From contig CP136063.1 of assembly GCA_032622095.1 (NCBI GenBank), forward strand, positions 186,351,956 through 186,415,955: a stretch of 64,000 nucleotides of DNA, written 5' to 3'. Source of the stretch: Siphonodentalium dalli. Lineage: Eukaryota > Mollusca > Scaphopoda > Gadilida > Siphonodentaliidae. The stretch's first letter is position 1. Every line of letters starts with the position of its first letter. Positions 1-64,000 of the stretch are shown here, piece by piece. The notes beneath the pieces were generated by a model. That model saw only the letters and a program-made list of their open reading frames with translations. It did no database searches and was not told where the DNA came from. Made by a program: the position numbers and the translations under genes.

Positions 1-378
1 TCTGCCTCAACAATGTTGTGCAACAAAATGTTGTTGCGTGCAACAAGAAACATGCCATGATACACGATGCAACATTGTTGCATTGAGTGCATTTGGCTTA
101 AGTAAGATTACTAACCCTCTAAATTATGTCTTCAACTGTCAACAGGTATAGTTCACCTTAAGTTAATAAACCCTCTTACCATTTGTATAGTCTCACGACT
201 AAAGTCTGGAAATGAGATGACCTTCAATTTTTTAGCAGTGTATAGCACAACAATTGCTGTGACCATCTGAAAAAGTTAAAGCAAGTATTAATAATTTAAA
301 GGCATATTATGAGATCAAAATAGAATAAAAAGAACAACTGAAAAGTCCGGCTGATACAGATCAAATGGTTGAAGTTAT
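1..378. other. AT-rich non-coding stretch
   Basis: I see no gene here. The first 90 bases contain many CAACATTGTTG-like words, which form small imperfect palindromes. There is no long reading frame, splice-bounded exon or recognisable repeat end. Confidence 0.4.
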
Positions 379-656
379 TTAACCTTTCCATGACTGGAGC
401 TTCCTAAAATTTTGCGAAAACACTGTGCCAATGCATTCTCTTATATATAAACGACTCTTCCATAGGGAGCATAGGAAGCCTCGCATATATAAGAGAATGT
501 ACATGTATTGGCCTAACAATATTTACCTTGACATTGTAAGCCAGTGCATAATCTTATATGCGAGGCTCTCTATGAGAGACTCCCATATATAAGAGAATGC
601 ACTGACACAGGGTTTTTAATGCTGCACCAGCGCAGCTCCCATCACGAAAGGGTTAA
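379..656 (+). mobile_element. TTAA-flanked MITE, family 1, copy 1
   Basis: This 278-bp element begins TTAACCTTTCCATGACTGGAGC and ends GAAAGGGTTAA, so its ends are imperfect inverted repeats carrying TTAA. The interior repeats CATATATAAGAGAATGCACT-like words in both orientations. Further copies lie at 61843-62115, 62503-62762 (inverted) and 63468-63555. TTAA ends followed by CCCTTT resemble piggyBac-type non-autonomous elements; that assignment is inference. Confidence 0.75.
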
Positions 657-2389
657 GTTTGAAAATTCTTTGCTCCCTAGTAGGCTCCTGCGATTGTTCA
701 AGATTCAATTAAAAATCATGAAAAGGTTCAATTTTATTTGAGATGAATGTGAAAATTCAACAATTTTTTAACCATCTTGCAATGGGAGACTCCTGTGCTT
801 TCTCTATATATACCATTATTAAATCGCCACAATCACGGTTAAACAGAAGGGGGATAGGATAACCATAAAAATACAAAATTTATTTCAGTTATCAATTAAA
901 TTTTCCAGTCTAATCTGTCAAAATGTAACAGTGTGATAATTATTATGATAATTATGTATCTCAAAGCCCTATTTGCCTGCGATAAGAAAACATGTTGATT
1001 ATTTTTATCATGGTGGTTCAAATCATGTTCTGATATGAAATCTTGATCGTCTAAGAATCCCCCCAAGGTTCAATTCCAGATTAGATTCAATGAAAAATAC
1101 AAGATTCAAAGCCTCTACCTGGATCTCGTGCAGTTAGTGTGCTAACCAATGTATCTGAACAACATATTTGTCACTTCTGACAATGTTGTTTCAGATGTGG
1201 TGACACAAATTTTTTGCTCAAAGTTGTATTATCTGGAAGTGAATCTACTAACTGATTCAATTCACTAGTTAAACAATCAGTTGAATTTTGTTCAAGTTAT
1301 AGCACTAACAAGCATAAAATTGCTAAAAATAGACAAACTAAGGGCCGTAACTCAGGTAAAATAAATTGGACAAACCTGGTTTCTGAATTCGATCAAGATA
1401 TTGTTGAGAAAGGTCCACATGTCAAATAAGAATGTAATCGGTTGACACATGTTCAAATTTTCGTGAGGGTATCTGAATATCTGAATCACGCAATAGCATG
1501 AAAATTATTTATGCTTTTAAAAGCTTAATTGCATTGTCCTTGAGTGTACTAGTAATGGAATAATACATAGCATAATTATGTGAATTTCGCCTCCCATATT
1601 AATACATGTATACTTCTAAAGACATGAATTTAGTTAAACTACTCTGAATACAGACCTGCCCAATGGCTAAAGCTTGAAATGATGGAAACCTGAAACGGGA
1701 TAAAATTTTAAAGAGATTAAACGACACTATTCAAAGCTCACATCAAACCAAGAGATTTGCGAGGAGTGTCATTTATATGACTGTTGCATTTTTTCAAATT
1801 GAAAACTTCTCTGGTAAAGAAGGGAGTCTATATAGTAATATTCCATGAAACTATGTGGTTATATTATTAAACATTGTCTATTAAACCATTTGTTTATTAT
1901 TGTACCAATATATGGACAGGATATAAATAATGACAGCTTAATAGAATGAGTGATGACTCATTATAATGAATACAACTATTCACAATTTGCTTATTTCAAA
2001 ACAAGACCCCCCCCCAAATTACCAAATCTACAAAATCTACCTTGAAATTACGAAATCTAACTTGACATTACCAACTGTACACTAGTGATCACCCCCTCCT
2101 CCAGCTCAAGAAGTCCCCTCTCGCCCAGGGCCCAGACTCCCAAGTCTTAGGTTGAAATTTCACAACCGACATCTCAAACTTTCTCAATTGTTGGAAATTT
2201 TCAATCTCACAAGCGCTTTATATAAAACCATTTAGACATGATTAAAGCCCAATTACCCATGGACCCAAAAACACTATATGTATGTCAGATTAATCAGTCA
2301 GGTAGTTCCAAGGTAGATGTTTTAATGAATTTTGTATTTTAATGATTTTTTAGACACAAAAGTCTTAAGTCCCCATAGTCCCGTCATTT
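657..2389. other. Non-coding, no recognised feature
   Basis: AT-rich sequence without a convincing exon. It holds a short C-run near 2008 and a possible degenerate tRNA-like stretch (about 1115-1160, minus strand) that I did not accept as a SINE. Confidence 0.35.
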
Positions 2390-3020
2390 CTTAACGGGTT
2401 GACCTCATGTTAACAGATCTGAATCTCAGTCACTAAAGGATCCTCCATACTATATGGTCCAACCTCTCTTGAGAAGACATTATAAGTATTACTATAGAGA
2501 CATACAGTTATGTCCCTGGTCCCACCCTATTTAACCTGACCACCAGTGACCCCATCTGCATTTGAATCCCAGACACCAAAGAACCCTTCATACTAAATAT
2601 CAGTAAAATAAACCTGACGGTCCGTGTAAAGGAAGCATATTAAGAGGAAAACTGTCCTTTGCTTGGCCCCTATTTGACCAGGATGACCCCATTTGAACAA
2701 ATCTGAACTACAGTCACAAAAGGACCCTTCATACCAAATATGAACCAATTCAACCTGATGGTACACGAGAAGTCGTTTTTAAGAATTACTATGAAGGGCA
2801 AGAGTTATGGCCCTGGCTTCACAACCATTTGACAGAGTGACCTCACTTGAACAAATTTGAATGTGAGTCACCTAGGGAACATCCACACCAAATATGAACC
2901 CATTCAGTCTTATGACCTAGAGAAGATGTTCAAAGAATTGTTGGCAGATGGATGGACGGACAGACAGATGAACAGGTAACAGATGAGAAGTGATGACTAT
3001 AGCTTCTTCTCATAAGAGCT
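2390..3020 (+). repeat. Tandem repeat family B, copy 1
   Basis: Four or so diverged units of roughly 150-170 bp share the wording 'gttatgtccctggc...tatttgacc...gaccccatttgaacaaatctgaa...'. The block ends in a GGATGGACGGACAGACAG stretch and GATGACTATAGCTTC. The same design recurs at 3430-3965, 53845-54125 (inverted) and 57700-58236. Such blocks are widespread in molluscan DNA as far as I know; no coding potential is visible. Confidence 0.7.
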
Positions 3021-3364
3021 TCAAATTTACATTTCATTGAACAAATCTGTCAGTCACCCCCCCCCCCCCCCCCCAACACTGTGGGGACATCCCTGTGAGA
3101 ATATGACATAAACATTTATTTGACTACATTAGCTTAACAAAATTCCCATGACCTTGAGAGCAAGTGCATTCTGAGAATTATATTCCATTCATCAAGCCAT
3201 CAGCTACCAGTGTCTGAGAGGTGTTGACATAGATAATTAGGTTTTAACGACTGCACACACAGCTTTTTGATACTCCTACAGCTGTGATCAAAACAAGGAT
3301 TTTAATGGGGTGAACAAGGAAGAGATAACATGGTATGATACAGTGTGGTGTGGCAGGGACAGGA

Positions 3365-3390
3365 GGTGGGGTGGGGAGGGTGGGGTTGGG
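3365..3390 (+). other. G-quadruplex-like G-run cluster
   Basis: Consecutive GGGG, GGGG, GGG, GGGG and GGG runs are separated by one or two bases, which fits the usual G-quadruplex pattern. It lies between the two family B blocks. No adjacent gene start is visible, so a regulatory role is unsupported. Confidence 0.4.
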
Positions 3391-3429
3391 TAGCTGTGAT
3401 ATGTCTAAAAAAATCAAAGGTCAAAATGC

Positions 3430-3965
3430 AAAAATGTTATTTTTTTTTAGAGTTATGTCCCTGGCTCTGCCCCTATTTGACCCAGTGACCCCATTTGAAC
3501 AAATCTGAACCCCAGTCACCCAAGGTCTCTCTGTACCAAATATAAGCTAAATCGGCCAAATATTTTTTTAGAAGAAGTCATTGTAAGAATTACTATGAGT
3601 TATGGCCCTGGTTTCTCAATTAATTGACCGGGTGACCTCATTTGAACAAATCTGAACACCAGTCACCCAAGGACCCTCCATACCAGATATTAGCTAAATC
3701 GGCCCAATGGTTCTGAACAAGAATTACTATGGAGGAATAGAGTTATGGCCCTGGCTTCGCAACTATTTGACCCAGTGACCTCATTTGAACAAATCTGAAT
3801 GAGAGTCACCTAGGGAACATCCACACCAAATATGAACAAATTCGATCTTCCGGTTTCAAAGGAGAAGATGTTCAAAGAATTGTTGATGGATGGACGGACG
3901 GACGACGGACGAGGAGTGATGACTATAGCTCCACCGGAGACTTCGTCTCAGGTGAGCTAAAAATA
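3430..3965 (+). repeat. Tandem repeat family B, copy 2
   Basis: Three units of about 160 bp of the same family as 2390-3020. This copy keeps the full 3' end: GGATGGACGGACGGACG, then GATGACTATAGCTCC and CTTCGTCTCAGGTGAGCTAAAA. The conserved tail, shared with the copy near 58236, suggests a defined element end rather than a simple satellite. Confidence 0.75.
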
Positions 3966-4678
3966 GGAGTGCTTTATTCTTCTATTCTGAAGAAAAGTTG
4001 GTACCGTACCAATTTTTTCTAAATTCTATGATTGGAAAGAGACTTCATGTGGCGTACATAGTCTGTGTATGATTATTTTAAATATATTGTTTTTGTCTAT
4101 CCAAATAGTACGTACCTGATATTATCATTATGGGTACTACATGTACCGTACTATATCATCCACGTAGAGTTATCTACCATGGAAACGTCAAAGAATGAGA
4201 TAACAGTCTGCACCTTTTCGCGTACGTTTTATTTTTAGTTCCCTTGAAAACATACAGCGATGGAAACTTTGTACATGACATATATATTCCTCCATATTTT
4301 GTGTATAGTCTTAGATCATGCCATGAATCTCTACCCAAGCTACACCCGTAGCTATCATATTCCACCAGTACAAAACCTCGGAACATGTTGATGTTCTGAT
4401 TGGCTCTGACAGCAAACTTTATAACATAGAACAAATTAGGCAGGAATATATTTATTTGTTAATACATGTAGTTGTTCTTCAGTAAATAACTTCACAATAA
4501 GGGGTAGACCAGCTGGAGATTGCATGCTTTTTTGTGACTTTTGTGAGCTGATATCCCAATAAGCATTGAATTAATTACCCGGGAGAAAATCCATAATTGT
4601 AAGTGATGCAAAGCAAAACAAAGTTACTTAAATCCTGAAATTTTGAGTTGGGACCTTCAACTACAGTGAAGTACATTA

Positions 4679-5702
4679 TTAACCCTTTGAACCCGGCTGG
4701 CCGGTATTCCGACCAGAACGTAATTGCATATATACGCGACTGGCCGGTTTTCCGGCCATGATGTAATCTCGTTCTACCGTCGGCGTCGCAGTGTTGCACT
4801 TTATTTTTTATATTTCGATAAATACTCAATGTTAAGAAAAATAAAATAGTGTTGCATAAAATTAATATTATAACTGTTTTAGCTGCCCAAAAATTATCGA
4901 GGTTGTGTTTGGCATAATGAAGTATAAGCCGATTAAAAACCGGATACAGTCTCCATTTTATCACATTTCTGCAGTTACGGCACTGCTATATTGATTCTCG
5001 CGACCTCTCATTTCGCGTTAGGTCATACCGCCTTGTATGGCTCATAAGAGATCTAAAAATATATATTTATAGGTAGAAACTTTAGTGACGTATTCTTGTG
5101 GTATTTATAACTCCCAATGTGTGAAGAAATTCCTGCTAAATTATATAATTCGCGCTAACGATTGTCGGATGTATAAAACACATGTCATACGAGTTTTGTT
5201 CAAGAATATACAAACTTCTGAGTTCATTAAATCATAACTTTTTTGTGCAAAGGTACACGTTATATAGATTTACACGAGAATAAAGTTCAGAATCTTGTCT
5301 TTAAGATGGCATAAGCCAATAGACCGCACAATGCCGCGCATTTTAATTATTGGTGGGATATTCAGCGAACACCCAGAGTTTGTTTTGGCTAAAACCCATA
5401 TGACGTCATGTATTTACGTTGGGATTGTGACGTTACGTAACATTTTTTGGCAGTTTCTATAATAAATCTAATAAGTTTTAAATTTTTAATAACTTTTTCT
5501 GGATATAAGACATTGAAACAGATTGTGATGTGCTGAATTCAGAATTTAATAATCTTTCCAATGGTGTAAACAATATGGTAGAAGAGAATGCATACATGTA
5601 CATACCATACGCCTGAACGCAGTCTACAATAAGTCAAAATACCCCTGGGAGTCCAGGGTCAGGGCGTTGATCCATGTGGGGAGCCAGGGTTCAATGGGTT
5701 AA
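4679..5702. mobile_element. TTAA-flanked non-autonomous element, family 2
   Basis: The left end is TTAACCCTTTGAACCC and the right end, read inward on the other strand, is TTAACCCATTGAACCC, so the 1024-bp segment has terminal inverted repeats each carrying TTAA. The inside is AT-rich, contains a TGACGTCA word at 5401-5408 and shows no transposase frame. TTAA plus a CCC start is the known arrangement of piggyBac-type elements; this would be an internally deleted or unrelated non-autonomous form. Confidence 0.7.
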
Positions 5703-5744
5703 AGAACAGGTAGGCCTCAGGTTCTAAGAAATATAATAAAATTT

Positions 5745-5830
5745 TTAAAGGTACTCAATCCGATTAAAGACCCCTAAATTACTATTTCAATGGCTTCACG
5801 AGTAAAAAATATGATTCGATTCGATTGATG
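5745..5830 (+). mobile_element. Partial family A MITE end
   Basis: TTAAAGGTACTCAATCCG followed by 'attactatttcaatggctt...gtaaaaaatatgattcgattcgat' matches the left end of the family A foldback element, after which similarity fades. It lies just upstream of a complete copy and is probably an older, decayed insertion. Confidence 0.6.
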
Positions 5831-6022
5831 ATCATGTATTATTGTCCCAAAATCGTGTAAATTTCTCAGTATGAAAAAATCAGACGTTTATGGACGGATC
5901 AAAACTAAATTTTGTATCTAGCCTAGATTCTAGGTTTATTTATACTGGGGGAGTGACATATAGGCAGTGTCCCGATTACATTCCTGAATGCTGGTGCCAA
6001 CAAGTTTGGAATTAGTTAAATG

Positions 6023-6484
6023 TTAAAGGTACTCAACCCGTAAAGAGGGTCCCCAACAACAACAATCCGATCGGAGGGTCCTATATTACTATTTCTTTGG
6101 CTTTGGGGGTAAAAAATATTTGATTCGAGTCGAGGAACCCATCAAACAAAGCTCAGAGTTATTAGATATTGATTTTTGAAATTTGTTATAAACTCGAGAT
6201 GAATACTACTAACTGCCGTAATCTGCTCTGGATGTGTTCTCCAAATCTATTCAAACAGACAAGGATGGATAACTCTAAAATCAAGTGGTAATTTTAACGC
6301 AATTTTTACTGAGTTCTGGGCCAGATAGTATTCCCGATAATGAAAAATAATAGATTTCTAAAATCGATATCTAACAAATCTGAGCTTTGATGGGTGACTT
6401 CCTCGACTCGAATCAAATATTTTTTACCCCCGAAGCCATTGAAATAGTAATTGAGAGGAGTTTTATCGGGTTGAGTACCTTTAA
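6023..6484. mobile_element. Family A foldback MITE, copy 1
   Basis: A 462-bp element starting TTAAAGGTACTCAACCCG and ending GGTTGAGTACCTTTAA. Behind the short terminal repeats a longer inverted repeat pairs TATTTGATTCGAGTCGAGGA with its complement, so the whole element can fold back. Short open frames inside it recur in other copies because the DNA recurs; they are not genes. The TTAA on both ends may be its target duplication. Confidence 0.85.
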
Positions 6485-6854
6485 CACATGAAAGTTTGAA
6501 ACCTCGATCAGCAATTAATATTTCTGAACTTACTTGAATGAGGTGAGAACGATTTTGTTCACAAACAATAGTAAAACCGACGACCCGCCGTAAAAGAGCG
6601 CCGACAATAGGCGAGGTAAACTTGATGTGTTTGAATCTTCCATCCTTCTGCAATGAACTGCTTCAAAAATGCATCTTTTGGCTCCCGCATCTGTGTGTTT
6701 ACGTGGAATTGTTATCAGACGCGCAGATCGATTAAAAGCAAGCATCCGTGAAGCCGATACGCTTTTCACCAATTGCCACGGGTTCTCCCATTTTTCACAA
6801 GGAAGAGGAGGAATAACTCTAAATTTGAATACGGAAACTATTCAACAGGTGCCC

Positions 6855-7120
6855 GATTTTTGACCGCAATAAGGAGAATCCCGTACAGAAAAGTTATCCC
6901 ACTTTTCAAGTTCGGTAACCCTAAACATAATAAATACTCCACCGGTGAATGTGGCGCTTTATTCTTCCCGCAGTTTGCTTGGCGGTAATTGTGAGATTGA
7001 TTTACGATTGTACATCACATTTTTGATCTTTCTAGATCATATTTTGTTATTTTGTTTACTGTTCTTCCCTCACTAAAACCCCCAGAAACAGTCGAATGGT
7101 ACTCGATTGGAATCGGTAAG
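6855..7120 (-). repeat. Paralogous 'empty site' of the family D insertion
   Basis: On the minus strand this matches 16715-16850 followed directly by 18978-19085 in one continuous run (for example CCGCCAAGCAAACTGC, then AATAAAGCGCCACATTC, then CACCGGTGGAGTATTTATT). In the 16.7-19.1 kb copy the two halves are separated by about 2.1 kb. This locus therefore preserves the arrangement before family D inserted. Confidence 0.75.
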
Positions 7121-7161
7121 TCTTCCCTCTACTGGAAATAATTAATAACAAACACCCAATT

Positions 7162-7290
7162 ATGTTTGGAAACCAGCCACGACGAGCGACTGTCCCGTTT
7201 ATTGATCGTAAAGGCAGACCTGACCACGTTAAGCATATAGTTACGTACAGCCCCAGTAACGACGGCGTCCCCACCGGCCAGAAAAAACCG
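7162..7290 (+). CDS. Possible protein-like short frame, unidentified
   Basis: An ATG at 7162 opens a frame whose first 40 or so codons (beginning MFGNQPRRATVPFIDRKG) have a balanced, charged composition unlike the surrounding AT-rich DNA, after which it runs into low-quality sequence. A possible donor GTAACG follows a CCCCA near 7256. I recognise no family. It may be a remnant exon carried by the repeat whose left part is also found near 16.7 kb, or chance. Confidence 0.15.
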
Positions 7291-7938
7291 CCATTCTTAT
7301 TTTATATTTTTTTTATATGGCGGAAATCTGTAACCAGCGCCTTTGTGGAGCCCGTCTGCAGGGTGAGAGGCTGGTCCTCATCTCGATATGATTGTGTGTA
7401 TTCATGTTGTCATGAGCCCCAATTTTTATATTGTCTGATACTCAATATTCAACATTATGAATATGATCATAAACTTAAAAGTTATCTCCACCTTACCATG
7501 AATAATCAGCACATGCTATATTTAGTTATCGTCCCTTGGAAATAAAACATTGTGACCAACATGACATGAATACGCGAAAGTATATCCTAAATGCATATAT
7601 ATATATGTATACAAGAAACCCACGCTGTAAGTAATAAACGTCTGAATCTGTCATGAGAAACTTCTGTGTGCTAGACCTAAGCTAGATTTGCTGAACCCAA
7701 TTCAGTTTTAACGATACAAACAGAAACCAACTACTCGCACAATGCGATTTATAATGAATCGTCTGTCAACATTCAAGATGCTTATCGTGTCTGAAATTTA
7801 TATATAACATTGTCGGATGTTATTTTGAATTACTTTACATCCGGTCTTAGAAACTTGTATGTACAATAATTTGTTAACCAAAATTATTGTTAGGAAGTTT
7901 ACGGAACGAACGTCGTTCTAGAAATGAAACACTTCTCT

Positions 7939-7999
7939 GAACACGTGACCTCCCTTCGCTGTCGCGAAGCCCCATTGGCTGTTACCACGTCACGTGTTC
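7939..7999. promoter_or_regulatory. Inverted pair of CACGTG E-boxes around a CCAAT box
   Basis: GAACACGTGAC at 7939-7949 is mirrored by GTCACGTGTTC at 7989-7999, with CCCATTGGCT (an inverted CCAAT box) between them and another CCAAT just downstream. CACGTG is the core bound by Myc/USF/MITF-type bHLH factors. The surrounding 100 bp is relatively GC-rich. It could be a promoter or merely another foldback element; no gene start is evident nearby. Confidence 0.3.
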
Positions 8000-8104
8000 A
8001 TAAACAACCATAATTCCACCCAATCGCGGAAATCCTCCGTTTCCCGCGCTGTCTAATTATGTTAACCCGTATCGCCAAGACAAATGTTTTTCTCTATTAC
8101 TACG

Positions 8105-8195
8105 AAACGCGAAAAACTATTAATCTCCACTGTATAAGATCCCAGATACAGGAGGGATAACTCCAAATTCACACAACGCAACACATACCTAAGTA
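8105..8195 (-). repeat. Segment shared with 16.63-16.71 kb
   Basis: The minus strand here (TTGTGTGAATTTGGAGTTAT, then CCTCCTGTATCTGGGATC, then ATACAGTGGAGATTA) reappears on the plus strand at about 16645-16712. With 8690-8790, which matches 16537-16625, it shows that the 16.3-16.85 kb sequence is a mosaic of pieces also present at 6.85-8.8 kb. Confidence 0.6.
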
Positions 8196-8689
8196 TTTTA
8201 AAGGTACGGTTGGCCTTGGCGGTGGGTATCCTGTGAAAATATTTCCAACCGTCAAAAACCGCCACAAACGGAAAGAACATCAAAATGTATAGACAGACTT
8301 TGTCCGTATACAAATAAGAAATATCGCATAAACATTATGTTATTGTCATATGGTTGACCATTGTTATGTAAACAAAAGCATAACAAGTTACTTTTCTGAT
8401 GTTTGTTTATATTATGATGGTAAACATAAAGAGCGTTCTTTGTGGATGAATTCCTGATATGGAACTAATAAAGAGCGTTTATGCCATTTGTGTGTGATTA
8501 GTCAGTAGCATTGTGCTGTCTTCTGTAACACAATCAGGCTCTTGCTTAGGTAAAATATAGTAGGTCTTTATGATAACATGCTGTTTACGCGATGGTCATG
8601 GTATATATGAACGAAACTGTATGCGTTTTACTGTTTTTTTCTGTTTACGGTGATTGGAACAAATATGAATTTTTTCGACAACTAAGGCC

Positions 8690-8790
8690 TAACGTGCCTT
8701 TAACCGTATAAACTAGGTTTTAAATATTTATTTTAACTTTATCAATGTGAAAAAAGAGGGATATCCTGAACACAACAGAAAAGAACTTAA
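8690..8790 (+). repeat. Segment shared (inverted) with 16.54-16.62 kb
   Basis: AGGTTTTAAATATTTATTTT, then AACTTTATCAATGTGAAAAA, then GGGATATCCTGAACACAAC recur on the minus strand just outside the right arm of the 14.6-16.6 kb foldback. It carries no coding potential. Confidence 0.6.
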
Positions 8791-8889
8791 AGGGGCACTT
8801 TGATTATTGCGACATAACGAAGAAGCGGGCCCCATTGGTTCAGAGTGCCCGGATGAAGATAATTAATCGAGTGTGCTTCTCACAGTACG

Positions 8890-9035
8890 AGCTAACTGCA
8901 TGGCCTCCTATAGCCTGATACCGGAGTACGCTGTGTATGTCTCTTTGGAAAGCAGACGAAATTCCTAAACGATGTACATCTGTTAGTAATTTCGTCGGCT
9001 TTTCTAAGACAGGCTATTTGGCCATGCGTTTGTCA
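8890..9035. repeat. Imperfect foldback
   Basis: ATGGCCTCCTATAGCCTG near the left and CAGGCTATTTGGCCATG near the right are inverted, and so are AGCAGACGAAATT and AATTTCGTCGGCT closer in, giving an imperfect stem. No gene is seen in the surrounding 8.8-9.4 kb. Confidence 0.5.
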
Positions 9036-9474
9036 CAACAGACCTGTTTCTTACGTGCATGCATAATTCGTGTTTATTGATAGTAATGATGAAAAGAGTA
9101 ACGGCTTGTATTAATCGAATAATATAAATGAAGTTAGTTTGCCGCGTATCGTAATCAGGATGGACTTTATTTTACCTATAGACCATTTTACAGATAACCA
9201 TTTTTACTGTTGCATTGTGGGCCAGAAAGTATCCAAATAAAGCCACGTGCTTTACGGTCGCATGCATTTACTATGGGGCATTTAGGGTGGGTCTATAAAA
9301 CTAATTATAACTTTGGTATCTGTCATAGTTTACGCGATAAATTTTAAACATATATCAGGGACATGTACCCCTTCTAGAATGTTCAAAAACATTTCCAGTT
9401 GCTTGTCGTATTTTAAATGGTTTTATGCGATGAAATAATGCGAAAATTTAGAAAATTGCACTATAATTTCTCAA

Positions 9475-10400
9475 TACTTTGCGGTTTTAGTAAACGCCTG
9501 ATAAAAGTATTTCTATTGGGAATTTTTACACCAAATTTTCAGAGAATATAGAGTAAACACAGTACTATCGGAATATCGTAAAGGAGTTCTGTGCATTTGG
9601 GATTGATTAACCCTCAGACTGCCGAAGCTGTCGTCAATAAATTCGCTTTTTCGTGTTCGACGAAAATGAAACTTGTCTGTTTAAAGGTCCCATTTCGTGT
9701 CGAATGGTGAATTTGGCTGCAACAACACCCGTGATGTTTTACTTCAACTTTCAAAAGAGGAAGTTTGAACACATTTTGTATTGTTTTTTTTTGTTTTGCC
9801 TAGAACAATATCCAATGATTGCGTCCATTAAAAACCTTCTTGCGCAAAAGCGCCGCTACACGATAAAGAGCGTTTTCATTTACAATCGTTTTTACTCGTT
9901 TTCAAAACTGATGTATATTGTTTTGTGAATGCTCATTGGTCACGCTATTTATTTTACGTATTTTTTTCTGTTGTATTTGAACATTTGTTACACAGGCTTC
10001 GCGATTATTAACTTCAACTGATAAGCGCCGACTGCGCAACGTATGCGCTCAACAGTTTGTCTCAAATAAATTGTTATAAAAACACAGGTTTATGGCCGCG
10101 GACATAAGCCGATTAAGTGTGATGTAATTTATCCATGAACTTGACAACTGGAGATTATATCACCATTCGACACGAAAATTGGACCTTTAAACAGACAAGT
10201 TTCATTTTCGTCGAACGCGAAAAAACGAATTTATTGACGGCAGCTTCGGCAGTCTGAGGGTTAATCAATCCCAAATGCACAGAACTCCTTTGCGATATTC
10301 CGATAGTACTGTGTTTACTCTATATTCTCTGAAAATTTGGTGTAAAATTTCCCAATTGAACGACTTTTATCAGGCGTTTACTAAAACCGCAAACTTATTC
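9475..10400. repeat. Foldback with arms of about 240 bp
   Basis: The sequence 9475-9712 is repeated as its reverse complement at 10152-10400 with few mismatches (for example GATTGATTAACCCTCAGACT against AGTCTGAGGGTTAATCAATC). The loop of about 440 bp is AT-rich and encodes nothing recognisable. The inverted similarity extends outside the TTAA sites described in the next entry, so the foldback is larger than the TTAA-bounded part. Confidence 0.8.
9607..10264. mobile_element. TTAA-bounded element, family 3
   Basis: Within the foldback, TTAACCCTCAGACTGCCGAAGC (9607 on) and its complement ending at 10264 place TTAA and a CCC start at both ends of a 658-bp segment, the layout of piggyBac-like non-autonomous elements. 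No transposase frame is present. Because the flanks are also inverted, the true element limits are uncertain. Confidence 0.5.
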
Positions 10401-10429
10401 CCTTCCCTATATATTCCTTATTTTCAAAA

Positions 10430-10680
10430 ATGTCGCTTTCGGCTGACTTGACGGCATGGGTGTGTGGCCCGCCCCGAATACCACATAGAAACACTCCAAC
10501 CTCCACCCATCACCCCCCCCCCCCCCAGTGGCACCACCCCGAGTGGTGAAAATTGGGTATGGACCATTTTCGAGAATGGTAAGGATTTCGACCGATTTGA
10601 CGGAATGTGTGGGTGGCCCGCCCTAAATACCACCTAAAAACACTCCGAGCCACCACGTATCACCCCCGGGTGGTGGGCCT
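10430..10680 (+). repeat. Two-copy tandem repeat, about 140 bp
   Basis: 'gacggcatgggtgtgtggcc...' at 10450 and 'gacggaatgtgtgggtggcc...' at 10600 begin two units that share CGCCC.AAATACCAC, AAACACTCC and a C-rich patch with GGTGG. The first unit carries a 14-base C run. It is non-coding. Confidence 0.6.
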
Positions 10681-10719
10681 ACCTCCCAACCCAAAACATA
10701 TAATAGCTTACTATATAGA

Positions 10720-11519
10720 GACTGGGACTCATATAATATATAATATTAGTCCCAGCTACATGTAGCTAAAATGTGAACAGCAGACATCCTGAGATACAAA
10801 CAATATATATTATTGATTGTTTGATTTTCCAACCAGTATTTAGTGGGGGGAATGTGTTGTTTTTAGACCAACAGCAGTATATTCTTCTACTTTTGGTCCA
10901 AAGTTTGGTCGGAATGGCTATCGGTTGAACAATTTAGGTTTAGAGGGTGTCAGGTTGGACATTTCATTTGGAAATGTTTGAGGTACCATTTGGAAAGTTC
11001 AACTGGGAGGGGGGGGGTGCAAAGTAGTATTTCGAGAACACTTGACTTTGGTCTGGTTCAAGGTACGTACATTTGGAAATGTCAAGGTGGACAAACCCAA
11101 GTTTCCCAACCACCCACCAATGGGGACCATCTACATGTAGCCACCTCCCCGATTATAAGGTATAAGAACACATTGGCTACATGGATGCGACTAGAGATCT
11201 CCATTGTGGGGGGGTCTCCAACGATAACTTACTATTATTATCACAGCTCTCAGTTAGTGGCCAAGACATAAATGCTATACGTGTAAGCATTCTCTCCAGT
11301 CAATTATTTACCAGATCGACATACTTCTAAGTTAGGAATGAAATAGACACGACAAGAGAAAAATGTAATCCTGTCCATTTTGGTCAATACATGTAGGCGA
11401 TCACTACCATAAATATGGTAATATAAATTTTTGCCTCAAGGCGACATATAATATTTCCGAATGCCATGCTACATGAAACTAAATATGAAATGTTCCAGAT
11501 ACCATAAAATCTCTTACAG
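10720..11519. other. Non-coding stretch with small palindromes
   Basis: CTGGGACTCATATAAT and ATATTAGTCCCAG near 10727-10755 form a small inverted repeat whose wording recurs at 12000-12035. GGTTGGACATTT and CATTTGGAAATGT-like phrases recur around 10950-11090. No exon is recognised. Confidence 0.35.
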
Positions 11520-11964
11520 GTACCGGTACTTAATCCGATCAGAGGGTCCCCATATAATCACATTCCAACAACAACATTTTTTGAAATGACGCTTCAGTTT
11601 CAGAATCTAATAATTGCCCAAAAATAATGAAAAACACCATCAACTATAGTATAAAATTGCACAAAACCTGTTATTTATCACCATTTTGTTCAACGAAATT
11701 TTACCGGTTTGTCAAATATCTGACACAAAAAGCCACTTGATTTTAGAGTTTAATATCCATCTTTGCCCGCAATTTGGTCAATGAAATTCTTCTCGTTGAC
11801 TGTCTATTGGGCCACTATAATTAAAATAATAGATTTATAACATCGATATCTGATCACTCTGAGCTGTGGTGGGTGGGTTCCTCGACTCGAATCAAATATT
11901 TTTTACCCCCGAAGTCAAGGAAATAGTAATTTGCGACCGTTAATTCGGATTGAGTACCTTTAAT
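11520..11964. mobile_element. Family A foldback MITE, diverged copy 2
   Basis: The left end TACCGGTACTTAATCCGATC is a decayed form of the family terminus; the right end GATTGAGTACCTTTAA is intact. The internal TCGACTCGAATCAAATATTT and CACTTGATTTTAGAGTT words match the other copies. Confidence 0.75.
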
Positions 11965-14024
11965 ATCTAACAGCAACCATATCTCAACCCCACCACAATC
12001 TGGGACTAATATATGTTATACATGTATTAGTCCCAGCTACAATCAGTGAACCTGATGAATAATTTTAACAGCATCTGAAAATGAAAGAAACATCCCGCAC
12101 CTTGTCTACGATATAATGAAAGCCATAATTGTAAATCAATCAGCTCTGCGTGTACCGGTATACATGTATATGTACACATATTGGACCCACATGAATTGCT
12201 ATATTCTCCATATTAATTTAAAACGAGCGCACCACTTTAACAAACTCATTATTGAGTATTGTATCAATAGCGATGTGTTTGTTAAAGTGGCAAGGTCATT
12301 TTAGATTTATACTCCTTTTAACATCAGTAGGCCTACACAATCATTCGTTGCATAACTTTCATTAAATTTTCCTAGTACTGAATATAAACAGTACTGGTAC
12401 AACACTAGCAGTACTTGAACCGACCATACTGTAGGTGTCTGGCCTGTTTATTACCTTTTTAATTTGTTGATAGTTCATTCAGACAACATCCTCTAAGTTG
12501 CCTAATAATAGAGACAAACTAATAATAGTGATGGTGGGATTTTTTAGCTAAAATTAATAATAGTAACCACAGCAATTTCACTCTATGTCTCTTAGTGATC
12601 TGATCATGGGAAGTGTTCTCCAAATATAATAACAGTGTTGACACTATCATATTATTGACACTATTATTGCACATGAGAGTACCGTTACTAGTACATGTAG
12701 ATGCTAATATGAGTAAGTCATTATCAAGTCTGGCTCTTCTTGAATTCAACTATCATAGTGATATTCAACTACTAGTACATGTATTATAGCTTAATTGTAC
12801 TACCATACACAATGTATACTGGTACGGTATATACGTAAACTCCAGGTTTTCTCTGTTTTTACTAAAACTTCATGGAATCATCTCACTTCGTAATGCACAA
12901 CCACATTAAAGTGTACATGTATATAACACTATAATTTTAAAAGAGAAAATGAGAAGGCATCAGATTCCAATATAAAAAGAATTCTACAGATTATTGCAGG
13001 AGACCTGTTTATTTCATAATGGCAGAAGTACATATGTGCATGTATGCCATTTGAATGACATTTTAATAACTTCTCACCAAGATGATTTCAAAATTCTAAC
13101 TACTAGTACAAGTAAATCAGTTAAATAATCAAAAATGCCAGCACCGATATATATACTGTACTACATGTAGTAGGTACCGTACATGAGATATTGTCACCAC
13201 TTCATAATAGTTGAATATATATGGTACATGTACCGGTACAATGGAATTCAAGTTGTATCAGACCTGTTGTTTGGCATAACCAATGTACCAGTAAGTGACT
13301 TTGGTGATCACTGTTAGTCATTGATTTTGATAACATAAGTTCATGATTTTTACAAAATAATTTTAATGAATCAAAACCATGTGCAGCCGCATGTGTAACA
13401 TGTAACTGTCTTTGTCCATTAGTCATTATCCAAGTCTGGTTTAGTCTTGATCTAATGATCAAAGGCGGAATGTTACTAGTATGTACCGGTAACTTATTAT
13501 CATGATCCGGGAGTACTGATGAATTATAATCCATTTCACAGCATTGTCCATGTCTGCATGTATCATGACATGTTTGGTAAACATCCTCACTCGATTCACT
13601 GACACTGGTGAGTGGTGCCATTGCCATTCTAATTCTCCATATCATGTTCTACCCTTCACAAGTTCACACACATGTAGCTACTGTACTTCTAATCAGTCTA
13701 ATGTACTATTCAGAATGATAGAATCTGAATGAACATTCAATGACCTTTTACGGCATCAGCGTTGACTGCATTTCAGCGTTGACTGCATTTCAGCATTGAA
13801 GGGATGAGGAGTCCAGAATAGAACTATAATCATCATATTTTGCAATAATCATTACATTCACATTGTTTGCATTCTTCCATTGGGGTCAATCAGTGCTATT
13901 CTGTATTCACTTATTCGAGTCAATCAATGTCCATGATAATAACAGCTGAATACGGCATAGTCTGACCTGCCACACTCAGTGACTCACACACAGTGTCTGT
14001 GACCAGTCCAGTGTTAGTTCAGTC
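11965..14024. other. AT-rich non-coding stretch
   Basis: Rich in TACATGTA, ACTAGTAC and TACCGGTAC words, which are short palindromes scattered without order. A small hairpin pairs CCACTTTAACAAAC (about 12221) with GTTTGTTAAAGTGG (about 12277). At 13755-13800 a 17-bp unit containing GCGTTGACTGCATTTCA repeats two to three times. No exon stands out. Confidence 0.35.
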
Positions 14025-14141
14025 ATGAACGTAGTGCGCATCCTTCTACGCTGGAAGCAGCAATCTGCGAAAGCGGTCATGTTGACCAACTTCACCAAGT
14101 CCAGTGTGCGATATTCGGATTGGTCCCGTCACTTCACATGA
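14025..14141 (+). CDS. Possible 38-codon frame with presequence-like composition
   Basis: ATG at 14025 to TGA at 14139 gives a peptide beginning MNVVRILLRWKQQSAK with many Arg, Lys, Ser and Thr residues and almost no acidic ones, as in mitochondrial targeting presequences. It could be a leader exon or a chance frame. No good donor site or downstream exon was found, and no family is recognised. Confidence 0.2.
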   Translation: MNVVRILLRWKQQSAKAVMLTNFTKSSVRYSDWSRHFT

Positions 14142-14886
14142 TATTTTCTGATAATTAAGCGGTATTTCTAACATCCAACGGGTTAAAACAGTCTATATCT
14201 AATCCGTTGTGTACACGAAAGAATGAGATACACATTTTCTGCGAATAATGAACGAAACAAGCAGATATGACAGATGAAAAAACTATTTATTTTTAACACA
14301 TAAAAATTCGGAAATTCCACACCGGAAGTGTGAAATAACGTACTCTAACTCTGGGAACAATTTATCCCCAATTTCATGTACAAGAATGTTTAAACATTAT
14401 CATAACATATTCGACTTGTTTTTAATTTGTTTTCGTGAAAAGGAATGATAAAAGGCACAATAAACATATCTAGAACGACAACTAAATCCAAATTAGCCAT
14501 TTCCCCGTCATATTTCGGTCAGGCAAGCGAGGTACAAAAATGTATGAATCTGAGTACGAAAGTCGGAGTGTTCCTCTATCGTATTGCAATAATCGCCAAC
14601 CTATTATAATATAAAAAGCTATGCAGGGGGATAACTCGGAAAAAAATTTATTGTTGCGGAAAAAGTCTCATTGTGAGACTTTAATGTTAATTTTCGTTAG
14701 AATAACATTGCGTTATTCTCTGGGGGAAATCAGTCAGAATTTACTGACGAACACCACGACATACCAAAACTATTTTAGAGTTGGGTTCATAAAAACTGTG
14801 TTCTAGGGCGCTATTTGAGTATGATGTTGTAGCGTAACTGCCGTTTATATCGAGTCCGAAATGTGCGTAGTTAGTTTTTTCGTGAC

Positions 14887-15364
14887 TTTAAAGGTACTCA
14901 ACCCGATAAAACTCCTCTCAATTACTATTTCAATGGCTTCGGGGGTCAAAAATATTTGATTCGAGTCGAGGAAGTCACCCATCAAAGCTCAGATTTGTTA
15001 GATATCGATTTTAGAAATCTATTATTTTTCATTATCGGGAATACTATCTGGCCCAGAACTCAGTCAAAATTGCGTTAAAATTACCACTTGATTTTAGAGT
15101 TATTCATCCTTGTCTGTTTGAATAGATTTGGAGTACACATCCAGAGCAGATTACGGCAGTTATTGGTACTCATCTCGAGAACATAACAAATTTGAAAAAT
15201 CAATATCTAATAACTCTGAGCTTTGTTTGATGGGTTCCTCGACTCGAATCAAATATTTTTTACCCCCAAAGCCAAAGAAATAGTAATATAGGACCCTCTG
15301 ATCGGATTGTTGTTGTTGGAATCTGTTGAGATGGGGACCCTCTTTACGGGTTGAGTACCTTTAA
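14887..15364. mobile_element. Family A foldback MITE, copy 3
   Basis: A complete copy starting TTTAAAGGTACTCAACCCG and ending GGGTTGAGTACCTTTAA, inserted at the inner edge of the left arm of the 1.9-kb foldback. The right arm lacks it at the matching place (about 16315), which shows that it came after the inverted duplication. Confidence 0.85.
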
Positions 15365-15371
15365 TTATTTG

Positions 15372-15595
15372 TATATAGGAGAAAAAGCACAGTAGCAATG
15401 TTATATTTTTATGCCTCAGAAACATGCCGAGCATTGCCCTTTGAACATGCTTTGGACTATACAACACACCAGGCGCCTATTTTTAGAAGTAAATTTGATT
15501 TTTGAGATAGTGCACCGTCTCAAAAATCAAATTTTAAAGGGCAATGCTCGGCATGTTTCGGAGGCATAAAAATACTGTGCTATATCTCCTATATA
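15372..15595. repeat. Hairpin element
   Basis: ATTTTTATGCCTCAGAAACA followed by TGCCGAGCATTGCCC on the left pairs with GGGCAATGCTCGGCATG and TTTCGGAGGCATAAAAAT on the right. A second stem, AATTTGATTTTTGAGA with TCTCAAAAATCAAATT, sits inside it near 15490-15535. Confidence 0.8.
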
Positions 15596-15688
15596 TATAC
15601 TATAGAGACCTTAAAATATGCATATAGTGTACGTCCTAAGTGCGACGTCGGAATACAGCGGCCATTCGAGCTTCCTTTTTTTGGGGTT

Positions 15689-15782
15689 GCATCGGTGGCC
15701 GTGTGGTATTGACGTCGGACTTTGAGTCGCAAGGCGCGCTCGCCGTCGGGCCGGGGTTCGTATCCCACCAAATCCAATTTTT
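15689..15782 (+). ncRNA. tRNA-derived SINE head
   Basis: TGGCCGTGTGG at 15696-15706 fits the pol III A box and GGTTCGTATCC at 15755-15765 fits the B box, about 60 bp apart as in tRNAs with a long variable arm. The segment does not close a full cloverleaf: the anticodon stem fails and no acceptor stem pairs, so it is not a working tRNA gene. It continues into a T-run and a tail with ATTGAATTGAATT, typical of SINEs. The intact boxes would permit pol III transcription. Confidence 0.55.
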
Positions 15783-17089
15783 TTTAATTATTTGGATCAC
15801 GCTGAATGTTTGGCTTTTATCCAATAAACAATTGAATTGAATTAATACATTTTATTTCATTAAAAGAGTATTCTTTAATTAATTTCATACATTTGAATCT
15901 GAAACCAAAATTAAATACTAGCCTGCAACTTAATATAGTTAGACTAGACTCCTGATTTACTGAAAAAAATAATTAATATTCAGTATTTATATGATATTTG
16001 TATATCAATATTAATATTATTTGAATATAAATAACACGATGATTCTAGTTTCTGCATCATATATAGGCTAAAATAAACCAACGTCCGATAAATACTATTT
16101 AAAAGCGCAATATATCGGCACTGCTTGAGTTAAACCAGCAGTCTAGACTAATTATAAGTTGCAGGCTAGTAATATTTAATTTTGGTTTCAAATTCAAATG
16201 TATGAAATTAATTAAAGAATTCACTTTTAATTAAAAAATAAAAGTTATTAATTCAATTCAATTGTTTGTTGGATAAAAGCAAAATATTCAGCGTGATCCA
16301 AATAATTAAAGTCGCGAAAATACTATCTATACACATTTCGGACTCGATATAAACGGCAGTTACGCTACAACATCATCATGCTAAAAAAAACTTGCGAGAT
16401 CACAGTTTTTATGAACCCAACTCCAAAATAGTTTTGGTATGTCGTGGTGTTCGTCAGTAAATTTTGACTGATTTTCACCAGAGAATAACGCAACATTATT
16501 CTATCGAAAAGTAACGTTATGTTATTTTTTGTTGTGTTCAGGATATCCCCCTTTTTCACATTGATAAAAGTTAAAATAAATATTTAAAACCTAGTTTTTA
16601 TTGGTAAGATGATCATATATACGGTTAAAATACTTAGGTAAAAGTTGTGTTGCGTTGTGTGAATTTGGAGTTATCCCTCCTGTATCTGGGATCTTATACA
16701 GTGGAGATTTACCGATTCCAATCGAGTACCATTCGACTGTTTCTGGGGGAAGAACAGTAAACAAATAAAAAAATATGATCTAGAAAGATCAAAAATGTGA
16801 TGTACAATCGTAAACCAATCTCACAATTACCGCCAAGCAAACTGCAGGAAGAACAAGAAAACCATAGTCAGAAATGGTAACGCCACCAAGATCGTATTAT
16901 TAGCCATAAATATAAATAATAATACAATTATTCTATAAACTAGCTTTCAAATTTTATGCGGGAAATTTGCGTACTTCCATATTTCAAGTTTTCCCGTTTC
17001 TCGTGGCATACATTACTTTCATCAAACTGTCTTCTTTATTACACAAGCTGATAGGCCCGACTTCACCCGGGCTGTTTCCCATCTGCTTT

Positions 17090-17605
17090 CCGGTGAAAGG
17101 TGCGATTTGACCTTCAATTGACTATTTCGAAAGTCAAGGTCAGGTCAGGGTCATGATTTGTCCAGTCAAAAACACCCCCACCCGTAGAAAACTACCCATA
17201 GGTATCAAATTTCGTCGAAATCCGTCCGTTTTACCCAACTTGACCTTTAATTAACAATTTTGAAGGTCAAGGTAAGGTCAGAGTCATGATTTGACCCGTC
17301 CAAAACACCCCCCCCCCGACAAAAGTACCCATAGGTATCAAATTTCGTCGAAATCTATCCGTTTTATCCGAGTTGACCTTTGATTGGCCATATTGAAGGT
17401 CGAGGTCACGATTTGACCCGTTCAAAACTCTCCTCGGACCAAAGTATCCCTAGGTATCAAATTTCGCCGAAATTTGTCCGTTTTACCCAAATTGACCTTG
17501 CATTGACAGTTTTAATGGTCAAGGTCAGGTCGGGGTCACGATTTGACCCGTTCAAAACACTTCCCGGACACAAATACCCATAAGTATCAAATTACGTTGA
17601 ATTCT
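17090..17605 (+). repeat. 115-bp tandem array in family D copy 1
   Basis: About four units share 'ttgacctt...attgac', GGTCAAGGTCAGGTC, GATTTGACCCG, AAAACAC and GTATCAAATTTCGTCGAAAT. The equivalent array in copy 2 lies at 19355-19880. Confidence 0.8.
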
Positions 17606-18174
17606 ATGGAAAGCCGAGGAGGACATGTTGGTTGCTAATTGCTAGATATACGACGCGGTATTTTGAAGGTGTTTCAAACTAGGAGATAGAAGTATTCTGC
17701 CTTTCAAATGGTGATGAATTATAGTAGTTTATTCAAATTTTATGGCATAAATTGTTATTAAAACCGTATATACTATAAAAAATTAATGAGTCGAAAATTA
17801 AGTGGGCCTTTAAACAAAGTCACAATTGCATTTAGGCTCATCTCATACTCGTCCATTCAGCGATATTCTACTGCGCAGTTTGTTATAGCCTCCAGTATTT
17901 ATTGAGCGTTATACCCCCAACTGTTATATATTAGGTCACACATAATCACATTAAATCGCATCGTAACATAGCAATTGTGTGGGCTCCTTGGCGTGAATAT
18001 GTAATGAGAAATAAGGTCATACGTAATGACATTAAACTCAAGAAAACCCTCGAAAACAAAACAAAATCACATTTAATGTTTTACGTTATTTCCTTCATAA
18101 AAAGAATCTTCGTGATAATGAACCCTCTCGTTACTTTAGAATATAGAATTAACCTTAAAATAAAAAAAATCTTT

Positions 18175-18290
18175 GGAACACAGAACCTTCGGAATAACGA
18201 ACCTTCGGATTGGTGAACCTTCGGAATAGCGAACATTCAGAGAAATTTCGGAATAGTGGACCTTCGGGATAGTGAACCTTCGGAATAGAG
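18175..18290 (+). repeat. 17-bp minisatellite GAACCTTCGGAATAG
   Basis: Six to seven imperfect units with the core GAACCTTCGGAATAG(C). Smaller blocks of the same unit occur at 18718-18780, 20495-20610 and 21045-21110, always in family D elements. Confidence 0.8.
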
Positions 18291-19116
18291 ACATGCCCCC
18301 CAATATTCATATTATATGCCCAGAGTTCAAAGGTATGGACCCATAAAATTCTAAACTTGGCCCTTAAAATATTGAACTCCAAATTGGAGCACACACAGAA
18401 CACCACTTAAGTCAACTGAACCTATGTCATGTCCCAATGCGGGAGGGTCCATATATACCACAACATTCATAGTATATGCCAAGAATTCAAAGGTATGGGC
18501 CCACGTAATGACATAAAATCTCAAGAAAACCAGCGAAAACAAAACAAAATCACATTTAATGTTCTAAGTTAAGTTATTTCCTCCTGTATCTGTATCGGTG
18601 TGCGCGCATGATCAGTTCGGATGTGAGCGCACACTCCATATAAAGAATCTTTGTGAAAATGAACCCTCTCAAATTAGTCTCAATACTTTAAAATATAGAA
18701 TTAACCTAAAAATAACAAAAACCTTCGGAATAGAGAACCTTCGGAATAGCGGACCTTCGGGATAGCAAACCTTCATAATAGAAGCATGTCCCCACAATTA
18801 CACCGGTGACGTAAACACATGTGCCAATCTTAGTTGTACTCTCGTAATTATCGGTACGATGAAACGGTGACGGAATCTGACGAGGTTTGCCGAATGTACA
18901 ATCACCCAGTGAATTATCGATCGACCATGCGATATCAAAAAACCAAAAGCTAGAAACACCACACTACGGTGGCGTAATAAAAGCGCCACATTCACCGGTG
19001 GAGTATTTATTATGTTTAGAGTTACCGAACTTGAAAAGTGGGATAACTTTTCTGTACGGGATTCTCCTTATTGCTTTTTGACCAAATTTACATTACAATC
19101 GGACACATCTTCTACA

Positions 19117-21298
19117 AGAAAATCATAGTCAGAAATGGTAACGCCACCAAGATCATATTATTAGCCATAAATATAAATTATAATACAATTATTCTATAAA
19201 CTAGCTTTCAAATTTTATCTGGGAAATTTGCATACTTCTATATTTCAAGTTTTCCCGTTTCTCGTGTTATACATTACTTTCTTCAAACTGTCTTCTTTGT
19301 TACACAAGCTGATGGGCCCGACTTCGTCCGGGATGTTTCCCATCTGATTTCCGGCGAAAGGCGCGATTTGACCTTCAATTGACTATTTCGAAAGTCAAGG
19401 TCAGGTCAGGGTCGTGATTTGACCCGTCCAAAACACCCCGACCCGGAGAAAAGTACCACTAGGTATCAAATTTCGTCGAAATCCGTCCGTTTTACCCCAC
19501 TTGACCTTTAATTAACAATTTTGAAGGTCAAGGTAAGGTCGGAGTCATGATTTGACCCGTCCAAAACACTCCCCCGACAAAAGTACCCTTACATGTAGGT
19601 ATCAAATTTCGTCGAAATCCATCCGTTTTACCCGATTTGACCTTTGATTGAACACATTGAAGGTCAAGGTCACGCCGATGTCACGATTTGACCCGTTCAA
19701 AACACTCCCCGGACAAAAGTAACCCTAGGTATCAAATTTCGCCGAAATGTGTCCGTTTTACCCAAATTGACCTTGCATTGACAGTTTTAAAGGTCAAGGT
19801 CAGGTCGGGCTCACGATTTGACCCGTCCAAAACACTCCCCGGACACAAATACCCATAAGTATCAAATTACGTTGAAATCTATGGAAAGCCGAAGAGGACA
19901 TGTTAGTTGCTAATTGCTAGATATAAGACGCACGACTTGTCGCGGTATTTTAAAGGTGTTTCAAACTAGGAGATAGAAGGATTCTGCTTTTCAAATGGTG
20001 ATGAATTAATAAATTTATTCAAATTTTATGGCATAAATTGTTATTAAAACCGTATATACTATAAAAAAAATGAATGACTCGAAAATTAAGTGGGTCTTTA
20101 AACAAAGTCACAATTACAGTTATGCTCATCTCATACTCGTTTAATCAGCGATATTCTGCTGCGCAGTTTGTTATAGTTCCCAGTATTCATTGAGCGTTAT
20201 AGCCCCACTGTTATAATTCGCCTTTAGCAGGCGTACTCTTGCCTCAGATTATTGAGATATTAGGTCACACGTAATGACATTAAATCGCATGGAAACATAG
20301 CAATTGTGTGGGCTGCTTGGCGTGAATATTTAATGAGAAATAAAGTCATACGTAATGACATTAAACTCAAGAAAACCCGCGAAAACAAAACAAAATCACA
20401 TTTAATGTTTTAAGTTATTTCCTTCATAAAAAGAATCTTCGTGATAATGAACCCTCCCAATACTTTAGAATATAGAATTAAAATAACAAAAACCTTCGGA
20501 ATACAGAACCTTCGGAATAACGAACCTTCTGATTGGTGAACCTTCGGAATAGCGAACATTCAGAGAAATTTCGGAATAGTGGACATTCTGGATAGTGAAC
20601 CTTCGTAATAGAGACATGCCCCCAATATTCATATTATATGCCCAGAGTTCAAAGGTATGGGCCCATAAAATCCTAAATTTGGCCTTAAAATATTGAACTC
20701 CAAATTGGAGCCCACACAGAACATCACTTAAGTCAACTGTACCTGTGTCATGTCCCAATGCGGGAGGGTCCACAATATACCACAACATTCATATTATATG
20801 CCAAGAATTCAAAAGTATGGGCCCACGTAATGACATTAAATCTCAAGAAAACCCGCGAAAACAAAACAAAATCACATTTAATGTTCTAAGTTAAGTTATT
20901 TCCTCCTGTAGGCCTATCTGTATCGGTATGCGCGCAGGATCAGTTCGGATGTGAGCGCACACTCCGTTAAAAGAATCTTTGTGATAATGAACCCTCTCAA
21001 ATTAGTCTCAATACTTTAGAATATAGAATTAACCTAAAAATAACAAAAACCTTCGGAATAGAGAACCTTCGGAATAGCGGACATTCGGGATAGCGAACCT
21101 TCATAAAAGAAACATGCCCCCACAAGTACACCGGTGACGTAAACACATGTGCTAATCTTTGTTGTACTATCGTGACTCTATCGGTACGATTTATACTCAG
21201 TACGAAATAACCATAATAATACAGTCGCCCAGTGGATTATCGATCGACCACAGAATATGAAAATCTGCGTACCAAGCAACACCACGGTGTGGCGTAAT
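19117..21298 (+). mobile_element. Family D element, copy 2
   Basis: A second head-to-tail copy about 2265 bp downstream of the first, starting CAAGAAAATCATAGTCAGAA and ending GTGTGGCGTAATAA, with the same internal order of 115-bp array, 17-bp minisatellite and unique end. The two copies differ by scattered substitutions and small indels. Its end lies only 8 bp before the 9-bp target repeat of the giant palindrome. Confidence 0.75.
19355..19880 (+). repeat. 115-bp tandem array in family D copy 2
   Basis: This has the same units and order as at 17090-17605, with one unit carrying an extra ACATGT insertion near 19590. Confidence 0.8.
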
Positions 21299-21305
21299 AA
21301 ATGTG

Positions 21306-21314
21306 CAATTTTGC
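21306..21314 (+). repeat. 9-bp target-site duplication, left (CAATTTTGC)
   Basis: CAATTTTGC, separated by one C from the GGACCT terminus of the palindrome. The identical 9-mer directly follows the opposite terminus at 35933-35941. Confidence 0.75.
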
Positions 21315-21315
21315 C

Positions 21316-21545
21316 GGACCTCCTATTTACCGAGAACAACCGAGAACAACCGAGAACAAGTCTAAAATTAATAATTAAGTCTTAATAATGTTCAATTATA
21401 GTGTACATATCAATCTTAAGTTAATATTATACCATAGTTGACATTTTAAATGACATATATGTAGTTATTATTGGTATATACCGAGAAGTTGAAACATCGC
21501 GCAGCCGCTGTTCTTGTTCTCGGTTGGCGGTAACACAAAGACATA
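21316..21545 (+). repeat. Left terminal region of the giant palindrome
   Basis: Starts GGACCTCCTATTTACCGAG with three ACCGAGAAC repeats and is closed by CTTGTTCTCGGTTGGCGGT near 21535, so the terminal 0.23 kb itself holds inverted AACCGAGAACAAG motifs that could bind a transposase. The right counterpart is 35730-35932, which has two instead of three ACCGAGAAC repeats. Confidence 0.7.
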
Positions 21546-21550
21546 AGCCG

Positions 21551-21958
21551 TGCCTAGGTGTTAATTAACTAAGAACTAGCTGCGTGATATGTCTGATTTT
21601 CATTAAAATGTTAACTTTTATGCATTGTAACTGAGATATTCTTAACCAATTGTAATGGTTAATATATCTAGCGGAAATCTTGTTTAAAGTTTTGCTTCTT
21701 AACTTCAATGGAAGTTTTGGTTCTTAACTTCTTATGGGACATGTTCTTCATATAATAAGCTACCACCATCAGTATGGTATTGGTTCCGAAAATAATAATA
21801 ATGGTAAGCAATGTCATATATCTTCTGATTCAATTCTGTATATTGCTTGCGTGATTAACAGTTATCTGCACCAAATATAATTCAACTCAATGAAATTTGA
21901 TCACCAATCAGACCCATCATGCAGCTAGTACTTAGTTAATTAACACCTCTAGAGGCAC
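21551..21958. mobile_element. 0.4-kb MITE present only in the left arm
   Basis: The left end TGCCTAGGTGTTAATTAACT and the right end, read inward as TGCCTCTAGAGGTGTTAATT, continue as inverted repeats for about 50 bp (AACTAAG.ACTAGCTGC). The mirrored position in the right arm (about 35717-35727) reads straight through, GACAATACTACTCACGGC, with no insert. The insertion therefore postdates the palindrome. Confidence 0.8.
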
Positions 21959-21982
21959 GGCAGTAGTATTGTCTACCCTTTC

Positions 21983-24278
21983 GGGTAGACGGTTTGACTG
22001 CCTAAACCCTAAGCGCCTGTTCCTGTGCCATCAGGGGATTATAGGTCACGCCGCGTGGGTGTATATATCGGTGAAGGTTATCACGCGTTATCGTGGCGGA
22101 TATCGCTAGGCCAATGACGAACCAAATAATTCCGCAACAAGCGGCCCAAGGTTATCACGAGAATAGCGCCTAATTATTGCGGGTACTAAACAATGCGTGT
22201 ATATATGTCTAAATGATATCTCTCTCGTGTTAACCCTACCGCTTATCGCATATTCATGTAATATGAAAGAAAATATATACTCGGGTGACTGCTATCAGAG
22301 GTATATATTAATCACGAGAATAACTCGCCAACGTCGCGCGCGGTAGCGATAAACCAGATCGCGTGTACTATACACAGTGGTACATAATATATGTATTGGT
22401 TTGACTGCCTAAACCCTAAGCGCCTAATCCTGAGCTATCAGGGTGGGGTTATATGTCACGCCGCGTGGGTGTATATGGGCGAATGTTATCACGATAATAG
22501 CGCCTCATTATCGCGGGTACTAAACAATGCGTGTATATCTAAACGATATATCCCGCGCGTTAACCCTACCGCTTATCGCCTGCGTTTCCGATAAACGATA
22601 TATCCATCGCGTTAACCCGAGAGCTTATCGCCTATCAATGTAATATGAAATAAAATAGGGTGTGTGTACTAGGGATATAGGTTATCCGCAGTATTTGATC
22701 AAGGTATATATTAATACGCGGGTATATAATCGTAAGTATTTGTTTTTTTGTCACGGAAGTAAAAGCATTATTGAAGACTTCCAATAGACTATATCTGAGA
22801 AATTTCTCGCGCACAAATTCTATAGTTATAGTTATTATAATATAGTGATTATTGTAAGCCTAATAAATCTGATAACAGGGATATACTAATGCACTATACG
22901 GTCTGGCAGTTCTTTCGATGGTTCAACAAAGAAACCTCTTCAATATTTATCCGGCACCTTATGGGGGGGGGGGGGTGTTACTTCACCGAGAATCCCTATT
23001 ACCACACCCAAATATTGATATAGTGGTATGTCTCCACCCACACCCCTATATTTATATCTATGTTGATGCGTGTATACATATTTACTTGATGTATTCTTTA
23101 ATCATTCATTTCTCTTTATTATCGTTCATTTATAGCATTATTAGAAGAAATTTAGTCTAAAATCTCCATTACATAGAGACAATAAAGAGCCCATATGGTG
23201 TAGACTAATACATAAATACTTACTTCATATATTCGTTTCACCAATTATATGTATTATACATCCTATACATTTAGTCTGTTATACAGAGGAAACAAAGCAT
23301 ATACTACGTGGCAGTTTCATATGACGATAAGACCTACTATGTGAACACATGTGCATATTAATTTCACATATTCTTCTCAAAACGTTTTATTTTATACGGG
23401 GGTATCAAACATTGGTCTGGAAAAGGCCTGCTATGTGGACGCGCGTATACATATTGACTTCATATATACATTCATAGTTCATTTCTCTTAATTATCGTTC
23501 ATTTAATAGCATTATTAGTAGAAATATAGTCTAAAACCGTCGGTATATGGAGAATATATAGCGTCAATACTGTTTTATTGTTGGTAACTCAAATTATTGC
23601 ATCATATATCGCAACTAAACAAGCGACACAACTCATAAATTCTTAATAGTTCTGATGTCTATGGCAGTTCACAGAGTGTATATTTTCATTGTTGTTACCA
23701 TTTTAGTGCATGCATTACTGATTTCTGTGTAAGAACGCTGGTCTCCATTGTTGTTATGATTGTGCCTATAACTGTCCATATTCTTAAAGCAAGTACGGTA
23801 CCTCTATGTGATATGATGTATAAATATTTCCATTTTCATAGGTAAATCACGTATAAACGCTCTTTAATGTATAGTTAAACGGAGTTTTCACATGCAGGGC
23901 TATGTCTTTGTGGACTATATACGTGGTATACTTCAGTATATACACGAAGTGAATGTGTTCTAAGTATGCGTATCTGATTTATGTATACATCCGTGTTTCT
24001 TAAAGCAAATCCAATACACATTAGTGCGTTATATTATGATGTACATTAAGTGCCCTTTTCACTGTTAAATCAAGTAAAAAAGCCCTCTACTATAGTTAAC
24101 TATTCAGTTCCACATACGCTATAAGCTCTATGGTGGTCCGGTGTGTCTTATCAATATGCCATTATATGCACGAATGTAATGTGTTCAAATATGTGGGTTA
24201 TGATGTATACTTTAATGTTAAAGTATATAAGCACTCTTTAAGATATGCATATGCAGAATGTTGCCTCTTTACACTGAC
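21983..24278 (+). repeat. 2.3-kb unit U1, left arm
   Basis: The first of two direct 2298-bp units. Inside it a segment of about 400 bp is itself duplicated: GGTTTGACTGCCTAAACCCT and GGGTACTAAACAATGCGTGT each occur twice. Motifs such as TTAACCCTACCGCTTATCGC recur like iterons. It mirrors 33403-35698. No convincing gene is present; the short frames that recur four times are copies of the same DNA. Confidence 0.85.
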
Positions 24279-26577
24279 TCGGGTAGATGGTTTGATCATG
24301 ATTTGCTCCCCTCCTGTTCCTGTGCCATCAGGGGATTATAGGTCACGCCGCGTGGGTGTATATATCGGTGAAGGTTATCACGCGTTATCGTGGCGGATAT
24401 CGCTAGGCCAATGACGAACCAAATAATTCCGCAACAAGCGGGCCAAGGTTATCACGAGAATAGCGCCTAATTATTGCGGGTACTAAACAATGCGTGTATA
24501 TATGTCTAAATGATATCTCTCTCGTGTTAACCCTACCGCTTATCGCATATTCATGTAATATGAAAGAAAATATGTACTCGGGTGACGGCTATCAGAGGTA
24601 TATATTAATCACGAGAATAACTCGCCAGCGTCGCGCGCGGTAGCGATAAACCAGATCGCGTGTACTATACACAGTGGTACATAATATATGTATTGGTTTG
24701 ACTGCCTAAACCCTAAGCGCCTAATCCTGAGCTATCAGGGTGGGGTTATATGTCACGCCACGTGGGTGTATATGGGCGAATGTTATCACGATAATAGCGC
24801 CTCATTATCGCGGGTACTAAACAATGCGTGTATATCTAAACGATATATCCCGCGCGTTAACCCTACCGCTTATCGCCTGCGTTTCCGATAAACGATATAT
24901 CCATCGCGTTAACCCGAGAGCTTATCGCCTATCAATGTAATATGAAATAAAATAGGGTGTGTGTACTAGGGATATAGGTTATCCGCAGTATTTGATCAAG
25001 GTATATATTAATACGCGGGTATATAATCATAAGTATTTGTTTTTTTTGTCACGGAAGTAAAAGCATTATTGAAGACCTCCAATAGACTATATCTGAGAAA
25101 TTTCTCGCGCACAAATTCTATAGTTATAGTTATTATAATATAGTGATTATTGTAAGCCTAATAAATCTGATAACAGGGATATACTAATGCACTATACGGT
25201 CTGGCAGTTCTTTCGATGGTTCAACAAAGAAACCTCTTCAATATTTATCCAGCACCTAATGGGGGGGGGGGGGGTGTTACTTCACCGAGAATCCCTATTA
25301 CCACACCCAAATATTGATATAGTGGTATGTCTCCACCCACACCCCTATATTTATGTCTATGTTGATGCGTGTATACATATTTACTTGATGTATTCTTTAA
25401 TCATTCATTTCTCTTTATTATCGTTCATTTATAGCATTATTAGAAGAAATTTAGTCTAAAATCTCCATTACATAGAGACAATAAAGAGCCCATATGGTGT
25501 AGACTAATATATAAATACTTACTTCATGTATTCGTTTCACCAATTATATGTATTGTAGATCCTATACATTTAGTCTGTTATACAGAGGAAACAAAGCATA
25601 TACTACGTGGCAGTTTCATATGACGATAAGACCTACTATGTGAACACACGTGCATATTAATTTCACATATTCTTCTCAAAACGCTTTATTTTATACGGGG
25701 ATATCAAACATTGGTCTGGAAAAGGCCTGCTATGTGGACGCGCGTATACATATTGACTTCTTATATACATTCATAGTTCATTTCTCTTAATTATCGTTCA
25801 TTTAATAGCATTATTAGTAGAAATATAGTCTAAAACCGTCGGTATATGGAGAATATATAGCGTCAATACTGTTTTATTGTTGGTAACTCAAATTATTGCA
25901 TCATATATCGCAACTAAACAAGCGAGACAACTCATAAATTCTTAATAGTTCTGATGTCTATGGCAGTTCACAGAGTGTATATTTTCATTGTTGTTACCAT
26001 TTTAGTGCATACATTACTGATTTCTGTGTAAGAACGCTGGTCTCCATTGTTGTTATGATTGTGCCTATAACCGTCCATATTCTTAAAGCAAGTACGGTAC
26101 CACTATGTGATATGATGTATAAATATTTCCATTTTCATAGGTAAATCACGTATAAACGCTCTTTAATGTATAGTTAAACTGAGTTTTCACATGCAGGGCT
26201 ATGTCTTTGTGGACTATATACGTGGTATACTTCAGTATATACACGAAGTGAATGTGTTCTAAGTATGCGTATCTGATTTATGTATACGTCCGTGTTTCTT
26301 AAAGCAAATCCAATACACATTAGTGCGTTATATTATGATGTACATTAAGTGCCCTTTTCACTGTTAAATCAATTAAAAAAGCCCTCTACTATAGTTAACT
26401 ATTCAGTTCCACATACGCTATAAGCTCTATGGTGGTCCGGTGTGTCTTATCAATATGCCATTATATGCACGAATGTAATGTGTTCAAATATGTGGGTTAT
26501 GATGTATACTTTAATGTTAAAGTATATAAGCACTCTTTAAGATATGCATATGCAGAATGTTGCCTCTTTACACTGAC
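24279..26577 (+). repeat. 2.3-kb unit U2, left arm
   Basis: A direct copy of U1 starting GGGTAGATGGTTTGATCATG, where U1 has GGGTAGACGGTTTGACTGCC. It shows unit-specific substitutions, such as ATGTACTCGGG where U1 has ATATACTCGGG, and these are mirrored in the matching right-arm unit 31104-33402. Confidence 0.85.
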
Positions 26578-26794
26578 AGAAAAAAAAAAGGAATATATAA
26601 TTTTGAGTACTACTCTTCATAAAACGTTAGAAAACCATAATCTAACAACGAATATCGAAGAACAACGTAATTACTTGATAAGCATTGTAAATATTTCGTC
26701 TGTTTTAAATAAAATGGAAATATTTCGTCTATTTGAAATACAGTTGGAAGCAACAATCAAGTATTTAAATGAAATTTGGACCAAAATCTTATAA
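26570..26794 (+). CDS. Protein-like frame in arm, left copy
   Basis: An open frame just inside the U2 boundary ends with a helix-like, mixed-charge sequence containing LENHNLTTNIEEQRNYL and LFEIQLEATIKYLNEIW, then a stop at 26792. The matching frame on the minus strand of the right arm (30887-31112) is also open. No ATG of its own is obvious near the start, and I recognise no family. It could be the tail of a captured exon or chance in AT-rich DNA. Confidence 0.2.
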   Translation, partial: TLTEKKKEYIILSTTLHKTLENHNLTTNIEEQRNYLISIVNISSVLNKMEIFRLFEIQLEATIKYLNEIWTKIL

Positions 26795-26799
26795 TTTGA

Positions 26800-27319
26800 G
26801 AAAACGTATATAATTTCTATCGAAGTCTTATAATAAAGGAAGGCTTTGTGCGAATCCATTCGGTCTAATGTGTGAATGTGTTCTTCATCGCAAATATAAT
26901 GATGCAGAAATTAATACTTCCTAGAAAAATGTTAACATAGCCTGTATTTAACCGAAATAATATAGCATTTGAGTTAAAATATTTCATATTAGGACCATAA
27001 CGAACCAATGCATAAAAATATAATATTTAGTTTTTCAGTCTCGATCAAAATAATGCAGGGTTGTCAATTATCAACAAAAAAACAAATACTTTGAAACAAA
27101 AACGATGACATAAGAACGAATATCCAAGAGCTAGTGTGAAAATAACCCTCACATTTATAAAAAAACAAAACAATAAAAATTCAGTTTTCGAGTCAGTCCT
27201 TCAAAATTATTGAATGTTTTCGTCTATGTTGGATCAAATTTAACACAAAAATCAATTAGCTCACTAACAGTTCGCGCAATATCTCATATTTTGAGAAAAC
27301 GTTTACAATTTTAGACAAC
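26800..27319. other. AT-rich spacer of the left arm
   Basis: There is no repeat unit or gene here; the stretch separates the U2 unit from the 265-bp array and mirrors 30362-30882. Confidence 0.4.
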
Positions 27320-28465
27320 AATATTGCTAGTAAAGGTGAATATTTCATCCTGGAACTCATGAAATATGATAAAAATAGATGTAAAGACACTTCACGAGCC
27401 CTCATATCTTTGAGTTATGAACATAAAGTCATCTCATAGTGCCATTGTACCCCATAATTTGGTCAGGAGAAATATGTATTTCATATTTGACCCTTCATCT
27501 ATGGTAAAAAATGAATTAAGGGACACGGGAGTGGTGTCCTACACATTAACCTAGAGCATAAATTGACTCAATTTTACAATTTTAGGCAACATTCTTGCCA
27601 GGGAAAGTGTATATATCATGTTGGAACTCATCAAATATGATAAACATGCATCAAAAGACACTTACTGAGCTCTGATGACTTTGAGTTATGACAACAACGG
27701 CATCTCATACTAGATTGTAAGCCATAATTTGGTCAGGAAAAGTGTAAATTTCATATTTTATCCTACAAGTGTTTTAACAATCAATGTAATTACACCCCAT
27801 CGGTCGCCTAGACACAGCGTAAATGTTCTCAAGTTTTCAACTGTAGGCTACAATGTCGGTAGTGAAGGTAAACATTTCATGTTGGAACCCATGAAATGTC
27901 TTTTTATCCATTTTATCACATTTCATGAGTACTTATCACGGAGTTATGAACATAAAGGGACCTCATAGTGTATTGTAGGTCATAATTTGGTCAGGAAAAT
28001 TGTAAATTTCATGTCTTAAGCTCCATGTGTTTAAAAAATATATTTAATTACAGCCATTGGGTCCCTAGATATCAACCCACAGTCCATATGTAGTCCATAT
28101 GCAATTTTAGGGAACAGTGTTGCTAGTGAAGGTGAACATTCCATGCTGGAACTCATGAAATATGATAAAAATAGATGAAAAGACACTTTCTGAGGCCTTG
28201 GTCAGGAGAAATGTGTGTTGTATTTTGACCCTTGATGCGTGGTAGCAATCAATGAAATTACACCCCATGGTATCCTCAGATATGAAGCAACATCATAAAT
28301 GCACTCAGTTTTGGCAATTTAGAAAACATTGTTGATAGGGAAGTTGTACATGTCATGTTGGAACTGGTGAAATGTGATAATAATTGATCAAAAGACACTC
28401 GATGAGCCCTGACGGGTTTCAATTATGGTCATAAAGGCATCTGATAGTGTCATTATACAACGGGG
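27320..28465 (+). repeat. Degenerate tandem array of about 265 bp, left arm
   Basis: Four to five units share TGTTGGAACTCATGAAATAT, 'aaaagacact...gag', GTTATGAACATAAAG and ATAATTTGGTCAGGA. Units start near 27320, 27590, 27850, 28112 and 28326, and the last ones are shortened. Divergence between units is far higher than between the two arms. The mirror lies at 29216-30361. Confidence 0.8.
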
Positions 28466-28606
28466 AAATTTGTGAAGCGCTAACAAAGCGTATCTACACG
28501 GTGTTATACGATCCAAAATGATCCTGATATAAGAAATGCAATCTAGATCATACTCAGTATCTTCGTATCGACTGAATATATCGTTATTCGATGGTGATCC
28601 CGACAT
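28388..28606 (-). CDS. Short acidic frame near the palindrome centre, left copy
   Basis: Read away from the centre, an ATG at 28606 opens a 72-codon frame beginning MSGSPSNNDIFSRYEDTEYD, followed by a hydrophobic-helical part, then drifting into the tandem array, which supplies the last 25 codons. The right copy is 29074-29292 on the plus strand. It is intact in both arms. The first 45 residues look protein-like, but no family is recognised and no promoter is evident. Confidence 0.25.
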   Translation of the reverse strand: MSGSPSNNDIFSRYEDTEYDLDCISYIRIILDRITPCRYALLALHKFPRCIMTLSDAFMTIIETRQGSSSVF

Positions 28607-28826
28607 ACCTCCGTCTTTACTTTTCTTATGCCTTTGTAGATTGTAGTTCGTCGATAATATATTTCTGAACAAATGGCACCCGGGTATTATCTCGAATCAT
28701 GGGAAGAACTATCGTCCTTATACCAACGAAAAGATGAGCGAATATGGTGTGGTATTATCAACTCGCCGCGCTCGTACCTCTATTTATCGTTTAGAGTTAT
28801 TGTTCTTAGATAAAAAAATAGGCGCG

Positions 28827-28854
28827 CGTGCGGCCCCCTCATCCCCACTGCCGC
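28827..28854. other. GC-rich spacer at the palindrome centre
   Basis: Twenty-eight bases, mostly G and C (CCCCCTCATCCCCACTGCC on the plus strand), separate the two arms GGCGCG and CGCGCC. The composition contrasts with the AT-rich arms. It is the only part of the palindrome without a mirror copy, apart from the 0.4-kb MITE and small indels. Confidence 0.85.
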
Positions 28855-29073
28855 CGCGCCTATTTTTTATCTAAGAACAATAACTCTAAACGATAAATAG
28901 AGGTACGAGCGCGGCGAGTTGATAATACCACACCATATTCGCTCATCTTTTCGTTGGTATAAGGACGATAGTTCTTCCCATGATTCGAGATAATACCCGG
29001 GTGCCATTTGTTCAGAAATATATTATCGACGAACTACAATCTACAAAGGCATAAGAAAAGTAAAGGCGGAGGT

Positions 29074-29292
29074 ATGTCGGGATCACCATCGAATAACGAT
29101 ATATTCAGTCGATACGAAGATACTGAGTATGATCTAGATTGCATTTCTTATATCAGGATCATTTTGGATCGTATAACACCGTGTAGATACGCTTTGTTAG
29201 CGCTTCACAAATTTCCCCGTTGTATAATGACACTATCAGATGCCTTTATGACCATAATTGAAACCCGTCAGGGCTCATCGAGTGTCTTTTGA
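29074..29292 (+). CDS. Short acidic frame near the palindrome centre, right copy
   Basis: The mirror of 28388-28606, with the same 72-codon frame from the ATG at 29074. A substitution just upstream (GGCGG here, CGTCT on the mirrored plus strand) is the visible difference between arms. The frame is open upstream to a TGA at 28981 but has no earlier ATG. Confidence 0.25.
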   Translation: MSGSPSNNDIFSRYEDTEYDLDCISYIRIILDRITPCRYALLALHKFPRCIMTLSDAFMTIIETRQGSSSVF

Positions 29293-30361
29293 TCAATTAT
29301 TATCACATTTCACCAGTTCCAACATGACATGTACAACTTCCCTATCAACAATGTTTTCTAAATTGCCAAAACTGAGTGCATTTATGATGTTGCTTCATAT
29401 CTGAGGATACCATGGGGTGTAATTTCATTGATTGCTACCACGCATCAAGGGTCAAAATACAACACACATTTCTCCTGACCAAGGCCTCAGAAAGTGTCTT
29501 TTCATCTATTTTTATCATATTTCATGAGTTCCAGCATGGAATGTTCACCTTCACTAGCAACACTGTTCCCTAAAATTGCATATGGACTACATATGGACTG
29601 TGGGTTGATATCTAGGGACCCAATGGCTGTAATTAAATATATTTTTTAAACACATGGAGCTTAAGACATGAAATTTACAATTTTCCTGACCAAATTATGA
29701 CCTACAATACACTATGAGGTCCCTTTATGTTCATAACTCCGTGATAAGTACTCATGAAATGTGATAAAATGGATAAAAAGACATTTCATGGGTTCCAACA
29801 TGAAATGTTTACCTTCACTACCGACATTGTAGCCTACAGTTGAAAACTTGAGAACATTTACGCTGTGTCTAGGCGACCGATGGGGTGTAATTACATTGAT
29901 TGTTAAAACACTTGTAGGATAAAATATGAAATTTACACTTTTCCTGACCAAATTATGGCTTACAATCTAGTATGAGATGCCGTTGTTGTCATAACTCAAA
30001 GTCATCAGAGCTCAGTAAGTGTCTTTTGATGCATGTTTATCATATTTGATGAGTTCCAACATGATATATACACTTTCCCTGGCAAGAATGTTGCCTAAAA
30101 TTGTAAAATTGAGTCAATTTATGCTCTAGGTTAATGTGTAGGACACCACTCCCGTGTCCCTTAATTCATTTTTTACCATAGATGAAGGGTCAAATATGAA
30201 ATACATATTTCTCCTGACCAAATTATGGGGTACAATGGCACTATGAGATGACTTTATGTTCATAACTCAAAGATATGAGGGCTCGTGAAGTGTCTTTACA
30301 TCTATTTTTATCATATTTCATGAGTTCCAGGATGAAATATTCACCTTTACTAGCAATATTG
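29216..30361 (-). repeat. Degenerate tandem array of about 265 bp, right arm
   Basis: The reverse-complement counterpart of 27320-28465, with the same unit order and the same unit-specific truncations. Confidence 0.8.
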
Positions 30362-30886
30362 TTGTCTAAAATTGTAAACGTTTTCTCAAAATATGAGATA
30401 TTGCGCGAACTGTTAGTGAGCTAATTGATTTTTGTGTTAAATTTGATCCAACATAGACGAAAACATTCAATAATTTTGAAGGACTGACTCGAAAACTGAA
30501 TTTTTATTGTTTTTTTTTTTTTATAAATGTGAGGGTTATTTTCACACTAGCTCTTGGATATTCGTTCTTATGTCATCGTTTTTGTTTCAAAGTATTTGTT
30601 TTTTTGTTGATAATTGACAACCCTGCATTATTTTGATCGGGACTGAAAAACTAAATATTATATTTTTATGCATTGGTTCGTTATGGTCCTAATATGAAAT
30701 ATTTTAACTCAAATGCTATATTATTTCGGTTAAATACAGGCTATGTTAACATTTTTCTAGGAAGTATTAATTTCTGCATCATTATATTTGCGATGAAGAA
30801 CACATTCACACATTAGACCGAATGGATTCGCACAAAGCCTTCCTTTATTATAAGACTTCGATAGAAATTATATACGTTTTCTCAAA

Positions 30887-31112
30887 TTATAAGATTTTGG
30901 TCCAAATTTCATTTAAATACTTGATTGTTGCTTCCAACTGTATTTCAAATAGACGAAATATTTCCATTTTATTTAAAACAGACGAAATATTTACAATGCT
31001 TATCAAGTAATTACGTTGTTCTTCGATATTCGTTGTTAGATTATGGTTTTCTAACGTTTTATGAAGAGTAGTACTCAAAATTATATATTCCTTCTTTTTT
31101 TTCTGTCAGTGT
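30887..31112 (-). CDS. Protein-like frame in arm, right copy
   Basis: The mirror of 26570-26794 and still open; the end of the frame is identical in sequence. The A-run at the U2 junction differs in length between arms, so the two frames differ upstream of it. Confidence 0.2.
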
Positions 31113-33402
31113 AAAGAGGCAACATTCTGCATATGCATATCTTAAAGAGTGCTTATATACTTTAACATTAAAGTATACATCATAACCCACATATTTGAAC
31201 ACATTACATTCGTGCATATAATGGCATATTGATAAGACACACCGGACCACCATAGAGCTTATAGCGTATGTGGAACTGAATAGTTAACTATAGTAGAGGG
31301 CTTTTTTAATTGATTTAACAGTGAAAAGGGCACTTAATGTACATCATAATATAACGCACTAATGTGTATTGGATTTGCTTTAAGAAACACGGACGTATAC
31401 ATAAATCAGATACGCATACTTAGAACACATTCACTTCGTGTATATACTGAAGTATACCACGTATATAGTCCACAAAGACATAGCCCTGCATGTGAAAACT
31501 CAGTTTAACTATACATTAAAGAGCGTTTATACGTGATTTACCTATGAAAATGGAAATATTTATACATCATATCACATAGAGGTACCGTACTTGCTTTAAG
31601 AATATGGACGGTTATAGGCACAATCATAACAACAATGGAGACCAGCGTTCTTACACAGAAATCAGTAATGTATGCACTAAAATGGTAACAACAATGAAAA
31701 TATACACTCTGTGAACTGCCATAGACATCAGAACTATTAAGAATTTATGAGTTGTCTCGCTTGTTTAGTTGCGATATATGATGCAATAATTTGAGTTACC
31801 AACAATAAAACAGTATTGACGCTATATATTCTCCATATACCGACGGTTTTAGACTATATTTCTACTAATAATGCTATTAAATGAACGATAATTAAGAGAA
31901 ATGAACTATGAATGTATATATGAAGTCAATATGTATACGCGCGTCCACATAGCAGGCCTTTTCCAGACCAATGTTTGATACCCCCGTATAAAATAAAGCG
32001 TTTTGAGAAGAATATGTGAAATTAATATGCACGTGTGTTCACATAGTAGGTCTTATCGTCATATGAAACTGCCACGTAGTATATGCTTTGTTTCCTCTGT
32101 ATAACAGACTAAATGTATAGGATCTACAATACATATAATTGGTGAAACGAATACATGAAGTAAGTATTTATATATTAGTCTACACCATATGGGCTCTTTA
32201 TTGTCTCTATGTAATGGAGATTTTAGACTAAATTTCTTCTAATAATGCTATAAATGAACGATAATAAAGAGAAATGAATGATTAAAGAATACATCAAGTA
32301 AATATGTATACACGCATCAACATAGACATAAATATAGGGGTGTGGGTGGAGACATACCACTATATCAATATTTGGGTGTGGTAATAGGGATTCTCGGTGA
32401 AGTAACACCCCCCCCCCCCCCCCATTAGGTGCTGGATAAATATTGAAGAGGTTTCTTTGTTGAACCATCGAAAGAACTGCCAGACCGTATAGTGCATTAG
32501 TATATCCCTGTTATCAGATTTATTAGGCTTACAATAATCACTATATTATAATAACTATAACTATAGAATTTGTGCGCGAGAAATTTCTCAGATATAGTCT
32601 ATTGGAGGTCTTCAATAATGCTTTTACTTCCGTGACAAAAAAAACAAATACTTATGATTATATACCCGCGTATTAATATATACCTTGATCAAATACTGCG
32701 GATAACCTATATCCCTAGTACACACACCCTATTTTATTTCATATTACATTGATAGGCGATAAGCTCTCGGGTTAACGCGATGGATATATCGTTTATCGGA
32801 AACGCAGGCGATAAGCGGTAGGGTTAACGCGCGGGATATATCGTTTAGATATACACGCATTGTTTAGTACCCGCGATAATGAGGCGCTATTATCGTGATA
32901 ACATTCGCCCATATACACCCACGCGGCGTGACATATAACCCCACCCTGATAGCTCAGGATTAGGCGCTTAGGGTTTAGGCAGTCAAACCAATACATATAT
33001 TATGTACCACTGTGTATAGTACACGCGATCTGGTTTATCGCTACCGCGCGCGACGCTGGCGAGTTATTCTCGTGATTAATATATACCTCTGATAGCAGTC
33101 ACCCGAGTACATATTTTCTTTCATATTACATGAATATGCGATAAGCGGTAGGGTTAACACGAGAGAGATATCATTTAGACATATATACACGCATTGTTTA
33201 GTACCCGCAATAATTAGGCGCTATTCTCGTGATAACCTTGGCCTGCTTGTTGCGGAATTATTTGGTTCGTCATTGGCCTAGCGATATCCGCCACGATAAC
33301 GCGTGATAACCTTCACCGATATATACACCCACGCGGCGTGACCTATAATCCCCTGATGGCACAGGAACAGGAGGGGAGCAAATCATGATCAAACCATCTA
33401 CC
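31104..33402 (-). repeat. 2.3-kb unit U2', right arm
   Basis: The inverted counterpart of 24279-26577. It shares U2-specific variants (CCCGAGTACAT, CGACGCTGGCGAG) rather than the U1 forms, so the arms pair unit by unit. Confidence 0.85.
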
Positions 33403-35698
33403 CGAGTCAGTGTAAAGAGGCAACATTCTGCATATGCATATCTTAAAGAGTGCTTATATACTTTAACATTAAAGTATACATCATAACCCACATATTTGAA
33501 CACATTACATTCGTGCATATAATGGCATATTGATAAGACACACCGGACCACCATAGAGCTTATAGCGTATGTGGAACTGAATAGTTAACTATAGTAGAGG
33601 GCTTTTTTACTTGATTTAACAGTGAAAAGGGCACTTAATGTACATCATAATATAACGCACTAATGTGTATTGGATTTGCTTTAAGAAACACGGATGTATA
33701 CATAAATCAGATACGCATACTTAGAACACATTCACTTCGTGTATATACTGAAGTATACCACGTATATAGTCCACAAAGACATAGCCCTGCATGTGAAAAC
33801 TCCGTTTAACTATACATTAAAGAGCGTTTATACGTGATTTACCTATGAAAATGGAAATATTTATACATCATATCACATAGAGGTACCGTACTTGCTTTAA
33901 GAATATGGACAGTTATAGGCACAATCATAACAACAATGGAGACCAGCGTTCTTACACAGAAATCAGTAATGTATGCACTAAAATGGTAACAACAATGAAA
34001 ATATACACTCTGTGAACTGCCATAGACATCAGAACTATTAAGAATTTATGAGTTGTGTCGCTTGTTTAGTTGCGATATATGATGCAATAATTTGAGTTAC
34101 CAACAATAAAACAGTATTGACGCTATATATTCTCCATATACCGACGGTTTTAGACTATATTTCTACTAATAATGCTATTAAATGAACGATAATTAAGAGA
34201 AATGAACTATGAATGTATATATGAAGTCAATATGTATACGCGCGTCCACATAGCAGGCCTTTTCCAGACCAATGTTTGATACCCCCGTATAAAATAAAAC
34301 GTTTTGAGAAGAATATGTGAAATTAATATGCACATGTGTTCACATAGTAGGTCTTATCGTCATATGAAACTGCCACGTAGTATATGCTTTGTTTCCTCTG
34401 TATAACAGACTAAATGTATAGGATGTATAATACATATAATTGGTGAAACGAATATATGAAGTAAGTATTTATGTATTAGTCTACACCATATGGGCTCTTT
34501 ATTGTCTCTATGTAATGGAGATTTTAGACTAAATTTCTTCTAATAATGCTATAAATGAACGATAATAAAGAGAAATGAATGATTAAAGAATACATCAAGT
34601 AAATATGTATACACGCATCAACATAGATATAAATATAGGGGTGTGGGTGGAGACATACCACTATATCAATATTTGGGTGTGGTAATAGGGATTCTCGGTG
34701 AAGTAACACCCCCCCCCCATAAGGTGCCGGATAAATATTGAAGAGGTTTCTTTGTTGAACCATCGAAAGAACTGCCAGACCGTATAGTGCATTAGTATAT
34801 CCCTGTTATCAGATTTATTAGGCTTACAATAATCACTATATTATAATAACTATAACTATAGAATTTGTGCGCGAGAAATTTCTCAGATATAGTCTATTGG
34901 AAGTCTTCAATAATGCTTTTACTTCCGTGACAAAAAAACAAATACTTACGATTATATACCCGCGTATTAATATATACCTTGATCAAATACTGCGGATAAC
35001 CTATATCCCTAGTACACACACCCTATTTTATTTCATATTACATTGATAGGCGATAAGCTCTCGGGTTAACGCGATGGATATATCGTTTATCGGAAACGCA
35101 GGCGATAAGCGGTAGGGTTAACGCGCGGGATATATCGTTTAGATATACACGCATTGTTTAGTACCCGCGATAATGAGGCGCTATTATCGTGATAACATTC
35201 GCCCATATACACCCACGCGGCGTGACATATAACCCCACCCTGATAGCTCAGGATTAGGCGCTTAGGGTTTAGGCAGTCAAACCAATACATATATTATGTA
35301 CCACTGTGTATAGTACACGCGATCTGGTTTATCGCTACCGCGCGCGACGTTGGCGAGTTATTCTCGTGATTAATATATACCTCTGATAGCAGTCACCCGA
35401 GTATATATTTTCTTTCATATTACATGAATATGCGATAAGCGGTAGGGTTAACACGAGAGAGATATCATTTAGACATATATACACGCATTGTTTAGTACCC
35501 GCAATAATTAGGCGCTATTCCCGTGATAACCTTGGGCCGCTTGTTGCGGAATTATTTGGTTCGTCATTGGCCTAGCGATATCCGCCACGATAACGCGTGA
35601 TAACCTTCACCGATATATACACCCACGCGGCGTGACCTATAATCCCCTGATGGCACAGGAACAGGCGCTTAGGGTTTAGGCAGTCAAACCGTCTACCC
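33403..35698 (-). repeat. 2.3-kb unit U1', right arm
   Basis: The inverted counterpart of 21983-24278, with U1-specific variants (CCCGAGTATAT, CGACGTTGGCGAG). The poly-C run near 34710 is shorter than its mirror. Confidence 0.85.
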
Positions 35699-35729
35699 GA
35701 AAGGGTAGACAATACTACTCACGGCTTAT

Positions 35730-35932
35730 GCCTTTGTGTTACCGCCAACCGAGAACAAGCATGTTTCATCTTCTCGGTATATACCCATAATAACTACATA
35801 TATGTCATTTAAAATGTCAAATATGGTATAATATTCACTTAAGATTGATATGTACACTATAATTGAACATTATTAAGACTTAATTATTAATTTTAGACTT
35901 GTTCTCGGTTGTTCTCGGTAAATAGTAGGTCC
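35730..35932 (-). repeat. Right terminal region of the giant palindrome
   Basis: The inverted match of 21316-21545, ending TCGGTAAATAGTAGGTCC. It lacks a roughly 17-bp stretch (CGCGCAGCCGCTG...) found in the left terminus and has one ACCGAGAAC unit fewer. Confidence 0.7.
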
Positions 35933-35941
35933 CAATTTTGC
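35933..35941 (+). repeat. 9-bp target-site duplication, right (CAATTTTGC)
   Basis: Identical to 21306-21314 and directly adjoins the GGTCC terminus of the palindrome. Confidence 0.75.
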
Positions 35942-36002
35942 GTACTAGTTATCGCACCTCCGTACTCTCCGTCGATTCCGCTCAAATCGGTAAGCCGATT
36001 CG

Positions 36003-36029
36003 ATGCAGAATGAGGTCCCCAGAGGGTTA
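36003..36029 (-). repeat. Solo TTAA terminus, family 4
   Basis: GCAGAATGAGGTCCCC followed by AGAGGGTTAA is the reverse complement of the TTAACCCTCTGGGGACCTC terminus at 62229, another TTAA-bounded family. Its partner end near here was not identified. Confidence 0.45.
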
Positions 36030-36657
36030 ATTTGGTGATGCTAGCCCGAGGGTGACGATTGTGTTGATCAGTGTACGCCCTATAGGCTATAGCTCAATCA
36101 TCGCCGATTTGAGTTGAGGGAATCCGTGTTTCAATGTTGATGGGGGCCATGGGGCGCCATTCTTCTGTTTATTATGTACGTACAGGTCTATTTTCTGATA
36201 TTCATCACAAAATCGAATATATTTACCTACTATATATATTTTGAGATGGCGTATATGTGTGTATATACTTTATAGAATCGAAAACGGCTGGAGCGATCGA
36301 GACCAAACTTCCCATCTAAGGATACAAATCCACGGGAATGGTCGTCGCGGCATTTTGGAGAAGCTCAGAGCACCCGTTCTCCACCCTCATTTAGTAAAAA
36401 AAAAACGGCACTGCGGAGTTAATCGCGGTGATAGTTAAAGAGCGTTCGTATCCACAGTGTCGCTGATAAAGAGCGTCTATATATATACACTTGATAAAGA
36501 GCGTCTATATACACGACGAGTATAAATACGGCTCCATTGACCGTCTTGAGGCGAAATTTCGTACTTAATTTCGTACTTAGGGCTTCCTAGGAACGGGGGA
36601 CATTTTCATCGGGTCAGTTTTTCCGCCCGAGATGATCTTCACATTGAAACGGGTACC

Positions 36658-36720
36658 TAGACGCCACATCCGTCCAATCTCATTGATGAGAGTAGCGAGA
36701 TTGGACGGATGTGGCGTCTA
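36658..36720. repeat. Perfect 24-bp inverted repeat with 15-nt loop
   Basis: TAGACGCCACATCCGTCCAA followed by TCTC at 36658-36681 is exactly complementary to 36697-36720. It lies between the giant palindrome and the next inverted arrangement. Its purpose is unknown. Confidence 0.85.
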
Positions 36721-36899
36721 CAAACTTCGCACACATATATTGTCCACTATATCCCTGATCATAATCCAGCTGGTTCCAGCTTTCGGTTGAGTGGAACCCG
36801 TTAAATTCAAGATGGCGCCCAACATGGCCGCCGTTTTTCAGGCGGGTCACTAAATCAGTTTGATGCAAATTATAGTGAGACAGTCTTGTCATATGTATA

Positions 36900-38065
36900 C
36901 AAATGTATACATTTTTGTGAAGATAAGATAAAATGCCACCATTATAGGGTAAAACTGGAACTCCCCGTCCAAGATGGCCGTCAAAATGGCAGCTGGAAGT
37001 GGATTTTTTTTCTCTAATATCTTTAAGATCAGTTTATGCTGTTTGGTACTGGTTGATAATTGTGATTTATGTTAGATTGTTAATGTTAACTGACCATTGG
37101 AGCAATGAAATATGCCATTCATGGAGTCAGAAACCCTTCTGATCCCTCAAAAATTCGATTTTACAGAAAGCGGTATAAAATGTTACCAAAAATCACCATT
37201 GGGTATCTAGTCATATTTCATCAAGAAATCGGCAGAACTGTCAACTGTTAGTGAAACATTCCATTTCTTATGCATATTCCAACCCATTAGTACAAAAATT
37301 GTCACTTTGGCTTAGATGGCTGCAAAAATGGTGCCCGAAATGGCAGCCGGAAGTGGAAAATTTGATTTGTTTTCTCTAATGTCCATGTCTTTAAGATCAA
37401 TTTATGCGGTTTGGTACTGGTTGAGACTTGTGACTTTACGTTGTATTGTTCATGTTAACTGACAATTGGAGTAATGAAATGTGCCATTCATGGGATCATA
37501 AACCCTTCTGATCCCTCAAAAATTCGATTTTACTGAAAGTGGTATAAAATTTTACCAAAAATTACCATTGGGATTTCTAGTCATATTTCATCAAGAAATG
37601 GGCAGAACTGTGCAATTTTAGTGAAGCATTCCATTTTTTATGCATATTCCAACTCATTAGTACAAAAATTGTCAATTTGGCTCAAAATGGCTGCGAAAAT
37701 GTGAAAAATGGTAAATATTGCCCATGCTGCGTGCCATGCAACCACATACAAATTGTGGTTGGTGACAAAGTTTGACTATTATGTGTTATATAGATTGAAT
37801 ACTAACATTTCTTATGCACTAACCAGTTAATTTTTCATATATATCCCAAACATTATTCTCTGCTGTTCCGAAAAGGTAGCAAATTGTGACCTACTGGGTT
37901 ATTAAACATGTTACTAATCAAGTGAAACTATAGGTTCTATTATGGTTGTCCCAGTACCTTACGAGGCATGACAAATTCATTTTAAAGGATGCAGTATGGA
38001 ATTTGCCTAAAAAACTTCTTTTGAGATTCTGGCCATGTTTCTGAAGGGAAATGGGCATGCACGCC
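36900..38065 (+). repeat. Family H arm, left (360-bp repeats)
   Basis: Two units of about 360 bp, starting near 36955 and 37312 and sharing TCATATTTCATCAAGAAAT, 'tgatccctcaaaaattcgatttta' and CCAAGATGGC/AAAATGGC words, are followed by unique sequence. The reverse complement returns at 44090-45010, making the outer arms of an 8-kb inverted arrangement. Confidence 0.75.
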
Positions 38066-38244
38066 ATGCATAACTTCGAAACTGAGCTGAGCGAGACCAA
38101 TTGATGTTGCTACTCTCACATATTATCGTCAAAAGATATCAACATTGATCAACTTAATACATGATGTTTGTAAAAATGGTAGTCAGGGAGTGAATTTGTG
38201 GTCACAGATGATGTAAAGAGGTATACATGAAATATAATCACGAA

Positions 38245-38735
38245 TGGTGTGACTAGTTATACAAGGAGTGTCTATATGGTCGTGTGTGTGGTATGTATGG
38301 TGAGATGCAGGTAAACCACGGCTGTATAGTCACTGAAGTGGTGTATGGGTATAACAAGAGTAGCTACATTCCATCCGTGTGTTGTTTATATATATATGGA
38401 GTGACTTTATGATCATGTGTGAAATGTACAGGTGTACATTTGGTGGCTTCATTGTCATGGATGGGTGTAAATTTATACATGTGTTGGTTATATGAAAATG
38501 GGTGGGGTGTATGGATACATAAGGAGTGGTTGTATGCTTATGGGTATAATAATTATAGGTGTACATGGAACGGTTGTATGGTCATGATTGTTGAAATATA
38601 TATGCATACATGTATATATGGATGGTCATTGGCGAGCGTGTTGGTATATTTGAAGTGGCATTGTGATCTTAGGTGTATATGGTATGTATGTGCATCTTTG
38701 CTGTTGGTGTATTGTCATTGGGGGATATATATAGA
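38245..38735 (+). repeat. Minisatellite of about 50 bp, segment 1
   Basis: Degenerate units follow the pattern 'ggtgtatatgtatacatgga gtgactatatggtcatg(g/a)gt'. The same array continues at 39320-39638, 40817-41385 and 43515-43905, and has been split by later insertions. Confidence 0.7.
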
Positions 38736-38850
38736 ATACACCCATAGTAGCCGAGAATACAAAATTTTCACCACGAGTGGAATTGTGTTTTTAACCACGA
38801 GCCTTTGGTGAGTGGTGAAAATTTTGTACTCTCGACTACTATGCGTGTAT
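38736..38850. repeat. Hairpin element in the minisatellite
   Basis: ATACACCCATAGTAGCCGAG with AATACAAAATTTTCACCAC pairs with GTGGTGAAAATTTTGTACTC and CGACTACTATGCGTGTAT around a loop of about 36 nt. Confidence 0.8.
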
Positions 38851-39319
38851 TTTATTTATGCCATAATTATTATTTTTGATTTGTTCATCCAATTCAACTA
38901 CTCCGATGTTTAGCCTACTTTGAATGTGTATCCACACCGAGAGACACAAACACGACGCTACAAGGAATGTGCGTCACGCGTAGTGATGCATATATTTACG
39001 TCACAAGGGACGTCAGCCTGTTTCTGAGCGATCAGTCAATTTGTATTACCATTCATAATTATGTTTCCTAGTTTATATAACACTGGCAAGCTACAATGCT
39101 ACATTTGATTGAAATGCAAGCAATTTTCCTCATATCTAATTTACATCATGACAACTTACAATTTTAAATCAATGTGACATAGGAACTATTTTGCTAACTA
39201 CGATGTAGTTCTACTGTGGGTATAAACGTTTAACACATGAAATTATGTTTGAAAATTTACACCCACAGTAGAAATTTATACCCACAGTAGGAAGCTGTTT
39301 ACCCACAGTAGGGTGTAAA
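38851..39319. other. Non-coding insert with ACCCACAGTAG repeats
   Basis: Between minisatellite segments. ACCCACAGTAG occurs three times at about 39262-39312 and once inverted at about 39211, giving a small foldback. No gene is present. Confidence 0.45.
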
Positions 39320-39638
39320 GATGAAGTTTACAAAATTGGTGTTATACACACAATAGAACAGGCCATTATGGTATAAATATGTATACAGGGAGTCGCTGTA
39401 TGATCATGGATAGGATGTATGAGTATACAGCGAATGGCTGAATTGTCATGTGTGAGGTGTATATGCAAGTATGGAGTATACAAATGACCACGTGTTATTG
39501 GTGTATCCATTCAATGCTGAGGTGTATATGTATACATTGAATAACTCGATCTATGGCCATGTGTGGGGTGTATATGTATATCTTGAATGGCTATATGCCA
39601 TGTGTGTGGCAAATATGTATGAGGGACATACCATATGG
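39320..39638 (+). repeat. Minisatellite of about 50 bp, segment 2
   Basis: The same degenerate 'gtgtatatgtatac' units as segment 1, ending in the left target copy ACCATATGG (39630-39638). Confidence 0.65.
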
Positions 39639-40816
39639 TAGTCCAAGTCTTCTCGTACTAAAACCGGCTAAGATATTGGGATGGAGGTGCCGGTCTTTAG
39701 TCCGAGTTCCAGGCCCATGCATTCTTATGACACGGCTTAAGCGTTAGTGACCCGCTCAAATAAAACCACAATTATATGAAATAAAATATCACAATTGCGA
39801 CAATAAACGGATATTTTCCGCAGAAGACATGCTATTTTATCTGAAACCCACATCAGTTGTGAATTTAAAACGGTAATTTAATGCGAAAAGAGACATTTAC
39901 CTCAATGTTTACAATTTTTTAAAAGTATGCGAACTCGGTTGACCTCGCGAACTGTGTTCGGCATTTTCCGTTGAAAATATTCCGTAGATTTTGGACAACA
40001 ACGCAAATTACGATGAATTCTCCATTGTAATCGTAATTATGTGTGTCAATAAATAAAATAATAAATAGATTAATTAAACATTGGAGATATAAATGTAATA
40101 CACTAAATAAATGAACCTTAAGTTTGAAAAGTCCCACTAAAACGGAAGAACTATATTTCGAAACTGTGTGATTCGGTTCTCCGATTATTTTATCAACACA
40201 GAAATCAAAATGCACATCACACGCATGGCAACTTGGCAAGTCAGACACATGAGTTCTAATTTGCTCCAATTTTGACAAGTTGCTTGCGAAAATTGTCAAC
40301 AAAACTACCGTTCTGATCCTCCATTATGTCATTAAGTTTTTAGTGCGGGAATTGTTCTGAAAGCACATAGAAAACTGGACTTTCGGGCGATCGGTTTTCG
40401 CCATTTTTGTTCGGAAAACCCGCGCTATATATAGAAACGGAAAGTAGAATTCCCAGAACAAACAGCGGATTATGCCGAACTTATTCGGACCACTTCGGCT
40501 TTCGGTTAAAACGTAAACAAACAGAGAAACAAATCGATGTTTGTGTCAATCAACCGGAATATTCTATGTGTAATTTAACATTAAAGTTAGATTATTATAC
40601 ACCATTATGACCATAAGATGTAAGCCTTTCCGATGTATATATATAGCATCATGTATTGATTTGCTAGGTAAATCGAGTAAAATACACCACAGATTCCCGC
40701 CACAGATCCTGGGCGTAACTCGTGTCATAAGAAGGCTATGCGCGCGGTCTTGGACTAAAGACCGGCACCTCCATCCCAATATCTTAGCCGGTTTTAGTAC
40801 GAGAAGGCTTGGACTA
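39639..40816. mobile_element. 1.18-kb long-TIR element with 9-bp TSD (Mutator-like)
   Basis: TAGTCCAAGTCTTCTCGTAC on the left and its near-perfect complement on the right begin terminal inverted repeats of about 110 bp (both contain CCGGCTAAGATATTGGGATG and GAGGTGCCGGTCTTTAGTCC). The element is directly flanked by ACCATATGG at 39630-39638 and 40817-40825. Joining the flanks restores minisatellite wording (compare AACCATATGGCCAATGGTG at about 41157). Long TIRs and a 9-bp duplication are the known hallmarks of Mutator-like elements. No transposase is encoded. Confidence 0.85.
39919..40302 (-). CDS. Possible captured fragment inside the long-TIR element
   Basis: A minus-strand frame of up to 127 codons; its first 55 residues (containing KLEQIRTHVSDLPSCHACD) look protein-like, whereas the rest is hydrophobic AT-rich translation. 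Mutator-like elements are known to capture host gene pieces, which would explain it, but no family is recognised. Confidence 0.2.
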   Translation of the reverse strand: MLTIFASNLSKLEQIRTHVSDLPSCHACDVHFDFCVDKIIGEPNHTVSKYSSSVLVGLFKLKVHLFSVLHLYLQCLINLFIILFIDTHNYDYNGEFIVICVVVQNLRNIFNGKCRTQFARSTEFAYF

Positions 40817-41385
40817 ACCATATGGCCGACGGTGAGGTGGTGTAAATGGTACGGGTATGTCTTGAAGTATTGTATGGCAATTAGTGAGGTGTATATACGC
40901 ACAGCTGGGGTGACTATGGTCACGAGTGAGGTGTATATGCATATCTTGAGTTGCTATATGGTCATGTGTATACGGGAGTGACCGTATGGCCAATGGTGAG
41001 GTGATGTGCTGGGTATTGGTATGTCTTGAAAGCTGCATGGCCACTGGTGAGGTGTATATGTATACATGGAGTGACTTTATAGGCATGGCGGGGTGCATAT
41101 GTATATCTGTAGTGGCTATATGACCATTGGTGCGACCAATATGTGTATATGAAATAACCATATGGCCAATGGTGATGTGAATTGGTAAACAATGATTGAC
41201 TATATGACCACGAATGTGGTTGTGAGTATACAGCGAGTGGCTGAATTGTCATGAGTGATGTGTATATGCAAGCCTGGGTGTATGAATGATCGTGTGAGCG
41301 GGGTATTGGTGTATATAGAAGTATATATGGTAATTGGTGATGCGTATATGTGTAGTTGGAGTGACTCTATTGTTAGTTTAAACAT
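40817..41385 (+). repeat. Minisatellite of about 50 bp, segment 3
   Basis: Ten or so degenerate units (GGTGAGGTGTATATG, 'gtcatg', 'gtgactatatgg') start at the right target copy of the long-TIR element. Confidence 0.65.
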
Positions 41386-41471
41386 ATTTTATTAGCAAAG
41401 AATAGCTAATTGGATTGGGGCACAAGTTATTGCTAACGTATTGACGCCCCTTTCCAACAAACAATTGACAA

Positions 41472-41950
41472 TTAAAGGTACTCAACCCGTAAAGAGGGTC
41501 CCCATCTCAACAGATTCCAACAACAACAATCCGATCGGAGGGTCCTATATTACTATTTCTTTGGCTTTGGGGGGTAAAAAATATATTGATTCGAGTCGAG
41601 GAACCCATCAAACAAGCTCAGAGTTATTAGATATTGATTTTTGAAATTTGTTATAAACTCGAGATGAATACTACTAACTGCCGTAATCTGCTCTGGATGT
41701 GTTCTCCAAATCTATTCAAACAGACAAGGATGGATAACTCTAAAATCAAGTGGTAATTTTAACGCAATTTTGACTGAGTTCTGGGCCAGATAGTATTCCC
41801 GATAATGAAAAATAATAGATTTCTAAAATCGATATCTAACAAATCTGAGCTTTGATGGGTGACTTCCTCGACTCGAATCAAATATTTTTTACCCCCGAAG
41901 CCATTGAAATAGTAATTGAGAGGAGTTTTATCGGGTTGAGTACCTTTAAC
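41472..41950. mobile_element. Family A foldback MITE, copy 4
   Basis: A full copy, TTAAAGGTACTCAACCCG to GGGTTGAGTACCTTTAA, almost the same as copy 1. It appears to sit in the 3' untranslated part of the decayed LINE, because LINE coding sequence follows on the minus strand and minisatellite resumes on the far side. Confidence 0.85.
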
Positions 41951-42194
41951 AAAAGAGTTAGGCTTCCTGCCTGCAATACATATAATACAAAGGTATACAA
42001 ACAACACGTGTATGCTTAAAATATGATAGTAAAGTGGGGTACACGTTAAGATGTCAAAGTGTACTGTTTGCGTCAGAATGAGGGTATGATTGTGGGCCTT
42101 CGATCGATGACGTGATATTTTGTTTCCTAATTTATATAATACTGTTTCCAATCGCTAGGTTTAATACACTATTAATCAGTAAATCGTTGTGTTT

Positions 42195-43515
42195 CTATGA
42201 TATATTTTGAGCAAAAATGAATAACTTGCAATTTATTTGCTCAGTCTCAAGTGTGGAGCCGAAAAGTATATTCCCAATGGTCAAGTGTAATACGCCCAGT
42301 TTAGACATACTATCAAACAGTTTTAATCTTTCATGAATAAAGTAAGGACATTCGAAGAAAAAGTGATATGCTGTTTCCTCTGGTGCACCGCAACAGCATT
42401 TCGGCGAATCGGCAATATGATTGATATGCTTATCAAAATTAAGATTACTACAGTTATTACGCAATTTAGCGTGTAGTATGTTCCTTTCTCGGCTTCCAAC
42501 TATATAGGTAGAAAGGAGGCGGTTTCAATACAACAAACATAGCAGCTATTTTTTTCTCTATATTATCTTTATTTATTTTCTTCTTATTGCCTTTATCGTC
42601 ACTCTTGGTGAGGTCATCTAGGAATTTGTTCCTCTGGATAATCATTGAAGGAAAGAACGATTTATTATAATATTCAGCCTTTCTAGATAAAGAGTTAAAT
42701 CGGTAGGGATATCTGGAAGGATAGTTTGTGTTGTCTCCGTAACGCGCAGGTAATATATCAGTCAAATATTTCGGAGCGTCTCCAGCTTGGATTCGGTTGA
42801 ACATTTTGAATTTATGAACTTTTCTTCGTTCTTGCAGTGATTGCCAACCCAATTCTGTAAATAATTTATGTATAGCACACGAGCGAGTTAAGCCCGATAC
42901 AATTCGAGCCGCATCTATGTGTAATTTGTCTAGCGTATTTAGAAGGGAGTCGGAGCACAGTCCCAGATAATATCTCCATAATCCATAAGAGGAAGAATGT
43001 AAGATGTGTACATTAGATTTAAGGATTTGCGACTAAGTTTATATTAAATTTTTCTAAGCATGGCTAATCGACCAGAAACACGAGTTACTATATCATTTAT
43101 TTGAATGTCCCACCCTAAGTTGGATTGAAAGTTTAAACCTAAGTGTTTTTGTGAGACCATTTCCTCGAGTTGGGTGCCACCAAAAAGGATTGGGGAGAAT
43201 GTTGGGGATTCCTTTTGGGGAGATATTTGAAATCTTATCAGGGTAGTTTTGGTGGGGTTGAAATTGACAAGCCATTTTTTGGACCAATCGGTAAGTTTGT
43301 CCAAGTCATTGTTGACTTTAGTAACAAGATGGACCGGATCAGTTTCCGCTGTGGTGATGCATGTATCATCAGCATAGAGTCTAGTCAGGGATTCTAAATC
43401 TTGGTGAATATCATTAACATATATGATGAACAAGAAAGGTCCGACCACAGAGCCCTGGGGGACTCCAGCTGAAAGTATTCTGAAAGGGGATGCAGTGTTA
43501 TTCAAAATTACTCTA
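42195..43515 (-). pseudogene. Decayed LINE reverse transcriptase (5'-truncated)
   Basis: On the minus strand, from about 43515 downward, the frame gives reverse-transcriptase signatures: AGVPQGSVVGPFLFIIYVND (fingers/palm region) and the catalytic YADD box within LTRLYADDTCI. It then hits an in-frame TAA at about 43043, continues as LMYTSYILPLMDYGDI, shifts frame near 42945, and after another shift near 42480 ends in a cysteine-histidine cluster (CCCGAPEETAYHFFFECPYF). The endonuclease and the front of the RT are missing: upstream sequence is the minisatellite, as expected for 5'-truncated insertion. It resembles the Jockey/CR1 group; the clade is uncertain. Not functional. Confidence 0.85.
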
Positions 43516-43905
43516 TTGTTATGGTGTGGTGTATATGTATAGCTTGAGTGACTACATGGCCATGGGTGTGGCAACTATATATACATGGAGTAATTGTATG
43601 GCCAATGGTGAGGCGAATATGTATACATGGAGTGAATGTATGATCCTGAATGGGGTGTAGAGCTATATATATAGAGTGATTATACGGTCGTGTGTGGGGC
43701 GTAGAATTATACCTGGGTGGTGACTTGTGACTATATAGTCAAGTGCGTGGTGTACGGTTATACCTAAATATGGCTGTACGGTCATGGATGAAGTGTGTGT
43801 GTAAAAAACGAGTGGCTACATGGTCATTTGTGTGATGTTTATGTATATGTGGAGCGAGTGTATGGTCATTGGTGGGTTGTACATGTGTAAATTTGGGTGG
43901 GTATC
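43515..43905 (+). repeat. Minisatellite of about 50 bp, segment 4
   Basis: Continuation of the array interrupted by the LINE ('gtgtatatgtatagcttgagtgactacatggccatgggtgtgg' and similar units). Confidence 0.65.
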
Positions 43906-44089
43906 GCTTTACACAATAACTCAGGGACATGTTAATCGATATAGAGGTAATGTCAGAGAGTTCTACATCCTGATGGAGGTTTATATGCACAATGGGGGAA
44001 ACGGTTTTCCGGACATTAGTCATTTCGATGCCAGTGAGCCACAATTTTATTATCGTAGCCTCATAATAATGCCCCTTTCAGTTCACTTT

Positions 44090-45010
44090 CAAAGCACTGT
44101 CCATTTTCGAACAAAAAACATGGTCAGATTCCCAAAAGAAGTTTGTGGCAAAATTCCGTACTACATCGTTTATAATTAATTTGTCATGCCTCATAAGTAA
44201 CATGGTTAATACAAAGTGAGTCACAATTTGCTACCTTTTCGGAACATCAGAAAATAATATTCGGGATATATGTGAAACATAATTTGTTTTACCAAATTTG
44301 GTTGCCATTTTGCAAACCATCTTAAGTAATTTTGTCGAAAAACTGATAAGTGTGACCCATTTAAGACGGATCAAGACCATAAACAACTTCGATACCATTT
44401 TACTTGAAAAAAATTGTCTTAACCTAAAAGGTTAATTTAAGCCGATTTTGATGTCAAGTTTGTGACAGAAAAATCCAATAATTCTGGTAATTTCAGTGTT
44501 TAAAATACTAACAATTAACCAAGGTGCATCAGAAATGGTAGTATTCAATATCTATGAGACAGAATAGTCATTTTTTTCATCAACCACAACTGGTATGCGG
44601 TTGCATGACTCGCTTGGGCAATATTTACATTTTTCCATATTCTGGCTGCCATTTTGAGCCAAATTGATTGTTGACAATTTGGGTACAATTGAGTTGGAAT
44701 ATTCATAAGAAATGGAATTTGTCACTTAGATTGCTCAGTTCTTCCCATTTCTTGACGAAATATGACTAGAATCCCAATGGTGATTTTTTTGTAAATTTTT
44801 ATACTACTTTCTGTAAAATCGAATTTTTAAGGGATCGGAGTTGGCAGGGAGCCCACGAATGGCAAATTTCATTGCTCCAATGTTCAGTTAACATGACCAA
44901 TACAAAATAAAGTTGCAATTCTCAAACAGTTCCAAAAAAGCAGGAACTGATTTGACAGATATTAGTGAAAAAACGTATTTTTTTATTATTTTGGCGGCCA
45001 TTTTGGATTA
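44090..45010 (-). repeat. Family H arm, right (inverted)
   Basis: Reverse complement of 36955-38065 with moderate divergence: AGTCACAATTTGCTACCTTT, CGGAACATCAGAAAATAAT and 'tttcttgacgaaatatgacta' all mirror the left arm. There is about one 360-bp unit here against two on the left. Confidence 0.75.
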
Positions 45011-45492
45011 TCATAGATAAATTGAATGTGGATACAAAGGCGGACATCCATGGTATCGCTTCGACAATCTCCAATGTCTATATATCATTTAATATAGCCA
45101 TTATATTCGATACAAAATAGATACTCCTAAATCTCCAATTTTCGAAATGTCAAGGTCAATTTGAAGGTCAAGGGGTCACCAGAAACCTGGAACCAGCTGA
45201 CTGGTTGATGGGGACCACATACCCAACCAACCCTGAAAGTTTCATGCTTCTATCCAAAAGTGAACGATTTATCGTTAAGCGACTCCACTATATAGGCACC
45301 TATACAACTTTTGAACTGAATAAGGAATAAGGAATGGAACTCATCTTTGTTGTCCGAGTCCCTTAATCGCCTATTTTATATCGTAATTGGGAAGCATACA
45401 CCATTTTTTTTTAATTTGATGTCGATATTGGTACTGTATATCAGTTTAAGATGTGTACCGGTACTCAAAACGCGTCCTTTTCAATCATTCAT

Positions 45493-45974
45493 TTAAAGGT
45501 ACTCAATCCGTAAAGAGGGTCCCCATCTCAACAGATTCCAACAACAACAATCCGATCAGAGGGTCCTATATTACTATTTCTTTGGCTTTGGGGGTAAAAA
45601 ATATTTGATTCGAGTCGAGGAACCCATCAAACAAAGCTATTAGATATTGATTTTTGAAATTTGTTATAAACTCGAGATGAATACTAATAATTGCCGTCAA
45701 TTTCGTATCCTGCTCGAGATTTTTACACCAAAACTCTATTCAAACAGACAAGGATGGATAACTCTAAAATCAAGTGGTAATAAAAACGCAATTTTGACTG
45801 AGATCTGGGCCAGAAAGTATTCCCGATAATGAAAAATAATAGATTTATAAAATTGATATCTAACAAATCTGAGCTTTGATGGGTGACTTCCTCGACTCGA
45901 ATCAAATATTTTTGACCCCCGAAGCCATTGAAATAGTAATTGAGAGGAGTTTTATCGGATTGAGTACCTTTAAA
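45493..45974. mobile_element. Family A foldback MITE, copy 5
   Basis: TTTAAAGGTACTCAATCCG to GATTGAGTACCTTTAA; a complete copy with a few internal deletions near 45640. Confidence 0.85.
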
Positions 45975-46630
45975 AACATCCATGCATGCATCGATTCGTT
46001 TATATATCATACCCGCTCTTTTTGACTAGGGTATACGACACCTCTACATATAGAGCACCCCAACCCCATATCTACCATATATCATAATTGTATAGGCTAT
46101 ATATACATATATATATTTGCACACTTCAATGCACAGTATGCAGATATGCCGATATTGCCTACCCCTGCATGCCGACACAAGGCAATGTCCCTAAATGCTA
46201 CACACATTGCTATCCGTTGGGATGTATTACAGTTGAATAGATAAACATATAATGGAGCCGTATAAGGCTACAATTAATGTATTATAGGTCTTAATGTTGT
46301 GTCCGTGATCAGATCATCATTAATAGATATATATATATATATCGTAATAGTGGGTTCGATAGGCGTATACGGTCCACTATTACGTATCAAAAGATGGTAA
46401 AGAATGAACGTCATTACGTATTTATAGCGTCCGCTCTTCCGCGGCTTAGCCACGGACGCGAAGCGACCTAGGGTATACGTATACATGCGAATATGAGATA
46501 TACTAATCGACTTTTTCAGCCCAATCTTAAAATAGATTGAACTTACCTAAAATAGATAATTTATTCATAACTCAAGGGTCAACAGAGTCCAAAATTATTA
46601 TTGGCGACGGCCGCCATTTTGTATTGGTTA
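45975..46630. other. AT-rich non-coding stretch
   Basis: Contains TA microsatellites near 46090-46115 and 46327-46341. I see no gene. Confidence 0.35.
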
Positions 46631-46634
46631 ATAC

Positions 46635-47240
46635 CACCTCGAAATGTGTAATTTTGCAAAATGCTCCAGGGCAAAAATAAAAAAATTAGTTCCTGTAAAT
46701 GTTAGCTATACTTCATCATATGTAGGAACAACATGCTCCTAAAGACAAAGATATTTAAAAAAATTAATGTAAATTAAACCAAAGCTCTGGTTAACAAAAA
46801 AAGTGAAATTGCATGAACAAGTTTTGTTTACATATTTTATAAAATTATTAAAAATATTCGCCCCCAAAAGAGGGATATAGGGGCCTTACTGTTCGTATAG
46901 ATATTATCTTCCATTTTCCAATGGTATTTTCGCCTAAAAGATTGATGAATTATTCTCAAAGTTCAGGCCGACAAAGTGAAACTATAAGTTCCGATTGAAA
47001 GATCGCATAGTCCTTTTAAGATAACTTTTTGGGAAACCAGTAAAGGCGTCATGACACCAAGACGTGCATCATGACGTCACAACCTACATCGGCGCGCAAA
47101 ACTCCAGACACAGGATTGCGTCGATGGCCAGACAGCTGAGACACGTATTACACGGTCAGGATAAACGACACATCTGCCAAACATTTACGTTATATGTGAT
47201 TATTTACATATATATAATTGTCTTGTGTCCCGTTACGGTT
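46635..47240 (+). repeat. Direct repeat K, copy 1
   Basis: Matches 47573-48120 in order: CCTCGAAATGTGT, AATGCTCCAGGGCAAAAATA, TTAGCTATACTTCATCATAT, AACATATGTAGG-like words, and a GC-richer block with TGACGTCA (47072-47079), GGCGCGCAAAA and TGCGTCGATGGCCAGACAGC. No coding frame is consistently kept between the copies. Confidence 0.8.
47072..47079. promoter_or_regulatory. TGACGTCA (CRE-like) site
   Basis: A perfect palindromic CRE word inside direct repeat K, conserved at 48013-48020 in the second copy. Such an octamer may occur by chance, and no transcript is evident. Confidence 0.2.
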
Positions 47241-47335
47241 TATCATCAAATCCTTCTAAAGATAAAAACTCATCCGATAATCCCATAAACATACTACATA
47301 TGGAGCCCCGGAGGTGACATCCGAATATTTATTTT

Positions 47336-47575
47336 TAAGTCGTGGCCACGAGAATAAAGTCGAGGCCACGAGAATATGAAGTCGTGGCCACGAGAATATA
47401 AAGTCGTGGCCACGAGAATATGAAGTCGTGGCCACGAGAATAAAGTCGTGCCCACGAGAATAAAATCATGGCCACGATAATAAAGTCGTGGCAACGAGAA
47501 TATGAAGTCGTGGCCACGAGAATAAAGTCGAGGCCACGAGAATATGAAGTCGTGGCCACGACAATATGAAGTGGC
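47336..47575 (+). repeat. 20-23 bp minisatellite AAGTCGTGGCCACGAGAATA
   Basis: About eleven units in a row of AAGTCGTGGCCACGAGAATA with an optional TG/TA suffix, giving lengths of 20 and 22. Each unit carries the palindrome CGTGGCCACG. It lies exactly between the two copies of direct repeat K. Frames through it are artefacts. Confidence 0.95.
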
Positions 47576-48120
47576 CTCGAAATGTGTGATTGGGCAAAAT
47601 GCTCCAGGGCAAAAATAAAAAACTTTGATCTATATAGCAACTGTTAGCTATACTTCATCATATGTAGGAACATCATGCTCCTAAAGCCAAATATATTTTC
47701 AAAAAGTGAATGTAAATTGAACAAAAGCTCTGGTTAATAATAAAGTTAAATTGCATGAAAAAGTTTTGTTTACATATTTCATAAAATTATTGAAAATATT
47801 TACCCCGAAAGAGGAGTCTAGCGACCTTGCTGGCCGTTTACATATTATCTTCAATTTTCTAACGGTATTTCCGCCTAAAAAAATTATGAAATATTCTCAA
47901 GTTCAAGGCCGACAAACGGAAACTTTAAGTTCAGATTGAAAGATCGCAGAGTCATTTTAGGATTGCTTCTTGGGAAACCAGTAAAGGCGTCATGACATCA
48001 AGACGTACGTCATGACGTCACTACCTACACCGGCGCGCAAAATTCCAGACAGGACTGCGTCGATGGCCAGACAGCTGAGACTCGTATTACATGGCAAGCT
48101 AAATATCCACATTTACGTTA
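47573..48120 (+). repeat. Direct repeat K, copy 2
   Basis: The second copy, about 940 bp after the first. Its continuation (CATTTACGTTATAT, then GTGATTATTTACATA) is interrupted by about 500 bp at 48121-48625, which copy 1 lacks. Confidence 0.8.
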
Positions 48121-48284
48121 TATAAGGATTAACTGTCATGTGGACTGTTTTTATGGAGATGTAACGGTGAGATAAGTGGACATAACTTGTGTAAAACCCG
48201 AAGGGTTTTACATACAAGTTATGTCCACTTACCTCACCGTTACATCTCCATAAAAATAGTCCACATGACAGTTAATCCTTATAT
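48121..48284. repeat. 164-bp near-perfect hairpin
   Basis: TATAAGGATTAACTGTCATG and TGGACTGTTTTTATGGAGAT pair with their complements on the right, closing at AAAACCCGAAGGGTTTT. It sits at the start of an insertion into direct repeat K copy 2. Confidence 0.9.
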
Positions 48285-49260
48285 TTATATACATTTAGCG
48301 AAAAAGCCACTTTTGTAAATATATTTAAATCGAAAAGTGTATCGTGACAAGATCAGCCCAAAATACCCAATAGCACCCTTGGCAAAAGTTAATAGGAACA
48401 ATTTCTCTTCATGTTGAAACCCGATGATGTATTAAGTCAATCCTGCGCGAGTCAAAATGCGCCCAAAGCATTACGCGTTCGTCTTTCCAAACCTAATGAC
48501 GTATCGATGGTGTTATTAGCTTGGTGTTATGAGGCGTTGCGCATTCACCGAGAAATAACTGCAACTAGCCACGTGGGCGCCGACCAATCAGAATGCTGGA
48601 TTTAGTGATGACAACACTTAGTGTGTAAATATATGTGATTATTTACATACATTGTATATATCATTTTCTTGTGTCCCATTATAATTAGGGTGGATACACA
48701 CATGCATGTAATTTCTGTATGTAAAATACATGTATTTTCCATGGCCACACCAATAATTGACAACATTAATCACCTGCGCGCGAGCGGTTCATTGTTAACA
48801 GGCCAGACAAGTGAGCAGTGCTAAGCGAAGTCAAATTGTCTTCTATCAGTACATTTAAGGCCAGTCAAAAACATGTCTTCTCTCAAGGATGCGGAAATTA
48901 GTCAAGTCTGTGTGATATCTGGCATTTTATAAATGCACGACCACCAGAAGCCATACGTCTGGCATATACAGGCTTGATGTAGAACATTCTCAACCATGAT
49001 GCTTGTTTGGGTGGGGTCTCGAAAGGTTCAAATCGCTAAGGGACTTAGTTGAATGTATCGGTCGGAATAATCTGGGCAAGAAGGTACAATATGATATGTT
49101 TTACTTAAAAAGCTCAGAGTTAGCCACCCCGCCTGGTATACCTTTCGGGGGTCATATATAGCCCCTGCATGCGTCGGGGAAATCCTGATCCACCACTGCT
49201 ATAAATAAGAGAGGACTGGTAATTATTTAAATAGAAAGTCTGCCATATGGGTTATCCCAC
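48285..49260. other. Non-coding stretch
   Basis: The remainder of the insertion up to about 48625, then sequence without recognised repeats. A GC-richer patch at 48410-48605 has an open frame of 64 codons but no family resemblance. Confidence 0.35.
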
Positions 49261-49269
49261 GAACAATTA

Positions 49270-49440
49270 TTACGCCACCTGTGGTGTTTCTAGCTTCTGT
49301 GAGTTTGATATTGTGTGGTGGACAGGGCGAATGTATTCTTGGAGATTTTGTGTACCTTACTCAATCGTACCGATAGAATCACGTAGATGCCGAAATTGTA
49401 AAGTTAACGTCACCGGTGTATAATAGGTTTATGAAAATAT
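49270..49440 (-). repeat. Family D 3' end, inverted
   Basis: TTATTACGCCACCTGTGGTG, then TTTCTAGCTTCTGTGAGTTT, then AATCGTACCGATAGAATC, then GTCACCGGTGTA are the reverse complement of the last 190 bp of family D copy 1 (18785-18977). Together with the 5' end at 54413-54455, same orientation, it may bound a third, longer element of 5.2 kb. Confidence 0.65.
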
Positions 49441-49800
49441 GATAAATCGTATCGATAGAGTCAGGACAGGCTGAAATTGTAAACTTAAAGTCACCGGTGT
49501 AATAATATGTTGTTGAAAATATAAATAATTTGATAGACTGAAAATAATATATAACCCATTGGGAGCCCCTAATGTATTCTTGAACATTTTGTTTTGTACC
49601 ATTACTCAATCGTACCGATAGAATCACGTAGATGCCGAAATTGTAAAGTTAACGCCACCGGTGTATAATATGTTTATGAAAATATGATAAATCGTATCGA
49701 TAGAGTCAGGATAGGCTGAAATTGTTAACTTAAAGTCACTTGTTGTTGAAAATATAAATAATTTGATAGACTGAAAATAATGTGTAACCCATTGCGACCC
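49361..49800 (+). repeat. Tandem duplication, 245 bp
   Basis: TCAATCGTACCGATAGAATC starts at 49361 and again at 49606, each followed by ACGTAGATGCCGAAATTGTA and TTTGATAGACTGAAAATAAT. The second unit ends in a C run near 49800. Confidence 0.85.
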
Positions 49801-50089
49801 CCCCCCCCCTGTAGTGAAGTGAATTGTGTGTAGTTTCATTGTGAATATTCTCCGCCATCTTTATTTTCTGGAATTATCACCAAGATTTCTCCACTCTATT
49901 CTCTTAAACTACACCCGAATCGGTCAAATTCTTTTGATAATTCTATCTAAATACATCTTAGCTACTATTCGGATCTGCTGTCCCGGTCTAAAAAGGGATA
50001 GTTTGACCAAAACGACTATTGACCAAAACTTTGTTTACAAATTGAGCGCACTCGATGACCGGGTTGACCGTCCACGCTGCAAATTTATT

Positions 50090-50450
50090 ATCGAAAACAA
50101 ATTCAATTTCTTCCATCTAAAACATAATTACGCGCTGGACTGGTCATTTTAGGAATATATATGTATCCCACGCACATACACCAAGTTTCAGCTTAAAATT
50201 TTGAAAAATGACAGTTTTATTGACAAATCGATTTTAATGGCAAATGCCATGTTAAATTTTATCATTGAAAACAATTCATTTCTTCAATCTAAAACATAAT
50301 TACGTGCTGTACTCTGTAATTTTAGGAATATATAACTATCCCACGCACAAACACCAAGTCTCAGCTTAAAATTTTGAAAAATGACAGTTTTATTGACATA
50401 AATCGATTTTAATGGCAAATGCCATATTAAATACATTTTTGGGCCCTGCA
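50090..50450 (+). repeat. Tandem duplication, about 182 bp
   Basis: Two units share 'atctaaaacataattacg', 'tcccacgcaca', CTTAAAATTTTGAAAAATGA and TCGATTTTAATGGCAAATGC. Non-coding. Confidence 0.8.
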
Positions 50451-50529
50451 AATATTTTCTGAGCTGTTCCATATTGGCACTAGAGTCCATATTTGACCGG
50501 TTACACCTGATAATTGTGCGACAGTACAG

Positions 50530-51005
50530 TCGCGTTACTTTATAACGCGTTATTATTATTCCGGCTCCCCGATTCGCAAATCAACAGACTTCAACGCTTG
50601 CAGGACACCGCCGCCAGAATTGTACTCCGAAGAAGGAAAGGCTGTAGCGTAACAACCATGCACGCCGACCTTCACTGGCTACCTATCAAAGATCGGATAC
50701 AATTCAAAATAGCAACATTTGGTTTCCGTCGGATGTTTGTCTCTGAATCCCTTCCCGAATATATTAATAGTCTGATATATCCATACACTCCCCGGCGAAC
50801 ACTTCGTTCTGGTGAATCGTCCCTTCTCTGCCCTCAAGGTGCAAATGTTTTGACCGTCGGCGACAGAGCTTTCTCTGTATCCTGTCCCGACATTTGGAAC
50901 TCTCTACCAAATGAAATGCGACAATCTTGCTTGCTAACCGATTTTCGATCTGCTTTAAAAACTCACATATTCCGACGACGCTACCCCCGACACAAAGAAA
51001 ACTAA
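50530..51005 (+). pseudogene. C-terminal fragment of a CR1/L2-like LINE ORF2
   Basis: The frame holds the conserved region that follows the reverse transcriptase in CR1/L2-type LINEs: LPDSQINRLQRLQDTAARIV, then LHWLPIKDRIQFKIATF, then PYTPRRTLRSGE, then GDRAFSVSCPDIWNSLPNE, then a basic tail FRRRYPRHKEN and a stop. The RT and endonuclease are absent, so the copy is 5'-truncated and inactive, yet this last part has no stop or frameshift, which suggests a fairly recent insertion. Confidence 0.9.
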
Positions 51006-51079
51006 CAAAATCTGATTATATATAATTCCACATATCTATTGATTATTTTCCATGTGCATTTCTTGTGTATTTATATAAT

Positions 51080-51140
51080 GTGTAAAGCGCTTAGGGCCCC
51101 TTGCGGGGGATAGGCGCTATATAAATATTATTATACTTCA
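51080..51140 (+). repeat. LINE 3' end with AAGCGCTTAGG/GGCGCTATATAAAT hairpin
   Basis: TGTAAAGCGCTTAGGGCCCC, then GCGGGGGATAGGCGCTATAT, then AAATATTATTAT form the stem-and-tail 3' end typical of CR1/L2-like LINEs, 80 bp after the stop codon of the LINE fragment. It marks the true 3' end of that insertion. Confidence 0.85.
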
Positions 51141-51734
51141 ATGTGTTAACATTGAAGTATATTGTAATTCTTATTTTTATTTTTTTTATTATTATTATTA
51201 TAAAAGACCTTATATCTCAGAAACCGCCAAGTCGATTGATTTGATATTTCCTACTCATATACATCCACTAAAAGTTAGTTTTATGCACTTACCGCTATTT
51301 TTGTCCGACCTTGCCCTGATTTCTTTGAAAAAGGCGAATAGATCCAAATCGACTATACCGATTGCCTTGATTTTCTGTACGTACATATAGCCCCCGTCCT
51401 TGGCTATTGACTGGACTGGGTGCGGAGTTCGTCCGACCTTGACCTTGGCACAAAAACGCTCTCCATGTTGATTACTGTTGTGTGCGTATCACCTTCGGAA
51501 CGGATAGAGATAGAAAGACGGGACAACTTCGAGTGTGTAGGGTAACTAATGCTTTCGAAGTGGGCGCATTTTAGTATAGCTCTGATGTGCCAAAACAAAG
51601 CTCGGTAGGTGTCGAAAATTTGATGTCGTTATTTAAAGATATTTTTGCATTTTCCTAGGAATTTGTTCTAACTTTATACCTATGGTCTATTGTATACGCT
51701 GATCACGAATAACGAAGTATGTTTTGGCGGAAAA

Positions 51735-51914
51735 ATGGCGGAGTTACGACATCTTGAATATCTGAAAATCCCAGTTTTAGCAGTGTTTGTGCTATACTGT
51801 GTTCGTTGTATGTACATAACGGCTAGAGATACCGAGTTCGGACTTGCTCTATCAGGTTCGTCTTCTCATGTGCTACACGCACACACAAAATGGTTGCGAT
51901 GGCTCTTCCCCTTG
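51735..51914 (+). CDS. Possible first coding exon, unidentified membrane protein
   Basis: ATG at 51735 in a strong context (AAAAATGGCGG) opens 60 codons beginning MAELRHLEYLKIPVLAVFVL, with a hydrophobic segment (about residues 11-27) that could be a signal anchor, then a polar part ending WLRWLFPL at a good donor, TTG|GTAAAC (51915). Beyond that the frame enters a TTA microsatellite. I found no acceptor-bounded continuation and recognise no family. It may be a genuine exon, a pseudogene or a chance frame. Confidence 0.3.
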
Positions 51915-51959
51915 GTAAACATTGAAGTATCGAAATTGCAGTGCAATTTCAATTTCATT

Positions 51960-51962
51960 CTA

Positions 51963-51993
<31 letters not shown>
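51960..51993 (+). repeat. ATT trinucleotide microsatellite
   Basis: About nine uninterrupted ATT units. Confidence 0.9.
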
Positions 51994-51995
<2 letters not shown>

Positions 51996-52720
51996 CATCA
52001 ACATTGGTCATTATCACCCGACAATTTTATTTTGGTCTATCGTATCAACCCCTATTTTCTCCCGCATAGCCTGACTAAGTGTCAACATTGGTCTTTATCG
52101 CTCCACTAATTTGTATCGTTTCATCGGTATGAATTCCATATCCAATTATCCACATATAACCAACCCAACCTCTAATCCCGGTCCAATTTATTTATTTCTT
52201 TCATCGGTATAGTCACGTTACGTAATATTGTATCGCGTGATACTTGTACTTATATGTCTATGGTATTACTATAGTATACCGTATACGTATATCAATTTCT
52301 ATTCCTTTCTATATAATCCTGGTGCCATCTATAGACATAGAGATAATTTCAGACCCCCCCCCCCCCAATTTTATATCATTGCTGCTTTAGTAGTCGCGAT
52401 ATATTACATGGCAACATCGCTCCACTAATTTATGTCAGTTCATCTGTACAAACCCCTTTTTCTCCGAGTCCATATAACCAACCCAACATCTTATAGAACT
52501 CCATAAATGACTATTATGGCACTATATAGAGATGACTAAAATTCTGACACCCCCTATTTTACAGCCTTGTTGCAATGTTCAGTAGAGTTGAGATGCATAA
52601 TATGTCATTATCGCTCTATAAATTTATATCGGTTCAACCCTTAGTTCCCTGTATCGCCCACCCCTCCCTGAATTTATTTTTTCATTTGTATTATAGTCTC
52701 GTTACGTACACATTTTATCT
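51994..52720 (+). repeat. Degenerate tandem repeat
   Basis: Phrases such as ATCGCTCCACTAATTT, CATATAACCAACCCAAC and GTCACGTTACGTA return two or three times about 200-300 bp apart. Non-coding; a 12-base C run lies near 52356. Confidence 0.5.
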
Positions 52721-52941
52721 CTTGTAAGCTTCAATGCGTCGAGTTCCGCTGCAGGGAATACAAAACTGACAACATTTTGAAATGTTAGCAGGCTTCGAAC
52801 TCATCTTATCCAAGAAAAACTCTGGTTACATAAGAAATTTGTGTATATGGTGTACGCGCATTTGTTGAGTTAAAAACCAAAGGTCCCAAGTCAAGGTCCA
52901 AATCCCCAACACACTGTTGTGAGGTTTAACTCCATCTACAA

Positions 52942-53422
52942 ACAGTAATGTCCAAAGTAATTGATCACTTAACCACAGCAAAATTATGGGTATTTTTTCA
53001 TGATTTTAAATCCTGAAAAATTACCCATAATTATGCTGTGGTTAAGTGGTCAATTACTTTGGGCATTACTGTAACCAATATAAGGATTTGAGGTTTAATG
53101 ATAACTCAATCCTCATACAGTAATGTTCAAAGTAATTGACCACTTAAGCACAGCAGAATAATGGGTAATTTATCAGGATTTTAAATGCTGAAAAAATACC
53201 CATAATTCTGCTGTGGTTAAGTGGTCAATTACTTTGGGCATTACTGTAACCAATATAAGGATTTGAGGTTTAATGATAACTCAATCCTCATACAGTAATG
53301 TTCAAAGTAATTGACCACTTAACCAGAGCAGAATTATTTGTAATTTTTCAGGATTTTAAATCCTGAAAAATTACCAATAAGTCTGATCTGGTTAAGTGGT
53401 CAATTACTTTGGGCATTACTGT
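52942..53422 (+). repeat. Triple tandem array of a TA-flanked hairpin MITE (family F)
   Basis: Three hairpins (52942-53072, 53116-53249, 53291-53422) each pair ACAGTAATGTCCAAAGTAAT, TGACCACTTAACCACAGC with the complement ending GGGCATTACTGT. They repeat every 175 bp together with the same linker (AACCAATATAAGGATTTGAG). The MITE plus its flank was therefore amplified in tandem rather than inserted three times. The ends resemble Tc1/mariner-type MITEs (CAGTA with TA flanks). Confidence 0.85.
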
Positions 53423-53844
53423 AACCAATATAAGTATGTGAGGTTTAATGAGAACTCCATCCACATAACTAATAAATATGTGTGAAAATTAAAACAAAAC
53501 AAAATAAATTCCATGATGGCGTCCAATATGGACTGCCTAATTCTGCTCCAAAACATGTATATTGAATATATGGATGTTTATTGTGGGAAACCGATTATTT
53601 CAATGATATTTTCATTAACTGGGATCCAAAACCTGACGTACGGGAGCGTGCTTCGCGCGCGACTGTATCTTAAGCATATGTGCATATTTAATAAGCCAAC
53701 AATTGGAATCCCAACAGAAGATTGGCGTGGGTCCCTTGTGCGATCTGTCCATCGAAAATTATTTAGACATCTCAAGACACGTAAGACCCAATAACTTAAT
53801 ATACAGAATAGATACATCTATTGCCTGAGTGACTAATATTTATA

Positions 53845-54125
53845 TTTGTTACAATGAGGTCAAATAGTTGCGAAGCCAACACCACAATTCTTTCCCTCCA
53901 TAGTAAATCTTAAAACAACTTCTAAAGAATTATTAATTTACCTTATATTTGGTATGGAGCGTCCTTGGTTTACTGGAGTTCAGATTTGTTAACACCACGT
54001 CACCAAGTTAATTACGTGCGAAGCCACAGGCATAACTATTTCCCTCCATAGTAATTCTCAAAACAACTTCTTAAGAACAATTGACCAGGTCAGTCGCGCA
54101 ATTATTGGAAGAGCCACGGTCAATC
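53845..54125 (-). repeat. Family B repeat, inverted fragment
   Basis: 'gttgcgaagccaacaccac...ttctttccctccatagtaa' and 'gtgcgaagccacaggcataac' are the complement of the '...ctggcttcgcaac' wording of the 2.4-4.0 kb blocks; two units are visible. Confidence 0.65.
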
Positions 54126-54412
54126 ATTTTAAAAAAACCAAATGCTACATTTAAATTATTGCTTTATTTAACCAAAAAAAAAAAATGAGAAAATTAACTT
54201 TTACTACTTGCTAAATTTTATCTTTTAATTATTTCATTTCAATTTTAGTATTTACAGCATACTAAGTCCAAGTCTTTATAATCTGTTGAGTGACCCCACA
54301 GTCGTTTACTTGATTTGTTAGTAATAATTTGAAGGATTACTTGTTTAAACGCAATTGTTATCAAAATATTTTATGTATTTTTTATAATTTCTATTTATAT
54401 GTAATACTATAA

Positions 54413-54455
54413 TCTTGGTGGCGTTACCATTTCTGACTATGGTTTTCTTGTTTTA
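54413..54455 (-). repeat. Family D 5' end, inverted
   Basis: CTTGGTGGCGTTACCATTTC then TGACTATGGTTTTCTTG is the reverse complement of the first 40 bp of family D copy 1. It lies in the same orientation as the 3' end at 49270-49440. Confidence 0.7.
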
Positions 54456-54872
54456 AGTGGCATGGCGACTCGGTCCAAGTTAACGGCTTATCTATATTCC
54501 GACTTAATTGGAACTAGAACTCAGTGCGCTCAACACGTAGGCAATGATTGGGTTGTCAGTGGACACATATTACATCGTCTGTATGATCCATGTAAAACGC
54601 CAAATACACGATAATTACAGAGATTACATGCATGTGTGTATCCATGCACCCTTAGCTAGGGTTTATCATCAAATCCTTCTATAAAGATAACAATCCATCC
54701 GATAATCCCCCATGAACAGCAACAAGCGGGCGCAAATATTACGTGTACGAAAATGATCATATTATGTGATAATGCTATATTGCGGATCGGGTGCATACAG
54801 AGTCGCCGAAACACTTCCCAAAACATTTTGGACGTCTATCATTCTTTTCGAAAGATAAACTGAAAACTGATT
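54456..54872 (+). other. Upstream region of the ion-channel gene
   Basis: Contains GGTTTATCATCAAATCCTTC and ATCCGATAATCCC at about 54660-54710, also found at 47238-47285. I see no clear TATA box or initiator. The 5' untranslated region is probably short (GATAAACTGAAAACTGATT precedes the start codon). Confidence 0.35.
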
Positions 54873-56012
54873 ATGATGAATCTATTCGTTTTTGCTTTCA
54901 TGTTTCTTATATCCGCAGAGAAAACTCTTTCGGCTGAGACTGTCATGGAAAGGTCTCGACTGTTTGCGAATATCACACACGGATATTATCCAGAGTTAAT
55001 TCCTGGTGGCGAATCAATGAATATTAATGTAAGTTTCAAGCTCTATTCTTTCAAGGCAGTTGACGAGGTATCCCAGAGTATATATATTAGTGGATACTTC
55101 ACTGTGAAATGGTACGATCCGATCATGAGGTGGGACCCAAAAGAATTCGGCGAAATCACGCAGTTAAATATCAACAGCGCCAGTATATGGACACCGGATC
55201 TGACAATACTGAATTACAGCGATGACTTACAACCCCTCTCGGATGGATTCGTGAAGGTGAATGTGCGCAATGATGGTCGCGTAGTGTGGTATCCAGGTGG
55301 TTCTTACTCAGCAACATGTTCCTTTGATACCACTGATTATCCATTCGATCAGCAAACGTGCGCCTATAGATTCGGGTCGTGGACATATGCACACCCCCAG
55401 GTAGATATCTCCTTAATTAAGCATGAAGTGTCTAGAAATGAGGGATATGACGGTAATGGAGACTGGGAACTCATTGATGCGTTCGCAGAGGAACACGTAT
55501 CATCTAGCTCGGGTTGGAAAACTATCATGTTCAAATTCAACATTAAACGCAGACCAATAACATTCATAATAAACACAGCTGCTCCTGTCATTATTATGGT
55601 GTTTTTGAATGTTTTTGTTTTCAAAGTTCCAATCGCCTCGGGAGAAAGACTGTCATTCACACTTACTCTCGTGCTCTCATTCGCTATATTCTCCGGCATG
55701 GTTGTGAGTGCTACTTCGAGCAGCGGACATAAGATTACAGTACTTTGTGTATACCTCACCATAATAACAGGCACGAGTTGCATCATTGTTTTGCTGACAG
55801 TTCTCAGTCTCAGTATTTACTACTGCGAGAAATCGTACCCTGATTGGCTGAAGATATCAAAAAGACAGAAATATGCCACAGAAAAATCTGACAACGAGAA
55901 CTGGAAGGAATTCAGCGAAAAGCTAGATATATATTTTTTCTGGACTTTATTATCACTGGTTTTACTGATAAACATCGGTTTCACCATTGTATATTTAATG
56001 GTTGGTACTTAA
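54873..56012 (+). CDS. Nicotinic-receptor-like Cys-loop ion-channel subunit
   Basis: A complete intronless frame of 379 aa encoding a pentameric ligand-gated channel subunit of the plasma membrane. A signal peptide (about residues 1-21) precedes the ligand-binding domain, with WTPD (106-109), the Cys-loop C149-C163 (13 residues between the cysteines, FDTTDYPFDQQ inside) and GSWTY (168-172). Four membrane segments follow: M1 about 228-250, M2 258-279, M3 290-317, M4 353-376. M2 keeps Glu258 at -1', Ser at 2', Thr at 6' and Leu268 at 9', the pattern of cation-selective receptors. Loop C lacks the adjacent cysteine pair of alpha subunits (HVSSSSGW instead), so it should serve as a non-alpha or non-acetylcholine subunit. 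The M3-M4 loop is only about 35 residues, making the protein shorter than typical subunits (450-500 aa). N33, N52 and N114 are possible glycosylation sites. Two ATGs open the frame; the first is taken as start. The exact ligand is unknown. Confidence 0.93.
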   Translation: MMNLFVFAFMFLISAEKTLSAETVMERSRLFANITHGYYPELIPGGESMNINVSFKLYSFKAVDEVSQSIYISGYFTVKWYDPIMRWDPKEFGEITQLNINSASIWTPDLTILNYSDDLQPLSDGFVKVNVRNDGRVVWYPGGSYSATCSFDTTDYPFDQQTCAYRFGSWTYAHPQVDISLIKHEVSRNEGYDGNGDWELIDAFAEEHVSSSSGWKTIMFKFNIKRRPITFIINTAAPVIIMVFLNVFVFKVPIASGERLSFTLTLVLSFAIFSGMVVSATSSSGHKITVLCVYLTIITGTSCIIVLLTVLSLSIYYCEKSYPDWLKISKRQKYATEKSDNENWKEFSEKLDIYFFWTLLSLVLLINIGFTIVYLMVGT

Positions 56013-56067
56013 AGATGCCCTGTCCAATTTGACACTAAATTTGTAACAATTTCAAAGTTACGTGGCA

Positions 56068-56073
56068 AATAAA
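56068..56073 (+). promoter_or_regulatory. Polyadenylation signal AATAAA of the channel gene
   Basis: AATAAA lies 56 bp after the stop codon, followed by an A-run; another AATAAA occurs near 56123. Either could serve the channel transcript. Confidence 0.5.
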
Positions 56074-56226
56074 AAAAAATTATTGTGCTTATTTTTACGA
56101 GAACAGAATGGAAAATAATACGAATAAATCAACTCACGACTTACCAGATGTACACTCTCTATAATGTGTTTTCACTGTGGCCCACGCCATTCAACGTTTG
56201 ACGAGTATAAGTCCACTGTAGGCTTA

Positions 56227-56706
56227 TTTAAAGGTACTCAATCCGATCAGACGCTTCTAAATTACTATTTCTTTGGCTTCGGGGATAACAAATATTTGAT
56301 TCGAGTCGAGGAACTCACCCATCAAAGCTCAGAGTGATCAGATATTGATTTTTGAAGTTTGTTATTTCTCGAGATGTGTACTAATAATTGTCACAGAAAC
56401 ACGAGGTCAGACGGACATTTTGCGGATGAAGATGGATAACTCTAAAATCAAGTGGTAATAATAACCACTTGATTTTAGAGTTGTCCATCTTCATCCGCAG
56501 TTTTGACCGAAACCACCCTTTTGACGGCGTGTAATTATTGGGCCACAAACAATAGAAATAATAAACTTCAAAAATCCATATCTGATCACTCGGACCGTTG
56601 ATGGGTAGGTTCCTCGACTCGAATCAAATATTTTTTACCCCCTGAAGCCAAAGAAATAGTAATTTAGAAACCAACAACATTTGAGTACAGTATATATCCC
56701 TTTAAA
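56227..56706. mobile_element. Family A foldback MITE, copy 6
   Basis: Starts TTTAAAGGTACTCAATCCG, ends CCCTTTAAA after a decayed GAGTACAG. At its centre CTAAAATCAAGTGGTAAT is immediately followed by its complement, making the fold-back nearly perfect. It lies 215 bp downstream of the channel gene. Confidence 0.85.
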
Positions 56707-57245
56707 TGTAAGAGAGCATAACACATATGCGAATTTATCATGAAAATAAATGAGCACCCCTCCCCAAACACACCCACCTATGCCTTCTTTAAATTTACGA
56801 TTGACATTTCTGACTGATGTGTCATGTTATCATATGGATAGTGTGTCAATATGCTCTGCGCATGCATGGTTATGTTTTTGTATCTGTTTGCAAGTTAAAT
56901 GGTACTGTAGAGTACTGTTCTTAATTAAGCTAACCATATTTCCATTATTTGCCTGTCTGCCGAGTACGAGGTAATGTTACAGGTGGCAGATAAGCCGGAA
57001 TGCATAAATAGAATGCTCAACATCGAGATATTTTGTACAGTTTTCCAGCAAATATATCAAATAAATGTTATATTATATGCATAATAGTCCCAGATACTCA
57101 TTAATTTTATTGTTCAGTCAGTGAGTGCCTTAAGTTCACGCCCTGTATCAACATATATAATTTGTACACGATGTGTGCCACGCGCTGCCCAATCCACTAT
57201 CCGTAATAAATTTGATTACATCTTGTACATGAAATTCTGAAATCA
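56707..57245. other. Non-coding stretch
   Basis: I see no gene or clear repeat; AATAGTCCCAGATACTC at about 57083 resembles the 'TTAGTCCCAGCTAC' words at 10.7 and 12.0 kb. Confidence 0.35.
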
Positions 57246-57250
57246 AAATG

Positions 57251-57660
57251 TTTAAAGATGCATAATCCGATTAAGCGCCCCTCAATTACTATTTATTTGG
57301 ATTTGGGGGTAAAAAATATTTGATTCGAGTCGAGGAACTCACCAAGCTCAGAGTTATTAATATAGATTTTTGAAATTTACTATTTTTCACCATCAGGAAT
57401 TATTAGTGGCCCAGTAAACAGTCGACGAGCTGACGGTCTCAGATAAAATTATGGATGAAGATGGATAATTCTAAAATCAAGAGGCTTTCTGTTGACAAAG
57501 GCGAAATCTCATTGAAGATGTTGATAAATAACATGTTTCAGGCAATTTTATACTATAGTTGACAGAGGTTGGCATTATTTTTTGGCAATTAATCGATTCA
57601 GATAACTAAAAATGTTGTTGTTGATGTTGGAATCTGATTATATGGGGACCATAGCACCCA
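57251..57660. mobile_element. Family A foldback MITE, diverged copy 7
   Basis: Starts TTTAAAGATGCATAATCCG and keeps TATTTGATTCGAGTCGAGGA and 'ggatgaagatggataattctaaaatcaag', but lacks the right terminus: the sequence fades after a GTTGTTGATGTTGGAATCTG stretch. Confidence 0.7.
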
Positions 57661-57699
57661 TATAAAAAGTAAAAAATTCTAAGTCCCAGACATCATTCT

Positions 57700-58236
57700 G
57701 ATGATAAAAGTTTTTGGGAAGTCGTTTTAAGAATTACTACAGAGGGAAAGAGTTATATTCCCGGCTCTGCCCATACTTGACCTGTGACCCCATTTGAACA
57801 AGTCTGAATCCCAGTCACCTAGGTACTATCCATGCCAAATATGACCCAAATCGGTCTTGTGGTTCTGGAGGTGTTTCAGGAACTACTTTGTAGGGAAAAA
57901 GCTACATCCCTGGGTCCGTCACTATTTGACCGGGTGACCCCATTTAAACAAATCTGAATCCCAGTCACACAGTGACCCTCCATACCAAATTTAAGCTAAA
58001 TAGGCCCAATGGTTCTTGAGAAGAAGTCATTTTAAGAATTACTATGAAGGGAAAGTCATGGCTGCTCACATATTTGACCTCATTTGAACAAATAAGACCC
58101 AGGGAGCATCCACACCAAATATGAACCTATACAGTCTTATAGTTATGGAGAAGAACACAATTGTTGATGAATGGATGGACGGATGAGGAATGATGCCAAT
58201 AGCACCACTGGAGACTTCGTCTCAGGTGAGCTAAAA
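57700..58236 (+). repeat. Tandem repeat family B, copy 4
   Basis: Three units ('gagttatattcccggctctgccc', CCATTTGAACAAGTCTGAAT and so on) and the conserved end GGATGGACGGATGAGG, then GGAGACTTCGTCTCAGGTGA, then GCTAAAA. Confidence 0.75.
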
Positions 58237-58498
58237 CCTTTCAATATTTATTAAAAAGATTTTGGAAATTTTCAGAAACTCCTTGTTACGGAGTTCCAGC
58301 ATATGTGTGCGAATGTATATCAGTTAATATCAATTTGTTGATACAAACAATAGACTGTATATATTAAATTTATTATTTGATTATGATGAGTTAATAGTAA
58401 TTTAGGGGCTAAGGTACAACTGACATGGTAACACCGGTTACTCATTTGGACAAGTAGGTAAGCTTTGACATGTCATTTTATATATTGCTCAAATAACA

Positions 58499-58702
58499 TA
58501 CAGTAATGCCCTAAATAATTGACTCCTTAACCACAGCAGAATTATGGGTAATTTTAGTTGGAAATATGGCTTGTTGCCATTCATCGGAAAGCTCTCAGTG
58601 AGAGCTCTCCGATGAATGGCAACAAGCCATATTTCCGACTAAATCCTGAAAAATACCCATAATTCTATGGTTAAGGAGTCGATTATTTAGGGCATTACTG
58701 TA
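58499..58702. mobile_element. Family F hairpin MITE with a nested hairpin
   Basis: TACAGTAATGCCCTAAATAA at the left pairs with TTATTTAGGGCATTACTGTA at the right, giving perfect 20-bp ends including the TA. In the middle (58556-58642) a second perfect stem (AATATGGCTTGTTGCCATTC, ATCGGA) interrupts the loop found in the 53-kb copies (TTTTAAATCCTGAAAAAT). A further left end starts at 63961 and runs off the window. Confidence 0.85.
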
Positions 58703-60960
58703 ATACATTTTGACGTAATTGTGGGGGGGGGGGGGGACCTACACATTTTTCCGAGATATGAAACTGAATGACACTGCGATAGACTCAGTAAATCAGCATG
58801 TGTACGTTTAAACAGACTGAGTGAGGCACCCTTCACACACACTCCGCTATGCCCCAGTTAGCGACTGTATTAAAGTCTTATCGGAGTTTTGTTCGGATTG
58901 TCACACACACAGCAAGTGACATATGATATAACAGGTTAATAGAGTAAAGCTCAGTTCAAGTAGGATTCAGCAAAAATGTATGTGTCAAAACTATATGATT
59001 AAGCCCAATAGTGGACAAGAATCACCACGATCACTGTGACAATCAAAAGAAAAGCTGATATGACCTAATACGGTCGCTAACAAGGGCTTAGCATAGCATT
59101 TGTGAACAGTGGCTGCGATTTTAACAACCTAGGTAATAATAATAATATAGTACCACTTTCAGCAAACTAAGGCACCAAGTACCAAAATTGCAAATATGTG
59201 TACTAGTACCCAACAACATAGGAAGAACAATTCAGGGTTTATATTGTAGGCATAAGGCGAATAAATTAGCTATATATTTTAATAGTAAAATAGGAATATA
59301 ATGAATAATATAGATTTATAACAATAATACTTTTGGTATCTGAACATTAAACGCATCATCATACATACAATTATAACACTATACAAGCAACAGCTATGTT
59401 AAGTTAGTTAACATGGTGGATTAACCTCAAATTAAGCCTCTTTCTTACTAAGAAGATTCTCTCATTCAGTTATAAATGTATTAGGTCCTGCGAAGCTTCG
59501 AAGATATGATTCGGTGTTGACATCGCCGATCTGATTCAGGACCCAAACCGAATCGGCTCTCCGATTCATATATTTTCGAATATGAATACTTTTGTTCCTT
59601 AAGGACAGAGGCGACTAAATGTTCAATTTATTGGCGAGTGGAGCATATAATAACAAACGGAGGAAATTCATAACAAACGGAGGAAATTCCCATATAGCAC
59701 TGTGTTTGCAGGGTTGCCACTAGGGTAAAATAAATGAGGCTGTTCAGGAGACACAAAACTCATGGATCACCTTGTGGGATAACATTTGAGTTTATGTCAT
59801 TGCAAAGTCGTCATTTCCTTGCACCTGAACTGTTAGAGAACAACCCAAAGCTACATGATATATAACACCATTTGAGCCTGGAAACATCCCTTCGAGCATT
59901 TCCGTAATCTACCCAAATCCTGTTTTTGTAGAAATTTTCATGGTATCCAAATGCATATGAGATTGTTCACTTTCACACAAAAGTAAGTCAACCTGAAACC
60001 CAATGCAAAGCCATGCAATCGTTCGCTAACTGTAACAGCAGTTGCTTAAAACAATGAATGACTTCGAGTGGTACATGTGATAAAATAGAGTTGAGCGGTG
60101 TGGACTTGTTTTTGGCGGCAAACTGCGGCTACCGACACGTATTTACGTTTACGTTTACTAGCTTGAGCTGGGGCTCCATACGGGGTTACAAAACTATTAT
60201 TGGGGCTATGACTTCAAGTGGAGTTTTTTGCGTTTATTGTCAATGTGTGTTGTTTGTGACGACTGCTGCTGTAATATCAAGTGGTATGAATTCCCATATC
60301 CATATTTGGAAGAAGTTCTGTATTATTTTGAAATGCAGCATAATCATGTTGCTTTTGCAGATATTTCCTTACTAAGCAGTCCAGTGTTCTTTGTTAAGTA
60401 TCGCAACACTTTCACTTCGCATATACATCCATAGAGAATTGATGGCACACCAAAATTACATAAACTATGTGACAGATTTTGAAAATATACTTCCAGTTAA
60501 TAAGCAAACACGTGCATGAGAATTGTTACAATTGCTCCTCTGTTGAATACAATATTTTGGTTTTCCTGTTTGGCCAGAATTCCTGAAAAATTGCCATAAA
60601 TTTTGCAAATAGCCAAAATAATATTCTGACCAGTGCAAACAGTGTACAGTAGTGATCTCAGATATTCCATGATGTTTTAACAACAAATTGACAAATTTCT
60701 TCAGAAATCTTCCACATAGATATGTTTTGAGATACCGCTGACCAAATAATGTACACATAATTTTTGGGCTCGAACGAACCATGTCTGAGTCCATTTAAAC
60801 TCAACTCCTATTGTAATGAAATGAAAACTGGCAATAAGACAAGCCTATTTTATCTATATATACCGGTAGTTAAGTACCTAATCTATTTCTTATTTCAAAG
60901 TTAACACTAGGCCTAAACAAAATTATCTGTGTTTCCGCCAACCTAACAATGTCAGGGTAT
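58703..60960. other. Non-coding stretch with weak exon-like patch
   Basis: A 13-base G run lies near 58722. GAGGAAATTC occurs twice at 59660-59690. Around 60170-60435 two overlapping frames are open (one with FPYPYLEEVLYYFEMQHNHV) and an acceptor-like TTGCTTTTGCAG lies at about 60349-60360, but the evidence does not settle whether any of this is coding. Confidence 0.3.
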
Positions 60961-61249
60961 GGACAGTCGCTTTGGCAAATTGGTAGGTTGGCAAACTATT
61001 TTTTTTTTTCTTCAAAATTCATTATTTCATATTTTGGTTGCACCATTTACAGATTCAAATATAGAACCTTTTATTAACCTAGTAAATGTGGTACAAAGTA
61101 GACAGTCACATGTCATTATTCAGCCAGGCCAGAATAAAACAAGAGATGGATTGTTGTCCGGCGCAGACCCCCATGTGTCATACCGCCTAGTGTGGGGATA
61201 CCTATAATATCCTATGACTGAGATACTCACGCAGACTGACCTAAAAATC

Positions 61250-61565
61250 AGGATTTTCAGATAAACAAAGATGAGTAACTCTAGAATTGAAAAAATTCCG
61301 AACAAAACGATTGAACACTCCATTGAATGTCCTCATAGTAGTGAACATCCATACCAAATTTCAATGAGATCCGAAAACCAGTGGTGGAGATATCTGCTTG
61401 GACAGACAAAAAGCCAACATTTCCAGATAATCAAAGATGAATAACTCTAGAATGGAAAACCCGAACAATATGATTTAACACTCCATTGAATGTCCTGATA
61501 GTAGTGAATATCCATACTTAATTTCATTGAGAACCGAGCACTACTGTTCATGTTATGACCTGGAT
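61250..61565 (+). repeat. Two-copy tandem repeat, about 180 bp
   Basis: AACACTCCATTGAATGTCCT occurs at about 61315 and 61480, each preceded by 'agatga(g/a)taactctagaat' and followed by TAGTAGTGAA.ATCCATAC. A GACAGA-rich tail resembles family B. Confidence 0.75.
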
Positions 61566-61731
61566 GAACGCCTCCACATACAGGTGTGCATGCACGGACA
61601 GAAGCAAAACAGTATATCCCCCCCTTTAAAAAAAAAAAGGGGGTATAGTTTTCAGGGAAGGGGCGAAGACATGGGTAGTTAGCAGAAACACTGTTAATTT
61701 CATTTAGGCCCAACAGATCAATTAATAAGGG

Positions 61732-61794
61732 TTAGAAGTAGGTTCCTGATCCGCAGAAACTAGGCTTTTCAGTCTTGACAAATGGACCAATGCC
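61732..61794 (-). CDS. Terminal exon of unidentified spliced gene
   Basis: On the minus strand the acceptor TTTTATTTTCCTCTTTCAG (AG at 61795-61796) is followed by 20 codons, GIGPFVKTEKPSFCGSGTYF, and a TAA at 61732-61734. The long pyrimidine tract makes this a strong splice site. The frame joins in phase 0 with the donor of the exon at 62128-62168. I do not recognise the protein. A possible polyadenylation signal (AATAAA on the minus strand) lies near 61069. Confidence 0.5.
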   Translation of the reverse strand, partial: GIGPFVKTEKPSFCGSGTYF

Positions 61795-61842
61795 CTGAAA
61801 GAGGAAAATAAAACATGAATGCCGAGACAGATTGGACCTTTG

Positions 61843-62115
61843 CCCTTCCATGACTGGAGCTTCCTGAAATTTTGCATAACCCTGTGCAAAATGAATTCTC
61901 GTACATATGCAAGTCCCCCATAGGGAGCTTCGCATATATAAAGAGAATTCATTGGCCTAACAACATTTACCTTGACCTTTTAAGCCAGTGCATTCTGTTT
62001 TTTATGCGAGGCTCTATATGTGAGACTCATATATATATATATATATATATAAGAGAATGCACTGCCATATGATCTTTAATGCTGCACCAGCACAGCTCCC
62101 GCCATGAAGGGTTAA
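61843..62115 (+). mobile_element. Family 1 MITE, copy 2
   Basis: CCCTTCCATGACTGGAGCTT to GCCATGAAGGGTTAA, matching copy 1 (379-656) in order; a TA microsatellite expands its right stem (62028-62050). It fills most of the short intron between the last two proposed exons, ending 12 bp from the donor. Confidence 0.8.
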
Positions 62116-62127
62116 TTGAACTCTTAC

Positions 62128-62168
62128 CATTATTTCTCCATATCCAGTAAGTTTTTTGTACCCCAAGC
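62128..62168 (-). CDS. Penultimate exon (41 bp) of unidentified spliced gene
   Basis: On the minus strand the acceptor CACTATTTGCAG precedes 41 bases that end at the donor ATG|GTAAGAG. In the frame that leads into the terminal exon it encodes LGYKKLTGYGEIM after two bases completing a split codon. The upstream candidate exon (63581-63687) ends with two spare bases rather than one, so either an exon between them is missing from my model or one boundary differs. Confidence 0.4.
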
Positions 62169-62228
62169 CTGCAAATAGTGTGTCTGTCATTCACAGAATC
62201 AGGTCCCCAGAGAGTTAGCGTAACCAAA

Positions 62229-62260
62229 TTAACCCTCTGGGGACCTCATTCTGCTTAGGC
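62229..62260 (+). repeat. TTAA terminus, family 4
   Basis: TTAACCCTCTGGGGACCTCA then TTCTGC matches, inverted, the solo terminus at 36003-36029. A weaker inverted partner (CAGGTCCCCAGAGAGTTA) lies just upstream at about 62200. Confidence 0.45.
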
Positions 62261-62502
62261 CTCAACTGCCATGGGAGACCTAGGATCAGATTGAATTTCA
62301 GAATTTGAATTTCAGAAACTTTATTTATTTATTATTGCCGTTTCCAACTGATAAATTAGACCTAAAAATTATTGAAGGGCTTTGAATTTCAATCCATAGA
62401 TATTCTACAGCCAAGATTTAAAATATCTATTTTTTTTTAGCCAAAGAAAATAAAAGATCGCAGACCCCATGTCCCCAGAATCGGTCTGTTTTTTTGGGAC
62501 GA

Positions 62503-62762
62503 TAACTCTTTCATGATGGGAGCTGCGCTGGTGCAGCATTAAAGGTCATGTGTCAGTGCATTCTCTTAAATATCAGAGTCTGCCATAGAGAGCCTAACAT
62601 ATATAAGATAATGTACTGGCTTACAAGGTCAAGGTAAATATTGTTTGGCCAATGTATTCTCTTATATATGCGAGGTTCCCCATGGAAGACTTGCATATAT
62701 AAGAGAATGCATTTGGCACAGGGTTTTCACATTTTCAGGAGGCTCCAGTCATGGAAGGGTTG
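62503..62762 (-). mobile_element. Family 1 MITE, copy 3 (inverted)
   Basis: TAACTCTTTCATGATGGGAG to CAGTCATGGAAGGGTTGA, the reverse complement of copies 1 and 2, with the same internal order of CATATATAAGAGAATGCA words. It lies in the proposed 1.4-kb intron. Confidence 0.8.
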
Positions 62763-63467
62763 AGAACAAAGAAGTCAAATTTGAGTCCAACTAAACGGTG
62801 TCCTGTGTGTTCTCAAAGTGAGTCACACACCAAGTATCAAGAGATTCTTTTGAAGGTTACTCAATTCATCATTAAGACAACATAAATATTATTTCTAAGT
62901 CAAATAAAATCGAACTTGGCCTGCATCTTCTCAAATGAGAACCATGTACCAAATATCAAGAAATTCAGTTGAATATTGCTCAAGTTACCATCCGGATAAC
63001 CCAAAAACAGCAATTTCTAAGTTGAATAAAAGGCCGCTCGTCCACAGTGTCCCCCGAAACGGAGCGGTGGCTTTGTAGAAGTATATTATATGGATAAGAC
63101 ACTTGGGCATTGTCTCATAACTGATCTGCATACAAATAACCAAATCTAAAAAAAACTCTTAAAGTCAAAATAAAACCTCAAATTGGCACAAAATCAAGAA
63201 AATTACAAGTCGACAAAGACCATAAATGCACTAAAAATGGGCAGACCGAACATAAATTAGAAATTGATCTGTATTTTCATATGAGTAATCTAAATTTGAA
63301 AAGAAATAGATAACTATAACAAAAGCTATCACCTGGAAACCAAAATAATCATCAAATTATAAGTTAACAAGGACCATAACTCCGGCAAAAATGGGGGAAC
63401 CGAATCCAAATTATGTATCTTCATGTGGGAAATCCACATACAAAATTTGAAAACAATCAGATAACTA
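62763..63467 (+). repeat. Degenerate repeat in intron
   Basis: 'aaatgagaaccatgtaccaaatatcaagaaattcagttgaatattgctca' and related phrases ('acacaccaagtatcaagagattcttttgaaggttactca', 'tgggaaatccacatacaaaatttgaaaacaatcagataact') recur every 120-180 bp. Non-coding. Confidence 0.5.
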
Positions 63468-63555
63468 CATATGGGAGACTCGCATATATAAGAGAATGCA
63501 CTGGTACAGGATATTTAATGCTGCACCAGCTCAGCTCCAGTAATTAAAGGGTTAA
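63468..63555 (+). mobile_element. Family 1 MITE, right-end fragment (copy 4)
   Basis: GACTCGCATATATAAGAGAA, then TTTAATGCTGCACCAGC, then AAAGGGTTAA matches the last 90 bp of copy 1. It ends 24 bp from the donor of the exon at 63581. Confidence 0.75.
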
Positions 63556-63580
63556 ACTCTAACTAAACAAACAAACAAAC

Positions 63581-63687
63581 CTTTCTAGAGACTCCCCGCC
63601 AGGTTCAGCCTGGAAGTTGTATCCCCTCAGAGCAGGAAGATCCAAATCAGCAGTCAACATGTCTGACATGATCTCATGTGACTTCTC
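63581..63687 (-). CDS. Coding exon (107 bp) of unidentified spliced gene
   Basis: On the minus strand the acceptor CTTAATTTTTACAG (AG at 63688-63689) is followed by a single open frame: EKSHEIMSDMLTADLDLPAL, then RGYNFQAEPGGESLE, then AG|GTTTGT at the donor (63579-63580). The other two frames are closed by stops. The composition and codon balance differ clearly from the surrounding AT-rich sequence. I do not recognise the family; upstream exons must lie beyond 64 kb. Confidence 0.55.
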
Positions 63688-63960
63688 CTGTAAAAATTAA
63701 GTAACTTGTTATCTTTTCATTAGGTGACACCACCCGCCTCCTTTTTTTGGTTTTGGGTACGCAGGATTCAGGCCATTGTCAGGAGTTAGGCATTTTTCAT
63801 AACCTGCTGTTAGCCGGTATTCAAGATTCATACCCCCACTGTATTTGGGATTCCAATAAAATCCTGTTACGTGATTTTGATGGCAACAAATTGTGGTATT
63901 TGACAACTAGAATGGGCCCTTTTTATCCTTTTTTTGGGTCTCATTCTGTTAACTGGGTGC

Positions 63961-64000
63961 TACAGTAATGCCCTAAATAATCGACTCCTTAACCACAAGA
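63961..64000 (+). mobile_element. Family F MITE, left end cut by window edge
   Basis: TACAGTAATGCCCTAAATAA, then TCGACTCCTTAACCACA equals the left terminus of the element at 58499-58702. Confidence 0.7.

What the first reader, a model, noticed from the sequence alone, without database searches (positions are those of the whole stretch)
21306..35941. A 14.6-kb palindrome that looks like a giant foldback transposon with its own 9-bp target duplication
The arms (7.1-7.5 kb) are near-identical inverted copies, the extreme ends match (GGACCT.CTATTTACCGAG), and CAATTTTGC lies directly outside both. Large palindromes are usually explained as inverted segmental duplications, which would not create a short direct repeat exactly at the outer ends. 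The combination points to insertion of the entire palindrome as a unit. Known foldback and long-TIR DNA transposons are mostly far smaller. No transposase was seen, so it would rely on a partner elsewhere.
Basis: partly seen in the sequence, partly recalled or inferred. Interest (0 to 1): 0.88.

Follow-up and report, generated by a model that had tools for sequence, protein, structure and literature searches.

The report
Giant palindromic satellite of Maverick transposons
A 13.8-kb DNA palindrome in this probable animal genome is one of many copies of a gene-less mobile element that shares its ends with virus-like Maverick (Polinton) transposons, and the way its two halves change together suggests that it passes through a hairpin stage when it is copied.

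Summary
Two transposons are nested. The palindrome proper is 21962-35719 (13,758 bp; 11 arm-to-arm substitutions; 27-bp asymmetric centre), flanked by its own 6-bp duplication CACGGC. The palindrome's terminal 29-mer has 224 matches in the genome. Among 38 terminal pairs formed from the listed matches, 15 enclose a Maverick-type polymerase, 10 enclose palindrome core or arm, none both, 13 neither. Two ~20-kb relatives also carry integrase, ATPase, protease-like and capsid-like genes, so the missing partner is a Maverick/Polinton. Six-bp duplications are exact at 21 of 22 elements read. The central loop has 138 matches. Differences between elements are mostly mirrored in both arms. Two gene-bearing Mavericks folded back at different points beside their polymerase gene suggest how such palindromes start. 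Best reading: giant non-autonomous palindromic Mavericks, mobilised in trans, kept symmetric perhaps through a hairpin intermediate. The paper searches made listed no description of this.

The parts
21306..21314 (.). Left 9-mer CAATTTTGC; family-consistent target duplication of the outer small transposon is AATTTTGC (21307-21314)
21315..21961 (+). Left part of the small host transposon (terminal repeat plus inner part)
   Evidence: match to the family L001-L020
21956..21961 (.). Left 6-bp target duplication CACGGC of the palindrome
21962..35719 (.). The palindromic element, 13,758 bp
21962..28826 (+). Left arm
28827..28853 (.). Asymmetric 27-bp centre (would-be hairpin loop), 138 matches genome-wide at up to 3 mismatches
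28854..35719 (-). Right arm
21962..21990 (+). Terminal 29-mer shared with gene-bearing Mavericks (left end)
35691..35719 (-). Terminal 29-mer shared with gene-bearing Mavericks (right end)
21962..22169 (+). About 208 bp similar (79-86%) to the ends of gene-bearing Mavericks
35512..35719 (-). Mirror copy of the 208-bp end on the right (arms are 99.6% identical)
22016..24278 (+). 2.26-kb unit, copy 1 of the left arm
24313..26577 (+). 2.26-kb unit, copy 2 of the left arm
31105..33371 (-). 2.26-kb unit, inner copy of the right arm
33406..35665 (-). 2.26-kb unit, outer copy of the right arm
25357..32325 (.). Core shared at about 97% with palindromes that have other (TGATGAT) ends
35720..35725 (.). 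Right 6-bp target duplication CACGGC of the palindrome
35720..35932 (+). Right end of the small host transposon
35933..35941 (.). Right 9-mer CAATTTTGC (family-consistent 8-mer 35934-35941)

Best explanation
21962-35719 is a giant non-autonomous derivative of a Maverick/Polinton transposon in which the whole element is a palindrome. It inserted into a small transposon and duplicated 6 bp, as Maverick integrase does (recalled). Shown: nested structure with unfilled relatives; a family of copies with 6-bp duplications; the same termini as gene-bearing Mavericks; arms that change in concert; two gene-bearing Mavericks turned into palindromes at different fold-back points. Inferred: (a) palindromes arise when a replicating linear Maverick strand folds back and copies one genome end twice, losing the other; (b) polymerase and integrase of autonomous Mavericks with the same ends act in trans; (c) in replication the displaced, self-complementary strand snaps into a full-length hairpin in which mismatches between arms are repaired, so that mutations, indels, duplications and even exchanged ends come to stand on both sides.
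For: Unfilled sites: 18 of 20 small-element copies. Exact 6-bp duplications at 21 of 22 elements. Terminal 29-mer: 110 forward and 114 reverse matches, 0 in the control; of 38 pairs from the listed matches 15 hold the polymerase, 10 palindrome core or arm, 0 both, 13 neither. Gene-bearing relatives carry integrase + chromodomain, dNK, ATPase-, protease- and capsid-like genes and a large B-type polymerase frame. One end of a 13.76-kb palindrome (C5:242504371) and of a polymerase-bearing 8-kb derivative (L058) are identical over 190 bp. Core at the midpoint in 14 of 15 placeable elements, within 7 bp. Mirrored versus one-arm differences: 44 versus 0 columns; 69 versus 20 substitutions. Gene-bearing palindromes C4:258044278-258059760 and C2:112170973-112186662 with different turning points.
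Against: The window element has no recognisable Maverick gene, and beyond about 208 bp its arm has no match to the gene-bearing copies compared, so its inner DNA is of unknown origin. Loop off-centre in 4 of 19 elements. In window versus C4 copy, gap columns run the other way: 6 mirrored, 22 one-armed. One of 16 elements (L081) has arms less alike than its nearest other element. One of 22 duplications has a mismatch. No autonomous partner was seen for the TGATGAT-ended palindromes, whose ends are not 5'-AG. The polymerase reaches PF03175 only below its cut-off (E 2e-4). Shared bases at the two fold-back points are 0 and 1, so fold-back priming is not demonstrated. Conversion between arms in the chromosome could also equalise them.
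Confidence: 0.85

Rival explanations
1. The whole 14.6 kb (21306-35941) is one foldback or long-TIR cut-and-paste transposon with a 9-bp target duplication.
For: CAATTTTGC lies outside both ends and the outermost ends are inverted repeats.
Against: Small relatives have the same ends without the palindrome, 18 of 20 with an unfilled 6-bp site; the palindrome recurs at other loci without these outer ends and with 6-bp duplications.
Confidence: 0.02
2. The palindrome is an ordinary inverted segmental duplication that arose in place and is kept equal by gene conversion.
For: Large palindromes of that kind are known (recalled).
Against: Same palindrome at many loci with unrelated flanks, precise ends and 6-bp duplications.
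Confidence: 0.02
3. It is a palindromic Maverick derivative, but the arms are kept equal by gene conversion between arms after insertion into the chromosome, not by a hairpin stage in replication.
For: Mirrored differences fit arm-to-arm conversion equally well; close inverted repeats convert readily (recalled).
Against: Each of the two copies compared keeps some one-armed differences (20 substitutions in all), and both ends were exchanged together on the same core, which is simpler if the half-element is the unit; neither is decisive.
Confidence: 0.4
4. Assembly artefact: hairpin reads or collapsed copies created the palindrome.
For: Inverted artefacts occur in long-read libraries (recalled); reads were not available here.
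Against: Distinct unique flanks on the two sides with matching 6-bp repeats at 21 of 22 elements, conserved loop in both orientations, arms with small differences.
Confidence: 0.03

Closest known systems
Polinton/Maverick self-synthesizing transposons
   Same: 6-bp target duplications and 5'-AG ends (these two as defining features are recalled; passages of review PMC6431247 seen give PolB, DDE integrase, protease, ATPase and capsid genes); terminal sequence shared with gene-bearing copies in this genome.
   Different: No genes recognised in the window copy; the element is one palindrome end to end; long non-coding arms; the same core also occurs with TGATGAT ends.
Foldback elements, e.g. Tm1 of root-knot nematodes (PMC3169594, abstract and passages seen)
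   Same: Composite inverted repeats of variable length; non-autonomous copies mobilised in trans.
   Different: Tm1 duplications are mostly 9 bp (8-10) and the elements described in the passages seen are about 1 kb; here 6 bp and Maverick termini.
Symmetric defective adenovirus genomes (SYREC type: one end duplicated as a palindrome; recalled, no paper read)
   Same: One end of a linear, end-replicated genome duplicated in inverted order and the other lost; the gene-bearing C4 and C2 palindromes have this anatomy.
   Different: Here they are chromosomal insertions with target duplications, amplified in the genome.
MITEs and other internally deleted DNA transposons
   Same: Gene-less, depend on a relative's enzymes, many copies.
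   Different: Far longer, and symmetric over the whole length.

Membership tests
Polinton/Maverick (as a non-autonomous derivative) | 6-bp target site duplication | tested here: met
   Window CACGGC; 21 of 22 elements exact, one with one mismatch
Polinton/Maverick (as a non-autonomous derivative) | Terminal inverted repeats with 5'-AG ends, shared with gene-bearing copies | tested here: met
   AGTAGTAT at both ends; same terminal 29-mer on 15 polymerase-bearing pairs of 38; 190-bp identity of one palindrome end with a polymerase-bearing derivative. The sister type with TGATGAT ends does not start with AG
Polinton/Maverick | Encodes PolB, DDE integrase, ATPase, protease, capsid proteins | tested here: not met
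   No match in the window element. Seen in the partners L059-L062. So a derivative, not an autonomous Maverick
Polinton/Maverick | Protein-primed self-replication | not testable with these tools
   No biochemical data
Foldback / Mutator-like | 8-10-bp target duplication at the ends of the inverted repeat | tested here: not met
   The 8-9-bp repeat belongs to the outer small element; the palindrome has 6 bp
Foldback / Mutator-like | Long inverted repeats with internal sub-repeats | tested here: met
   2.26-kb unit repeated in each arm and GTTATCACG sub-repeats; a likeness of form only
Symmetric (SYREC-like) defective replicon | Both arms derive from one end of a parental linear genome, the other end lost | tested here: inconclusive
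   Met for the gene-bearing palindromes at C4 and C2; for the window element no parent of the arm beyond about 208 bp was found

The most novel reading that the evidence does not exclude
Palindromic Mavericks are satellite replicons that live as half-length hairpins: the replicating form is a folded single strand with one usable end, copied by a helper Maverick's polymerase round the loop into the full palindrome and inserted by the helper's integrase. Since each cycle pairs one arm with the other, the element is copied, repaired and recombined as a half; that would explain mirrored mutations, indels, tandem duplications and the exchange of both ends at once, and would make the palindrome a cheap competitor (a defective interfering element) of its helper.
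Probability: 0.4. Interest if true: 0.88.

Novelty: new variant of a known kind. Interest (0 to 1): 0.74.

Why it matters
How Mavericks replicate rests largely on inference from their genes (recalled). A family of palindromic derivatives, with gene-bearing palindromes as likely intermediates, is chromosomal evidence on that replication: it points to fold-back of one genome end, as expected of linear genomes copied from their ends, and makes a hairpin stage directly testable. It is also a natural satellite system of an endogenous virus-like element and a source of many large inverted repeats in one genome.

Tried and rejected
Considered and dropped: one 14.6-kb foldback unit (unfilled relatives); duplication in place (many loci); a coding function of the palindrome (longest stop-to-stop frame 131 aa, not kept in the TGATGAT-type relative; no match of Maverick proteins; no Rfam family at gathering score in 21000-36200). 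The 952-aa PolB Maverick examined (C2:129.36 Mb) as parent: other ends (AGAAGATAGAGGG, duplication CAAGGT) and no DNA match to the window element in the pieces fetched, though its integrase, ATPase and capsid-like proteins are 38, 42 and 33% identical to those of the AGTAG type. PHROGs gave only a weak endonuclease hit inside the polymerase frame; phmmer against PDB chains gave 99 matches, of which the 60 shown are zinc-finger proteins matching its N-terminus; BLASTP against the 952-aa type gave nothing significant. Host identity was not pursued beyond the CCCTAA repeats at the start of C3; the other contig ends fetched (C1, C2, C8 starts, C3 end) show none in the parts printed.

Papers: searches (10 of 10). 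I saw listings and the starts of abstracts, and passages of PMC6431247, PMC2836005, PMC4028283, PMC4974454 and PMC3169594. None listed describes palindromic Polintons; only listed rows were seen, and the library lacks most subscription papers (Kapitonov and Jurka 2006 is not held).

Counts and what was left out: of the 100 listed matches (of 224) of the terminal 29-mer I paired 76 by hand into 38 pairs and left 24; of the 100 listed (of 418) of the TGATGAT-type 28-mer I paired 94 into 47 and left 6. 100 of 138 loop matches were listed and used. The core search scored 40 of 1,226 candidates, of which 15 could be placed in a listed pair. The polymerase list used for one search is capped (67 of 1,074 candidates) and its query is the C-terminal part only: L055 and L058, which hold N-terminal polymerase pieces, count there as 'neither'. 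The 15 polymerase-bearing pairs include the gene-bearing palindrome C4:258044278. A first count on the core of 12 elements gave 654 mirrored and 374 one-arm differences summed over pairs; it included columns beside the centre and at the alignment's end that are asymmetric in at least 12 of 16 elements, which one search leaves out (6 columns, plus the last 25). Several of the 20 small-element copies share flanks (L002/L004; L014, L015, L016, L018, L019).
Full report
What is there. The window lies at C3:186351956-186415955 of a 2.23-Gb genome in 9 contigs. The start of C3 carries CCCTAA repeats, so it is probably an animal; I did not identify it. A self-comparison gives an inverted alignment from 21962 to 35719 at 99.6% and a separate, weaker one (91%) outside it. 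Aligned arm against arm there are 11 substitutions and 7 gap columns outside the centre. The centre is a 27-bp asymmetric stretch, 28827-28853, that would be the loop of a hairpin.

Two transposons, one inside the other. Twenty copies were fetched. In 18 of the 20, the sequence left of the palindrome and the sequence right of it are neighbours that share exactly six bases, CACGGC in 17 and CACAGC in 1; L007 and L020 could not be read this way, and some copies share flanks. The window has CACGGC on both sides of 21962-35719. So the palindrome inserted into a small element and duplicated 6 bp. CAATTTTGC is the duplication of that small element; in 15 of 21 copies, window included, it reads as 8 bp plus one base.

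The palindrome is a family. Its outer 500 bp is found in inverted pairs at other loci (118 matches; 40 of 431 candidates scored). Both junctions were read for 22 elements, palindromes and related Mavericks together; 21 have an exact 6-bp repeat and one (C5:242504371) has one mismatch. A second copy, C4:145158856-145172615, has arms 99.6% identical over 6,231 bp. At C1:30374148-30388475, a copy with other ends, the parts read are 2,253 bp at 100% and 3,551 bp with one mismatch.

The partner. The terminal 29-mer has 110 forward and 114 reverse matches and none in the control. Those listed form plus/minus pairs 4-21 kb apart. Two ~20-kb pairs were read in two pieces each. They have terminal repeats of about 345 bp, exact 6-bp duplications, and genes for an integrase with chromodomain (PF00665, PF00385), a deoxynucleoside kinase (PF01712), a PC4-like protein, an ATPase with a sub-threshold Pox_A32 match, an adenovirus-protease-like protein (PF00770, below cut-off), capsid-like proteins and a polymerase frame of 1,517 aa in L061. 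The capsid-like protein of L059 itself matches no Pfam family; the label rests on its place and on homology to the other Maverick type and is my recall. Part of the polymerase frame matches PF03175 at E 2e-4, below the cut-off, and it holds DANALY, KVIGNSAYG and DTD motifs (that these mark B-type polymerases is recalled). Integrase, ATPase and capsid-like proteins are homologous (38, 42, 33%) to those of a Maverick with a 952-aa polymerase of the type that passes PF03175. The C-terminal 657 aa of the large polymerase has 71 matches (67 of 1,074 candidates scored). Of 38 pairs formed from the listed terminal matches, 15 contain this polymerase, 10 contain palindrome core or arm, none both, 13 neither (lists capped). 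One end of the palindrome C5:242504371 is identical over 190 bp to that of an 8-kb polymerase-bearing derivative.

A range of terminal-repeat lengths. Elements with these ends have terminal repeats of 214, about 345, 1,121, 1,853 and 2,571 bp, and one of 5.6 kb is palindromic almost throughout. The 5.6-kb and 4.3-kb copies carry ATPase-like frames.

Fold-back in gene-bearing copies. C4:258044278-258059760 has the AGTAG ends, a duplication ACTGCA, and two polymerase genes facing each other; its arms are 99.5-99.6% identical in two stretches, apart from about 127 bp extra on the left, and the left arm follows the non-palindromic Maverick L061 from its end through the polymerase gene. C2:112170973-112186662 is built in the same way (arms 99.3% over 7.78 kb, duplication GTTGGG), but turns elsewhere: in L061 coordinates 8031 to about 7844 at C4, 7957 to about 7791 at C2. 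I read these as two separate origins, each doubling the same genome end and losing the other. Shared bases at the turns are 0 and 1, so the detail of the turn is open.

Arms that change together. In 16 elements the central loop is nearly the same, in either orientation, so their core palindrome has one origin; the loop has 80 forward and 58 reverse matches genome-wide, none in the control. Yet arms of one element are more alike than arms of different elements: on about 647 bp the mean is 0.94 mismatches within and 8.4 between, L081 being an exception (5 within, 3 to its nearest other) and four elements (L049-L052) being identical to each other. Between C1:30374148 and C9:46600329 the outer 2.24 kb differ at 44 columns (22 of them gaps), every one mirrored, none in one arm only. 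Window against the C4:145158856 copy: 69 substitutions mirrored and 20 in one arm only; gap columns 6 mirrored and 22 in one arm only. In the core of 16 elements, 41 of 619 columns vary between elements in mirrored form, and 16 of 9,904 element-by-column cells differ between arms (a cruder first count is told under Tried and rejected). Elements of different lengths keep the core at the midpoint in 14 of 15 placeable cases, within 7 bp; by the loop, in 15 of 19 within 10 bp, the other four being AGTAG-type elements off by 144-1,547 bp. The window's 2.26-kb tandem duplication is present in both arms, and the same core occurs with two kinds of ends, the same kind on both sides.

How it probably works (inference). 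Linear genomes copied from their ends by strand displacement release single strands (phage phi29, PMC4974454, passages seen). In a palindrome such a strand can pair with itself over its whole length. Repair of mismatches in that hairpin would make the arms equal in each cycle, and a change made to the half-element would stand on both sides after copying round the loop. The same step in a strand that folded back inside a Maverick would make the first palindrome. Integration by the helper's integrase would give the 6-bp duplications. Conversion between arms in the chromosome remains a real alternative for the shared changes.

What is not explained. The inner sequence of the window element has no identified parent and shows no coding signal in the tests made. 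No gene-bearing element with TGATGAT ends was seen, though it was not searched for by itself. Copy numbers come from terminal and loop patterns and are approximate.

Novelty. Mavericks, their integrase and 6-bp duplications are known, and foldback elements are known (partly recalled). The searches named under Tried and rejected listed no report of Mavericks palindromic over their full length; they cover an open-licence library only.

Noticed in passing
C4:258044278-258059760 (L085, L086) and C2:112170973-112186662 (L087, L088): Gene-bearing palindromic Mavericks with two facing polymerase genes and different turning points; probably independent fold-back events.
   Followed up: yes
L056 (C4:211507316-211512931) and L057 (C1:217858806-217863062): Small, largely palindromic Maverick derivatives that keep an ATPase-like gene (32-36% to the large Maverick's) with a zinc-finger match in L056 and nothing else recognised: perhaps satellites with their own packaging function.
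   Followed up: partly
L054 (C1:25661230-25669637): Polymerase gene runs forward to residue about 1039 and then continues in inverted order (1341 to 1058), as if at another fold-back point.
   Followed up: no
G000, e.g. C2:129360768-129362480: Many closely scoring, uninterrupted ~952-aa Polinton-type PolB frames and a ~1,312-aa type (69 of 1,596 candidates scored): Mavericks look recently active here.
   Followed up: partly
G000, TGATGAT-ended family (pattern): 209 forward and 209 reverse terminal matches; of 47 pairs, 34 are 12.9-14.4 kb and 13 are 2.5-9.0 kb (lengths). Partner transposon unknown.
   Followed up: partly
window 16853-21190: A ~2.3-kb sequence with ~130-bp internal repeats is tandemly duplicated (90-93%) directly left of the outer element.
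   Followed up: no
window 48120-48284, 52942-53422, 56255-56669, 58499-58702, 62557-62711: Several short self-inverted stretches (150-480 bp), probably small hairpin-shaped transposons.
   Followed up: no
window near 21596-21598 versus L001 723-1165: The host copy of the small transposon lacks about 440 bp that L001 has between its terminal repeat and inner part.
   Followed up: no
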